Source: an uncultured Opitutia bacterium (lineage in GTDB: Bacteria; Verrucomicrobiota; Verrucomicrobiia; Opitutales; Opitutaceae). From it: a stretch of DNA of 48,097 bases. The notes under the pieces are model-generated. The model made no database searches, had not been told where the DNA came from, and worked only from the letters and a program-made list of their open reading frames with translations. The position numbers and the translations under genes were made by a program. Below are positions 1 through 48,097 of the stretch, piece after piece. Positions within the stretch are counted from its first letter, which is position 1. Every line of letters begins with the position of its first letter. Location of the stretch: NCBI GenBank assembly GCA_903820035.1, contig CAIJFT010000216.1:1-48097 (forward strand), read 5' to 3'.

Positions 1-742
1 CAAAGAAGCACCCGTGCGGCACGCGCAACCACAGCCAGAGGTCGCCGGCCGCGCGTTCGAACACCGTGCCCTCGAGTCCGCCGCCGTGCGTCGTGGCCCG
101 CAGCCCGGTAACGGGGTCGCGGTAGTTGCCCGCTTCGCCCATGTCGATCGTGTCGCTCGCGCGCCACGTGCGGCCGTCGTCATCCGAGAGGTATTGGATC
201 GTCACGTGCCGACCCGGGTTCGCCTTGGCCTGCTGGCACACGAGCACGAGGCGGCCGCTGCGCAACTGGATCATCTGGCGCACGGCGCCGCACCAGCCGT
301 CCTGCAACAACACGGGCGCAGCCCACGTTTTGCCGTCGTCGGCGCTGCGCGCGATATACACCGGCAACCGGCAGCCTTCCTGCGGGCCGCCCTTGGCGTC
401 GTCCCACGTGAAGGCGATTTCCTTGCGGTTGAGGAATGCATACACGAGCGCGCCGGCCTTCGTGCGCAACAGCGCGCGCTCCCCGCTGGCCTGAAAACGC
501 TGTCCGTCGTAAATGACCTTCGGCTCCCAGGTGCGGCCCTCGTCGTGCGACACCAGCGCCCCGGCCGGGTCGACGCCCCAGATCGCTCCGTCGGCCCCGC
601 GCACAAACGGCCCCTGATGCGGGAAGGGCAACGCGGACACCTTTTCCTGCAGTACAAGGTCGGCCCGCGCGGGCAGCGCGCAGAGCAGGATGGCCAACAG
701 GCGGAACAACAAGGGAAACACGGGGGAACGGGCGGGTGACAC
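1..742 (-). CDS. BNR-repeat/sialidase-like exported protein (C-terminus outside window)
   Basis: The minus strand from a GTG at 742 stays open to the window edge, giving 247 residues of a longer protein. It begins with a hydrophobic signal sequence (FPLLFRLLAILLCALPARA). Two Asp-box (BNR) motifs are visible: SHDEGRTWEP near residue 70 and SADDGKTWAAP near residue 125, with a third, SDDDGRTW, near residue 180. Such repeats form the blades of a sialidase-type six-bladed propeller, so the protein is probably an exported glycan-binding or glycan-cleaving enzyme. The Arg triad needed to claim sialidase activity cannot be checked because the protein is cut. There is no ATG in frame, so the GTG start is chosen because it precedes the signal peptide directly. 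No clear Shine-Dalgarno sequence is present. Confidence 0.8.
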   Translation of the reverse strand, partial: MSPARSPVFPLLFRLLAILLCALPARADLVLQEKVSALPFPHQGPFVRGADGAIWGVDPAGALVSHDEGRTWEPKVIYDGQRFQASGERALLRTKAGALVYAFLNRKEIAFTWDDAKGGPQEGCRLPVYIARSADDGKTWAAPVLLQDGWCGAVRQMIQLRSGRLVLVCQQAKANPGRHVTIQYLSDDDGRTWRASDTIDMGEAGNYRDPVTGLRATTHGGGLEGTVFERAAGDLWLWLRVPHGCFF

Positions 743-860
743 TAATCTGATACCAAGAGGCGCCCCGTCTGACGCAAACGCAACCAACTGGTCATAACAA
801 ATGCCAGCATCTCGCGCATTGTGCCAACGACGCGATTGCCCTTTGTCTGGCACCCTACTC

Positions 861-1640
861 ATGCGTCCCTCGCTCCTCCGGTCCCGTATCCGCCAAGGCA
901 AAGCCGCGCGCATCGCGTGCCTCTACTATCCGACCGCCATGTTGCCGGCCCACGCCGCCAAGGCCGGGTTCGACGCCATCTGGCTCGACGCCGAGCACAG
1001 CACCTGGGACCGCCGCGAACTGCAGCGCATGATCGCGCTGCACCACCTCGCGAACATCGACTGCATCGTCCGCACCGGCAGCCGCAACCCGACCGATCTC
1101 TACCACCTGCTCGAGGACGGCGCGACCGGCCTGATGTGCCCGCTCGTCAACACCGCCGCCGATGCGACCGCGCTCGCCCAGGCCGTGAAGTTCTTCCCCG
1201 TCGGCCAGCGCGGGCTCGACGGCGCCGGCATCGACAACAACTACTACCTCGACGGCACCCTGACCTACCCCGCGACCGCCAACGCCGAGACGTTCCTCAT
1301 GGTGCAGATCGAGACGCCCGAAGCGCTGGCCAACATCGACGCGATCGCGGCCGTGCCCGGCGTCGACGGCCTCTTCATCGGCCCCGGCGACCTCTCCCAG
1401 CGCTTCGGCTGCCCGCTCGACTGGACCAACCCGAAGATGATCGAGGCGCAGGCCAAGGTGGCCGCCGCCGCCGCCCGCCACGGCAAGGCCTGGGGCCGGC
1501 CGTCCGGCACCGCCGAGGACATCGCCCTCCTCGCCAAACAGGGCGCGCAACTCATCGCCCACGGCAGCGACTTCGGCGCCGTGATGAAGATGCTCCCGGC
1601 CTTCGCGCAAACGCTGAAGACCGGCCTCGGCGAGGCGTGA
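861..1640 (+). CDS. HpcH/HpaI-family class II aldolase
   Basis: A 259-residue protein of the HpcH/HpaI aldolase family, which splits or forms 2-keto-3-deoxy acids (for example 2-keto-3-deoxyglucarate or 4-hydroxy-2-oxo acids) with a divalent metal. The strand carrying WLDAEHS near residue 40 and the block VQIETPEALANIDAI followed by GVDGLFIGPGDLS (residues about 150-180) are the family signature. The Glu of QIETPEA and the Asp of GPGDL are the usual metal ligands. An ATG 60 bases upstream (801) would add 20 residues unlike the family, so 861 (MRPSLLRSRI) is preferred. The protein is cytoplasmic with no signal peptide. The substrate cannot be read from the sequence, but a sugar-acid product of the neighbouring catabolic genes would fit. 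Confidence 0.9.
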   Translation: MRPSLLRSRIRQGKAARIACLYYPTAMLPAHAAKAGFDAIWLDAEHSTWDRRELQRMIALHHLANIDCIVRTGSRNPTDLYHLLEDGATGLMCPLVNTAADATALAQAVKFFPVGQRGLDGAGIDNNYYLDGTLTYPATANAETFLMVQIETPEALANIDAIAAVPGVDGLFIGPGDLSQRFGCPLDWTNPKMIEAQAKVAAAAARHGKAWGRPSGTAEDIALLAKQGAQLIAHGSDFGAVMKMLPAFAQTLKTGLGEA

Positions 1641-1804
1641 GCAGACATTTGAAAGCGGAGTGCTGAGGGTTGAGCGACCAACCCGAAACGAGACCCGTGC
1701 TGACAAGGCCCGATGCGAACAGCGGGTCACACCACCGCGGGTTCCCGCACGTTCGGACATTGCACTAAGTCCGGACGCGCGGCGATGCTGCGGGCACCCC
1801 GCCT

Positions 1805-2953
1805 ATGCTCCGCTCCCTCGTTGCCCTGCTCGGCTGCGTCCCGGTCCTCGCCTTCGCCGGCAGTGCACCCGCGGCCGGCTCATTCTCCTCCACGCTCCAG
1901 CCGTTTCTCGACCAAAAGGTCCTGGTCGGCGCCGTCACGCTGGTGGCGGATAAGGACCGCGTGCTCGACGTCACCACCACCGGGCTCGCCGACCTCGCGG
2001 CGCAGCGGCCGATGCGCGCGGACGACCTTTTCTGGATCGCCTCGATGAGCAAGCCGATCACCGCGGCCGCCTTTCTGATGCTGGTCGACGAAGGCAAGGT
2101 GGGCCTCGACGACCCGATCACGAAGTACCTGCCCGAGTTCAAGGAGCAGATGGTCATCGCCGAAAAGGACGCGAGCCATGTCCTCCTGAAAAAGCCGGCC
2201 CAACCCGTCCTCGTCCGCCACCTGCTGAGCCACACCGCCGGCTTCGACTTCAGCTCCGCGATCGAGAAGCCGACGCTCGACTTCACCCCGCTGCGCGTCG
2301 CGGTGCTGAGCTACGCCGCCCAGCCGCTCCTCTGGGAGCCGGGAATCAAGTACAAATACGCCAACGCTGGCATCAACACCGCCGCCCGCATCCTCGAGGT
2401 CGTCACCGGCCAAAGCTACGAGGCCTTCCTGCAAACCCGCCTGCTCGATCCGCTGGGCATGACCGATACCACGTTCTGGCCCGCGGCGGCCCAGACCGCC
2501 CGCATCGCCACGTCGTATAAGGCAACCAAGGACAAATCGACCGTCGAGGCGACGCCCGTGACCCAGCTGTTCTATCCCCTCACCGACCGCGTCCGCCGCC
2601 ATCCGATGCCCGCCGGCGGCCTGTTTTCCACCGCCGCCGACTGCGCCACGTTCGGCCAGCTGCTGCTCAACGGCGGCACCCACCAAGGCCGGCGGCTGCT
2701 GAGCGAGGCCGCGGTGCGGCAGATGACGTCCCGGCAAACGCCGGCGAACGTCAAGGAGAGCTACGGTTTCGGCGTGCAGCTGGACGCCACCGGCTACGGC
2801 CACGGCGGCGCCTACAGCACCCAACTCCACGTCGACCCGACCCACGGGCTCGTGACCATCTTCATGGTGCAGAACGCCGGCTGGCGCAGCGACGACGGCA
2901 AGAAAATCGAACCCGCCTTCCGCGCCGCCGCCGTCGCCCGCTTCGCCCCGTAG
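1805..2953 (+). CDS. Exported class C beta-lactamase-family serine hydrolase
   Basis: A 382-residue protein with an N-terminal signal peptide (LVALLGCVPVLAFAGSAPA). It has the motifs of the beta-lactamase/penicillin-binding fold: the nucleophile box S80-M-S-K83 in WIASMSKPIT, Y185-A-N187, and H333-G-G in place of KTG. This combination is typical of family VIII esterases and D-Ala-D-Ala-type hydrolases and not of true AmpC enzymes, so an ester or peptide substrate is as likely as a beta-lactam. It should act in the periplasm. It is the first gene of a plus-strand pair with the esterase at 3013, separated by a hairpin repeat at 2965-2999. Confidence 0.9.
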   Translation: MLRSLVALLGCVPVLAFAGSAPAAGSFSSTLQPFLDQKVLVGAVTLVADKDRVLDVTTTGLADLAAQRPMRADDLFWIASMSKPITAAAFLMLVDEGKVGLDDPITKYLPEFKEQMVIAEKDASHVLLKKPAQPVLVRHLLSHTAGFDFSSAIEKPTLDFTPLRVAVLSYAAQPLLWEPGIKYKYANAGINTAARILEVVTGQSYEAFLQTRLLDPLGMTDTTFWPAAAQTARIATSYKATKDKSTVEATPVTQLFYPLTDRVRRHPMPAGGLFSTAADCATFGQLLLNGGTHQGRRLLSEAAVRQMTSRQTPANVKESYGFGVQLDATGYGHGGAYSTQLHVDPTHGLVTIFMVQNAGWRSDDGKKIEPAFRAAAVARFAP

Positions 2954-2964
2954 CACTTCCCCCC

Positions 2965-2999
2965 GTAGCCGCGTTGGAACGCAGCGACCACCCGGCTAC
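2965..2999 (+). repeat. GTA-hairpin intergenic repeat, copy 1
   Basis: The arms GTAGCCG (2965-2971) and CGGCTAC (2993-2999) are perfectly complementary. The 30-base core 2962-2991 recurs at 21864-21893 with only three differences. It begins 12 bases after a stop codon and ends 14 bases before the next start. Four other gene ends in the window carry a GTA followed by GC and an inverted repeat. Confidence 0.6.
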
Positions 3000-3012
3000 C
3001 CGATCCTCCCCG

Positions 3013-3906
3013 ATGAAAAACCCCCTCCGCCTCTTCCTCGCCACCCTGCTGATCCTCGCCCGCGCGGTCGCGGCCGAGCCGGTCGTCACGCGCAACCTCG
3101 CCTACGGCACCGCGCACGAACGCCAGGTGCTCGACGTCCATACTCCGGCCGGCGCCAAGAACCTGCCGGTCGTTTTCTGGATCCACGGCGGCGGCTGGCA
3201 GACGGGCGACAAGGCCGGCGTCCAGCAAAAGCCCGCGGCATTCACCGCCCGCGGTTATGTTTTCGTCTCCACCAACTACCGGCTCATGCCGCAGTCCGAC
3301 ATGGGCTCGATCATCCGCGACGTCGCCCAGTCGCTCGCCTGGGTCCACAAAAACATCGCCGCCCACGGGGGCGACCCGACGCGCGTCTTCGTCATGGGCC
3401 ACTCCTCCGGCGCCCAGCTCGCCGCGCTGGTCTGCACCGACGACCGCTACCTCAAGGCGCACGGTGTGCCGTTTTCGATCCTCAAGGGCTGCGTGCCCGT
3501 CGACGGCGACACCTATGACGTACCAGCCATCGTCACCAACGGCGAAGTGCGCCGCCGCCTGCACGGCCAGCCGGAACCGAAGTTCGGCCACCGCGCCAAG
3601 TTCGGCACCGCCGAACAGCACCGCGAGTTCTCCGCCGTTACCCACGTCGCCCGCGGCCAGGACATCCCCCCGTTTCTCCTGCTCCACATCACCGAAAACC
3701 CCGACACGGCAGCCCAGGCCTTCCGGCTTGGCACGGTGCTCCGCGACGCCGGTATCGCCGCAAAACTCGTCGCCGCCCGCGACACCACGCACAACGGCAT
3801 CAACGCCAACCTCGGCGGCGCGGGCGATCCGACCACGCAGGAAATATGGGCGTTCATGGATGCCGCGCTCAAAGGGCCCGGTAAATCCGGTCCCGACCGC
3901 CGCTAA
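3013..3906 (+). CDS. Exported alpha/beta-hydrolase esterase
   Basis: A 297-residue alpha/beta hydrolase with a signal peptide (LRLFLATLLILARAVAA). The oxyanion-hole motif HGGGW is at about residues 60-64 and the nucleophile elbow GHSSGAQ is near residue 135. The catalytic His is probably that of DTTHNGI near residue 260. The order matches the BD-FAE/carboxylesterase group (esterase/lipase D family), which removes acetyl or other acyl groups from glycans and small esters. The ATG at 3013 is chosen over an upstream ATG at 2974 because the signal peptide starts here and the upstream piece lies in the hairpin repeat. It is followed by a T-rich terminator that also overlaps the converging gene's stop. 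Confidence 0.88.
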   Translation: MKNPLRLFLATLLILARAVAAEPVVTRNLAYGTAHERQVLDVHTPAGAKNLPVVFWIHGGGWQTGDKAGVQQKPAAFTARGYVFVSTNYRLMPQSDMGSIIRDVAQSLAWVHKNIAAHGGDPTRVFVMGHSSGAQLAALVCTDDRYLKAHGVPFSILKGCVPVDGDTYDVPAIVTNGEVRRRLHGQPEPKFGHRAKFGTAEQHREFSAVTHVARGQDIPPFLLLHITENPDTAAQAFRLGTVLRDAGIAAKLVAARDTTHNGINANLGGAGDPTTQEIWAFMDAALKGPGKSGPDRR

Positions 3907-3921
3907 ACCGGACATCCCGGC

Positions 3922-3963
3922 ACCTGACCTCGCCCGTAAAAACGCCGCTCAGGTCGTTTTTTT
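3922..3963 (+). terminator. Rho-independent terminator of the esterase gene
   Basis: ACCTGA (3922-3927) pairs with TCAGGT (3949-3954), followed by CG and seven T residues (3957-3963). The right arm covers the stop codon of the converging minus-strand gene (3951-3949). Confidence 0.6.
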
Positions 3964-4509
3964 ATCGGGGTCCGTCGCCTTGATGTAGCGATCCAGTTGC
4001 GTCCCGGGCGGCCGCCAGTCCGGCCCGAGGCGGACGTCCTTCTGGCCGGACACCGAACCCGGCGCGGCGTGACCACCCCGGTCGTCGGCCCGGCGCATCT
4101 CCCACCAGCACTGGCCGCGGTGGTTGTGCTCATGGTCGATCACGAAGCCCGCCTCGCGCATCATCGGTCCGGTCCAACCCATGCAGTGGTCGCAATAATC
4201 CCGATACTGCTCGAGGCCGTTGCGCAGCAAAAAGCCCTTCGACGGGCACTGGTGCATGTCGATGCGGAAGACGCCCGGCTGGTGCGTGATGGCGAAGCCG
4301 AGCTCTGGCGACTCCTCGTTCAGCGTGTGGCCCCAGTACTTCACCATGCCCGCGAAGCCCTCGCGCTCGATCAGCTCGCGCGCGTGACGCTGGCTGTCGT
4401 GGTTAATCGCCTCGTTCCAGTAGTCGCGCACCAGGGCGTGTCCGCCCTCGCGCTCCAACCAGCCGAAGGACCATTCGTAGTGGGCACAGAAATCGTAGCA
4501 GCCGATCAT
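3949..4509 (-). CDS. Cys/His-motif protein, possibly L-2-amino-thiazoline-4-carboxylate hydrolase-like
   Basis: A 186-residue cytoplasmic protein with no signal peptide. It shares a pattern with the gene immediately upstream (4532-5059): a CP followed by a short K-containing segment (HQCPSKGF here), then YCxHC (YRDYCDHC here), then a further Cys near the C-terminus (GQCWWEM). This spacing recalls the ATC-hydrolase family (L-2-amino-thiazoline-4-carboxylic acid hydrolase), but I recognise it only loosely, and the function should be treated as unknown. The Cys/His cluster suggests metal binding or thiol catalysis. The start at 4509 lies 22 bases after the upstream gene's stop, so the two are very probably co-transcribed paralogues. 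The charged C-terminal tail overlaps the opposing terminator. Confidence 0.75.
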   Translation of the reverse strand: MIGCYDFCAHYEWSFGWLEREGGHALVRDYWNEAINHDSQRHARELIEREGFAGMVKYWGHTLNEESPELGFAITHQPGVFRIDMHQCPSKGFLLRNGLEQYRDYCDHCMGWTGPMMREAGFVIDHEHNHRGQCWWEMRRADDRGGHAAPGSVSGQKDVRLGPDWRPPGTQLDRYIKATDPDKKTT

Positions 4510-4531
4510 GGGAAATGGGTTTGGCGGTGGC

Positions 4532-5059
4532 TCAGCTCCGTGCGTCCGCGATCGCCTTCAGGTCCTGCGGGGCCAGGCCGGCCGCCGCCGGGGCGAAGGT
4601 GTGGCAACACGACCCGTTGCCCCCCGCAAGGCGCATGGTCAGACCCGCCGCCGCCGCCCGCGACTGCCCCAGGTGGTAACAGTGCTGGCAATACTCGCGG
4701 ACGATGTCGCGGCCGCCCGCGCGGAGATGCTTGATCGCCGGACATTCCACCACGGCCACCTCAACGCGGTCCGCGTGCTCGGTGACCGTAACCTTTGCCC
4801 CGGGCTCCGCCGCGAAAAACGCCCGCCAGTACCGCGCGACCGCGGGCAATCCCCCCTGCCGCCAGCGCGCATTGGCCGGCGCGTAGTAATCGCGGCCCAA
4901 ATCCTCCAGATAACGCCGCCACCCGTCGGTCCCGAGTCGCCCGAGGATGAAGCGGAACGTCGCGTTCGTCGCGTAGTAGAAATCGGCCGAACCCTGCGGC
5001 TTCGTGTCGGTGTACGGCAGATCGGAGGTCGGGGAGGAACTCATGCGGCGGACGGTCAT
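4532..5059 (-). CDS. Cys/His-motif protein, paralogue of the next gene
   Basis: A protein of about 175 residues (170 if the ATG at 5044 is used) and first gene of a minus-strand pair. The N-terminal half (FYYATNATFRFILGRLG) is helical. The C-terminal half has VVECPAIKHLRAGG, then VREYCQHCYH, then NGSCCHTFAP. CP, YCxHC and a final Cys pair are shared in order with the downstream gene, so the two are homologous. The family is tentatively ATC-hydrolase-like and no activity is claimed. A longer frame up to 5167 exists, but its extra residues run into the divergent promoter region. The pair is divergent from the regulator at 5194, which is the usual layout for local control. Confidence 0.75.
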   Translation of the reverse strand: MTVRRMSSSPTSDLPYTDTKPQGSADFYYATNATFRFILGRLGTDGWRRYLEDLGRDYYAPANARWRQGGLPAVARYWRAFFAAEPGAKVTVTEHADRVEVAVVECPAIKHLRAGGRDIVREYCQHCYHLGQSRAAAAGLTMRLAGGNGSCCHTFAPAAAGLAPQDLKAIADARS

Positions 5060-5193
5060 CGGGGAGGCCGGGAAGAATGTCACCTGCGAAACCGCACGGT
5101 TCGCGGGGCATGCGCCCGCCGCCGCAACCGGCCCGCACCCGTGATCAGCATTGGTCTCCGCCGCCAAATCCGTTCCTCTGCTGGTAACATCCC

Positions 5194-6324
5194 ATGTCCC
5201 GTCACCGCGGAGTCCTCGATTTGCCCAAGCGTCTGTCCCTGTCCTCGCAGGCGGCCGACGCCCTCCGCAAGGCCATCGCGGGCAACGCGTGGCCGGAGTT
5301 CCTGCCCAGCGAGCGCCGCCTCTGCCAGCTCCTGCAGGTGAGCCGACCGACCGTCCGGACTGCGCTGGGTTTGCTGGCCCAGGAGGGCCTCATCGAGATC
5401 CACCACGGCCGGCGGCACCAGCTCCTGACGCGGCCCGCCGCCCCCGCCGCGACCCAAAGCCGGCTCGTCGTGCTCGTTTCGCACGAGCCGCTCGCGCACC
5501 TGACGCTCACCGCCTATCAGGGCGTGACGGAAATGCGGGCCCAGCTCGCCGAACACGGCTTCACCACGGAGGACTTCGTTTGCCAGGGTCGCAGCGCCAA
5601 CACCCAGCGCAGCAAACTCGAGGCCTTCGTCCGCCGGAACCGCATCTTCTGCTGCGTGCTGGTTTCCGTCACCCGGAACGTGCAGGAGTGGTTCGCCCGC
5701 CACTCGATTCCCGCGCTCGTCCTCGGCTCGTGCCATCCCGAGGTGCGGCTGCCGTCGCTCGACGTCGACTACCGCGCCGTCTGCCGCCACGCCGCGGGCG
5801 TCTTCCGGCGCGCCGGTCATCGCCGCCTCGCGTTTCTCGTGCCTGACTCCGGTGTCGCCGGCGACTTGGTCAGCGAGGCCGGCTGGCTCGAAGGCGCCGC
5901 GGCCCGGCCGGGTTCCCCCAATGTCGAGGCTGTCATCGTGCGCCACGACGGCTCCCCGGCTCACCTCGCGGCGCGGCTCGATGCGCTGTTAGCCTCCCCC
6001 CGCCCGCCGACGGCCCTGCTCGTGGCGAAACCCGTGCACACGCTCTCCGTCGTCGTCCAGCTGCTCAAGCGTGGCATCACGGTACCGGATCCGGTGTCGC
6101 TCATCGCCCGCGACCACGACCAGCTGTTTGAAGACGAGCTCGCACACTACGCCTTCACGGGAGACTCGTTCGCGCACCGGCTCTCGCGGCTCATGCTGCA
6201 GATGGTCGGGCAGGGCCACCTGCCGCCGGAACCCAGCCTGATGTTTCCCCGCTACGTGCCCGGCGGCACGGTCCAGGCGCGCAAGGGCGGAGCGGGCCCG
6301 CCATCGTTGAAAGGGGAAGAGTGA
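5194..6324 (+). CDS. GntR-type HTH regulator with LacI/periplasmic-binding sensor domain
   Basis: A 376-residue transcription factor. Residues about 12-78 form a GntR winged helix (SSQAADALRKAI, then LPSERRLCQLLQVSRPTVRTAL, then LAQEGLIEIHHGRR). Residues about 90-360 are a LacI/GalR-like sugar-sensing domain, seen in VVLVSHEP, LDVDYRAVCRHAAGVFRRAGHRRLAFL and the late PDPVSLIARDHD. This architecture is that of AraR-type sugar repressors. The divergent Cys/His gene pair is the obvious target. A TGTAC-containing inverted repeat before the TonB receptor (9867) is another candidate, because the AraR operator of Bacillus has TGTAC half-sites. The stop codon lies inside a long hairpin (6309-6361). 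Confidence 0.88.
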   Translation: MSRHRGVLDLPKRLSLSSQAADALRKAIAGNAWPEFLPSERRLCQLLQVSRPTVRTALGLLAQEGLIEIHHGRRHQLLTRPAAPAATQSRLVVLVSHEPLAHLTLTAYQGVTEMRAQLAEHGFTTEDFVCQGRSANTQRSKLEAFVRRNRIFCCVLVSVTRNVQEWFARHSIPALVLGSCHPEVRLPSLDVDYRAVCRHAAGVFRRAGHRRLAFLVPDSGVAGDLVSEAGWLEGAAARPGSPNVEAVIVRHDGSPAHLAARLDALLASPRPPTALLVAKPVHTLSVVVQLLKRGITVPDPVSLIARDHDQLFEDELAHYAFTGDSFAHRLSRLMLQMVGQGHLPPEPSLMFPRYVPGGTVQARKGGAGPPSLKGEE

Positions 6325-6361
6325 AAGCCCCCCCGGGCGAAGCCCGGGCCTTTCCCCTTTC
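6309..6361 (+). terminator. Long nested hairpin at the end of the regulator gene
   Basis: GAAAGGGGAA (6309-6318) pairs perfectly with TTCCCCTTTC (6352-6361). Nested inside, CCCGGGC (6332-6338) pairs with GCCCGGG (6342-6348) around a GAA loop. It spans the TGA at 6322-6324. There is no T run, so it may slow or end transcription, or protect the RNA 3' end. The next gene starts at 6382. Confidence 0.5.
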
Positions 6362-6381
6362 CACCTGGAGCCTTCAACGGC

Positions 6382-7302
6382 ATGACTCCGCCTGAGATGC
6401 CCCCTCTTCCTCCGGACTTCGGCCGCATTGGCCTGGGCTGCGTCACGTTCGGCCGCGAGATCGACGAGGCCGCCGCCTTCGCCCTGATGGACCACGCTTA
6501 CTCCCGCGGCGTGCGCGGCTTCGACACCGCCGCGGCGTATGGCGGTGGCGCCTCCGAGCGCCTCGTCGGCCGCTGGCTCGCGGCCCGGCGGCCCGCGGGC
6601 GGCTCGCTGATTGTCGCCACCAAGCTGTTGCCGCCCTACACGCCGGAAGCCTTGCGCGCCGGGGTCGAGGCGTCCCGGCAACGCCTCGGGGTCGACACAC
6701 TCGACGTGTTGTATCTGCATCGGTGGGACGCCACCGTCGAGGCCGACGCGGTGTTGGTCGCCCTCGACCGGCTCGTCAACGAAGGTCGCGTGCGTCACCT
6801 CGGCTTCAGCAATGTCACCGCGGCCCCGCTTGAACGCCTGTTGGAGCGGCAGGCCGCGTTGGGCCTCGCCCCGTTCCGCGCGGTGCAAAACAACCACAAC
6901 CTCGCGGTGTGCGACCTCGACGAATCGTTGCGCACAATCGCCCGGCGCCTCGGCCTCGCCCTCGTCGGCTACAGTCCGCTCGCCGCCGGTTTTCTCACCG
7001 GCAAACACCGGCACGGCGCCGCGCCCGACACGCGCTTCACGATCGTGCCGGGACACCAGGACGTTTACTTCCACCCGACGGCCTTCCGCCGGCTCGACCA
7101 CTTGCTGGCGGTCGCGGCCCGCACCGGCCACCCGGCCATCCACCTCGCGCTGGCCTGGGCGTTGCACCAGCCCGACATCGGCACCGTGCTCGTCGGTGGC
7201 CGCACGCCGGCGCATCTGGATCAGGCCTTCGATGCACTGGCGTTCAACGACGCGGCGGTTTTGGCCGAGCTGGCCATGCTGGGGGGAAACTCCGGCAGTT
7301 GA
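6382..7302 (+). CDS. Aldo/keto reductase
   Basis: A 306-residue cytoplasmic NADPH-dependent aldo/keto reductase of normal length. The full catalytic tetrad is visible: Asp48 and Tyr53 in GFDTAAAYG, Lys81 in IVATK and His113 in YLHRWD. The C-terminal cofactor segment contains GTVLVGGRTPAHLDQAF. The proline-rich N-terminus is slightly extended. It lies 57 bases downstream of the regulator on the same strand and may be read through the hairpin between them. The layout suggests reduction of a sugar aldehyde or ketone released by the surrounding pathway, but the substrate is not determinable. It converges on the DMFase-like gene at 7354. Confidence 0.92.
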   Translation: MTPPEMPPLPPDFGRIGLGCVTFGREIDEAAAFALMDHAYSRGVRGFDTAAAYGGGASERLVGRWLAARRPAGGSLIVATKLLPPYTPEALRAGVEASRQRLGVDTLDVLYLHRWDATVEADAVLVALDRLVNEGRVRHLGFSNVTAAPLERLLERQAALGLAPFRAVQNNHNLAVCDLDESLRTIARRLGLALVGYSPLAAGFLTGKHRHGAAPDTRFTIVPGHQDVYFHPTAFRRLDHLLAVAARTGHPAIHLALAWALHQPDIGTVLVGGRTPAHLDQAFDALAFNDAAVLAELAMLGGNSGS

Positions 7303-7353
7303 CCCCCCCGGGTGGCCCTGCGTTCACGCGCCGGGCGACCCGACCCGGTCACC

Positions 7354-8901
7354 TCAACGTAGCGCGCGGTCGAGGAGGTTTTTCATGATGCGCTGCACGC
7401 GGTCGTCGGGGCCGTGCGGCCGGCTCCAGTGCGACCAGGGCAACACGTGGCCGGGGGGGGTCGCCATCGCCTGCGCCCACCAAATGGTGGCGGCGTTGAA
7501 AACGAAATTACCCTTCGGCCCCGGGTAGAGCGTCGCGGCCCATTGCTGCGGCGCTACCCCGCCAACCCACGCCTTGCCCGAGGCGACGACGTCGAGCCCC
7601 GGGATCTCCGTCGCCGGCTGGCCATGGTATTCCCAGCCGATCAGGCCCGGAATGCTTTCGCCCGCCTTCATGCCGGTGCCGGCGAACAGCCAATGGTCCG
7701 GCTTCTGGCAGGTCCAGTCGCCGCCGCCGTTTACCGGCTCGACGTTGCGCGCCCCCATCAGCAACCCCTCGTCGGGACCGTGGTGCGGGAACGGCCCGTT
7801 TTTCTTTTCGCGGTTGACCGCGTACTCCTGCTCGGCGCCGTACGGTCCGCCCCGGAAGATGATCCGGTTCGGCCGGCCGTCGCTGCTCTCCCGATACGGC
7901 GTGACCCAGCAAACGGAATTGCCCGAGAGGAACAACACGTTCACCCCCGCGTCGCGCAGCCGCTCCACGCTGCGGAACTGCGCGAGGTTCCAGTACTCGT
8001 CGTGACCGACGCTGAGGAAGGTTTTGCACTTCAACCCGCGGTCGGGCGTGAGGAGGTCGCTGTTCGAACAGTAGCTGACGTCGTAGCCATGCTGCTCAAG
8101 CCAGTAGGCCAGCGGAAACTCGTAGCAGAGCCACTCGCCGGAGCCGACGGTCAGCGGGTCGTTGACCACGCCGCTCCACTGCGCCTCGCGGCCGTAGGGC
8201 CGGTCGAAACTCACGTCGGCCCACGGCCCCTGGTTCCCCTTGGGGTGGGTGTAGATCGAGTAGTTGTTCGGCCAGCGGTTGTAGGCCTGCCAGGTGTTGT
8301 CGCTGCACTGAAACAGGATGTCGGCCGGCCGCTCGTCGCGCACGATGAACACCACGTAGCTCTGCCAGTAGGGCTCGTCGGCCGTCTCCGGAATCGTCGT
8401 CATCCGGCCGAGATACACGCCGCTCACCCAGTCGGCGGGAATCTGCAGCGTGGTCGTCGGCGTCCAACGGCACTCGTGGAGATTTTTTTCGCCGGGCTTG
8501 GGCGTGGGCTGCGTCGTCGCCGCGAGCGGACCAAACTCCGCCATTTTGCGCGCGCCGCGCCCGCCGTAGTAACCGGTGCGGAACACCTCGAGGCGGAACG
8601 CCCGCGCCGGCTGCGCCGACACCATGATATCGATCGACTCGCCGGCGCGCACACTCTGCCGCGAGCAATAGCCCTCGATCCACGGTGAACGGAAACCGTC
8701 CTTGTCGACGCGCACGCGGGTGAGTTGCCAGTCGCGGCTGCCCTCGCGGGCGTTTTCAGCCGCAATCACGTTCGCCCGTGTGCCGGGCGCCGCCGCGTGG
8801 GCGCCACCGGTCGTCGCCCCGACGAGCGCCGCTGCCGCCCCCGCTTGGAGAAATTCACGACGCGTCAGGGCGGAAACCGGATCGGGTTGGGGCATGCGCA
8901 C
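7354..8901 (-). CDS. Tat-exported DMFase large-subunit-like protein, copy A
   Basis: A 515-residue protein with a Tat signal (TRREFLQAGAAAALVG, residues 13-28). The rest matches the conserved domain named after the N,N-dimethylformamidase beta subunit: GYCSRQSVRAGE, VFRTGYYGG, WVSGVYLGR, then RPADILFQCSDNTWQAYN, then YWLEQHGYDVSYCSN, SVGHDEYW and FNAATIWW near the end. It is homologous along its whole length to the protein at 17574-19076. Characterised DMFase hydrolyses formamides with a mononuclear iron, but these short, single-gene, Tat-exported homologues have no known substrate, so an amidase role is only a guess. It probably acts folded in the periplasm. It lies behind the cyclophilin gene on the minus strand, separated by that gene's terminator. 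Confidence 0.85.
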   Translation of the reverse strand: MRMPQPDPVSALTRREFLQAGAAAALVGATTGGAHAAAPGTRANVIAAENAREGSRDWQLTRVRVDKDGFRSPWIEGYCSRQSVRAGESIDIMVSAQPARAFRLEVFRTGYYGGRGARKMAEFGPLAATTQPTPKPGEKNLHECRWTPTTTLQIPADWVSGVYLGRMTTIPETADEPYWQSYVVFIVRDERPADILFQCSDNTWQAYNRWPNNYSIYTHPKGNQGPWADVSFDRPYGREAQWSGVVNDPLTVGSGEWLCYEFPLAYWLEQHGYDVSYCSNSDLLTPDRGLKCKTFLSVGHDEYWNLAQFRSVERLRDAGVNVLFLSGNSVCWVTPYRESSDGRPNRIIFRGGPYGAEQEYAVNREKKNGPFPHHGPDEGLLMGARNVEPVNGGGDWTCQKPDHWLFAGTGMKAGESIPGLIGWEYHGQPATEIPGLDVVASGKAWVGGVAPQQWAATLYPGPKGNFVFNAATIWWAQAMATPPGHVLPWSHWSRPHGPDDRVQRIMKNLLDRALR

Positions 8902-8948
8902 GACGCTGGTGCAGCGTCAGGCGCGGATCAATGCCGGGCATTCGAACC

Positions 8949-8974
8949 GGTGGGCCCCGATGTCCTCATCGGGG
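8949..8974 (+). repeat. REP-like hairpin, left unit
   Basis: CCCCGATG (8955-8962) pairs with CATCGGGG (8967-8974). Together with the flank GGTGGG this unit is almost repeated in opposite orientation by the terminator at 9003-9030, so the two form an inverted pair in the gap between 8901 and 9040. Confidence 0.5.
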
Positions 8975-8993
8975 CGGTGCGTGGGAATATCCG

Positions 8994-9022
8994 ATTGAAA
9001 AAGCCCGATGGAGACATCGGGC
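8994..9022 (-). terminator. Rho-independent terminator of the cyclophilin gene
   Basis: Read on the minus strand, GCCCGATG (9022-9015) pairs with CATCGGGC (9010-9003) around a four-base loop. It is followed at once by a T run (9002-8998). It begins 18 bases after the cyclophilin stop codon. Confidence 0.75.
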
Positions 9023-9039
9023 CCCACCCCTTGGCGGGA

Positions 9040-9696
9040 TTATTTCTTCAGCCGGATCTTCCGGATGACGGGCGGCGTCACGGGCTTGCTCATGCCGCCG
9101 TCGCCGCCGCGCTGCGTGGGCAATTCGGCGAGGATGTCGACCACTTCCAGGCCGGACGTCACGCGCCCGAAAATCGTGTAGTTGGGCGGCATCGGGTAGT
9201 CCTTGTGCAGAATGAAAAACTGGCTGCCGTTGGTGTTCGGCCCGGAGTTCGCCATGGCCACCACGCCGCGTTTGTAGCCGAGTCCGCGCTGATAGAGCGC
9301 ACTGTCGCGCGTGATCTCGTCGTTGAACTTGCCGCCCCACGCGCTCTCTCCGCCGCGACCGTCGCCCTGCGGATCGCCGCCCTGAATCATGAAGCCCTTC
9401 ACAATGCGGTGGAACGTCAGGCCGTCGTAGTAGCCGCGCTCGGCCAGCAACCGGAAGTTCTCCACGGTCTTGGGCGCGGCGGCCGGCAACAGTTCGAGCT
9501 CGATCACACCCTTGTCGGTCTCGAGCACGGCGAACACGGGCGGCGGCGGCTGATTCCCCGCCGAAACCGCCGGCTTGTCCCCGGCGGCATCAGGTCGGCC
9601 GCAACCGGAAAAGAGCCCGAGGGCCACGACCCAGATACCGACCAGCCCAGACGAACGCGGCACATCGGCAGGAAGGAGGCTTGAAAGCGGCAACAT
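9040..9696 (-). CDS. Lipoprotein cyclophilin-type peptidyl-prolyl isomerase
   Basis: A 218-residue cyclophilin. The N-terminus has a lipobox (ALGLFSGCG), so it should be a lipid-anchored envelope protein with a short Pro-rich linker before the domain. The core motifs are present: FHRIVKGFMIQGGDPQGDG (catalytic Arg in FHR, substrate-binding QGGD), GVVAMANSGPNTNGSQFFI and a shortened C-terminal strand FGRVTSGLEVVD. It catalyses cis-trans isomerisation of X-Pro bonds and would help folding of exported proteins. It is transcribed away from the TonB-receptor promoter region and ends in its own terminator. Confidence 0.93.
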   Translation of the reverse strand: MLPLSSLLPADVPRSSGLVGIWVVALGLFSGCGRPDAAGDKPAVSAGNQPPPPVFAVLETDKGVIELELLPAAAPKTVENFRLLAERGYYDGLTFHRIVKGFMIQGGDPQGDGRGGESAWGGKFNDEITRDSALYQRGLGYKRGVVAMANSGPNTNGSQFFILHKDYPMPPNYTIFGRVTSGLEVVDILAELPTQRGGDGGMSKPVTPPVIRKIRLKK

Positions 9697-9866
9697 CCCT
9701 TCACTTCTCCGCGGCGCCCCCGGCGAGTCAAGGGTCGGTCGGCCCGCGCCGGACCCGCGGGTCCGCAGGCAAAGCTCGTGTCAGCGGCCATTGCCAACCA
9801 AGTTCCCCGATTGGTGCGACCCGGGGTTACATTCCGAGTCCCGCCGACGTCATTCGCCTGGTTCAA

Positions 9867-9884
9867 CCGTACACCCCTGTACGG
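9867..9884. promoter_or_regulatory. Inverted repeat upstream of the TonB receptor, candidate operator
   Basis: CCGTACA (9867-9873) and TGTACGG (9878-9884) are perfect complements around CCCC. The site ends 33 bases before the receptor start, in the 220-base gap between divergent genes. It resembles a dimer binding site for a LacI/GntR-type regulator. The GTACA/TGTAC half-sites recall AraR operators, and an AraR-architecture regulator is encoded at 5194. It could instead act as an RNA hairpin in the 5' leader. Confidence 0.45.
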
Positions 9885-9916
9885 CGCTCACTCCTCTGCG
9901 CCGTGATCTTTTCCCC

Positions 9917-12900
9917 ATGATTCCTATCCTTATCTGCCTGCGCTCTCGGCCCCACGCTCGCCTGCTCGCCGCGCTCGGACTGTGCTCCGCCGGCCTCTTC
10001 GGCCAGATCGCCCCGACCCCGCGCCCCGCCACGGTCGGACCCGCCAATGCCACCGGCGAAACCCTCGTCCTCTCACCGTTCGAAGTGCGTTCCGAGGATC
10101 GCGGCTACTACGCGTCGAATACGATGTCGGGCACGCGGCTCAACTCGAAGATCGAGGACCTCGCTTCGTCCATCACCGTGATCACGAAGGAGCAGATGAG
10201 CGACTTCGCCATGCTCGATCTCAACGACGTATTTCTCTACGAGGCCGGCACGGAAGGCACGGGCACATTCACCGACTATTCCTTCGATCGCAACGGCGCG
10301 CCGGTCGACAACACCCAACTCGACCCCGCTAACGCCAACCGCATCCGCGGCGTCGGCCCGGCCAACTTGTCGTTCGGCAACTATGAGACCAGCGGCCGCG
10401 TGCCGATGGACCCGCTGAGCATCGACTCCGTCGAGATCAGCCGCGGCCCCAATGCCAACGTCTTCGGCCTCGGCGGCGCCGCCGGCACCGTGAACCTCCA
10501 GCCCGCCACCGCCAATCTCCGCCGCAACCGCTCGCAGCTCACCGCGCGCACCGACAGCTTCGCCGGCTACCGGACCACGCTGGACCTGAACCGCGTCCTG
10601 CAGCCGGGCGTCCTCGCGGTCCGCGGCAGCTTCGTCTACCAGCACGACGGCTTCAGCCGCAAACCCGCGGGCACCGATACGCGCCGGTTCAACGGCATGG
10701 TCAAGTACCAGCCGTTCAAGTACACGACGATCAACGCCTCCTATTCCTTCTACCGCCTCGAAGGCAACCGGCCCAACACCACCACGCCGCGGGACGCCAT
10801 CAGCGGCTGGAAGAACGCCGGCTCGCCGACCTGGAATCCGCTGACCTCCCGCGTCACAGTCAACGGCGTCACGAGCGCCAACACGTTCGCCATCGCCTCG
10901 CTCCCGACCGGCCTCGCCAACGCCGCCGGCACCGGCCGCACCAACTCCACCGTGTTCGTCGACGGCAACGGCGCCATCGGCTTCTGGGGCCCGACGCAGG
11001 CCACGGCCACGACGAGCCCCTCCGACCGCAACCAGGCCGTCTTCCTCGTCAACACCGCCCCCGAGGACGTCCGCACCGGTCAGCCGCTGTTCTCCAACAA
11101 CCCGAACGTCAGCAGCCGCGACATCTACGACTGGTCTTCCATCAACCTCGCCGCCGTCAACCGCCTCAAGGACAGCGCGCGCACCACGCGCCTCGAGCTG
11201 GATCAGATCTTTTTGCATACCCCGCAGCAAACGCTGGCCCTCCAGGCCGGCTTCTTCCGCGAGGATACGCAGCGTTTCCGGCGCGATCTCATCGGCACCG
11301 CCGACAGCCAGGGCTCGGCGGGCAACCTCTTCATCGACGCCAACGAACGCCTGCCCGACGGCTCGGTGAATCCGTTCCTCGGCCGCCCCTACATCGGCGT
11401 CTGGCGCCCGTCGTCCTACGACCAGCCGCTGCTGCGCAGCACGTACCGCGTCCAACTCGCCTACCAACTCGACCTCCGCCGCGAGAAATCCCCGTGGCAC
11501 TGGCTCGGCCTGCAGCAGGCCTCCGCCTACGGCGAATACAAGGACGCGGTCCAGCGCCGCATCTCCTACCGCGATGCGATCATCTCCGACCACGCGTGGC
11601 TCGCGCCGGGCGTCGCGCGCGCCGACCCGTCGACCGTCGTCACGATCAACTATTTCCGGTACTACGTCGGCGACGCCAACGGCCAGAACGTCGACTACGG
11701 CTCCGCGCCGTTCAGCCCCGGCCAGTACCCGTACCGTTGGGGCAACGCCCTGACCAACGCCATCCGCACCGAGAACGCGAGTCTTGGCCAGGCCGTCGCC
11801 ACCGACGCCACCGCCGCCGGCGGCAACACCCACCGCATCCTCAAGACGCGCGGCGCCGTGCTGCAGAGCTTTCTGTTCAACGACCGGCTCGTTACGACCG
11901 TCGGTCTGCGCCACGACCAAAGCTACAACACCGTCGGCGTAAACCCCGTCCTCCAGCCCGACGGCATCCACGTCGTACCCGCCTCGCTTTACCAGTGGGC
12001 CGCCCGCGACTGGGCGTTCAACGAGGGCAACACCAAGACCGCCGGCGCCGTGCTCAAGGCCCTCCCTTGGCTCCATCTCCACGCCAACGCCTCCGACAGC
12101 TTCCAGCCGAATTCCTATGCCGTGGACCTGCGCCTCAAACCGCTGCCCGATCCGTCGGGCAAGGGTCACGACTACGGCTTCACGCTGAAACTGCTCGACG
12201 GTAAACTCGTCACCCGCATCAACCGCTACGAGACCAAGCAGCTCAACGCCCGCAACGGCCAGAGCGCGACCATCGCGACGCGCGTGCGCGGCCTCGACTT
12301 CGACACCCCGAACCGCGCGCAGACGCCGTTCAATCTCGTGCCGCTTGCCACCACCTGGGTGACCAACGCCGCCAAGGCCCGCGGCCAGACGCTGACCGCC
12401 GACCAGATCGACACCCAGGTCGCAGCCATCACCGGCCTCGACCGGAAATTCCTGCCCACGCTGACGGACGACCTTGGTGAGACCGAGGACATCGTCGCCA
12501 AGGGCACGGAGGTGGAGTTGAATTACAACCCGACGAACGCCTGGACCATCAAGCTGAACGTCACCGAACAGAAATCGATCAACTCGAACATCTCGCCGGG
12601 CATGGTCTCCTGGATCGCGGAACGCATGCCGGTCTGGACGAAGATCGTTGATCCCGAATTGAACCGGCCCTGGTTCACCGAGCGCTACGGCAACCTTAAT
12701 TCCGCCTCGCAGCTCCTCGCCGCCAACGTCACCGCCCCGCTGAACACCGCGCTCGCGTCGCAGGGCAAGAGCCGCCCGCAGGTCCGGAAATACCGCGTGA
12801 ACCTCAGCTCCAGCTACCGCCTCGCCGGTCTGACCGACCACGCGATCTTGAAGAAATTCACCATGGGCGGCGCACTGCGCTGGGAGGACCGGGGAGCGAT

Positions 12901-13177
12901 CGGCTATTACGGCCTGCAACAGCTGCCCGCGATCATCACCGACCTCGATCCGAACCGGCCGATTTGGGACCAGGCCCACCTCTACGCCGACGCGTTCGTA
13001 TCGTACCGCACCCGATGGTTCTCAGATAAGGTTGCGACCACCTTGCAACTGAACGTGCGCAATCTCCAGGAGGCTGGCCACCTCCAGCCGATCAGCGCTT
13101 ACCCGAACGGGCGGGCGAGCGGGTTCCGGATCGTCGATCCGCGGCAATTCATCGTCAGCGCGACCTTCGACCTGTGA
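9917..13177 (+). CDS. TonB-dependent outer-membrane receptor
   Basis: A 1086-residue receptor. The signal peptide (HARLLAALGLCSAGLFGQ) is followed by the LSPFEV segment common in verrucomicrobial receptors. A plug domain follows, with STVT-like SSITVITKEQMSDF at about residue 90 and ISRGPNANVFGLGGAAGTVNL at about residues 175-195. A long beta-barrel region runs to a C-terminal Phe-x-Leu strand (FIVSATFDL). It should import an oligosaccharide or other large ligand using TonB energy. There is no carboxypeptidase-like SusC N-terminal domain and no SusD neighbour. The ATG at 9917 is chosen because it starts the signal peptide, although the frame is open upstream to 9575. It heads a plus-strand operon with the pectate lyase 55 bases downstream. 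Confidence 0.93.
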   Translation: MIPILICLRSRPHARLLAALGLCSAGLFGQIAPTPRPATVGPANATGETLVLSPFEVRSEDRGYYASNTMSGTRLNSKIEDLASSITVITKEQMSDFAMLDLNDVFLYEAGTEGTGTFTDYSFDRNGAPVDNTQLDPANANRIRGVGPANLSFGNYETSGRVPMDPLSIDSVEISRGPNANVFGLGGAAGTVNLQPATANLRRNRSQLTARTDSFAGYRTTLDLNRVLQPGVLAVRGSFVYQHDGFSRKPAGTDTRRFNGMVKYQPFKYTTINASYSFYRLEGNRPNTTTPRDAISGWKNAGSPTWNPLTSRVTVNGVTSANTFAIASLPTGLANAAGTGRTNSTVFVDGNGAIGFWGPTQATATTSPSDRNQAVFLVNTAPEDVRTGQPLFSNNPNVSSRDIYDWSSINLAAVNRLKDSARTTRLELDQIFLHTPQQTLALQAGFFREDTQRFRRDLIGTADSQGSAGNLFIDANERLPDGSVNPFLGRPYIGVWRPSSYDQPLLRSTYRVQLAYQLDLRREKSPWHWLGLQQASAYGEYKDAVQRRISYRDAIISDHAWLAPGVARADPSTVVTINYFRYYVGDANGQNVDYGSAPFSPGQYPYRWGNALTNAIRTENASLGQAVATDATAAGGNTHRILKTRGAVLQSFLFNDRLVTTVGLRHDQSYNTVGVNPVLQPDGIHVVPASLYQWAARDWAFNEGNTKTAGAVLKALPWLHLHANASDSFQPNSYAVDLRLKPLPDPSGKGHDYGFTLKLLDGKLVTRINRYETKQLNARNGQSATIATRVRGLDFDTPNRAQTPFNLVPLATTWVTNAAKARGQTLTADQIDTQVAAITGLDRKFLPTLTDDLGETEDIVAKGTEVELNYNPTNAWTIKLNVTEQKSINSNISPGMVSWIAERMPVWTKIVDPELNRPWFTERYGNLNSASQLLAANVTAPLNTALASQGKSRPQVRKYRVNLSSSYRLAGLTDHAILKKFTMGGALRWEDRGAIGYYGLQQLPAIITDLDPNRPIWDQAHLYADAFVSYRTRWFSDKVATTLQLNVRNLQEAGHLQPISAYPNGRASGFRIVDPRQFIVSATFDL

Positions 13178-13232
13178 CCGCGCCCCGCGTCGCCCCCGAC
13201 CTCGACCACCCGCCCACCCGCCCCACCTGTTC

Positions 13233-14525
13233 ATGAAGTACCTGCTCTGCCTCGCCCTGCTCGGTCTCACCCTGCGGGCGGAAACCGCTCCGTTGGAACG
13301 CGCCTTCCCCGGCGCCGAGGGCTGGGCGGCCTTCTCCGCCGGCGGCCGTGGCGGCAAGATCCTTCGCGTCACCACGCTGGAGGCCCAGGGGCCGGGCTCA
13401 TTCCGCGCCGCGCTTGAGACCAAGGGCCCGCGCACCATCGTGTTCGAGGTCGGCGGCATCATCGACCTCGCCGGCGAGGTGCTCACGATCAAGGAGTCGT
13501 TCCTCACCATCGCGGGCCAGACCGCACCGGCCCCGGGCATCACGTTTATCCGCGGCGGATTTTTGATCGGCGCCAACGACATCGTTATCCGCCATATCCG
13601 GATCCGCACCGGCGAGGCCGGTCACGCCAAGAAGAGCGGTTGGGAACCCGACGGCATGTCGACGCTGCAGCATGCGCAAAACATCATCGTCGACCATTGT
13701 TCGCTGGCCTGGGCCATCGACGAGAACCTGAGCGTATCGAGCAAGCCGTTCGAGGGCGCCACCCCCGACGAGTGGCGAAAAAACGCCTCCCACCGCGTGA
13801 CCTTCAGCCACAACATCATCGCCGAGGGCCTCGACAAGGCCACGCACAGCAAGGTCGCGCACTCCAAGGGCAGCCTGATCATGGATAACTGCACCGAGAT
13901 CCTGGTGCTGGGAAATCTCTACGCCAACAACGTGGAACGGAATCCGCAGATCAAAGGCGGCTCGTACACGGCGAACGTGAACAACTTCATCTACAACCCC
14001 GTCGTCACCGCCATCCACTATCACCTCAACGACCGCATGTGGCAGGGCCGTCCACCCGAGGTCGGCAAGGCCGAAGTCGTCGGCAACGTCATGCGCCACG
14101 GCCCGAACTCAATGCCGGAGTTGGCGCTCTTCCGCTTCGTGGGCAACGGCGACCTCGAACTGCACACCGCGGACAACCTGGCCTTCAACCGCGCCGGCCA
14201 ACCCATCGCGACCGTCTACGAGGACAACCGCTACGGCGGAAAAATCCGGCCGAAAACCGAGCCGGTGTACTGGCCGCCCGGGCTGCGCGCCCGGCCCGCC
14301 ACCGAGGTGCAGGAGGCCGTCTTGAAAAACGCCGGCGCCCGCGCGTGGGACCGCGACCGCGTCGACCAGCGCATCGTGCAGGACGTCCGCGCCGGCACCG
14401 GCCGTATCATCGATGGCGAACAGGAGGTCGGCGGATATCCGACGGCCACCCCCACCCGGCAGCCGTTTAATCCGGCGGAGTGGAACCTGCGCACGATGGA
14501 GCGAAAGGACGCTCCGAACCCATGA
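13233..14525 (+). CDS. Exported PL1-like pectate lyase family protein
   Basis: A 430-residue protein with a short signal peptide (MKYLLCLALLGLTLRAET). It opens with the family hallmark FPGAEGWAAFSAGGRGG and then GSFRAAL. It continues as a right-handed beta-helix with the turns ILTI-AGQTAP, FIRGGFLIG, DIVIRHIRIRTG and IIVDHCSLAWAIDE. The strand IIVDHCS corresponds to the DHCS metal-binding segment of PL1 lyases. Pectate lyases cleave polygalacturonate by Ca-dependent beta-elimination. Many verrucomicrobial and planctomycetal homologues of this group are annotated only as pectate lyase, and the actual polymer may differ. The stop TGA overlaps the next gene's ATG (ATGA at 14522-14525). Confidence 0.85.
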   Translation: MKYLLCLALLGLTLRAETAPLERAFPGAEGWAAFSAGGRGGKILRVTTLEAQGPGSFRAALETKGPRTIVFEVGGIIDLAGEVLTIKESFLTIAGQTAPAPGITFIRGGFLIGANDIVIRHIRIRTGEAGHAKKSGWEPDGMSTLQHAQNIIVDHCSLAWAIDENLSVSSKPFEGATPDEWRKNASHRVTFSHNIIAEGLDKATHSKVAHSKGSLIMDNCTEILVLGNLYANNVERNPQIKGGSYTANVNNFIYNPVVTAIHYHLNDRMWQGRPPEVGKAEVVGNVMRHGPNSMPELALFRFVGNGDLELHTADNLAFNRAGQPIATVYEDNRYGGKIRPKTEPVYWPPGLRARPATEVQEAVLKNAGARAWDRDRVDQRIVQDVRAGTGRIIDGEQEVGGYPTATPTRQPFNPAEWNLRTMERKDAPNP

Positions 14526-17467
14526 GCGCGGCGCGCTCCAAACTCCGATCCGCTCCGAAGCCCCGCTCCCTCATGCCTGCTCCACGTCTCACGCTGCTGC
14601 TCGGCCTCACCGCTGCCCTCCACGGCGCCGCCCCGTTCGCGCCTGCCCCGAAGGCCGACTTGCCGGAGGGCTACGAACTCATCGTCGCCGCCGCGCCCCC
14701 CCTGCTGAAGCATCCCACCATGGGCTGCCTCGACGACCGCGGCCGGCTCTTCATCGGCGACTCCGCCGGCGTGAACTGGCGCCCGCCGCAATTGGAGAAG
14801 GAACTGCCGCACCGGGTGCTCATGCTCGAGGACACCGACGGCGACCAGGTTTTCGACAAGGTCACCGTGTTCGCCGACAAGATGACGTTTCCGCAGGGCG
14901 CCGCGTGGTACGCCGGCTCCCTGTACGTCGCTTCGCCTCCCGGCATTTGGAAACTCACCGACACCGACGGCGACGGCGTTGCCGACCAACGCGAGATGAT
15001 CGTCGGCGGCTTCGAGTACGACGGCAATGCGGCCGACGTACACGGGCCGTTCCTGCATCCGACCAACGGCCGGCTCTACTGGTGCCACGGCCGCAAGGGG
15101 CACAAGGTCGTGCAAAAGGACGGCACCCTCGTCCACGAGGGCAAAGCCTCCGGTATCTGGTCCTGCAAGCCCGACGGCGGAGACGTGCAGTGGCACGCGC
15201 TCGGGTGCATGGATAATCCCGTCGAAGTCGATTTCACCGCGGACGGCGATCTCGTCGGCGTGGTTAACCTCTATTACAACCAACCCCGCGGCGACACGTT
15301 CATGCACTGGCAATACGGCGGCGCCTACGAGCGGCCGGATTTGCTCGCCGTGATTTCGGCGCTCCCGCGCACCCTCGACCGCATGCCCGTGGTCTACAAC
15401 TACGGCCACGTCGCGGTGTCGGGCTTCACCCTTTACCGCTCCGGGCAATTCAACCCGGCGTGGCGCGGCGATGCGTTTGTCACCTACTTCAACACCCAGA
15501 AGGTCGTCCGCACCAAGCTCACGCCCAGCGGGGCCACGTTCACGGCGACGAACCACGAATTCCTCAAGATCCACGATCCCAACGCGCACCTCACCGACGT
15601 CCTCGAGGACGCCGACGGCTCGTTGCTCGTCCTCGATACCGGCGGCTGGTTCCGCATCGGCTGCCCCGCGAGCCTCGTCGAGCGGCCCGACCTGCGCGGT
15701 GCGATCTACCGCGTCCGCAAAAAAGACGCGCCCCGGCCGGCCGATCCGTATGGTCGGACCATCGCGTGGGACCGGCAAACCCCCGCCCAGCTCGCGCAAC
15801 TCGCCACGGACGACCGCTGGATGGTGCGAAAAAAAGCCACCGCCCTCCAAGTGGTGCCACGCCGCGACCCCGCCGCCACCGCGGAGATCCTCCGCGCCTC
15901 GGCCAATCCGCACGCCACCCGCCGCGCCCTTGAGGCCATCGCCGCGGACAAGCGCATCACCCCGCCCGAACGCGCCGCCCTCCTGGCCCTGTTCAGCGCC
16001 CCGCTCGATCCCGCCTTGGAACACGCCGCGCTGTTCGCCGCGCTGACCACGCGTTGCTTCGACCTGGAAACACTGCGCACGTCCGCCAACCCGGCGGCCA
16101 TCCGCCGGCTGCTGCGCGTGCTGGAGCAAACGTTGGCCGACGTCACGGCGCAGGACGCCCTGCTTGAAATTGCCCGCCGCCACGTCGAGGCGAAGGACGC
16201 GACGCTCGCCGCCGCCGCCGCCGCCACCGTGGCGCGCCATCCGCGCGCCCTCGCGTTGGCCGGCGAGGAGTTCAACGCCCGCCTGTCCGCCCCTCAAGTC
16301 GCCCCGAGCACCCTCGCGATGCTCACCGAAGTCGTCGGCGCCAACTTCACCCAACCCGCCGCGCGCGCCCTCCTCGGCCGGATGCTCGCCCACCCCGAGT
16401 CGGTCGTCCGCCTCACCGCCTGGCGCCTCCTCGCCCGCCAACCCGCCGGCCAGGCGGACCCCGCCTGGCTCGCCGCGCTCGGCCGCAGCCTGACCGTCGC
16501 TACCGGCGCCGAGTTGCCCCTGCTGCTGGAAGCCATCGCCCGGCTGCAGAGCCGGGACTTCGATCCGGCCCTGCTCGCACTCGTGGCCAACGCCAAGCAA
16601 CCCGCCCCAATCCGGTTGAAAGCCCTCGCCGCCGCACTGCAACCGGGCAAGCCGCCCGGCGCGGAGGCGTTTGCCCTGCTGCTGGATATCTCGCGCAGCG
16701 AAGCGTCACCCGCCGCCCGCGTGGACGCCGCCCGCCTGCTCTCGGTTTCCAATCTGACGGACGACCAGTTCCGCGCCCTCGCGCCGGTGCTGGCGACAAC
16801 CGGTCCGGTCGAACTGGCCGAGTTGCTCAAGCTCGCGCGGCGCAAATCCGATCCTGCCCTCGGCCGGATCTGGGCGGAAAGCCTCGCCCGCTCGCCGGTG
16901 TTCGGCGCGATCGAGGAGAGCGCGGTCCGCAGCGCCTTCAGCGGCTACCCGGCCGAGTTGTATGAGCAGGTGTTGATGCCCGCCACGCGGGCCGCGGCCG
17001 AGGCGAACGACGCCAAGAAACGTCGGCTCGAAACCCTCACCCTCGCCGCCGCCGGAGGCCGGGCCGCCGCCGGCCGGCAGGTCTACGCCACGAGCGCATG
17101 CGTCGCCTGCCACAAGGCCGGGGACCTCGGCCGCGCCCTCGGGCCCGACCTGAGCCACATCGGCCAAATCCGCAGCCCGCGGGATCTGCTGGAGTCGATC
17201 CTGTTGCCGAATGCCACCATCGCCCGCGACTACGAGACGCACGTCATCGAAACCACCGGCGGCGAACGCCTGCTCGGCATGATCCGCGGCGACTCGGCCA
17301 CGGAGCTCGTCCTGGTCGATCCGGCCGGCGAGGAGAAACACATCCCCCACGCCCAAATCGTCGCCACCAGCCAGTCGCCCGCGAGCCTGATGCCGGCCGG
17401 CCTTGAACAGACCTTCTCAGAACAACAACTCCTCGACCTCGTCGCCTGGCTCGGGTCGCTCCGCTAA
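14522..17467 (+). CDS. PVC-type dehydrogenase/HEAT/heme-binding CxxCH fusion protein
   Basis: A protein of up to 981 residues. After a signal peptide (LTLLLGLTAALHGAAPF) comes the PVC membrane-bound dehydrogenase propeller (PEGYELIVAAAPPLLKHP, MGCLDDRGRLFIGDSAG, MLEDTDGDQVFDKVTVF, HVAVSGFTLYRSGQF). Next is a long alpha-helical HEAT-like middle rich in Ala and Arg. A C-terminal cytochrome-c-like domain carries C860-V-A-C863-H864 and LGPDLSHIG, then RDYETHVIETTGGERLLG. The family belongs to Planctomycetes and Verrucomicrobia and is thought to oxidise sugars or alcohols in the periplasm and pass electrons to the bound heme. The start at 14522 gives an ATGA overlap with the lyase stop and implies translational coupling. 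The ATG at 14573, just before the hydrophobic core, is an equally possible start. Confidence 0.88.
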   Translation: MSAARSKLRSAPKPRSLMPAPRLTLLLGLTAALHGAAPFAPAPKADLPEGYELIVAAAPPLLKHPTMGCLDDRGRLFIGDSAGVNWRPPQLEKELPHRVLMLEDTDGDQVFDKVTVFADKMTFPQGAAWYAGSLYVASPPGIWKLTDTDGDGVADQREMIVGGFEYDGNAADVHGPFLHPTNGRLYWCHGRKGHKVVQKDGTLVHEGKASGIWSCKPDGGDVQWHALGCMDNPVEVDFTADGDLVGVVNLYYNQPRGDTFMHWQYGGAYERPDLLAVISALPRTLDRMPVVYNYGHVAVSGFTLYRSGQFNPAWRGDAFVTYFNTQKVVRTKLTPSGATFTATNHEFLKIHDPNAHLTDVLEDADGSLLVLDTGGWFRIGCPASLVERPDLRGAIYRVRKKDAPRPADPYGRTIAWDRQTPAQLAQLATDDRWMVRKKATALQVVPRRDPAATAEILRASANPHATRRALEAIAADKRITPPERAALLALFSAPLDPALEHAALFAALTTRCFDLETLRTSANPAAIRRLLRVLEQTLADVTAQDALLEIARRHVEAKDATLAAAAAATVARHPRALALAGEEFNARLSAPQVAPSTLAMLTEVVGANFTQPAARALLGRMLAHPESVVRLTAWRLLARQPAGQADPAWLAALGRSLTVATGAELPLLLEAIARLQSRDFDPALLALVANAKQPAPIRLKALAAALQPGKPPGAEAFALLLDISRSEASPAARVDAARLLSVSNLTDDQFRALAPVLATTGPVELAELLKLARRKSDPALGRIWAESLARSPVFGAIEESAVRSAFSGYPAELYEQVLMPATRAAAEANDAKKRRLETLTLAAAGGRAAAGRQVYATSACVACHKAGDLGRALGPDLSHIGQIRSPRDLLESILLPNATIARDYETHVIETTGGERLLGMIRGDSATELVLVDPAGEEKHIPHAQIVATSQSPASLMPAGLEQTFSEQQLLDLVAWLGSLR

Positions 17468-17573
17468 TCCCGAAGCTGCCCTGCCACGCGAACCGGGGCT
17501 CGGCCGACGCCGGCCGGCCTAATCAACTGACGGGACGCTTTCGCCCGCCGTTTCGACGGACTCCACCCCTCCC

Positions 17574-19076
17574 ATGACCAAGCTACCCGCTTTCTCCCGC
17601 CGCTCCCTGCTCAAGACCGGACTTGCCGCGGCCCTCGCCCCCCTCGCGGCGCGCGCCGCCACCGCGGGCGGACGCCCCAGCTCCGTCATCGTCGACGAAA
17701 ACCGGCGACCGGGCACAACCGATTGGCAGCTCACCTTCGTCCGCACCCAGAATTACCGCTCGGAGATGATCGAGGGCTACTGCTCGCACACGAGCGTGCG
17801 GGCGGGGGAAAAGCTCGGGGTCTTCCTGAGCGCGAACCCCGGCACCGACGTCACGATCGACGTGTATCGGATCGGTTACTACGGCGGTAAAGGCGGCCGG
17901 CACGTCACGACGCTGGGACCCTTTGCCGTCGCGCCGCAGCCGACCCCGCCGGTCGGCGAACACCGGCTCCGCGAATGCCAGTGGGACCGCACCACGGAAA
18001 TCACGATCCCCCGCGACTGGGTCAGCGGCGTCTATCTCGGCAAGCTCTCCTGCCGCGGTCACCGCTACCAAAGTTACATCATCTGGGTGGTGCGCGACGA
18101 CCGGCCGGCCGACCTGCTTTTCCAAACGAGCGACACCACCTGGCAGGCCTACAACAAGTGGCCCGAGGCCCACTCGCTCTACGACACCGACGAGCCGAAG
18201 CGCCCGTGGAACGCGACCACCTGGATCAGCTACGACCGACCCTATGGTTTTTATCCACAGGTCGTGAGCCAGCCGCTCTCGCAGGGCTCGGGCGAATTCC
18301 TCCTCTGGGAATATCCCCTCTGCTTTTGGCTCGAGCAGCACGGCTACGACGTCAGCTACATCTCCAACATCGACACGCATGCCGACGGCCCGGGCCTCGC
18401 CCGCGCGAAGGGTTTTCTGTCCGTCGCCCACGATGAGTACTGGAGTCTCGAAATGTATGAAAACGTCCGCGCCGCGATCCAGCGCGGCCTCAGCGTCGCG
18501 TTTCTCTGCGGCAACAGCGTGTCGGGGGTCGTCCCGCTCAACCTGAAAAACTCCGCGGGCCGCCCGCACCGCCTGCTCTACCGGCGGGGTATGTTTGGTG
18601 GCACCACCAGCGCCCACGTCACCGAAAAGTGGGAGGAACACGGCCCCGACGAATCATTGCTCGTCGGCGCCCGCACGATGTCGCCGGCGAACGGCTCGGG
18701 AAATTGGATCGTGACGCAAGCCGACCATTGGATCTTCGCCGGCACCGGCATGAAGAACGGCGATCTGATTCCGGGCCTGGTCGGCTGGGAACACCATGGT
18801 GAGCCGGGCAAGGTCCCGGGCCTCGCGGTCATCGCCGCCGGACCAACGCTGAAAGCGGGCGGCGAAGCGTCGTCATTTGCCGCGACCGTTTATCCCGGGC
18901 CCAAAGGCAACTGGGTCTTCAACGCCGCAACGATCTTCTGGTCGATGGGCTTGGCCCAACCGCCCGGGCTGGTTCCGCCCTACTCACACCTCGGCCGCCC
19001 GCACGGCGTCGACGCCCGCGTGCAAAAGATCACCGCCAACTTTCTTACCCAATGCCGCATTCTACCCGCACTATGA
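17574..19076 (+). CDS. Tat-exported DMFase large-subunit-like protein, copy B
   Basis: A 500-residue homologue of the protein at 7354-8901. The Tat signal is SRRSLLKTGLAAALAPLAARA. The conserved blocks occur in the same order: EGYCSHTSVRAGE, VYRIGYYGGKGG, DWVSGVYLGK, RPADLLFQTSDTTWQAYN, FWLEQHGYDVSYISN, SVAHDEYWSLEMY and FNAATIFW. The shared HDEYW and the LEQHGYDVSY blocks are the best candidates for active-site residues. Here the gene sits inside the TonB/pectate-lyase operon, 106 bases after the heme protein, and ends in an ATGA overlap with the DUF1080 gene. This ties it to glycan breakdown and away from formamide use. It may remove an N-formyl or other amide group from a sugar, which is inference only. 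Confidence 0.85.
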   Translation: MTKLPAFSRRSLLKTGLAAALAPLAARAATAGGRPSSVIVDENRRPGTTDWQLTFVRTQNYRSEMIEGYCSHTSVRAGEKLGVFLSANPGTDVTIDVYRIGYYGGKGGRHVTTLGPFAVAPQPTPPVGEHRLRECQWDRTTEITIPRDWVSGVYLGKLSCRGHRYQSYIIWVVRDDRPADLLFQTSDTTWQAYNKWPEAHSLYDTDEPKRPWNATTWISYDRPYGFYPQVVSQPLSQGSGEFLLWEYPLCFWLEQHGYDVSYISNIDTHADGPGLARAKGFLSVAHDEYWSLEMYENVRAAIQRGLSVAFLCGNSVSGVVPLNLKNSAGRPHRLLYRRGMFGGTTSAHVTEKWEEHGPDESLLVGARTMSPANGSGNWIVTQADHWIFAGTGMKNGDLIPGLVGWEHHGEPGKVPGLAVIAAGPTLKAGGEASSFAATVYPGPKGNWVFNAATIFWSMGLAQPPGLVPPYSHLGRPHGVDARVQKITANFLTQCRILPAL

Positions 19077-19948
19077 CTTCCCGCACCCCGGTCGCGCCGG
19101 CGACCCACCCCCGCGGGGCGATCGCCCTCGCGCTTGCTTTCGTGCTGCTCGCCCTCACCCCGGCGGGCCGCGGCGAAACCGCGGCCATCACACCGCGCGC
19201 CCCCCTCTCGCTCTTCAACGGCCAGGACCTCGCCGCGTTCACCACCTGGCTCGCCAGCTCCGGTACCACTGATCCGGACCGGGTCTTCTCTGTCGTCACC
19301 GGCATCGACGGTGCCCCGGCGATCCGTTTCAGCGGCCAACATTACGGCGGCATCCTGACCCGCGAGCGCTACACGAATTATCGGTTCGTGATGGAGTTCC
19401 GCTGGGGACTCCTCACCTGGGAACCACGAAAAAACGCCGCGCGTGATTCAGGGGTGCTGTTCCACTGCCAGGGCGAGCCGGGCAACAACACCCCGGACTT
19501 CCGCGCCCCGTGGCAACGCTCGATCGAGTGCCAGCTGATCGAGGGCGGCACCGGCGACCTCATCATCGTCGGCGGCTACGAACGCGGCCGCCCCGAAATG
19601 CTTTTCCCCACGCTCCAGTCGACCGTCACCCCCAGCACCCGCCGCTGGCATCCCCAGGGGGAACCCGGACAGTTCGGGAAGGGCCGCAACCGCACCGACG
19701 CCGGCTACAAAGATCCCGCCTGGAAGGACGTAACCGGTTTCCGCGGCGCCCATGACGCCGAGAAACCCGTCGGCCAATGGAACCACCTTGAAGTCGTCTG
19801 CGCCGGCCGGAGCCTCGCCTATTTTCTCAACGGCGTACCGGTCAACGCCGCGACGGACGCCTCACTCAGCGAAGGCCGGTTGCTGATTCAATCCGAGGGC
19901 GCGGAGCTGTTCGTGCGGAAGATCGAACTGCACCCGTTGCAAAAGTAG
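19073..19948 (+). CDS. DUF1080 (3-keto-disaccharide hydrolase family) exported protein
   Basis: A 291-residue protein with a signal peptide or membrane anchor (AIALALAFVLLALTPAGRG). The DUF1080 concanavalin-like fold is recognisable by SLFNGQDLAAFTTWL near the start, GILTRERYTNYRFVMEFRWG, RDSGVLFHCQGEPG, SIECQLIEGG, then QWNHLEVVCAGRSLAYFLNGVPVN and the closing RLLIQSEGAELFVRKIEL. Members of this family cleave 3-keto-glycosides. They usually work with an oxidoreductase that makes the 3-keto group, a role the heme-linked dehydrogenase or a Gfo/Idh/MocA enzyme could fill here. The ATG at 19073 overlaps the previous stop (ATGA). A start at 19052 is possible but less economical. Confidence 0.9.
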   Translation: MTSRTPVAPATHPRGAIALALAFVLLALTPAGRGETAAITPRAPLSLFNGQDLAAFTTWLASSGTTDPDRVFSVVTGIDGAPAIRFSGQHYGGILTRERYTNYRFVMEFRWGLLTWEPRKNAARDSGVLFHCQGEPGNNTPDFRAPWQRSIECQLIEGGTGDLIIVGGYERGRPEMLFPTLQSTVTPSTRRWHPQGEPGQFGKGRNRTDAGYKDPAWKDVTGFRGAHDAEKPVGQWNHLEVVCAGRSLAYFLNGVPVNAATDASLSEGRLLIQSEGAELFVRKIELHPLQK

Positions 19949-19987
19949 CGTCGCTGCGCTTCGCCACGGGGCGAAACCGCGGCGTGG
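19945..19987 (+). terminator. GTA-hairpin element and convergent terminator candidate
   Basis: A GTAGC overlaps the stop codon of the DUF1080 gene. TTCGCC (19960-19965) pairs with GGCGAA (19970-19975). Alternatively CCACG (19964-19968) pairs with CGTGG (19983-19987). It separates converging genes and begins like the other GTA-hairpin repeats. No T run is present. Confidence 0.45.
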
Positions 19988-19988
19988 A

Positions 19989-21236
19989 TCACGGCTTGCC
20001 GCCGAGGCTGAAGAGCTGCCCGACCGTGCGGAAATAGATCTTGCCGTTGGCGACCGCGGGCGTCGCCCGCGCGAGCTCACCGAGCTCGTTCGTGGCGAGG
20101 ACCTGGTAGGTATCCGCGGCGGCGATCACCGTCACCTTACCGGTGTCGGCGATGCCGTAGAGCTTGCCGTCGACGCAGACCGGCGAGCTGAACGTGTTGC
20201 CGCCGGCGCGCTCCTGCCACTTTTGCGTGCCGCTGACCGGGTCGATGCACGTCACGATCCCGCCGTCGCTCCAAAGAAAGACGAGGCCGCCGAACGCGAT
20301 CGGCGTCGGCACATAAGGCATGGATTTGCGGATGCTGTATTTGACCTCCGCGCGACCGGTCCCGCCGACGGGGGGCTCCACCGCGATCACATAATTACCG
20401 CCGCCGCCGCTGCCGCACGAGGCATAGGTCAGGCCGGCGGCGACGACCGGAGAGCTGATGCTGCGCATCGTGAGCGCCTTCGGCACCGTGGACCAGACGA
20501 CTTTTCCCGCCACCGGATCCACCCCGGAGATGCCGTCCTCGTTGCTGTTGAAGACCAGCACGGGCGGCCGTCCCGGCTGCTCGAGCACACACGGGACGGA
20601 ATAATCGGCGTTGCCGCCCTGCCGCGGAATCGACCACACGGGTTTGCCGGTCTTGCGCTCGACCGCGACGATCGCGCCCTCGCGGTCCTGGTCGTTCGCC
20701 AAAATCACCAGCTCACCGTACACCATCGGGGAATGGCCGCCGCCGTGCTGGGATTCGAAGCCGCCCAACGCCCTTTCCCACACCGGCTCGCCGCCCTGGG
20801 TCAGCGCGCAGAGGAACATACTCCGACCGTCCTGCCGGGTAAAATACACGCGCTCGGCGTCGAGCGCACAGGTGCCCGACGCAAACGAACTGAACTTGTG
20901 CAGGGCGTACTCGCCGTGCGGGTAGGCTTTCTTCCAGAGCACCCGGCCGTCCTTCTCATCCAGGCAGACCACCACGACGTCGCGGGCCTCCGCCACCTGC
21001 AAAAAAATCCTATTACCCCACAGGACGGGCGAGGAGTGTCCGCCCCCCGGCAACGCGACCTTCCAATTGTAGTCGGCGTCGGTCCAGCGGACCGGCACCG
21101 TCTTGGTTGCGCTGATACCGGTGCCATTGGGACCACGGAAGCGTGACCACTCCTGGGCGGAGGCTTCGACCGCAAGGAGCGCCGGGACAAAGGCCAAAGC
21201 AAGCAACCGGGGGAACAAGCCGTGCGGAGTAGTCAC
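19989..21236 (-). CDS. Exported PQQ-like beta-propeller repeat protein
   Basis: A 415-residue protein with a signal peptide (RLLALAFVPALLAVEASAQ). It consists of repeated propeller blades with the pattern of WD-like quinoprotein repeats: WSRFRGPNGTGIS at the start, then HSSPVLWGNRIFLQ, VVVCLDEKDGRVLWKK, AIVAVERKTGKPVWSI and FSSPVCVDGKLYGI. WSRFRGPNG is typical of outer-membrane-biogenesis BamB-like and PQQ-domain proteins of Planctomycetes and Verrucomicrobia. No catalytic Asp pair or disulfide Cys pair of true quinoprotein dehydrogenases is evident, so it may be a scaffold or binding protein. It converges on the DUF1080 gene and is a single gene on its strand. Confidence 0.88.
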   Translation of the reverse strand: MTTPHGLFPRLLALAFVPALLAVEASAQEWSRFRGPNGTGISATKTVPVRWTDADYNWKVALPGGGHSSPVLWGNRIFLQVAEARDVVVVCLDEKDGRVLWKKAYPHGEYALHKFSSFASGTCALDAERVYFTRQDGRSMFLCALTQGGEPVWERALGGFESQHGGGHSPMVYGELVILANDQDREGAIVAVERKTGKPVWSIPRQGGNADYSVPCVLEQPGRPPVLVFNSNEDGISGVDPVAGKVVWSTVPKALTMRSISSPVVAAGLTYASCGSGGGGNYVIAVEPPVGGTGRAEVKYSIRKSMPYVPTPIAFGGLVFLWSDGGIVTCIDPVSGTQKWQERAGGNTFSSPVCVDGKLYGIADTGKVTVIAAADTYQVLATNELGELARATPAVANGKIYFRTVGQLFSLGGKP

Positions 21237-21366
21237 GGCCGGCGAGCTAGGCGGCTTGCCGGCCGGCGGTCAACGGACGAGTGGCGCGGCGAGGCGGGGC
21301 CGCGCGCCGATTTTCACGGGTCTTTGCGGTTCCTCGCCCGGCGATTGTTGTTCATAGTGCGGCCCG

Positions 21367-21807
21367 ATGAAACGCCTGATCCCGCTGCTCCTGCTGGTCG
21401 TCTCCCCGCTGCTCGCCGAGAAAGTCACCCTCAAGCAGAACGCCATCCTGAAGGGTGAGCGCACCCTGATCACGCTCAAGGCCGGCACCGTCGTCGAGGT
21501 CGTGAGCCGCGACCGCTTCGAACTCACCGTCAAATACAACAACGTCACGGGCACGATCCCCGCGGCCAAACTCGAGGAACCGACCGAAGCGGCGAAAGCG
21601 GCTGAGGCCAAGGCCGCGGCCAAGAAGGCCCCGGAGCCCGCCAAGGCGCCGGTCAAGGCCCCCGCAGTCACCCCCCCACCGCCCGCCGAGCCCGCGCCGG
21701 TCGCCGGCGCGCAGACCAATTACGGCAAGGCGGTCCGCCGCGCCAAGGCCAACGCCGCCGCGAACGAGGCCAATCTGGTGAAGCCGGTGGACGAAGTGGC
21801 GAAGTGA
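21367..21807 (+). CDS. Small exported protein with SH3-like segment and Ala/Lys/Pro tail
   Basis: A 146-residue hypothetical protein. The signal peptide is MKRLIPLLLLVVSPLLA. Residues about 18-65 (VTLKQNAILKG, LKAGTVVEVVSRDRFELTVKYNNVTGTIPAAKL) have the alternating pattern of a bacterial SH3-like barrel. Residues 66-115 are a low-complexity Ala/Lys/Pro/Glu linker that could span the periplasm or cell wall. The end (YGKAVRRAKANAAANEANLV) is helical and charged. Its role is unknown, but small SH3-plus-linker proteins are often envelope-associated. It lies alone between a divergent propeller gene and the ThuA gene. Confidence 0.75.
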   Translation: MKRLIPLLLLVVSPLLAEKVTLKQNAILKGERTLITLKAGTVVEVVSRDRFELTVKYNNVTGTIPAAKLEEPTEAAKAAEAKAAAKKAPEPAKAPVKAPAVTPPPPAEPAPVAGAQTNYGKAVRRAKANAAANEANLVKPVDEVAK

Positions 21808-21863
21808 AGGCCGGGCGGGGAAGTTGAGCGCTCAGAGTTGAGGGTTGAGAGTACGATCCGACG

Positions 21864-21897
21864 CCCGTAGCCGCGTTGGCCCGCTGCGACCACGCGG
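21864..21897 (+). repeat. GTA-hairpin intergenic repeat, copy 2
   Basis: The 30-base segment 21864-21893 matches 2962-2991 with three differences. CCGCG (21871-21875) pairs with CGCGG (21893-21897), extended by TGG/CCA after one bulge. It lies 57 bases after the small-protein gene in the otherwise featureless gap 21808-22012. Confidence 0.6.
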
Positions 21898-22012
21898 TGC
21901 TTCATTGCGAAAGCCCGTTCCTTCCCCGTCCGCGGGGTTTCCGTTTGACCCGCCGCGGCGGGCAAGATTCCACCACGGCACGCTTTCGCCCGACGGTTCA
22001 CCGCCCTAGCCC

Positions 22013-22726
22013 ATGAATGTTCCCCGCTTACCCCGCTCCGCCCTGCTGCTGCTCGGATTTTATCTGACGTCGCTTTTCGTCACCGCCGCCGCCCCGCTGA
22101 AGGTGTGTCTCATCTCCGGCGCCGAGACCTACCAGAGCGACCGGGCGTTCGCCGCCCTCGCCGCCACCCTCGAGCGCGAGCACGGGATGAAGTGCGAGGT
22201 GCTTTCGTTCAGCCCCGACGGCACGACCTTGCCCGGGATCGAACACCTGCTCGACGCCGACACCGCGGTGTTTCACGTCCGGCGGAAAACCCTCAACCCG
22301 GCTCACCTTGCGGTACTCAAGAAATTCTTCGCTTCCGGCAAGGGCTTCGTCGCGCTCCGCTCCACCTCGCACGGTTTCGAAAATTGGCCGAACTTCGACC
22401 GCGAGGTCCTCGGCGCCCACTACGGCGGAACGGGCGGCGGCAATTTCGGCAACGCCGAGAAGCTGGTCTTTCATCCGCATCCGATCTGGGAAGGCACGCA
22501 GGGCCTCGAAACCAAAAAAGACCTTTATCGTCTCACCGAGTTTGCGTCCGACCTCACCGTCATCCTCGAAGGCCAGACCAAGAACGGCCTCATCCCCGTG
22601 GCGTGGACGCGCCCGCACCAGCAGTCGCACCTCGTGTACCTCGCGCTGTTCTACGAGATCAACACGCCGCCGTTTGAGCGCGCGATCGCCAACGCGCTGC
22701 GCTGGGTGACGACGCCGGCAAAGTAA
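22013..22726 (+). CDS. Exported ThuA-domain protein
   Basis: A 237-residue protein with a signal peptide (LLLLGFYLTSLFVTAAA). The ThuA-like class-I amidotransferase-type fold is recognisable from VCLISGAETYQSDRAFAAL, DTAVFHVRRKTLNPAHLAVLKKF, GKGFVALRSTSHGFENWP and the late HLVYLALFYEIN. ThuA takes part in 3-keto-trehalose metabolism in rhizobia. Exported copies are common in PVC bacteria next to DUF1080 and Gfo/Idh/MocA genes. That context, with a DUF1080 gene 2 kb upstream and a Gfo/Idh/MocA gene 10 kb downstream, suggests a role on 3-keto-glycosides. Confidence 0.88.
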   Translation: MNVPRLPRSALLLLGFYLTSLFVTAAAPLKVCLISGAETYQSDRAFAALAATLEREHGMKCEVLSFSPDGTTLPGIEHLLDADTAVFHVRRKTLNPAHLAVLKKFFASGKGFVALRSTSHGFENWPNFDREVLGAHYGGTGGGNFGNAEKLVFHPHPIWEGTQGLETKKDLYRLTEFASDLTVILEGQTKNGLIPVAWTRPHQQSHLVYLALFYEINTPPFERAIANALRWVTTPAK

Positions 22727-22737
22727 ATTGGCCGCCG

Positions 22738-22756
22738 GTAGCGCCGACCGCGGCGC
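22738..22756 (+). repeat. GTA-hairpin intergenic repeat, copy 3
   Basis: GTA is followed directly by GCGCCG (22741-22746), loop ACCG and CGGCGC (22751-22756), a perfect six-pair stem. It begins 11 bases after the ThuA stop codon, like the other GTA-hairpins at gene ends. Confidence 0.5.
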
Positions 22757-22812
22757 AGTTACCTCGCCGCGCCGCTCGACTCGAGCGCCCGGTCGCGCTC
22801 ATCATCGGCCAC

Positions 22813-22836
22813 GCACCGGGACCCCGGTCCCGGTGC
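22813..22836 (+). promoter_or_regulatory. Perfect GC-rich hairpin directly before the heparinase-like start
   Basis: GCACCGGGACC (22813-22823) pairs with GGTCCCGGTGC (22826-22836). It ends five bases before the ATG at 22842, so it occupies the place of a ribosome binding site and could restrict translation initiation. Confidence 0.45.
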
Positions 22837-22841
22837 GGCGT

Positions 22842-25049
22842 ATGAAATCACCGTTCGCGACCGTTCTGCTCGTCGTTGCCTGCGCCTCCGCCCTACGCGC
22901 CGGCGAGGCCCCCGCACCGCCCGCCGTCCCGCCGGAGCATCCGCGGCTCTACCTGCGCGCCGCCGACGTCGCGCAGCTGCCGGCCCGCCTGAATCATCCG
23001 GTCCTCGCACCCGTCGCCGCCCGGCTGGAACGGATGGCGCGAAAGTCCCCGCAATTTTCCGCCGAGTGGCGGGCGTTGCAGTATCTGGTCAAGCCCGACG
23101 CACCCGCCGGGCGGGCGTTGATCGCGGACACGCTCCGGCTGCTGCAGACGTGCGAGCTGCCGGACAAACACGACGCGTGCCGCGTGACGGGCCGCATGAT
23201 GGTGACCGGCGCGATCGTCTACGATTGGCTTTACCCGCTCCTCACGCCGGCGGACCGCCGGGCGTTTATCCAGGAGCTCGTGCGCCTGGCCAAGACGCAG
23301 GAGTGCGGCTACCCGCCGACCCGTCAGGGCTCCATTACCGGACACAGCTCGGAGGCGATGATCATGCGCGACCTGCTCTCGGCGGGCATCGCGATCCACG
23401 ACGAATTTCCCGAGCTGTACGCGCTCGCCGCCGGCCGCTTCGTGCGCGAGCACCTGCCGGCGCGCAACTGGTTCTACCCCGGCGGCGCATACCACCAGGG
23501 CGACTCCTACGGGGTGCACCGTTACTCGTGGGATCTTTTTCCGCTATTTATCTTCGACCGGCTTGGCGCGGGTAACGTCTACCATCCCGCGCAGCAATCG
23601 GTGCCCTACTCCTGGATCTACACCACGCGCCCCGACGGGCAGCGGTTGCGCGCCGGCGACACCTTTGCGAACAGCGCCCCGCCCGGGCAGCCGTGGAACG
23701 AGTACGGCGGCACGATGCTCGCCGCGAGTTACTACCACGACGGGGTGCTGCTCAGTCAGGCGCTGCAGCAGGGGGCGTTCTCCGACAACGAGGTGCTGTT
23801 TGAATTGCTCTGGCGCGATCCCGACCTGCAGCCGCAGCCGCTCGCGGGCCTCCCGCTGTCGCGCTACTTCGGTTCGCCGTTCGGCTGGATGGTCGCGCGC
23901 ACCGGCTGGGGCGAGGACGCGGTCGTCGCGGAGATGAAGATCAACGAGTACAACTTCGCCAACCACCAGCACCTCGACGCCGGGGCGTTCCAACTCTACG
24001 CGCGCGGCGCGCTCGCGATCGACTCGGGCCTCTACCAGGGCGGCTCGTCCGGCGACTACGGCAGCCCGCACGGCAAAAATTACTACTGGCGCACGATCGC
24101 CCACAACGCGCTGCTGATCCACGACCCCGCGGAGAAATTCACCCCGAAAGGTGACTACGGCAACGACGGCGGCCAACGCCTGCCCAACGGCCGCGCCGAG
24201 CCACGCGAACTCGCCGACCTGCTCGCCCCCGAGAAGGGCTACCGCACGGGACGGGTTCTCGCCCACGGCTTCGGCCCCGATGCGCAGCAACCCGCGTACA
24301 CGCTGCTGCAGGGCGATCTCACCGCCGCGTACAGCGGCAAGGTGAAGGCGGTCCAGCGGTCGTTTGTTTTCCTCAATCTCGGTGACGCGCGCGTGCCGGC
24401 GGCGCTGATCGTGTTCGACCGGGTGGTCAGCACCGATCCCGCCTTCCGGAAGTTCTGGTTGTTGCATACCCTTGAAGAGCCTCGCCTGCAGGGGGCCCGC
24501 GCGACCGTGGACCGCACCGCCGGGGGCGCCCGCGGCCGGCTCGAACTCGACGTGGTGCTGCCGGCCGGGGACAACGCCGTGTGCGCGACCGTCGGCGGAC
24601 CGGGGCACGAATACTGGGTGTTTGGACAAAACTTTGCCAACGATGTCGATCCCGCCCGTCGCGCCCGTTCGGCGCTCGAAACTGGCGACTGGCGCATCGA
24701 GGTCTCGCCCAGGCGGGCGGCCGCCGAAGATCTTTTTTTGACGGTCATGCAGACCACGGATCGCACGGCCCCCGGCCGCCTGCCGGTCCAGCGGCTTGAG
24801 GCCGGCGACTGGGTCGGCTGCGCCCTTGCAGCTCCCGCTGCAACGTGGGTCGTGCTGTCGCGGCGGGATCAGGCGCGGTCCGACCAACCGGTCTCTTTCA
24901 CCCTCCCCGCCGGCCCGCGCGGCCGCATGCTGGTGACTCACCTCACCGCAGGACGCTGGCGCGCGGTTCCAGCGGCGGGCCCAGCCCAAGTGATTGCGGT
25001 CACGGAAGCCGCCGGGGCCGCCTGGTGGGAGGGTTCCGCCGGGACCTAG
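22842..25049 (+). CDS. Exported heparinase II/III-like polysaccharide lyase
   Basis: A 735-residue protein with a signal peptide ([17 protein letters not shown]). The first half is an alpha/alpha toroid ([18 protein letters not shown] at the start, [10 protein letters not shown]-like [35 protein letters not shown]). The second half is a beta-sandwich with the diagnostic [19 protein letters not shown], then [34 protein letters not shown]. The HQHLDAG segment and the YGVHRY Tyr/His are the likely catalytic region of this lyase superfamily (heparin, alginate and chondroitin types). It should cleave uronic-acid polymers by beta-elimination in the periplasm. The start is taken at the signal peptide even though the frame is open from 22728. 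Confidence 0.88.
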
Positions 25050-25063
25050 ACGCTTGCCCGCGA

Positions 25064-25084
25064 GTAGCCACCCCGGCCGGTGGC
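25064..25084 (+). repeat. GTA-hairpin intergenic repeat, copy 4
   Basis: GTA is followed by GCCACC (25067-25072), loop CCGGCC and GGTGGC (25079-25084). It begins 15 bases after the heparinase-like stop and directly precedes the structured leader at 25089. Confidence 0.5.
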
Positions 25085-25088
25085 AAAG

Positions 25089-25142
25089 CCGGAAACCTTG
25101 AGGTAGGTCAAGGGACGCGCCGACTCGGGTCAGGCAAACCGG
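25089..25142 (+). ncRNA. Candidate structured leader RNA (three-way junction) before the chemoreceptor
   Basis: The strand folds symmetrically: CCGG (25089-25092), AAA, hairpin CCTTGA/TCAAGG with loop GGTAGG (25096-25113), GACGC (25114-25118), hairpin GCCGAC/GTC-A-GGC with loop TCGG (25119-25135), AAA, CCGG (25139-25142). The string AAACC-hairpin-GGGACGC recalls the 5' half of the GEMM-I cyclic-di-GMP riboswitch, a class that often precedes chemoreceptor genes. However, the GAAA tetraloop and its receptor are not present. It lies about 100 bases upstream of the chemoreceptor start. It may be a divergent riboswitch, a new motif or a chance fold. Confidence 0.35.
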
Positions 25143-25246
25143 AAAAGCGCCGATATAAGGAAGGTCGGCCGAACTACGCCTCATGTCAGAGGCGTGCTTC
25201 TGCGGGCCGGTCCTCCGGGCCGCAACCGGCCGCCCAACACCCGCCC

Positions 25247-27148
25247 ATGAAACGCCTCTCGCTCGCCCTGAAACTCTTCGTGCTGGTGCTGCTCCCCTTG
25301 ACCGGGCTGCTGTTTTTCGGGGCCCGGAGCTCCTTGGAAAAATGGCACACCTACCGCGACTACGTGACGCTCGCCCAAAACTCCGCCGTGCTCCAACAGA
25401 TCGGCGGCGTGGTGCATGAGCTGCAGGTCGAACGCGGCCGCTCGGCCGGTTTTCTCGGCAGCAAGGGCACGTTGTTCAGCGAAGAGTTGCGCAAACAGCG
25501 CACCGGATCGGATGCGGCTCTGACCACCCTTAACCATCTGCTGCAGACGTTTGACCGCGCCCGCTTCGGGCCCGCCTTCTCCGCCAAATTGCAGGCCGGC
25601 CTCGACGGCCTCGCCAAACTGCCCGAAACCCGCTCGGGCATCACCGCACTGACCCGCACCGTCCCGGAGTCGACGGGCTACTACTCGAAAACCATCGCGA
25701 ACCTGCTCGAGATCGTCGTCGCCATGTCGCACCTCAGCAAGGACGCGGATATCGGCAACGGCATTTCCTGCTACGTGAACTTTCTTCAGGCGAAGGAACA
25801 GGCGGGGATCGAGCGCGCGACCCTAACCGGGGTCTTCACCGCCAACGCCTTCACCAGCGAGGCGTTCCAGCGCTTCAACCAAGTCAGCTCCAGCCAGGAT
25901 ACCTACCTCCGGGTTTTCGAGAGCTTCGCCTCAGACGAGCAGCAGCGGTTTCTGCAGGAAAAATTGCGCGGACCCGTCGTGGACGCTGTGGCGCAAATGC
26001 GGCGCACGGCCGCCGAAAAATCCGCCGCCGGCAACTTCGGCATCGCCGCCGGCACCTGGTTCGACACCGCCACCGCCCGCATCAACGTCATGAAGGAGAT
26101 CGAGGACCGGCTCGCCCTGGACTACGCCCGCGCCGCGAAAGAAATCGAACTCAACGCCCGCCAGCAACTCGTGGTCCTCGCCCTCGCGACGGCCATCATC
26201 ATGGGTCTCACCCTCGCCGCCTCGTGGTGGATCGTCCGCTCCATCACCGGACCGCTCCGCGCCATCGTCGACTCGCTCACCTCCGGCGCAGACCAGACGT
26301 CGTCCGCCGCCGGCCACGTTTCCACCTCGAGCCAAACCCTGGCGGAAGGCGCCAGCGAACAAGCCGCCGCACTGGAGGAAACCTCCGCTTCGCTGGAGGA
26401 AATCGCCAGCATGACCAAGCGCAACGGCGAGTCAGCCGGCCAGGCCAAGGGGCTTTCCGCCCAAACGCGCGCGGCCGCCGACGCCGGCTCCGCCGACATG
26501 GAGGTGATGAAGCTGGCGATGGACGCCATTCACCATTCCGCGTCGAACATCGCCAAGATTGTGAAGTCCATCGACGAGATCGCGTTTCAAACCAACATCC
26601 TCGCCCTCAACGCCGCGGTGGAAGCCGCGCGGGCCGGTGAAGCCGGCGCCGGTTTCGCGGTCGTCGCCGAGGAAGTCCGCGCCCTCGCCCAACGCTCCGC
26701 CCAGGCCGCGCAAGAAACTGCCGCAAAAATCGAGGACTCGGTGCGCAAGAGCGAACACGGCGTGACGATCTCCGCGCGCGTGGCCCGCCACTTCGCCGAA
26801 ATCGTCGGGAAAGCCCGCCAGGTCGACACCCTCGTCGCCGAAATCGCGACGGCCTCCGCCGAGCAAACTCAGGGCGTCGAGCAGGTAAACACCGCCGTAT
26901 CGCAAATGGACAAGGTGACGCAGTCCAACGCCGCCGGCGCCGAGGAATCCGCCGCCGCCGCCGAGCAACTCAACGCCCAGGCGGCGGAGCTTGAAGGGCT
27001 CGTGGGACAATTGCTCGCCGTCGTGGAGGGTCACCGCGAGCATCTGCCGCCGCGCCGCGGGGTGCAGCCGGCCGCACCGGCGAAGGCCAGACCCAGCCGG
27101 CCGGTGAGGGTGAACCGCCCGCACGGCCTCGAACCCTTTCGCGTGTAG
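25247..27148 (+). CDS. Methyl-accepting chemotaxis protein with nitrate/nitrite-sensing-type domain
   Basis: A 633-residue inner-membrane chemoreceptor. TM1 is at residues about 7-24 and TM2 at about 306-331 ([23 protein letters not shown]). Between them is a helical NIT-type periplasmic domain ([20 protein letters not shown], where ERGRSAG is the NIT hallmark). A short linker leads to the signalling domain with methylation helix [18 protein letters not shown] and the conserved tip [19 protein letters not shown] near residues 443-461. No HAMP domain of normal length is visible after TM2. The tail is Pro/Ala-rich without a CheR pentapeptide. No che genes are nearby, so it is an orphan receptor. 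The start is set at the basic [10 protein letters not shown] because the upstream frame has no domain. Confidence 0.92.
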
Positions 27149-27212
27149 GCCTGCCTGCCCTCCCGCGCTTCCCGCCGCCCACGGGCGGACGGCGGAACGC
27201 GCGGCGGAGATT

Positions 27213-28655
27213 TCACTTCAGCTGATCAAACAACCCGCCCAAACCGGCCACCACCTTCGTCGAGGCTTCGACCTCCAGGCAGGCGGACCGCGCACGCCAG
27301 GTTTCGTAGCCGCCAAGGCGGTGCTGCGCCGGAGTCGGCATGTACCCGTGGTAGCCGTTGGCGAGAGACACCGTAAACGACTCCGGATAGCGTCGCTTCA
27401 GCTCGAGCCCGATCTCGACAAAAACCTCCGCGGGAATCGCCGCGATGCGCAACCCGCCGATCTTCAAGACCTGCAGCGGCGCCGCCACCTGCGCCGGAAA
27501 ATCCGCCAGCAGCACCGTCTCGCGGGCGTAGCTCTCCTCGCTCGTCACCATTCGCGGAAAAGCCTTGGAGCCGCTCATAATCACGCGGGCCCGCGCGACC
27601 TCGTCTGCGGTTGGGAGGCGCAGGCCCAGGCTGACATCCCGCTGCGCGACCCCGAGCGGAACCCAGTCCGCGTAAGTGAGCGTCCGGCTCACGCGCGCCA
27701 CCTCCTGCGCGACGTCGTTCGCCACCAACCGGATTTGGGCATACGGCGGTTTGCGGCCAGGCTCGCCGCGGAAATTAACGTTGTTGATGTCGCCGCTGGT
27801 TCCGTTGGCCATCAGGCCGACGAACGGCGGATCCTGCCGGGAAGCACCGAGGACTTCACCGAGCCGCTCGGCGAAAGCCCCGAAGTAGTCCGCGGAAATG
27901 TGGCCGGGGCCCACCCCACCGACGTAGTGCAGCGAATAGTTCGCGTACACGGCGAGCGGCCGGCCATCGATCGACTGCACGGAGACGAACCACACCTGCG
28001 GATCGGTCGGTCCCGCCGGACGATCGAGGTTCGGATTGCCGACGCCCGGATTCATTTTCACCTGGTCCGTCGTGCCGCCAAACGGATCGCGCGGCACCGT
28101 GCCCGGCTTCAGGAACCAGCGCCGGTTGAACACATGCTGCGGCACCTCGCCGTGACCCCACCCGATTCGCGCGGGCGCCAGGTTGTTCAGCGCGCGCCGC
28201 ACCCCGTCGGCGATCCGGTTGGCCACAAATTTCTGATACGCCGGATCCGGCTCACTCTGCCCCACGGGCGTCAGGGTGCCGCACGAGTGCGAGTGCGTGG
28301 CGGACATCAACATATTCTCCATCGGCAGTCCGGTCGACCGCTGCACCTGGCGCTTGGCGTCGTCGAACACCGCGCGCTGGATGAGGCAGTTGTCGACGGT
28401 GACGAGCACGAGCTTCGTGCTGCCGTCGTCGAGCGCGAGGCAACGCGCGTGCAACTCGTCGTGAATTTGGAGCGCGGTCAAATCCTGAAACCCGCCGTTG
28501 ATCGACGAGCCGAGCGGCGGCGTGACATTACTCGTCGCCGCGCCGGCGCGAAACACCCGCGGGGCATCGCCGGCCGCGAGCGGGCGCGCCATCGAGAGGA
28601 GCCCCACGCCAAGCAACGTGAGTCGGTAAAAGACGGAATTTCGGGAAGAGAGCAT
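27213..28655 (-). CDS. Exported neutral/alkaline ceramidase N-domain-like protein
   Basis: A 480-residue protein with a signal peptide (LTLLGVGLLSMARPLAA). It has the N-terminal domain motifs of neutral ceramidases: AGAATSNVTPPLG, IHDELHARCLALDDG, then MLMSATHSHSCGTL, where the HSH is the zinc-binding segment, and GLMANGTSGDINNVN, which carries the usual catalytic-loop GTSGD. YHGYMPTPAQHRLGGYET ends the domain. Bacterial family members hydrolyse ceramide, but many in PVC bacteria stand alone beside sugar genes and their substrate is unknown. It is the last gene of the minus-strand run from 32505, 64 bases after the PQQ dehydrogenase. Confidence 0.88.
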   Translation of the reverse strand: MLSSRNSVFYRLTLLGVGLLSMARPLAAGDAPRVFRAGAATSNVTPPLGSSINGGFQDLTALQIHDELHARCLALDDGSTKLVLVTVDNCLIQRAVFDDAKRQVQRSTGLPMENMLMSATHSHSCGTLTPVGQSEPDPAYQKFVANRIADGVRRALNNLAPARIGWGHGEVPQHVFNRRWFLKPGTVPRDPFGGTTDQVKMNPGVGNPNLDRPAGPTDPQVWFVSVQSIDGRPLAVYANYSLHYVGGVGPGHISADYFGAFAERLGEVLGASRQDPPFVGLMANGTSGDINNVNFRGEPGRKPPYAQIRLVANDVAQEVARVSRTLTYADWVPLGVAQRDVSLGLRLPTADEVARARVIMSGSKAFPRMVTSEESYARETVLLADFPAQVAAPLQVLKIGGLRIAAIPAEVFVEIGLELKRRYPESFTVSLANGYHGYMPTPAQHRLGGYETWRARSACLEVEASTKVVAGLGGLFDQLK

Positions 28656-28719
28656 GGGGTACGGAGGTGAAGGCTGGCGGTGGACGGGACGGCGAAAGTG
28701 GAGACTGCGTTCGAAAAGA

Positions 28720-30564
28720 TTACGGCAACGCGAACGCCACGTAGGCCCCGCGGATGACCTCCTGCGTCGCCGGAGTGAGCCCGGCTTGGGCCGAGGCACA
28801 GAAGACGATGTATTGCCGGCCTCCGCTCTCGTAGACCGCGGGAATGCCCTCGAGCGCGGCGTCGAGTTCGTGCTCCCAGAGGAGCCGGCCGTTCTCGACG
28901 TCGAACGCCCGGACTTTTTTGTCGCGGGTGCCGGTGAAGATGAGTCCGGTCGCCGTGAGCACCGGCCCGACCTTCGGGTAGTGCGTGCCGGTGCCCTTGA
29001 TGCCTTTGGCCGCGAGGTGCGGCACGTCGCCGAGCGGAATCCGCCACTTGATCGTGCCGGCATTGAGGTCGTACACCGTGAGCGAGGTCCACGGCGGCTT
29101 GATCGCGGCGAGACCGTCGGACGCGATCATGAAACCGAACGCACTCTCGTAGCGCGCGGCGGCATCGGACTCGACGGGTGTTTTTTCGTCGAGCTTGAGC
29201 AGGCACGGCAGGTCCTTGGAAACCACCACGAGCGTGCCGCGGGCCGCATCGACGGCCGCACCGCCCCAGTTGGCCCCGCCGTTGTTGCCGGGCATCTGGA
29301 TCGTGCCACCCCGCGCCGGCGGCGTGAACAACCCCTCATTGCGCGCCGCCAGCATCGCCTCGCGGAAACGCGTGCGGTCGGCGTCGCTCAGGTACGGACT
29401 GAGATCGTCGGGCGTAAACGACTGCCGCGCGAACGGCGGCGGGTTCGTGGGAAACGGCTGCGTCGGCGAGATGCGCTCGTGCGGCATGTCCGACGCCGGC
29501 ACCGGGCGTTCCTCGATCGGCCAGATCGGCCGGCCCGTCTCGCGCTCGAATACCCACACGAAACCCTGCTTCGTCACCTGCGCCACGACGTCGATGGTTT
29601 TGCCCTCGCGCCGGATCGTCAGGAGTTTCGGCGCCGTCGGCGGGTCGTAGTCCCAAATATCATGGTGCACCATCTGGTAGTGCCAAAGCCGGCGGCCCGT
29701 GCGGGCGTCGAGCGCGAGCAGGCAGTCGGCATAGAGATTCGCGCCGACGCGGTCCGCCCCGTAGAAGTTGTACTTCGCGCTCGCGGTCGGGGCGAACACG
29801 ATGCCGCGCGCCTCATCGACCGTAAACTCCGACCAGACGTTGGCGCCGCCGACCGTTTGCCGCGCGTCCCGCGGCCAGGTCTCCGCCCCGGGCTCGCCGG
29901 TCCGCGGAATGGTGCGAAACGTCCAGACCAACTCGCCCGTGCGGGCGTGAAACGCCCGGATGTCGCCCGGCGCCGAGCCGTAGCCCTGGTTGGTCGCCGA
30001 ACCGAGAATCAGCAGGTCGCCGAAAACGCGCCCCGGCGTCGTCGACTGCACGAGCGCGATCGTCCGCGGATCCCGGTCGAGTCCCTGCCGCAAATCAACA
30101 CTCCCGCCCGTGCCGAAGTCGGTGATGGGCTTGCCGGTGCGGGCATCAATCGCGCGCAACGCATGGTTGCTGGCAAACAGCAGGTGGCGGTGGGTGCGGT
30201 CGGCCGATTCCCAGTAATTGATGCCGCGACTGGTGATGAGCACCGTGTCCGCCGGCGGCTGATACGCCCAGACTTCGCGGCCCGTCGCGGCCGCGAGCGC
30301 AAGGATGGCATTGCCGCGGCCGATGACGTACATGAGGTCGTCGACCACCAGCGGATTGAACAACGCCCGCTTGTTCTCGCCGATGGGATAGGTCCAGGCG
30401 ACCTGCAGCCGGGCGACGTTTTCGCGCGTGACCTGCGTCAGGGACGAATACTGGGCGGAGTCCGCCGCACCGCCGTAGTCGCGCCAGGCCGCGTGTGGGT
30501 CGGCGGCCGAGAGGGCGACGGTCAGGCAGAGCGCGGTGCAAACGAACGGGGTCAGGCGTTTCAC
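28720..30564 (-). CDS. Periplasmic PQQ-dependent dehydrogenase (membrane glucose dehydrogenase-like catalytic domain)
   Basis: A 614-residue quinoprotein with a cleavable signal (RLTPFVCTALCLTVALSAA). It resembles the catalytic propeller of membrane glucose/quinate dehydrogenases. The quinoprotein signature is YQMVHHDIWDYDPPTAPKLL, and the blade motifs VVDDLMYVIGRGNAILALAAATGREVWAY and ALDARTGRRLWHY repeat around the ring. GGANWGGAAVD and GTHYPKVGP line the PQQ site in homologues. It lacks the five N-terminal membrane helices of mGDH and any heme motif, so it needs a separate electron acceptor. It oxidises an aldose, polyol or ring alcohol in the periplasm. It lies between the SDR and the ceramidase-like gene with short gaps. 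Confidence 0.9.
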   Translation of the reverse strand: MKRLTPFVCTALCLTVALSAADPHAAWRDYGGAADSAQYSSLTQVTRENVARLQVAWTYPIGENKRALFNPLVVDDLMYVIGRGNAILALAAATGREVWAYQPPADTVLITSRGINYWESADRTHRHLLFASNHALRAIDARTGKPITDFGTGGSVDLRQGLDRDPRTIALVQSTTPGRVFGDLLILGSATNQGYGSAPGDIRAFHARTGELVWTFRTIPRTGEPGAETWPRDARQTVGGANVWSEFTVDEARGIVFAPTASAKYNFYGADRVGANLYADCLLALDARTGRRLWHYQMVHHDIWDYDPPTAPKLLTIRREGKTIDVVAQVTKQGFVWVFERETGRPIWPIEERPVPASDMPHERISPTQPFPTNPPPFARQSFTPDDLSPYLSDADRTRFREAMLAARNEGLFTPPARGGTIQMPGNNGGANWGGAAVDAARGTLVVVSKDLPCLLKLDEKTPVESDAAARYESAFGFMIASDGLAAIKPPWTSLTVYDLNAGTIKWRIPLGDVPHLAAKGIKGTGTHYPKVGPVLTATGLIFTGTRDKKVRAFDVENGRLLWEHELDAALEGIPAVYESGGRQYIVFCASAQAGLTPATQEVIRGAYVAFALP

Positions 30565-30620
30565 GCCGCCAGCTACGGGGAAACTCCGGTCCGCGCCAAA
30601 TCAATTGCTCCCGCCCCGGG

Positions 30621-31427
30621 TCAAACGGTCTTCGTCTGCCCGCCGTCCGCGTCGATCAGCGCGCCGTGCAGGTACCGCGCGGCCGGCGAAACCAGAAAAG
30701 ACACGAGGTGCGCGATATCCGCCGGCTCGCCCAACCGCGTGCTTTCGGCTTCGGCGACGAGGCGCGCCTCCGCCTGCTCAACGGTTTCTCCGGTTGTCGC
30801 GATGCGTTGCCGGATGCGGGCGTTGAACCGGTCGCTGCGCACATAGCCGGGGTTGATGGCATTGACCTGCACGCCGTCGCGTACGCCAACGTCCGCCAGA
30901 GCCTTCGTGAACGTGAGCAACGCGCCGTTGACCGAGCCGCCGATCGTGAATTCCGGTCCGGGGGTCCGCCCGCCCACCCCGGAAATATTCACCACCGCGC
31001 CGCGCCGCGCCTTGAGGTGCGGCCAGGCCGCCCGCGTCAACCGCACCGCGCCGTGCAACTTCAGCGCATAGCCATCGAGCCAATCCTCGTCGGTCAGCTG
31101 CAAAAAATCCCCGCGCTTGGTCGCCCCGGCGTTGTTGACGACGACGTCGATCGCCCCGAACGCCGCAAGGGCGGCGGCCACGATCCGACCCGCCGCGGCG
31201 GGCTCGCGCAAATCGTCCGCACACACGGCGGCGCGGCGCCCGAGAGCGCGGATCTCGGCCGCGACCGCGGTCAGGAGCGTTTCATCGCGCGCCGTGAGCA
31301 GGAGATCCGCGCCCTGCCGCGCGAGCTGGACCGCGATCGCCCGGCCGATGCCGCGACTGGCGCCGGTCACGAGCGCGATCCGGCCCAGGTGCGGTTGCGA
31401 TTCCAGCGGCGCGGTGAAAGTGGTCAT
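30621..31427 (-). CDS. SDR-family oxidoreductase lacking the YxxxK motif
   Basis: A 268-residue short-chain dehydrogenase-like protein. The cofactor motif TGASRGIG (21-28), NNAG (98-101) and the active-site Ser149 in VVNISG are intact. At the position of the catalytic Tyr-xxx-Lys the sequence is GGSVN (163-167), so Tyr is Gly and Lys is Asn. The following GALLTFTKALA aligns normally. Such GGSxN variants form a recognisable subgroup annotated as SDR or 3-oxoacyl-ACP reductase, but normal SDR chemistry would be impaired. It is the second gene of the minus-strand operon, 76 bases after the Ldh-family gene. Confidence 0.9.
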   Translation of the reverse strand: MTTFTAPLESQPHLGRIALVTGASRGIGRAIAVQLARQGADLLLTARDETLLTAVAAEIRALGRRAAVCADDLREPAAAGRIVAAALAAFGAIDVVVNNAGATKRGDFLQLTDEDWLDGYALKLHGAVRLTRAAWPHLKARRGAVVNISGVGGRTPGPEFTIGGSVNGALLTFTKALADVGVRDGVQVNAINPGYVRSDRFNARIRQRIATTGETVEQAEARLVAEAESTRLGEPADIAHLVSFLVSPAARYLHGALIDADGGQTKTV

Positions 31428-31503
31428 GCCCCACTCGTAAGGCCGGCGGGCCCGGGCTCCAGCGGATTCAGAATAGCCTCCCTGCGAAAAACCCCACGCG
31501 CCC

Positions 31504-32505
31504 TCACATCGCGCGCAGGTCCGCCCATTGCCGCTCTTCGAGCGGCACGCCCAGCTCCAGGCTTTCCCGGCGGGTGCGCAACATGCCCTCGCCGGGATAG
31601 CGCACCGCCTCGCCCGCGACCAGCGGCGTCACCGTGTGCAGGTGGTCGATGATCGCGTCCACCGTGGCCTCCACCCCGTCGGCGCCGGCGAGCGCGGTGA
31701 CATTGAGGGCCATGAACACCTGCGACACCGCGTACTCGGTGCCCTGCGCTGCGATCTGGTGCGAGGCCTGGCCGCCGGACACGAGCGCCGCCGCGGCATC
31801 GAGCACCACCGCCAGCGCCGATCCTTTCCAGTAACCGATCGGCAAGGGCCGGCGCGACGCGAGAATCTCGCCCGGGTCGCGCGAGAGATTGCCCGTGCGG
31901 TCGAAGCCGCCGGCCAGCGGCAACTCCCGGCCCTGCCGCTTCAAGACCTCCAGTTTGCCGTTCGCAAACTGGCTCATCGCCATGTCGAGCAAGAGCGGTC
32001 CGTCGCGGCGCGGCACGGCGATGACGAGCGGGTTGTTGCCCACCCCCACCTCGGCCGAGCCCCACGGCGGCATGAGCGGGATCGTATTCGTCCAGCAGAT
32101 TCCGATACAGCCGGCTTCCGCCGCCTGCAGGCCGTAGGCGCCGGCGCGCATCCAGTGGTTCGTGTTGCGCAACCCGACGCAGCCGAGGCCGTGGGTCTGC
32201 GCCAGTGCGACCGCCCGGTCCATCGCGACGTGCGCGTTCCAAAGGCCGACGCCCATCCGGCCGTCCCACTGCTCGAGCGCGCCAAGCCCGCCGACGCGCT
32301 CCGGCTCCGCCCCGGGATCGATCCGCCCGCTTTGCAGCAGCGCGATGAAACCGGGAAAACGGTTCAGCCCGTGCGAGACGACGCCGTCGCGCTGGTTCTC
32401 GGCGAACAGACGCGCGACCAGTGCGGCGCGCGGCTCCGGCAGGCCGTGCTTGAGCAGAATGCGGTGCAGTTCACGGACGAGCTCGGGGAAGGGCAGGCGC
32501 GGCAT
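31504..32505 (-). CDS. Ldh-family (malate/L-lactate, diketogulonate-type) NAD(P)H dehydrogenase
   Basis: A 333-residue cytoplasmic member of the LDH2/MDH2 family (YiaK/DlgD-like), unrelated in fold to classical lactate dehydrogenases. The motifs are GVVSHGLNRFPGF near residue 45 (with the catalytic His), GLRNTNHWMRAGAYG near residue 115, TNTIPLMPPWG and VGNNPLVIAVPR, then the helical QFANGKLEVLKRQGRELP. It reduces 2-keto acids such as 2,3-diketogulonate or ureidoglycolate derivatives. Together with the SDR and PQQ enzyme downstream it points to sugar-acid metabolism. The ATG at 32505 is used because upstream codons lack family similarity. It is probably the first gene of its operon. Confidence 0.9.
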   Translation of the reverse strand: MPRLPFPELVRELHRILLKHGLPEPRAALVARLFAENQRDGVVSHGLNRFPGFIALLQSGRIDPGAEPERVGGLGALEQWDGRMGVGLWNAHVAMDRAVALAQTHGLGCVGLRNTNHWMRAGAYGLQAAEAGCIGICWTNTIPLMPPWGSAEVGVGNNPLVIAVPRRDGPLLLDMAMSQFANGKLEVLKRQGRELPLAGGFDRTGNLSRDPGEILASRRPLPIGYWKGSALAVVLDAAAALVSGGQASHQIAAQGTEYAVSQVFMALNVTALAGADGVEATVDAIIDHLHTVTPLVAGEAVRYPGEGMLRTRRESLELGVPLEERQWADLRAM

Positions 32506-32875
32506 GGTGGTGCCATCGGAAGCCGGCGCGCGTCGCGCCGCAACCAGGTTCAGGACCTCAAATTCTTGCCGCAAAAAAACCCGCGATCGGAGGGCGGTCG
32601 CAGGTCTCAAGGCGCCGAGGGGCGCACGGGGGTCTTTCGCCGGCCGGATGAATCGTTGGCGCCTTTTTGCGGCCGATGGTTTGCTGCCGTGGGCTTGGTT
32701 GCGGCTTCGCCGGACTCTCAGCCGTGAAGCCGGGCTCCCGCCGCTCGCGCGCCGGGCTACTTTCCGCGGGCGGGGAAACGGCCCGTTGACGCCGCGCCGC
32801 GCCGGCGATTGGCTCGCCGCGTTCGGCTGCGCCCGCACCCCGCGGGCCTTGGCCACGCCCCCCCCGGCACTCATT
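32506..32875. other. 370-base divergent intergenic region
   Basis: No gene is visible. It must carry promoters for the Ldh-family operon (minus) and the Gfo/Idh/MocA gene (plus), but no convincing -35/-10 pair stands out. GGCGCG (32525-32530) and CGCGCC (32534-32539) form a perfect inverted repeat around CGT close to the minus-strand start, which could be an operator or leader hairpin. Confidence 0.4.
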
Positions 32876-34282
32876 ATGAACACGTCCAACCCCAACCGGA
32901 GAGATTTCATCAAACAAGGCGCGGTCGGCACGGCCGGCCTCACCCTCGGCGCCATGGGCTTCAGCGCCAAGTCGTATGCCGCGGTGCGCGGCGCCAACGA
33001 GCGGATCAACGTCGCGGTGATCGGTATCCGCAATCAGGGCACGGTCCACCTCAACAACTGGTGCGGCCTGCAGCAGAGCCGCAACGTGCAGGTGCGCACG
33101 GTCTGCGACGTCGACGAGCGGCTCTTCGCCCCGGCCGTGAATCTGGTGGAGAAGAAAACGGGCGTGAAGCCCAAGACCGAGTGGGACCTGCGCGCGGTTT
33201 TCGCCGATAAGGACATCGACGCCGTCTCGATCGTGGTGCCGAACCACTGGCACGCGCTCGCCACCGTGTGGGCCTGCCAGGCGGGCAAGCACGTGTACGT
33301 CGAGAAGCCGGTTTCCCACAACATCTGGGAGGGCCGCAAGATGATCGAGGCCGCCCGGAAGTACGAACGCATCATGCAGGTCGGCCTGATGAACCGCTCG
33401 ATCCAGAACGTCCGCGAAGCGATGGCGTTTCTCCACGGCGGCGGCATCGGCGAGCTCTACCTCGCCCGCGCCCTCTGCTTCAAGGCGCGCGACTCCTACG
33501 GCCTGTCGCCGGACAGCGCGCCGCCGGCCGGACTCCATTACGACCAATGGCTCGGGCCCGCCCCGCTGCGCCCGTACAACGAGAAGCGCGGCCACTACAA
33601 CTGGCACTGGTACTGGGACACCGGCAACGGCGACACCGGCAACACCGGTCCGCACCAACTGGACCTCGCCCGCTGGGGCATGAAGAAGAACGAGCATCCG
33701 GTCGCCGTGATGTCGATGGGCGGCCTGTATGGGTTGCGCAAAGAGGGCGGCCTGAAGACGCCCGGCAAGCGCGTCTACGGCGACGTCGACACCTACGGCC
33801 ACGACCAGAGCTCGCAGGAAACGCCCAACACCCAGACCGCGGCGTACCGCTACGCCGACGACACCATGATCGAGATGGAGACGCGCGGCCTCTACACCAA
33901 CCACGAGGGCAGCAAGGGCCAGGAGGTCGGCAATCTGTTCTACGGTAGCGACGGCTGGCTCGAACTCGGCGGCAGCACCTGGAAGGCGTTCCGCGGACGC
34001 GGCAAGGAACCGTTCGCCGGCTCGAAGGACGGCCCCAATGAGGGCAACCACTGGGCCAATTTCACCGACGCCCTGCGCGCCGGCAAACGCGACAGCCTGC
34101 ACTGCGAAATCCACGAGGGCCATCTCTCCACGACCCTCTGCCATCTGGCGAACATCTCTTACCGGGTCGGGCGCTCCCTGACCTTCGACGGCGCGAAGGA
34201 GAAATTCGTGAACGACGACGCCGCCGACGCCCATCTGCGCCGCACCTACCGCGCGCCGTACGTCGTGCCGGAGACGGTGTAG
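32876..34282 (+). CDS. Tat-exported Gfo/Idh/MocA-family oxidoreductase
   Basis: A 468-residue oxidoreductase with a Tat signal (NRRDFIKQGAVGTAGLTLGA). The Rossmann fold begins at RINVAVIGIRNQG. VVPNHWHALATVWACQAGKHVYVEKPVS contains the signature EKP with the catalytic Lys. The C-terminal sheet includes WHWYWDTGNGDTGNTGPHQLDLARWG. These exported enzymes with tightly held NAD(P) are frequent in PVC bacteria and take part in oxidation or isomerisation of glycosides, including 3-keto formation and breakdown. The ATG at 32876 is chosen at the Tat signal. The gene ends before a strong convergent terminator. Confidence 0.92.
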   Translation: MNTSNPNRRDFIKQGAVGTAGLTLGAMGFSAKSYAAVRGANERINVAVIGIRNQGTVHLNNWCGLQQSRNVQVRTVCDVDERLFAPAVNLVEKKTGVKPKTEWDLRAVFADKDIDAVSIVVPNHWHALATVWACQAGKHVYVEKPVSHNIWEGRKMIEAARKYERIMQVGLMNRSIQNVREAMAFLHGGGIGELYLARALCFKARDSYGLSPDSAPPAGLHYDQWLGPAPLRPYNEKRGHYNWHWYWDTGNGDTGNTGPHQLDLARWGMKKNEHPVAVMSMGGLYGLRKEGGLKTPGKRVYGDVDTYGHDQSSQETPNTQTAAYRYADDTMIEMETRGLYTNHEGSKGQEVGNLFYGSDGWLELGGSTWKAFRGRGKEPFAGSKDGPNEGNHWANFTDALRAGKRDSLHCEIHEGHLSTTLCHLANISYRVGRSLTFDGAKEKFVNDDAADAHLRRTYRAPYVVPETV

Positions 34283-34301
34283 GCCCACCCACCGGGAAAT
34301 C

Positions 34302-34330
34302 TTCCCAAGGGCCCGAAAGGCCCTTGGGAA
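34302..34330. terminator. Bidirectional hairpin terminator
   Basis: TTCCCAAGGGCC (34302-34313) and GGCCCTTGGGAA (34319-34330) form a perfect 12-pair stem with loop CGAAA. It is flanked by AAAT and ATTT and lies between the converging genes ending at 34282 and 34475. T-richness is modest on both sides. Confidence 0.7.
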
Positions 34331-34474
34331 ATTTCCCCCCGCACCACGGAATGCCTGGCCCCTGGGTGGACACCGGATTGGGACCGGAGAGTCGGCCTTA
34401 ACGTAGCACCAGCGGACCTGCCCCCTTTTCCGCAGCCGGCGAGAAGCCGCAAGGCCACACGGCACGGCGGAGTC

Positions 34475-36160
34475 TCAGGGCGGGTTCGGCCATCCCACGT
34501 TGTTCCGGATGGTCACGTTGTCGCAACCGGTCGTCGGCGCGATGTCACGCACGGGACCGGAAAAGATATTGTCGGTGACAAGAACGGTGTCGCCGCCGGG
34601 GGCGAAGGTGATGGCGTGCGCGGCGTTGGGGCCGCTGGTGAAGACGTTGCCGCGCACGGTGACGTTGCCGTAGCGTCCGCCCGCTTCGTAGGTGGTGAAG
34701 TACAGCTCGGCGTAGGTTTCGTATTCGCCGGTGACGAAACTACGGCGACCGCGGCGCGGGTCAGGTTCGCACTTGGTGGTGTTGTTCACGAAAATATTTT
34801 CGGCCAGCACGAAGTTGCGCGGTTGGTTGATCCACGAGCCGCGGCCGCCGTTGCGGAACGTGTTGCCGACGATGGTCACGTCCTCGCACGACTTTTCGAC
34901 GCTGATAACGCGCGAACCGTTGGTGCCGTCCACCGTGTTGCCCGTGATGGTGGCGTTCCGGCAATACTCCGCGAGAAAGAAGGCGCCCATGCGCGAGCCC
35001 GTGATGTGATTGTTGGCAAAGACGACGCCACGGCTCTTCTGGATGTGCATGGTATCGCCGAGCGCGCTCAAACGGCAGCCGCGCACGATCACGTTTTCAC
35101 AAGCCACGAGGTCGAGCGCGCCTTTGCCCGGCCCGCTGCCCGCCGGAGCGTAGAGCGCGAGATGCGCCTGAAACAGATTGCTGATGAGCCGCGCCTGCGG
35201 CCCGGCGTCGCCGGCGAACCGCAAGGCCGCGCCACCAATCTGGTCCGCGATGCGGATGTACTCCGGCGCGCTATCGGTGACGAAGTATTGCTTCCCCCGC
35301 ACGAGGTTAGACGGCAGTGCATCGCCGAAAAAACAGATCGTGTCGTGGCCGCGGGCCGCGTCGAGGCCTTCGCGCCGGAGCGAGATGGGCTGCGGCTTTC
35401 GGTTGTCGAAGTACACGCGGTCGTCGCCCGCCTTCATCCGCACCGGACCACGCACGAGATCGTGGCGGAAATACTTCGCGGCCAACGCTCGCTCGGAGGC
35501 GTTATAGTCCTCGGGCCAAACCGTGATCTGCCACAGATAGCCGTAGTCCCACATGAACTTCCCGCTGCGCTCCAGGGTGCAGTTCTCGACCGTCACGTTG
35601 CGCGCAGGAGTTTCCACCTCGCGCTCATTACCCTTCTTCTCCGCGCCGAGCACGGTGATGACTGCGCCGGCCAAGCCGTCGGAGGTGATGTCACGGAAGG
35701 TCAGGTTCTCGGTGCGGCCGCCGGGCGCCGTGGTGATGACGATCGCCCGGGTGTTCGCATTGGGTTCCCACGTGTTGTTCGCCTTGGCGGGATCGAAGAC
35801 GTGTCCGGCAAAGTGTCCGCCAAGCCAGCGGAAGTCGGAGACATTTTCGCCAGCAAACAAAACCACCCGCGCCTTGTCGCCGAGAGTCCGCTGCACGTGA
35901 AACCGCGCACCGTAGGCCGACACCGTCGTGTGCGAAGCAATCGGCAATGGAGTCGCGCCATCCAGTTCGTAGTCGCCCGGTGGAATCACGACCACGCCGC
36001 CGCGCCCGGCGACAGGAGCAAACAACGCGCCCAGTCGCGCCGAGTCATCAGCGAAGGCCGTCAGAGCGAGGCTCAGGACGAACCAAAGAAGCGCCGGGTG
36101 TTTCGAGGGAGGAGGGTTCGCGATCGACCGCACCGCGGGGGTATCGAGCAGGAACGTCAT
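34475..36160 (-). CDS. Exported right-handed beta-helix repeat protein
   Basis: A 561-residue protein. A hydrophobic segment (ALLWFVLSLALTAFADD, residues 24-40) serves as signal peptide after an unusually long polar N-terminus. The rest is a right-handed parallel beta-helix: GGVVVIPPGDYELDG near the start, then repeated rungs of the form NVTVENCTLERSG, NVIVRGCRLSALGDTMHI, NATITGNTVDGT, DVTIVGNTFRNGG and NVTVRGNVFTSG. The fold is shared by polysaccharide lyases (PL6-like), GH28-type hydrolases and epimerases. I see no decisive catalytic motif, so only a carbohydrate-binding or carbohydrate-cleaving role is suggested. It is a single gene, converging on the Gfo/Idh/MocA gene. Confidence 0.85.
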   Translation of the reverse strand: MTFLLDTPAVRSIANPPPSKHPALLWFVLSLALTAFADDSARLGALFAPVAGRGGVVVIPPGDYELDGATPLPIASHTTVSAYGARFHVQRTLGDKARVVLFAGENVSDFRWLGGHFAGHVFDPAKANNTWEPNANTRAIVITTAPGGRTENLTFRDITSDGLAGAVITVLGAEKKGNEREVETPARNVTVENCTLERSGKFMWDYGYLWQITVWPEDYNASERALAAKYFRHDLVRGPVRMKAGDDRVYFDNRKPQPISLRREGLDAARGHDTICFFGDALPSNLVRGKQYFVTDSAPEYIRIADQIGGAALRFAGDAGPQARLISNLFQAHLALYAPAGSGPGKGALDLVACENVIVRGCRLSALGDTMHIQKSRGVVFANNHITGSRMGAFFLAEYCRNATITGNTVDGTNGSRVISVEKSCEDVTIVGNTFRNGGRGSWINQPRNFVLAENIFVNNTTKCEPDPRRGRRSFVTGEYETYAELYFTTYEAGGRYGNVTVRGNVFTSGPNAAHAITFAPGGDTVLVTDNIFSGPVRDIAPTTGCDNVTIRNNVGWPNPP

Positions 36161-36215
36161 GGGGCGAGAGGGGTGAAATTGAAAACCCTACCCGCCGGAC
36201 TCCACGACGATCACC

Positions 36216-36236
36216 GCGCCGGCGGCAAGCCGGCGC
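36216..36236. repeat. Perfect hairpin upstream of the beta-helix gene
   Basis: GCGCCGGC (36216-36223) pairs with GCCGGCGC (36229-36236) around GGCAA. A second stem CCGCGC/GCGCGG follows at about 36250-36267. They lie 56 bases and more upstream of the beta-helix start and may belong to its leader. Confidence 0.4.
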
Positions 36237-36267
36237 ATGCGGGAAAAGCCGCGCTGAAAGGCGCGGA

Positions 36268-36618
36268 GGTTGGTTTTCATGCGTGGCAGTCAAGCGCGCC
36301 TGACGGATGATTCAAACCGCAAGCAGGCCTACGCCAAGAGGCGCCCTCCCAAGCCAGAACCCGTCCGCCCGGCAGGCCCAGAATGGGGTCAGGGTGGCGT
36401 GCAGACCGGCGCTGGACTGTCTGCGGAGTGAATTGGCGGCAAGCGTTGGCAGTGTAAGCCCTGCTGCGGCAGTAGCAGACACTTGTGGGGCTGGCGGGGC
36501 TGGAGTGCGTCACAGATGTCGGGCAACCGTCATCACGCTTTGGACATCTGTGGACCTTGCCCCACCGTGGCGCAAAAGTGTGCGCAAAATGGTCGCCCAT
36601 TGGGCGTTGGGAAAAAAG
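36268..36618. other. Non-coding stretch left of the tRNA fragment
   Basis: Only short overlapping frames without recognisable motifs occur in all six readings. I see no integrase, transposase or phage gene remnant that I can support. It adjoins the tRNA-Glu terminator at 36619 and may be the original chromosomal flank. Confidence 0.4.
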
Positions 36619-36650
36619 AAAGCCCGCAACTCATTCGAGCAGCGGGCTTT
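36619..36650 (-). terminator. Terminator of the former tRNA-Glu gene
   Basis: AAAGCCCGC (36619-36627) pairs with GCGGGCTTT (36642-36650). On the minus strand the stem is followed by a T run (36618-36612). It lies seven bases beyond the CCA end of the tRNA fragment, as expected for a native tRNA transcription unit. Confidence 0.75.
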
Positions 36651-36657
36651 TCTATGC

Positions 36658-36682
36658 TGGCGTCCCCACGGGGATTCGAACC
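36658..36682 (-). pseudogene. 3'-terminal fragment of a tRNA-Glu gene (probable attachment-site scar)
   Basis: Read on the minus strand the 25 bases give the T loop TTCGAAT, the 3' T-stem CCCCG, the acceptor strand TGGGGAC, discriminator G and an encoded CCA. This matches the 3' end pattern of bacterial tRNA-Glu. Upstream on that strand the 5' T-stem should be CGGGG but reads ATAGG, and no anticodon or D arm follows. Only the 3' end therefore remains. Integrative elements that recombine into a tRNA 3' end leave exactly such a duplicated fragment. Confidence 0.7.
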
Positions 36683-36993
36683 TATTCCGAGCAAACAACA
36701 AAAAGCCTTCGTCTCGTGTGCTTTGTGTTGTGAGTTAGTTGCTTGTAACAGGCAACAGGATGCAGCGATCGTCGGAAAAGTGAAGCGAGAAACGGCTCTA
36801 CTGACAAATCCGTGGCAAATATTCCGGCCGTACTTGGCTGGATGAAGCTGTCCCATACTGGGCCCGATCAAGTATCAAAACTCGACCGGATCATCCCTAC
36901 GCTCAAAGGGGGCTGGATCGCGCGAGAGCCTTGGCTGGTGCCGTGGCCCAGGTGTTTGGCGCGCCGCGCGGCTAGGCCATACGCTCTCTCGGA
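36683..36993. other. AT-richer, gene-free segment next to the tRNA fragment
   Basis: This stretch is visibly less GC-rich than the window average, with runs such as AACAACAAAAAG and TTTGTGTTGTGAG. It contains only short frames without motifs. It lies on the side of the junction where an integrated element or its remnant is expected. Confidence 0.45.
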
Positions 36994-37455
36994 TTAGAGG
37001 AGTTCCGGCGATATGTGCCAGCGCACGGACCAACCAAGACTCGAACGGTCCAACCGGATCACACTGCACTTCTTGAGCGCAAAACGCGGCGGCTCGGCAT
37101 GACCGCACACCAGCAATGACGCCAAGGCACTCAAGTGCGGATCATGGCCGACCACCGCCACGGGAGAATGCAGGTCGCCAAGTTTGCAGGCTACGAGCTG
37201 CGGATCGTCCTGCGGCCGGAGTCCACTCATCTGAATGACTTTCGCCGGCAACTTCAGCCGTTTGACCAGACACGCGGCCGTTTCGGCGGCACGGATCAGT
37301 GGACTGTGCCAAATAACCTTCGCCTCAATTGCCCCGCTTTCGCGGAGGAATCGCCCCATACTACGAATTTGCCGGAGGCCTTTCTTGCTGAGTGGCCGCA
37401 ACGCGTCGTCGATCCTGTCTTCGGCGTGGGCGTGCCGGATCAGATAAATATGCAT
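36994..37455 (-). CDS. sixA: SixA-like phosphohistidine phosphatase
   Basis: A 153-residue cytoplasmic histidine phosphatase. The RHG-type motif appears as YLIRHAHAED at residues 4-13, where His is the phosphate acceptor. The conserved second arginine is in SPLIRAAETA, and the late VAVVGHDPHLSAL contains the second catalytic His. Length and order match SixA, which removes phosphate from His of histidine phosphotransfer domains. In many bacteria the same name is given to relatives of unknown substrate. The ATG at 37455 (MHIYLIRHA) is preferred over a start 27 bases upstream because family members begin here. It is a single gene beside the tRNA fragment. Confidence 0.88.
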   Translation of the reverse strand: MHIYLIRHAHAEDRIDDALRPLSKKGLRQIRSMGRFLRESGAIEAKVIWHSPLIRAAETAACLVKRLKLPAKVIQMSGLRPQDDPQLVACKLGDLHSPVAVVGHDPHLSALASLLVCGHAEPPRFALKKCSVIRLDRSSLGWSVRWHISPELL

Positions 37456-37883
37456 CGCACCACGGTGCGGGTTGCAGTTCACCCAGCAAGCGATCGTTGC
37501 ATGCGGTTAACCGCACTCTGCCAATTTCCGGCCTATTCGCGGCCAGCGGGTCAGGAAGAACATCGCGGTCACGCCGTCTCGGAGAGTTGCTCCAGTCAGC
37601 CGGATTTCAGCTGAAGGGTTGAATCAGGCCAATCTACCCAGACGGGGGCAGTGTCGCCGGAACACGCAGCCCAAACGGCCCCCCTCAAGCGGTGAATTTC
37701 GCATTGCGCGCATCAATCAACCCGACCAACTACAGCCATCCAGCGCGAACTCGCTCGCGACCGGATATTAATCGTTCCATTCCATGCTGACCGGACATCT
37801 TGGCTTGATCGCACCGCGACAGGCACCCAAGTCCACTCCCGCCTGCCCGCTGGTTTTCCGTCACTGGGGAACATCTCGCTGGC
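37456..37883. other. 428-base intergenic region before panB
   Basis: No supported gene. It holds the divergent promoters of the sixA-like gene and the pan operon. One perfect palindrome, TGCGGTTAACCGCA at 37502-37515, stands out 47 bases upstream of the sixA-like start. A moderately AT-rich run with GATATTAATCG is near 37766 and could be part of the panB promoter, but this is unproven. Confidence 0.4.
37502..37515. promoter_or_regulatory. 14-base perfect palindrome, operator candidate
   Basis: TGCGGTTAACCGCA equals its own reverse complement. Its place upstream of the sixA-like start and its symmetry suggest a dimeric regulator site. No partner regulator is identifiable. Confidence 0.35.
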
Positions 37884-38672
37884 GTGAAAACCATCGCTGA
37901 TTTCGCAACCGCCCGGCGGGCAGGCAAACCGATTGTGATGCTTGCGGCCTATGACGCCCTAATGGCGCGTCTCCTGGCTACGACCGACATCGATGCCATT
38001 TTGGTCGGGGATAGTGCGGCCATGGTGGCCCACGGCTTTCCGTCCACCGTCCACGCTTCCATCGCGATGATGGCCCTGCACGTGTCCGCGGTACGCCGCG
38101 CCGCGCCGGACGCCCTCGTGATCGCCGATCTCCCTTTCCTGAGCGTGCGGCGCGGCCGCGAGGCCGCCGTCGCGGCCACCGGTGTTCTTATGCAGGCTGG
38201 GGCGTCCGCGGTGAAGATCGAGGGCGTGAAGGGCCATGAGGAGGTCATTGCCCATCTCGTCGAGAGCGGCGTTCCGGTCATGGGTCATCTCGGAGTCACC
38301 CCGCAGTCGGTACATCTTCACGGATACCGGGTGCAGGGACGTGAACGCCGCGAGGCCGACCGGCTCAAGACCGAAGGCAAACGACTTCAACAGCTCGGGG
38401 CGTTTGCCGTGGTGCTGGAGTGCGTCCCTTCACCGCTCGCCCGGAGGATCACCCGCCTGCTCACGATTCCGACCATCGGCATCGGCGCCGGGCCCTACAC
38501 GTCGGGTCAGGTCCTGGTCTTGTCCGATCTCCTCGGACTCGATCCGGTGTTTCGTCCTCGGTTCGCGCGCCGTTACCTCGACGGAGCCGAAGTCGTCACG
38601 CGGGCTGTCAACGCGTTTACCCGCGATGTTCGCAGCGCGCGGTTCCCGGCGGGCGCGGAGATTTTTCATTGA
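37884..38672 (+). CDS. panB: 3-methyl-2-oxobutanoate hydroxymethyltransferase
   Basis: A 262-residue PanB, the first step of pantothenate synthesis, which transfers a hydroxymethyl group from methylene-tetrahydrofolate to 2-ketoisovalerate to give ketopantoate. The diagnostic motifs are MLAAYDALMARLL, ILVGDSAAMVAHG (Mg-binding Asp), IADLPFLS, AVKIEGVKGHEEVIAHLVESGVPVMGHLGVTPQSVH and TIGIGAGPYTSGQVLVLSDLLGLD. The usual DSLGMVV of PanB reads DSAAMVA. The start is GTG at 37884 (KTIADFATARRAGKPI), fitting the family N-terminus. The stop overlaps the panC start (TGATG at 38670-38674). Confidence 0.95.
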   Translation: MKTIADFATARRAGKPIVMLAAYDALMARLLATTDIDAILVGDSAAMVAHGFPSTVHASIAMMALHVSAVRRAAPDALVIADLPFLSVRRGREAAVAATGVLMQAGASAVKIEGVKGHEEVIAHLVESGVPVMGHLGVTPQSVHLHGYRVQGRERREADRLKTEGKRLQQLGAFAVVLECVPSPLARRITRLLTIPTIGIGAGPYTSGQVLVLSDLLGLDPVFRPRFARRYLDGAEVVTRAVNAFTRDVRSARFPAGAEIFH

Positions 38673-39430
38673 TGCACGTCTTCACCCAACTCTCCGCCTG
38701 GCAGGCCGCCCGCGCTGCTTCTGAGTTCGGGAATCCTTCGGTTGGCTTCGTGCCGACGATGGGCGCGCTGCATGCGGGACACCGCGCCCTGCTGGCGCGG
38801 GCGCGCGCGGAGAACGATTGCGTGGTCCTCAGTATCTTCGTCAATCCGACGCAATTCGACGATCCCACCGATCTCGACCGATATCCCCGCACGCTGGCAG
38901 CCGACCTCGAGCTTGCGGAAGGTCTCGCGGACTACGTGATCGCACCCGCCGCGGCCGAGCTTTACGCCGATAAATACGGATATCGGGTCACTGAATCGAT
39001 CTTGAGTCTTCGCTGGGAGGGAGCCCATCGGCCGGGGCACTTCGACGGTGTGCTCACCGTCGTACTCAAGCTGCTCAATCTGGTGCAGCCGCGCCGCGCC
39101 TACTTCGGCGAAAAGGACTGGCAGCAACTGCAACTGGTCCGGGGCATGGCGCGGGCTTACTTCCTTCCCGTAGAAATCGTCGCCTGTCCCACGATTCGGG
39201 AGCCCGACGGCCTGGCCCTCAGCTCCCGCAACCGGCGGCTTACGGCCGAGGGCCGGACCCGGGCGGCCGACTTCCCGCGGATCCTGCGCGCGGCCCCCAC
39301 CGCTGTCGCCGCCGCCACCGCGCTTCAATCCGCCGGATTCTCGGTCGACTATGTGGACGACACCGACGGTGTCCGGCTAGGGGCGGTTCGCATCGATGGC
39401 GTGAGACTTATCGACAATGTCCGGCTCTAA
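38672..39430 (+). CDS. panC: Pantothenate synthetase (pantoate-beta-alanine ligase)
   Basis: A 252-residue PanC that joins pantoate and beta-alanine using ATP. The nucleotidyltransferase motifs are GFVPTMGALHAGHRALL (HxGH-type), SIFVNPTQFDDPTDLDRYPR, HRPGHFDGVLTVVLKLLNLVQPRRAYFGEKDWQQLQL and REPDGLALSSRNRRL, an equivalent of the KMSKS loop. The C-terminal dimerisation part is shorter than in E. coli PanC (283 residues). The ATG at 38672 overlaps the panB stop by one base, and the 3' end overlaps coaBC by 14 bases, so the operon is tightly coupled. Confidence 0.95.
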   Translation: MHVFTQLSAWQAARAASEFGNPSVGFVPTMGALHAGHRALLARARAENDCVVLSIFVNPTQFDDPTDLDRYPRTLAADLELAEGLADYVIAPAAAELYADKYGYRVTESILSLRWEGAHRPGHFDGVLTVVLKLLNLVQPRRAYFGEKDWQQLQLVRGMARAYFLPVEIVACPTIREPDGLALSSRNRRLTAEGRTRAADFPRILRAAPTAVAAATALQSAGFSVDYVDDTDGVRLGAVRIDGVRLIDNVRL

Positions 39431-40643
39431 AGTCGTCGTCATCCTCACCGGCTCGATCGCCTGTTACAAGGCGTGCGAAGTCGTGTCCCGGCTGGTCCAA
39501 GGCGGCCATCGGGTGCGCACCGTCACCACCGAAAGCGCGCGCCGATTCGTGGGCGACGCCACCCTGGAAGGACTGACGGGCGAGGCCGTGCGCCACGATC
39601 TCTTCGCCATGGGCGGGGCGTTGGACCACATCGAACTGGCCCGATGGGCCAAACTCATTTTGGTCTGCCCCGCGACGGCGCACTCGTTGAATCGATTCGC
39701 AGCCGGACTGGCCGACGATCTCGCCGGTGCGCTGTTGCTCGCCCGCCAGCCCGACACTCCGCTGGTGTTTGCACCGGCGATGAATCCGGCGATGTGGACC
39801 CACCCTGCGACCCAGGCCTCCGTGCGACAGTTGGAGGGCTGGGGCGCACGCTTCGTTCCCGTCGGCATCGGCCGGACGGCCTGCGGCGAAGAAGGCCCGG
39901 GGCGACTGGCGGAACCGGAATTGATTGCAGCGACCGTTGACGCCGAGTTGGCGCGCCCAACGCGGCGGCTCCGCGTACTCGTGACCAGCGGCGGCACGAC
40001 GGAGCCGGTCGACGGAGTCCGCACGCTGACCAATATAAGCACCGGGTACACCGGCATGGCGGTGGCGGCGCACTTCGCCCGCCGCGGCCACGACGTGGTC
40101 TTGCTCCGCGCCCGCCACGCCATCCCTGCCGCGGTTTTGTGCCGGGAAGAAATATTCTTCACCTTCGCGGATCTCGATGCCGCCTTGTCCCGTCTGCTCG
40201 CGACGGAGGCGTTCGACGTCGTGATCCATGCCGCCGCCGTGGGCGACTTTGGTCTCGATGCCATCGAGTGCGATGGAGTGTCGCTTCCGCCGGGCCGCAT
40301 GAAGCTCGACTCAAACCGACCGGTGAAGCTCGCGCTACGACCGCTGCCGAAGCTCCTCGGAACGCTCCGCGCCCAGAGCCGGAATTCCGCGGTCAAAATT
40401 GTGGCCTTCAAACTCACCAGCGGGGTGAACGATGCCGGCGCCGTCTCGGCCATGCGGTCTCTTTTCGCCCAAGGGGCGGACCTGGTCGTTCACAACGAAC
40501 TCGGCGAACGCGGTGCCCAGCCCGATGATTTCCCGGCGCGCTTGTTTGCGGGCGACGGCGCGATCCTCGCGCGCTGTGCTTCACGCGGGGAACTCTCGCA
40601 CACTCTCGAATCGCACTTCGCGTCAACCGGGCCCAAATCCTAA
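39417..40643 (+). CDS. coaBC: Bifunctional phosphopantothenoylcysteine synthetase/decarboxylase
   Basis: A 408-residue CoaBC (Dfp). Residues 1-185 are the FMN-dependent decarboxylase CoaC: VVVILTGSIACYKA, ALDHIELARWAKLILVCPATAHSLNRFAAGLADDL (catalytic His), FAPAMNPAMW, and GIGRTACGEEGPGRLAEP with the catalytic Cys. Residues about 190-400 are the CTP-dependent ligase CoaB: VLVTSGGTTEPVDGVRTLTNISTG, VIHAAAVGDF, VAFKLTSG and DLVVHNELGERGA. The KLKK-like segment reads MKLDSN. It joins cysteine to phosphopantothenate and then decarboxylates it. It overlaps panC by 14 bases and lies 11 bases before coaX. Confidence 0.95.
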   Translation: MSGSKVVVILTGSIACYKACEVVSRLVQGGHRVRTVTTESARRFVGDATLEGLTGEAVRHDLFAMGGALDHIELARWAKLILVCPATAHSLNRFAAGLADDLAGALLLARQPDTPLVFAPAMNPAMWTHPATQASVRQLEGWGARFVPVGIGRTACGEEGPGRLAEPELIAATVDAELARPTRRLRVLVTSGGTTEPVDGVRTLTNISTGYTGMAVAAHFARRGHDVVLLRARHAIPAAVLCREEIFFTFADLDAALSRLLATEAFDVVIHAAAVGDFGLDAIECDGVSLPPGRMKLDSNRPVKLALRPLPKLLGTLRAQSRNSAVKIVAFKLTSGVNDAGAVSAMRSLFAQGADLVVHNELGERGAQPDDFPARLFAGDGAILARCASRGELSHTLESHFASTGPKS

Positions 40644-40654
40644 TTTTCACTCCC

Positions 40655-41446
40655 ATGCTCCTCTGTCTCGACACCGGCAATACCGACATCCACGGCGGCG
40701 TATTTGAGGGGGAAAAGCTGCGCTGCCAGTTCCGCAAGTCGACCCTACCCCTGGGTTCGGCAGATGAACTCGGGGTCTTTTTCTCGGCGGTGCTGCGCGC
40801 CCACGACATCGATCCCGCCGCCATTACGCGGACTGCCGTTTGTTCGGTGGTTCCCGCCGCGGTCCACGCCTTGCGCACCACGTGCCGGCAGTATTTCCAC
40901 AGCGATCCGTTCATCCTCCAAGCGGGGGTGAAGACCGGCCTCAAGATCCGTTACAAGAATCCGGCGGAGGTCGGAGCGGATCGGATCGCCAATGCCATCG
41001 CCGCCGCCCAACGCCAGCCGGGCAAGCCGCTCCTGGTGGTCGACTGCGGCACCGCGACGACCTTCGATGTGATCACGGCCGCCGGCGACTACCTGGGCGG
41101 TGCGATAATGCCGGGCATAAACGTGGCCGCCCAAAGTCTCGCCACCCACACCGCCAAACTTCCCCGGGTGGAAATCGCCGAGCCCGAATACGCCTTGGGC
41201 CGGACCACTACCGAAAGCATCCAAGCCGGACTTTTCTTCGGCCAGGTCGGGGCGATCCGCCACTTGTTGAACCAGCTAACCCGGGAGGCGTTTCCGGGCG
41301 AAGCAGCGTGGATCATCGGCACCGGCGGATTCGCCCGACTCTTCGCCAAGGAGGAGCTGTTCTCCGAAATCGTGCCGGAACTCGTCCTGCGCGGGTTGTA
41401 TCACGCGGTGCAACTCAATCCCGAGACTTCCGCCGCGAAGAAGTAG
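40655..41446 (+). CDS. coaX: Type III pantothenate kinase
   Basis: A 263-residue CoaX of the ASKHA fold, feedback-insensitive and requiring a monovalent cation. The motifs are LCLDTGNTDIHGGVF (phosphate 1), NPAEVGADRIANAIAA (pantothenate site with the GADR motif), LLVVDCGTATTFDVI (phosphate 2), YLGGAIMPGINVAAQSLATHTAKLP and WIIGTGGFARLF. It phosphorylates the pantothenate made by PanB and PanC and so supplies CoaBC. It is the fourth gene of the operon. No further CoA genes (coaD, coaE) or panD follow. Confidence 0.95.
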   Translation: MLLCLDTGNTDIHGGVFEGEKLRCQFRKSTLPLGSADELGVFFSAVLRAHDIDPAAITRTAVCSVVPAAVHALRTTCRQYFHSDPFILQAGVKTGLKIRYKNPAEVGADRIANAIAAAQRQPGKPLLVVDCGTATTFDVITAAGDYLGGAIMPGINVAAQSLATHTAKLPRVEIAEPEYALGRTTTESIQAGLFFGQVGAIRHLLNQLTREAFPGEAAWIIGTGGFARLFAKEELFSEIVPELVLRGLYHAVQLNPETSAAKK

Positions 41447-41561
41447 ACGGCGCGAAGCTTCATCATCCGGCCGCGGTTCAGGAACCGGATTACGCCAGCC
41501 GGCGCACCCGTTTGAGCCTCCCGCGTCCCGGGGACTACGGCTGGTCTCAGGTCCAAGAGGG

Positions 41562-41583
41562 GACAAAGTGTTGCGCCTTTGTC
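41562..41583 (+). terminator. Weak hairpin after coaX
   Basis: GACAAAG (41562-41568) pairs with CTTTGTC (41577-41583). There is no T run. It lies about 115 bases after the coaX stop and overlaps the earliest possible start of the following regulator gene, which argues for a later start. Confidence 0.35.
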
Positions 41584-41672
41584 ACCCTGTAGCCACAGTT
41601 CTGCTACGTGACTGTGGGATCGTGCCCCTCCGATGTCACCGCAGGACCATTTGGGTCCATCGGGCAACTCCC

Positions 41673-42437
41673 TTGATTTCCACTCCGACACTGTCAGGTG
41701 AACGCAGGTCCCGAAAATCCGCCCCGACCGACGGTCCGGCGCGCTCCGGACCGAAGATACTATTGGTTGACGGGGATCCGACCGCATTGCGATCGATTGC
41801 GGATCCGCTGGAACAGCTCGGATATCGGATCACTTATGTCCACGACGGCGAGCAGGCGGTCATGTTGGCCCTGCGGGAAATCCCGGCGTTGGTGGTCTTG
41901 GAATTGGTCCTGCCTAAGCTCGATGGCTTCGCAGTGTGCCGCGCGCTGCGGAACGAAAAGCCGACCGTGCACACCCCCATCCTCATCGCCTCCACCTGCA
42001 CCGACGAAATCGACCGGGTCGTCAGCCTTGAGCTTGGGGCGGATGACTATGTGACGAAGCCTTTTAACCCGAGGGAAGTGGTGTTGCGGATCAAGAATCT
42101 CCTGCGCAGCGCACGGGATCTTGAGGAATCAGAAACCATCGAGTGTCAGCACCTCTACATCGATCTCACGCGTCACGTGGTGGCTGTCGCCAATGCCCGC
42201 GTTGAGTTGACCGTCACCGAGTTCCGGCTGTTGGCGCATCTCGCGCGCCGCGAGGGCCTGGTGCAGCCGAGGCAGCAATTGTTTCGCGAGGTCTGGGACT
42301 TTCAACCCGGGGTGAACAGCCGAACCCTCGACACCCATATCCGCCGGCTCCGCAAGAAACTCGGCCCAGCCGGAACGTTTCTGGAGACCGTACGCGGAGT
42401 CGGATACCGCTTTTTCAGCAAACGCCCCGCGTCGTGA
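41673..42437 (+). CDS. OmpR/PhoB-type response regulator with an Asp-less receiver
   Basis: A protein of about 254 residues from a TTG at 41673; GTG starts at 41568 or 41622 are possible. The receiver spans residues about 28-145 (KILLVDGDPTALRSI, SLELGADDYVTKPF). At the phosphoacceptor position the sequence is VVLELVLPKLDG, so Glu77 replaces Asp. The acidic pair is broken to VDGD, with Gly34 in place of the metal-binding Asp. The C-terminal winged helix (VELTVTEFRLLAHLARREG, then VNSRTLDTHIRRLRKKLG, then TVRGVGYRF) is intact. It should bind DNA, perhaps in a constitutively active state. No histidine kinase is adjacent. Confidence 0.88.
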   Translation: MISTPTLSGERRSRKSAPTDGPARSGPKILLVDGDPTALRSIADPLEQLGYRITYVHDGEQAVMLALREIPALVVLELVLPKLDGFAVCRALRNEKPTVHTPILIASTCTDEIDRVVSLELGADDYVTKPFNPREVVLRIKNLLRSARDLEESETIECQHLYIDLTRHVVAVANARVELTVTEFRLLAHLARREGLVQPRQQLFREVWDFQPGVNSRTLDTHIRRLRKKLGPAGTFLETVRGVGYRFFSKRPAS

Positions 42438-42734
42438 ACATCCGCCTGAACCGCCACCTACGCAGTTGAGCCACGCCGTAGTGTCACTCGATCGTCACGC
42501 CGGGATTGTTGCAGCCGAGGTCACCGCTCGCAGAATTCGCGGGTTGTGTCTGCCGCCATCTCTTCCACTTCAAATGGGCCGCGCGCATCCGGGAGCGCGC
42601 CGGAATCAAGCCCAGCCGTCCGCTCATCGCCCACGTTTCCTCCGGTTTGATCGCGGCCTCAGCCTGCGACCAGCCGCGCAGGTCGAAGCTGCCGTCAAGC
42701 TGGTTCACCCCCGATTTTGCCCACTCGTTTGACG
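42438..42734. other. 297-base gap between the regulator and the Sel1 protein
   Basis: No gene is supported. A minus-strand frame runs from 42807 to 42484, but it overlaps the start of the Sel1 gene and shows no family motif. Weak inverted repeats are present (GCGCGC near 42577 and 42595). No promoter is recognised. Confidence 0.35.
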
Positions 42735-44390
42735 ATGAACACCCTTCCCGCGCTGCAGGCCAGGGCGCGCCCCCGCCCGAACTGGGGCGGACGGGACCCG
42801 CGCCCACGCCGCTTCCGGAGCCCCGTAGCCGTCACCTTTTTCCGCGCCTTTTTGGTGAGCATTGTCTGCGGGCTCCAACTGGTTCGTCCGCTCGACGGGG
42901 CACCAGTGGACCTGGCCGCCATTCGCGCCCGCGCCGAGCAAGGCGACGCCGAGTCCGTCAACGAACTGGGCAACGCCTACGCGAACGGCACGGGTGTGCC
43001 GCAGGATTTCGCGGAGGGCCTACGACTGTATCAGCGGGCCGCGGCTCGTGGCGTCGCCGCCGCGCAGTTCAATCTCGGGATGATGCATGAACTCGGTCGC
43101 GGCGTACCGGCCAGCGCGGAGAAGGCATTCGAATTCTACCTCAAGGCCGCCCAACAGGGTTTCGCCCCCGCGCAGTTCAACGTAGCGAACATGTACGCGA
43201 ACGGCGTGGGCGTGAAGGCGGATTATTTCGAGGCCGTGCTCTGGTTTCGCCAGGCGGCGGATCGCAAGATTGCGGAGGCCCAGTACAATCTGGCGCTCGC
43301 CTATGAAATCGGACGCGGGGTGACGAAGGACGAGGTCGTGGCCCAACGCTGGTATCGAGCGGCCGCCGTCCAGGGATTCGCCCGCGCCCAGTTCAACCTC
43401 GGACTCATGCTCGAGGAGGGCCGGGGCTCCGCCGTCAACCACGCGGAGGCGATTGAACTCTATCGCGCCGCCGCCAGCCAAAATTTTCTGCCCGCCCAGA
43501 ATAACCTCGGCATTCTCCTCGCGGAGCGCCGCACCTCGACCGCCGATGTCGTCGAGGCCTACACCTGGCTCGCCCTCGCCGTCGAGAACGGGGCGAATCC
43601 CGCGGGCCGGGACATCGTGGCCCGGGAACTTTCACCCGCCCAGATCGCCGAGGCGAATGCCGCGGTGGTCAAGCGGCGTGGTCAACTGGGCCTCGCAGAT
43701 CGATCCGCCCCGGCTACCCCGATCGCACTTACGCCTCCCCCGGTGAAGCCCTCGGAAGTGATCACCGCGCCACCGGTCGGCCCCAAGGCCCTCGACGAAA
43801 CCGAAGGCCTCAAACGCGAAATCAACCGCCTGATCAACGCGATGGATTCGCTGCGGGCCGAAAAAAGCGCCGTGGACCAACAGCTCGCCACGGTGATCCG
43901 CACCGGGGAAGTCGAACGGGAAAAAGGCTCCCGCCAACTCAACACGGCGCAATCCGCGCTGACCGAGTCCCGGCAGGCGCTGGAAGTCCTGAATGCCGAG
44001 ATCGCCCGGTTGAAGGCGGCCGCCACGACTGAGACGCCGGCGGAACAGCGGGAGCAATCCGCGCTACTCACCCAGTTGGAGAAGCTCACCCGCGAGGTGG
44101 CGACCCTGCGCACCGAAAAGGCCGACCTCACCTCCCAACTGCGGGCTCTGCGCGCGGGCGTACCCGGAGATGGTACCATAACTCCAGATACACGCGCATT
44201 CCCACTGCAGGAACTGGCCGCCATGGACCGGCGCATTGCGAAATTACTCGCCGACAACAAGCGCTTCCAGGATTTCATCAAGCGCTCCGCCGCCGAGTTC
44301 TCCGAGTTCGGCAAACAGCTGCGCCCGCCCGATGACCGCCCGAGCCCCGGCGAAAACCGCGCCGCGGCCGCCATCCCGCCGGGCCGCTAA
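42735..44390 (+). CDS. Sel1-repeat protein with C-terminal coiled coil
   Basis: A 551-residue protein. A basic N-terminus precedes a hydrophobic segment (AVTFFRAFLVSIVCGLQLV), probably a signal or anchor. Residues about 60-280 hold six Sel1-like repeats of about 36 residues with the pattern A-x-x-x-L-G-x-x-Y-x-x-G-x-G-V, such as SVNELGNAYANGTGVPQDFAEGL (shortened) and AQFNLGMMHELGRGVPAS. Residues about 365-500 form long heptad-like helices rich in Leu, Glu, Arg and Gln. The tail is Pro/Arg-rich. Sel1 repeats bind proteins, often in envelope or signalling complexes. The start at 42735 is preferred over one 18 bases earlier. Confidence 0.85.
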   Translation: MNTLPALQARARPRPNWGGRDPRPRRFRSPVAVTFFRAFLVSIVCGLQLVRPLDGAPVDLAAIRARAEQGDAESVNELGNAYANGTGVPQDFAEGLRLYQRAAARGVAAAQFNLGMMHELGRGVPASAEKAFEFYLKAAQQGFAPAQFNVANMYANGVGVKADYFEAVLWFRQAADRKIAEAQYNLALAYEIGRGVTKDEVVAQRWYRAAAVQGFARAQFNLGLMLEEGRGSAVNHAEAIELYRAAASQNFLPAQNNLGILLAERRTSTADVVEAYTWLALAVENGANPAGRDIVARELSPAQIAEANAAVVKRRGQLGLADRSAPATPIALTPPPVKPSEVITAPPVGPKALDETEGLKREINRLINAMDSLRAEKSAVDQQLATVIRTGEVEREKGSRQLNTAQSALTESRQALEVLNAEIARLKAAATTETPAEQREQSALLTQLEKLTREVATLRTEKADLTSQLRALRAGVPGDGTITPDTRAFPLQELAAMDRRIAKLLADNKRFQDFIKRSAAEFSEFGKQLRPPDDRPSPGENRAAAAIPPGR

Positions 44391-44496
44391 GCGCAGAGGC
44401 GGGGTGGCGGCGGCGCATGCGAGGTCGGATACCGCGCGATTCGTCACACGCCGCTCACGCTTCCGACATCCAATTGTTAGAGTTGCGGCATTGGCA

Positions 44497-44513
44497 ACGG
44501 GCCCGGCGCCCGT
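44497..44513 (+). promoter_or_regulatory. Hairpin in the leader of the PEP-CTERM operon
   Basis: ACGGGC (44497-44502) pairs with GCCCGT (44508-44513) around CCGGC. It may end the Sel1 transcript (stop at 44390) or lie in the leader of the gene starting at 44626. It sits in the 235-base gap 44391-44625, where nothing else is recognised. Confidence 0.4.
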
Positions 44514-44625
44514 CACGGAAATGGGGGCCCTCAGGAAAACGTCGGGGAAGACCCGATGTGGGCGTTTCGACGCGGCGCACCACTCGCCTGACCAGCCTCC
44601 GCCGGCCCCTCCTCCGATTCTCCCG

Positions 44626-45657
44626 ATGCCACTCCACCGTTCTCTCCTCTCCGCGCTCGCTGCTTCCGTCGTCTGGGCGTGCCTCGCCCAAGCCCAGCCC
44701 ACCACCATCGATCTATCGCAGTACGTCCGCGTGGGCCGGTACTCACTGCCGGAGCCGTCGAACACGACGCCACCGCCGGGCGGCAACCTGCTCGCCCAGG
44801 AAGCCTCGGGTGTCACTTACAACAAGGACACTGATACCCTGTTTGTGATTGGCGACGGGAGTCGGTCGATCACCCAAGTGACGAAGACCGGCCAGTACAT
44901 CGACTCGATGACGCTTGCCACCGGTGGTTCGCCCCAAGGCACCTCGTTCTACGACACGGAAGGCGTCACCTATGTTGGCGGCGGAAAATTCGTCGTCGTC
45001 GAGGAGCGCTACCGGCAGGCGAGTCTCGTGACCTACGCCCCCGGCACCACCCTGGCCATCGGCGATTCCGGCGTCCAAACGGTGAAGCTCGGGACGACCA
45101 CCACCAATATCGGCCTGGAGGGAGTCTCGTTCGATCCCAAGACCGGAGGGTTCATCTTCGCCAAGGAGGTCACGCCGCAGGGCATCTTCCAGACGACCAT
45201 TGATTTTGCCGGCGGCACCGCCTCCAACGGCTCGCCGAGCACGGTGAATTCAACGAACCTATTCAATCCCGCGTTGGTCGGTGTGCTGGATTTTGCCGAC
45301 GTCTTCGCGCTTTCGAACATTCCGTCGCTGGCTCCAGCGCACTTGGACAGCCTGCTCATCCTCAGCCAAGAGTCCGGCAAGATCGTACAAGTAGACCGCG
45401 CCGGCAATATCATGAGTTCACTGACCCTCGTCTCCGATCCGGGCAACCCGCTGAACATCGTGGACCAGCAGCACGAAGGGCTCACCATGGACCTGAACGG
45501 CTTTCTCTACGTCGTGAGCGAAAACGGCGGCGGTGACATCAATCATCCAGAGCTGTGGGTGTTTGCGCCGATTCCAGAGCCCTCCACCTACGCCGCAATC
45601 GCCGGCCTCGCCACTCTCGGCGCCACGATCCTGCGCCGCCGCCGGAGCGCCGCGTGA
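44626..45657 (+). CDS. SdiA-regulated-like beta-propeller protein with PEP-CTERM anchor
   Basis: A 343-residue exported protein: signal peptide (SLLSALAASVVWACLAQAQ), then a propeller resembling SdiA-regulated/phytase-like proteins (EASGVTYNKDTDTLFVIGDG, DTEGVTYVGGGKFVVVEERY, IGLEGVSFDPKTGGFIFAKE, LLILSQESGKIVQVDRAG, QQHEGLTMDLNGFLYVVSENGG). The C-terminus is a sorting signal: PEP in IPEPSTYAA, a hydrophobic stretch and RRRRSAA. An exosortase should cut at the PEP and release or anchor the protein at the cell surface or outside. It is the first gene of a four-gene set with its own exosortase. Confidence 0.9.
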   Translation: MPLHRSLLSALAASVVWACLAQAQPTTIDLSQYVRVGRYSLPEPSNTTPPPGGNLLAQEASGVTYNKDTDTLFVIGDGSRSITQVTKTGQYIDSMTLATGGSPQGTSFYDTEGVTYVGGGKFVVVEERYRQASLVTYAPGTTLAIGDSGVQTVKLGTTTTNIGLEGVSFDPKTGGFIFAKEVTPQGIFQTTIDFAGGTASNGSPSTVNSTNLFNPALVGVLDFADVFALSNIPSLAPAHLDSLLILSQESGKIVQVDRAGNIMSSLTLVSDPGNPLNIVDQQHEGLTMDLNGFLYVVSENGGGDINHPELWVFAPIPEPSTYAAIAGLATLGATILRRRRSAA

Positions 45658-45708
45658 GTCATCCGATGCCGATTCCTCTGCCAAGAATTAAACCATCGAA
45701 GCAATAAC

Positions 45709-46584
45709 ATGAAACTCAGCACGCGCCTCCCTCGCCTGCATCCTCTCGTCGCGGTTGCGGCTTCCCTCGTGTTGCCCTCGATGAGCATGGCCCAATTGGT
45801 CAACTATTCCACCTTGGGCGCGAGCTATTCTCAAAACTTCGACGGTCTGTCCAATGCCGGCTCCGTCACCAGCGTCGGCGTCGGCCGTGGTCCGCACGCC
45901 ATCCAAGGTCATCTCGGCTCAACCGGAATGAACGGCTGGTATATGACGAATGACCGAGGCACTTCGACCGACACGGAGTTTCGCGCCCAAGACGGCAGTT
46001 TAAGTGGTAGCACCGGGCGCGGGGTGGTCAGCTTCGGCACCACGGGCAGCTCAGACCGCGCCTTGGGCGCACTCGGAACCAGCAACCAAATTTCAACGTT
46101 TGGGGTTTATTCGACCAATACTACGGGACTGAACCTCAGCCAGGTAACGGTGAGTTTCACCGGTGAGCAGTGGCGCGTCGGTGACACCTCGATCACGTCG
46201 GAAAAGCTCGCCTTCAGCTACGCTGTTTTCAACAACCTGGCCGGCGCCTCGATTGGGGCCAGCGTCGCGGGTTTTAACGGGATCAGTGCCCTCGATTTCA
46301 ATGCGCCGTTCACCGGCACCACCCTCCTGAACAACAGCGCACTGAACGGGAACAGTCCAACCTATCAGGCGAACCTCGCTCAGACCTTCAACCTCAACTG
46401 GGCGCCAAACCAGGTCCTCGTGCTCCAGTGGGTGGGTTTCGACCTAACCGGTCAGGACCATGGCCTCGGCATCGACAACCTTACTTTTTCCGCCATTCCC
46501 GAGCCATCCATCTACGCGTTGGTCGCCAGTACGGTGACGCTGGGCGCGGTCGCCTTGCGCCGCCGCCGCGCGAAGCTGGCGTGA
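45709..46584 (+). CDS. PEP-CTERM sorting domain protein
   Basis: A 291-residue exported protein with a signal peptide (LVAVAASLVLPSMSMAQ) and a Ser/Thr/Gly/Asn-rich beta body (NFDGLSNAG, GNGWYMTN-like MNGWYMTNDRG, FRAQDGS, VTVSFTGEQWRVGDT, WVGFDLTGQDHGLGIDNLTF). The last block is common in PEP-CTERM proteins with a jelly-roll domain. It ends in IPEPSIYALVASTVTLG plus RRRRAKLA, the full tripartite PEP-CTERM signal. The function of the body is unknown. It lies 51 bases after the propeller gene and 67 before the exosortase. Confidence 0.9.
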   Translation: MKLSTRLPRLHPLVAVAASLVLPSMSMAQLVNYSTLGASYSQNFDGLSNAGSVTSVGVGRGPHAIQGHLGSTGMNGWYMTNDRGTSTDTEFRAQDGSLSGSTGRGVVSFGTTGSSDRALGALGTSNQISTFGVYSTNTTGLNLSQVTVSFTGEQWRVGDTSITSEKLAFSYAVFNNLAGASIGASVAGFNGISALDFNAPFTGTTLLNNSALNGNSPTYQANLAQTFNLNWAPNQVLVLQWVGFDLTGQDHGLGIDNLTFSAIPEPSIYALVASTVTLGAVALRRRRAKLA

Positions 46585-46651
46585 GCCGTTTGCCGGGTGG
46601 CTGGAGACATTCAGCCCTCCGCCGTACCCGTTCCGCGGCGCCACTGGCCCC

Positions 46652-47272
46652 ATGTTGAAGGCCCACCGCGCGCCACAAAGCATCGAGCCTAGGCGCGGAA
46701 GCCGGGGCCAGCGGCTGCGTTTTGCGGTCAACTTCGTCGGGGCGATTACCCTCTATTTTCTACTCACCCTCGCGGTCGAGTTTCCCGATGCCACCTTCGC
46801 CGCCCGGTATCCGGCCGTCGCCTGGCTTCTCACCGTCAACGAGGCGGTGCGCCGCTCGCTCGTTCTCCCCTATCAACACGCCATCGCTGTCGCCACCGCC
46901 GGCACCGTGAACTTGCTCGGTTACGCGGCCGTGGTCGACGGACGTGACATTCACTCGCGCGATTTCTCCGTCACAATCACTGGAGGCTGCGACGCCATCG
47001 AACTGACGCTCCTCTTTCTCGCCGCCGTCGCGGCGTATCCCGCCGATCCCGCCCGGAAACTGGCCGGGCTGGTCGCCGGAGTGATCGTGATCGCGGCGCT
47101 GAACCTGGTCCGCGTGGTGAGCCTTTGGCTGATCGGGGTGCAGTGGCGCAGTGCGTTCGACCTCGCGCACTTCACCCTCTGGCCGTTTGTGCTCCTGTGC
47201 GCCACGATGCTGCTGTTTGCCCGTTGGCTGCAATTTGCCGCCCATCAAACCGCAGCGGATAAGGTCTCATGA
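46652..47272 (+). CDS. Exosortase/archaeosortase-family transpeptidase
   Basis: A 206-residue multi-span inner-membrane protein with about five hydrophobic helices, among them VGAITLYFLLTLAVEF and VAGVIVIAALNLVRVVSLWL. The catalytic set of exosortases is complete: Cys113 in ITGGCDAIEL, Arg154 in NLVRVVSL and His173 in FDLAHFTLWPF. It recognises PEP-CTERM-type tails. The small size without a C-terminal EpsI domain, and the associated membrane protein downstream, recall the exosortase H arrangement, but the exact subfamily is not certain. Its stop overlaps the next ATG (ATGA at 47269-47272). Confidence 0.92.
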   Translation: MLKAHRAPQSIEPRRGSRGQRLRFAVNFVGAITLYFLLTLAVEFPDATFAARYPAVAWLLTVNEAVRRSLVLPYQHAIAVATAGTVNLLGYAAVVDGRDIHSRDFSVTITGGCDAIELTLLFLAAVAAYPADPARKLAGLVAGVIVIAALNLVRVVSLWLIGVQWRSAFDLAHFTLWPFVLLCATMLLFARWLQFAAHQTAADKVS

Positions 47273-48012
47273 AGCACTGCTCCCCGGCGAAACCGTCGGC
47301 CAACCCGATGAAGCCTCCGGCCCAGCCGACCCGGGTGGAACGTCACCCGCACCGGCGGTCGGCGGATAATTCCGAGCCCGGCGTGTCCCGGCTACGTCCG
47401 GCCGGCATTCGGGGCTTTTTCCTGCGGTTGGCCGCTTGGTACTTTGGTTTGCTTTTGCTGTGGATTCCCTTCGGAGCCTTCTATCGGGACGCGTTGATTC
47501 GCAGCGGCAACGTCGTACTTGAAATCCTGCGGCCCCGCCACGAGATCACAGTCGTGCGCTACGAGCGCTGGCGGGAGATCGGCGCCTCCGAACGGCTCGA
47601 TCTGGCGGTTCTGGTGCGTGCCGCCGGGCCCGGTGATGCCCGCGGCCAAAAGCACTATGTCTTGGCGAAGGCGGTGGCCACGTTCTACCAACCGTTCATG
47701 GCCCTTGTATTTCTCCTGGCCCTACACATGGCCAGTCCCTTCACCGCGCGCCAGCGCCTACGCCGGGGTGGTTCGGCCGCAATCTGGCTTCACCTTTGGA
47801 TGGTGGGCTGTGTTCTGGTTGACGCCTACCACGCCCTCCCCGGGTCCGCCGCGCCGGTGGCCGGAACCTTGGACTGGAGCCGCACGCTGATCGCCATGCT
47901 GCACTTTTCCATCACCGACTGGCCGGCGGGCGTCTTGGTCGTGCCACTGCTCCTTTGGGTGCTCCACGGCCTGACGTGGCGGGAAAGCCGCGATCCGCGC
48001 ATTCCCACTTAA
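47269..48012 (+). CDS. Exosortase-associated membrane protein
   Basis: A 247-residue membrane protein with a long basic/Pro-rich N-terminus (about residues 1-50). It has about four hydrophobic segments: FFLRLAAWYFGLLLLWIPFGAF, FYQPFMALVFLLALHMA, AIWLHLWMVGCVLVDAY and WPAGVLVVPLLLWVLHG. A polar periplasmic-looking segment lies between the first and second. Such a protein coupled to a short exosortase matches the exosortase-H-associated membrane protein pattern. It probably helps the exosortase or presents the substrate. Its start overlaps the exosortase stop, giving translational coupling. I recognise no catalytic motif. Confidence 0.82.
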   Translation: MKHCSPAKPSANPMKPPAQPTRVERHPHRRSADNSEPGVSRLRPAGIRGFFLRLAAWYFGLLLLWIPFGAFYRDALIRSGNVVLEILRPRHEITVVRYERWREIGASERLDLAVLVRAAGPGDARGQKHYVLAKAVATFYQPFMALVFLLALHMASPFTARQRLRRGGSAAIWLHLWMVGCVLVDAYHALPGSAAPVAGTLDWSRTLIAMLHFSITDWPAGVLVVPLLLWVLHGLTWRESRDPRIPT

Positions 48013-48047
48013 AGTGATTGCCGGAACCGTCCACGGCCAACGGCGAT

Positions 48048-48097
48048 TCAGAACTTGCCGCCTATCCGCAGGAATTCGCTCCAGGCCACGCGCAGCC
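48048..48097 (-). CDS. C-terminal end of an outer-membrane-like protein (partial)
   Basis: The last 50 bases read on the minus strand give LRVAWSEFLRIGGKF and a stop (48050-48048). Alternating hydrophobic residues and a terminal Phe are typical of the last beta-strand of an outer-membrane beta-barrel. Only 15 complete codons are in the window, so the call is tentative. It converges on the exosortase-associated gene. Confidence 0.4.
   Translation of the reverse strand, partial: LRVAWSEFLRIGGKF

Follow-up and report, generated by a model that had tools for sequence, protein, structure and literature searches.

A TonB receptor, PL1-like lyase, heme protein, DMFase-like and DUF1080 gene cluster in an uncultured Opitutia bacterium and its rearranged relatives

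The window, a stretch of 48,097 nucleotides from an uncultured Opitutia bacterium of the Opitutaceae, carries five tightly packed plus-strand genes (Table 1). An earlier sequence-only reading had described this arrangement, and the open reading frames (all five present, with correct coordinates), the ATGA overlaps at 14522 and 19073 and the profile scores confirm it. The short gaps measure 55 bp between the receptor and PL1-like genes and 106 bp between the heme and DMFase-like genes. Two gene starts have alternatives: an in-frame ATG at 14573 in the heme gene is directly followed by what appears by eye to be a signal-peptide-like stretch, and one at 19052 would give the DUF1080 gene a 25-base overlap in place of the ATGA. 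Terminator-like sites numbered 16 (10.9 expected), with none between operon genes, and the sole promoter-like site found lies inside the heme gene.

Table 1. Coordinates of the operon genes and the neighboring divergent gene
Feature	Position	Strand	Details
Second DMFase-like gene (P0006), divergent from the operon, just outside it	7354..8895	-	DMFA2_C
TonB-dependent outer-membrane receptor	9917..13177	+	1086 aa; PF07715 Plug
PL1-like polysaccharide lyase (P0002)	13233..14525	+	PF00544 Pectate_lyase_4
PVC heme protein (P0003)	14522..17467	+	TIGR02604 + TIGR02603
DMFase-like protein (P0004)	17574..19076	+	PF20254 DMFA2_C
DUF1080, 3-keto-disaccharide hydrolase family (P0005)	19073..19948	+	PF06439 3keto-disac_hyd

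The receptor scores 28.5 bits against the plug profile (cut-off 23.9). Assignment of its neighbor is marginal, at 25.8 bits for PF00544 against a cut-off of 24, and it is best described as a candidate lyase; its N terminus resembles a signal peptide by eye, its matches among solved structures include 9buj, annotated "Pectate lyase" (E 2.3e-24), and VexL (6fi2, E 2e-7), and against the NCBIfam PelZ equivalog model it reaches 379.6 bits, below the cut-off of 840. A receptor together with a polysaccharide lyase recalls SusCD-type polysaccharide utilization loci, from which the operon differs in that no SusD was found in this genome. The absence of SusD had been noted before and is real, but it is uninformative and we reject it as a distinctive feature of the operon, because there are no PF07980 matches anywhere in the draft genome, in a search for which a Bacteroides control was positive.

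The heme protein matches TIGR02604 (160.8 bits, cut-off 122.2) and TIGR02603 (109.1 bits, cut-off 68.15). It is made up of a PQQ-dehydrogenase-like β-propeller, a helical-repeat middle part of ∼400 residues and a C-terminal cytochrome c domain with a CxxCH motif, of which C860, C863 and H864 are invariant in 12 of 12 sequences. In the predicted model (m64c6cdad76b8), the propeller has the fold of the soluble glucose dehydrogenase sGDH and AA12 pyranose dehydrogenase, with Z scores of 27–30 (29.8 for 6jt5 and 28.4 for 1qbi, against 22–24 for the other propellers listed). AA12 carries a fused heme domain; the helical repeats and the C-terminal, PVC-type cytochrome c set the protein apart from both enzymes. 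A further difference concerns the cofactor site. The residues contacting PQQ in sGDH, which we take to be His144, Arg228-Asn229, Arg406 and Arg408, have counterpart motifs in Escherichia coli YliI, but appear to be replaced here. In an alignment at low sequence identity (hhalign E 0.017), all 27 rows of the heme clade described below show Asp-Asn for the Arg-Asn pair and Thr or Ala for the last Arg; at the position of the first Arg, 24 rows have His and 3 have Arg. The propeller alone, run as a profile against the PDB, retrieved no PQQ enzyme by sequence; a search of the genome for PqqC gave no match, but is uninformative since the control was also silent. The fold therefore fits a PQQ sugar dehydrogenase, but the apparent loss of PQQ-contacting side chains weakens that assignment, and the earlier label of "heme-linked dehydrogenase" goes beyond the evidence.

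P0004 is a confident member of the DMFA2_C family (281.5 bits, cut-off 27), which is rare in this genome (three matches in 6.05 Mb); proteins of its type were seen in contigs of Planctomycetota, Verrucomicrobiota and Bacteroidota. Its predicted model (pLDDT 84.7) resembles the large subunit of DMFase (6lvb) and N-acetyl-(R)-β-phenylalanine acylase (8huy) at Z ∼30, with values for 6lvb_A of Z 29.9 and rmsd 3.1 over 394 aligned residues. DMFase residues Y399, E521, H519 and N547 correspond to Y193, E288, H286 and N314, all invariant in 19 of 19 sequences, such that one iron-binding Tyr, the iron-binding Glu, the essential catalytic His and the active-site Asn are retained. Y440 of DMFase falls in an unaligned stretch, for which Y203 and Y224, both invariant, are candidates. 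Unlike the two characterized enzymes, P0004 has 500 residues rather than ∼770 and an export-like stretch at the N terminus. The P0004 profile aligns to 6lvd/6lvb at 5–40 and then from 334 onwards, and pentraxin domain II, which spans 74–337 in DMFase, is absent by this alignment; no gene for the small subunit, which DMFase needs for its activity, was seen among the operon genes. The N-terminal stretch contains twin arginines by eye, and a comparison with NCBIfam, including Tat model TIGR01409, gave no match at E ≤ 1. The fold and the four conserved positions support the proposal, already made in the sequence-only reading, of an amide-removing step, and make P0004 a candidate Fe(III) amidohydrolase.

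A second DMFase-like gene, P0006, had been overlooked. Its product passes the Tat model narrowly (16.8 bits against 16.7) and is 66–69% identical to copies that directly precede the DMFase-like gene in three Bacteroidota loci (L011, L023 and L024); a 53-residue fragment in L016 also matches it. Closer relatives in L063 (72%) and L080 (71%) are without partner genes, which counts against a special tie of P0006 to the operon.

P0005 scores 83.5 bits against PF06439 (cut-off 26.8) and has a signal-peptide-like N terminus. The genome contains 29 DUF1080 matches, of which only one paralogue, 53% identical, exceeds 30 bits against P0005. Relatives at 35–75% identity occur in 14 of 80 loci, 13 of them within 5.5 kb, with L008 in addition. 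The Gfo/Idh/MocA family serves in 3-keto pathways; a Pfam scan of 13 window genes (801–21236) showed neither a member of it nor another evident C3 sugar dehydrogenase, the nearest Gfo/Idh/MocA gene seen in the window being at 32162–34282.

One other Verrucomicrobiota contig, L005, has the complete gene order together with an additional gene. There the ATGA at the PL1–heme junction is conserved, 2 bp separate the heme and DMFase-like genes and the DUF1080 gene starts with a 25-base overlap; open reading frames in the relatives' loci were called heuristically and gene starts there are approximate. Receptor relatives near PL1 and DMFase-like genes are 81% identical in L001, 82% in L005 (partial, at a contig end), 72% in L031 and 53% in L006; another, in L139, is 76% identical. 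Of the seven closest loci, six have PL1 near the DMFase-like gene, four have a related receptor within 10 kb of it, two have DUF1080 and one has the heme subfamily near it; the other six show no heme subfamily within 10 kb. In L002, the DMFase-like gene adjoins a heme gene from a different subfamily. In 13 of 15 Bacteroidota loci, a member of the P0003 heme subfamily lies no more than 5 kb from the DMFase-like gene, and none of the 15 has PL1 within 10 kb. L007, which contains an incomplete heme-subfamily piece below the score limit, was counted as a miss. The two genes adjoin directly in Hydrogenedentota locus L046, are paired in another Opitutaceae locus, and in L012 stand directly downstream of FecR, SusC-like and SusD genes. 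Within 5 kb in the remaining 58 of 80 loci, the heme subfamily is present in two, DUF1080 in two and PL1 in none.

The presence nearby of heme and DUF1080 genes in itself means little, because both families are large in this genome (55 matched stretches for the heme family). The rarity of DMFA2_C in this genome, and the occurrence of one specific heme subfamily beside DMFase-like genes in other phyla, speak for more than chance. In a tree of 52 rows (domains of at least 230 residues, duplicates removed), the window protein falls inside one clade of 27 rows with support of 100/100, and the heme subfamily adjoining DMFase-like genes is of common descent. Of 18 rows from its own genome, 16 fall elsewhere and the two within the clade overlap, having been cut from a single locus; the tree excludes 13 of 43 own-genome heme matches, those without a locus, and carries a long-branch warning for the own-genome rows. 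In L137, L145 and L147, clade copies stand in stretches where no DMFase-like gene was seen. A survey of 150 family genomes, in which up to five candidates were scored per genome, found a match to P0003 at E ≤ 1e-100 in six; G031 and G091, taken as the hosts of L001 and L004, were not among them, and the heme protein therefore seems dispensable to the receptor/PL1/DMFase-like core.

For none of the four partners did DMF-type and DMF2-type loci differ significantly (Fisher test, p 0.27–0.56, with L011, L023 and L024, Bacteroidota loci of both types, labeled as DMF2). With these three set aside, neither the heme subfamily nor the DUF1080 type occurs within 10 kb in any of 18 DMF2-only loci, but partners are also missing from many of the remaining DMF-type loci. 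Poisson figures ignore relatedness, seven Sphingobacteriaceae loci amounting to one arrangement, and we relied instead on distinct arrangements. The Daejeonella cluster L010 resembles two loci of the Opitutia genome combined, namely the operon (C216) and C55, which encodes a ceramidase-like protein, a TonB receptor, a Gfo/Idh/MocA protein, a second ceramidase-like protein (without a Pfam match, 31% identity), a DUF1080 protein and a second-type heme protein (52% identical). Gfo/Idh/MocA genes also accompany L042, L046 and L139, as they do L010. The relatives also carry nitrogen–carbon hydrolases: L042 has a PIG-L de-N-acetylase and a nitrilase, L010 a ceramidase-like gene, and L001, L002, L005 and L139 have CehA/McbA genes. 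An invariant five-gene operon is rejected by the variation of partners among the 80 loci. Recurrence of the order, complete in L005 and partial across three phyla, thus supports the linkage proposed earlier, for which non-recurrence would have been the contrary outcome, but a single fixed five-step pathway is not supported: the unit is modular and has been repeatedly rearranged.

The genes, their families, predicted folds, recurrence and the common descent of the linked heme subfamily are observed; which reactions take place, in what order, in which compartment and on what substrate is our inference. Our main reading, to which we give a probability of roughly 0.45, is a periplasmic 3-keto-type module that breaks down a glycan or glycoside, acidic and probably carrying N-acyl or amide groups. 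The TonB receptor would import oligosaccharides and the PL1-like lyase would then cut the chain by elimination; the β-propeller/cytochrome c protein may take electrons from a sugar hydroxyl or relay those that another oxidase supplies; once exported, the DMFase-like protein, with Fe(III) on Tyr/Tyr/Glu, would hydrolyze an amide (N-acyl or carboxamide) on the sugar; and the DUF1080 enzyme would cleave the 3-keto-glycoside. A more ambitious version is unlikely to hold in all its parts jointly: a new class of oxidative periplasmic glycan breakdown common to Verrucomicrobiota, Bacteroidota and Hydrogenedentota, in which the β-propeller cytochrome, no longer using PQQ as known enzymes do, would oxidize a sugar, while removal of the N-acyl or carboxamide group by an exported Fe(III)-tyrosinate amidohydrolase would unlock cleavage by the 3-keto-glycoside hydrolase.

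The operon might instead join two functions, a receptor–PL1–DMFase-like polysaccharide module and a heme–DUF1080 pair acting on other 3-keto-glycosides. The stretches covered of L001, L006 and L031, with receptor, PL1 and DMFase-like genes but neither heme subfamily nor DUF1080, and those of L137 and L145, with the latter two together but no DMFase-like gene, would be expected on this account, as would the size of both families in the genome. We nevertheless regard it as somewhat unlikely, since the pairing of DMFase-like and heme genes in the PL1-free Bacteroidota loci, and their adjacency in L046, argue for a tie between the two that does not depend on PL1.

Nor need the DMFase-like protein be an amidase. 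Domain III of DMFase is arranged like ThuA (PMC7686228), and the ThuA-like chain 1t0b aligns with the P0004 model at Z 11.3. A ThuA-type action on 3-keto sugars or their derivatives, with a glutamine-amidotransferase-like fold, would have a precedent in that ThuA takes part in rhizobial 3-keto-trehalose use; the far higher Z scores to DMFase and the acylase, and the invariance of the four active-site positions, make it distinctly improbable. We consider it very unlikely that the substrate is a small amide or ester molecule, such as a glycolipid or glycosylated natural product, and that the PL1-like protein has lost its lyase function. The borderline PL1 score and the ceramidase-like and CehA/McbA genes adjoining the relatives are in keeping with such a role, but they are set against the persistence of PL1-like and receptor genes in the closest loci and the kinship of the former to a pectate lyase structure and VexL.

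DUF1080 beside an oxidizing enzyme is an established 3-keto arrangement, exemplified in PMC9007349 by Caulobacter LacABC with CCNA_01705 and by BT2157, and the earlier suggestion of an oxidation step coupled to DUF1080 fits pathways as described there. As in those pathways, a DUF1080 protein with a signal-peptide-like N terminus stands beside a candidate redox protein; unlike LacABC, the redox gene here encodes a β-propeller/helical-repeat/cytochrome c protein, and the PL1-like and DMFase-like proteins of the locus are further differences. The recurring set described here ties one DMFA2_C and one PVC heme subfamily to DUF1080 and, in Opitutaceae, also to a PL1-like lyase. Work published in Nature in 2024 reportedly deals with 3-keto glycan breakdown, and a literature search of titles and abstract openings found no description of the gene set. 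To our knowledge, no physiological substrate is known for DMFA2_C proteins of the P0004 type or for PVC heme proteins. The set makes a small, testable enzyme panel and could give a natural role to relatives of an Fe(III)-tyrosinate amidohydrolase described from dimethylformamide breakdown. Its recurrence points to a breakdown of sugar polymers or glycosides in which oxidation may be combined with amide cleavage.

The five plus-strand genes of the operon, encoding a TonB receptor, a PL1-like lyase, a PVC heme protein, a DMFase-like protein and a DUF1080 protein, are present in the sequence with the coordinates, strand and two ATGA junctions ascribed to them by the sequence-only reading. Family scans upheld all five labels, that of PL1 only just (25.8 versus 24 bits). 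A consensus scan of 7200-21400 detected neither a promoter-like site upstream of the operon nor terminator-like sites between its genes. Elsewhere in the window, two esterases, of the beta-lactamase and BD-FAE types, precede a regulator that is followed by an aldo/keto reductase, and the Heparinase II/III-like protein is possibly a further polysaccharide lyase.

Features of the window and of related loci
Feature	Location	Positions	Strand	Remark
Regulator, GntR helix-turn-helix and LacI-type sugar-binding domain	window	5194-6324	plus	
Second DMFase-like gene	window	7354-8895	minus	beyond isomerase, divergent from operon
Cyclophilin-type isomerase	window	9040-9696	minus	borders operon
Five-gene operon	window	9917-19948	plus	
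BamB/PQQ-repeat protein	window	19989-21236	minus	borders operon
Heparinase II/III-like protein	window	22728-25049	plus	PF07940, 35.8 bits, cut-off 24
PF01011 quinoprotein dehydrogenase family match	window	28720-30564	minus	600 bits
CehA/McbA family metallohydrolase	L005	971-3292		265.9 bits, cut-off 80
CehA/McbA family metallohydrolase	L001			278 bits, cut-off 80
CehA/McbA family metallohydrolase	L139			280.7 bits, cut-off 80
CehA/McbA family metallohydrolase	L002			by alignment
Ceramidase-like, TonB receptor, Gfo/Idh/MocA, second ceramidase-like, DUF1080, second heme type, DeoR regulator	L182 (own-genome contig C55)	203-12536		

Searched with the DMFase-like protein, the species-genome collection gave 225 confirmed stretches, and the best 80 of these were all examined. 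Within them the gene order recurs on a single contig, L005, with one extra gene (receptor, CehA/McbA hydrolase, PL1, heme protein, DMFase-like, DUF1080); the ATGA at the PL1-heme junction is kept there, and 2 bp separate the heme and DMFase-like genes. Elsewhere only parts of the order are found. Among the same best 80 of 225, the seven loci whose DMFase-like proteins are closest (67-81%; L001-L006 and L031) have PL1 within 5 kb in six cases, a related receptor within 10 kb in four, CehA/McbA in three, DUF1080 in two and the heme subfamily in one. The 15 Bacteroidota loci contain no PL1; 13 of them have the heme subfamily within 5 kb, and 10 have the DUF1080 type within 10 kb. At the other 58 loci, the heme subfamily (within 5 kb) and the DUF1080 type occur twice each and PL1 never, and neither of the first two lies within 10 kb at any of 18 loci carrying only the second DMFase type.

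Other combinations include the DMFase-like, heme and Gfo/Idh/MocA-like genes of a Hydrogenedentota locus (L046) and an Opitutaceae series of heme, DUF1080, Gfo/Idh/MocA, PIG-L, nitrilase, DMFase-like, phosphatase, LamG, second DUF1080 and nucleoside-type symporter (L042). In genome G043 (L139), receptor, PL1 and type 2 DMFase-like genes diverge from CehA/McbA, heme, symporter and Gfo/Idh/MocA genes. The CehA/McbA genes of the four tabulated loci are upstream of PL1 or divergent, and the window's genome has no close relative (best 37.8 bits). Across 150 family genomes, the DMFase-like protein has matches at E<=1e-100 in 16 and the heme protein in six, the two together in three genomes besides the window's. 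The window's second DMFase-like gene has 79-80% identical counterparts in two same-genus genomes, with no operon partner among those searched for in the stretches examined (L143 and L144). A gene 59% identical to it occurs in L076, titled a Klebsiella pneumoniae MAG and perhaps a mislabelled bin.

A single five-gene pathway had been proposed. The genes do not form a fixed five-gene unit, and the pathway stands as a proposal. The description of the locus as lacking SusD is correct but says nothing about the operon, because SusD was not found anywhere in the draft genome (6.05 Mb, with three DMFA2_C matches, 55 TIGR02604 matched stretches and 29 DUF1080 matches).

A maximum-likelihood tree was built from 52 propeller domains, 18 of them from the window's own genome. 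It places the operon's heme protein in a 27-row clade (100/100) with linked copies from Bacteroidota, Hydrogenedentota and Verrucomicrobiota, together with some unlinked copies. Sixteen of the 18 own-genome rows lie outside this clade; the two inside overlap and both come from one locus (C5). Seven Sphingobacteriaceae clusters carry a second heme type, whose sister in the tree is the heme gene of C55. The DUF1080 gene of C55 is the one close paralogue that the operon's DUF1080 gene has in the window's genome. The C55 locus is a counterpart to half of the Daejeonella cluster L010 (ceramidase-like genes, sulfatase, heme type 2, DMFase-like, heme, DUF1080, double DUF1080, Gfo/Idh/MocA, symporter), which, given this gene content and the sister heme type, joins much of what the window's genome splits between two loci.

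In the heme protein model (pLDDT 77.7, low across much of the cytochrome part), the propeller most resembles AA12 and sGDH (Z 27-30). The sequence of the cytochrome domain has a match in the diheme protein 7zs0 (E 7e-17). Pocket positions are conserved in the heme clade but unlike those of PQQ enzymes: in a low-identity alignment, Arg-Asn of E. coli YliI becomes Asp-Asn throughout, and Arg-x-Arg-Asp-Val mostly His-x-Thr-Asp-Val. The PF01011 match suggests that the organism may use PQQ; PqqC had no match in the genome, nor did any control give one.

The AlphaFold model of the DMFase-like protein (pLDDT 84.7) resembles DMFase and N-acetyl-(R)-beta-phenylalanine acylase at Z of about 30, the next folds reaching at most 15. 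By profile alignment, DMFase Y399, E521, H519 and N547 correspond to Y193, E288, H286 and N314, invariant in 19/19 sequences, and no equivalent of Y440 was placed. The DMFase mutants Y440A, E521A and H519A are described as having no activity (PMC7686228). Unlike DMFase, the protein has no pentraxin domain. Export is likely from a twin-arginine stretch seen by eye, which the Tat model does not match; the neighboring DMFase-like product matches barely (16.8 versus 16.7 bits). We infer an exported iron amidohydrolase whose substrate is not DMF.

DUF1080 adjoining a periplasmic sugar oxidase is a known arrangement, as described in PMC9007349. Relatives of the operon lie beside extra nitrogen-carbon hydrolases (PIG-L, nitrilase, ceramidase-like and CehA/McbA), a fitting set of candidate enzymes for an N-acylated or amidated substrate. 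The lyase VexL, to which the PL1-like protein is related, has an N-acetylated uronate polymer as its substrate. Because of these hydrolases and this polymer, we favor, with moderate confidence, an amidated or N-acylated acidic glycan as the substrate. The gene set is real and modular and recurs across phyla; most of its parts are ordinary, and it is their combination that is unusual.
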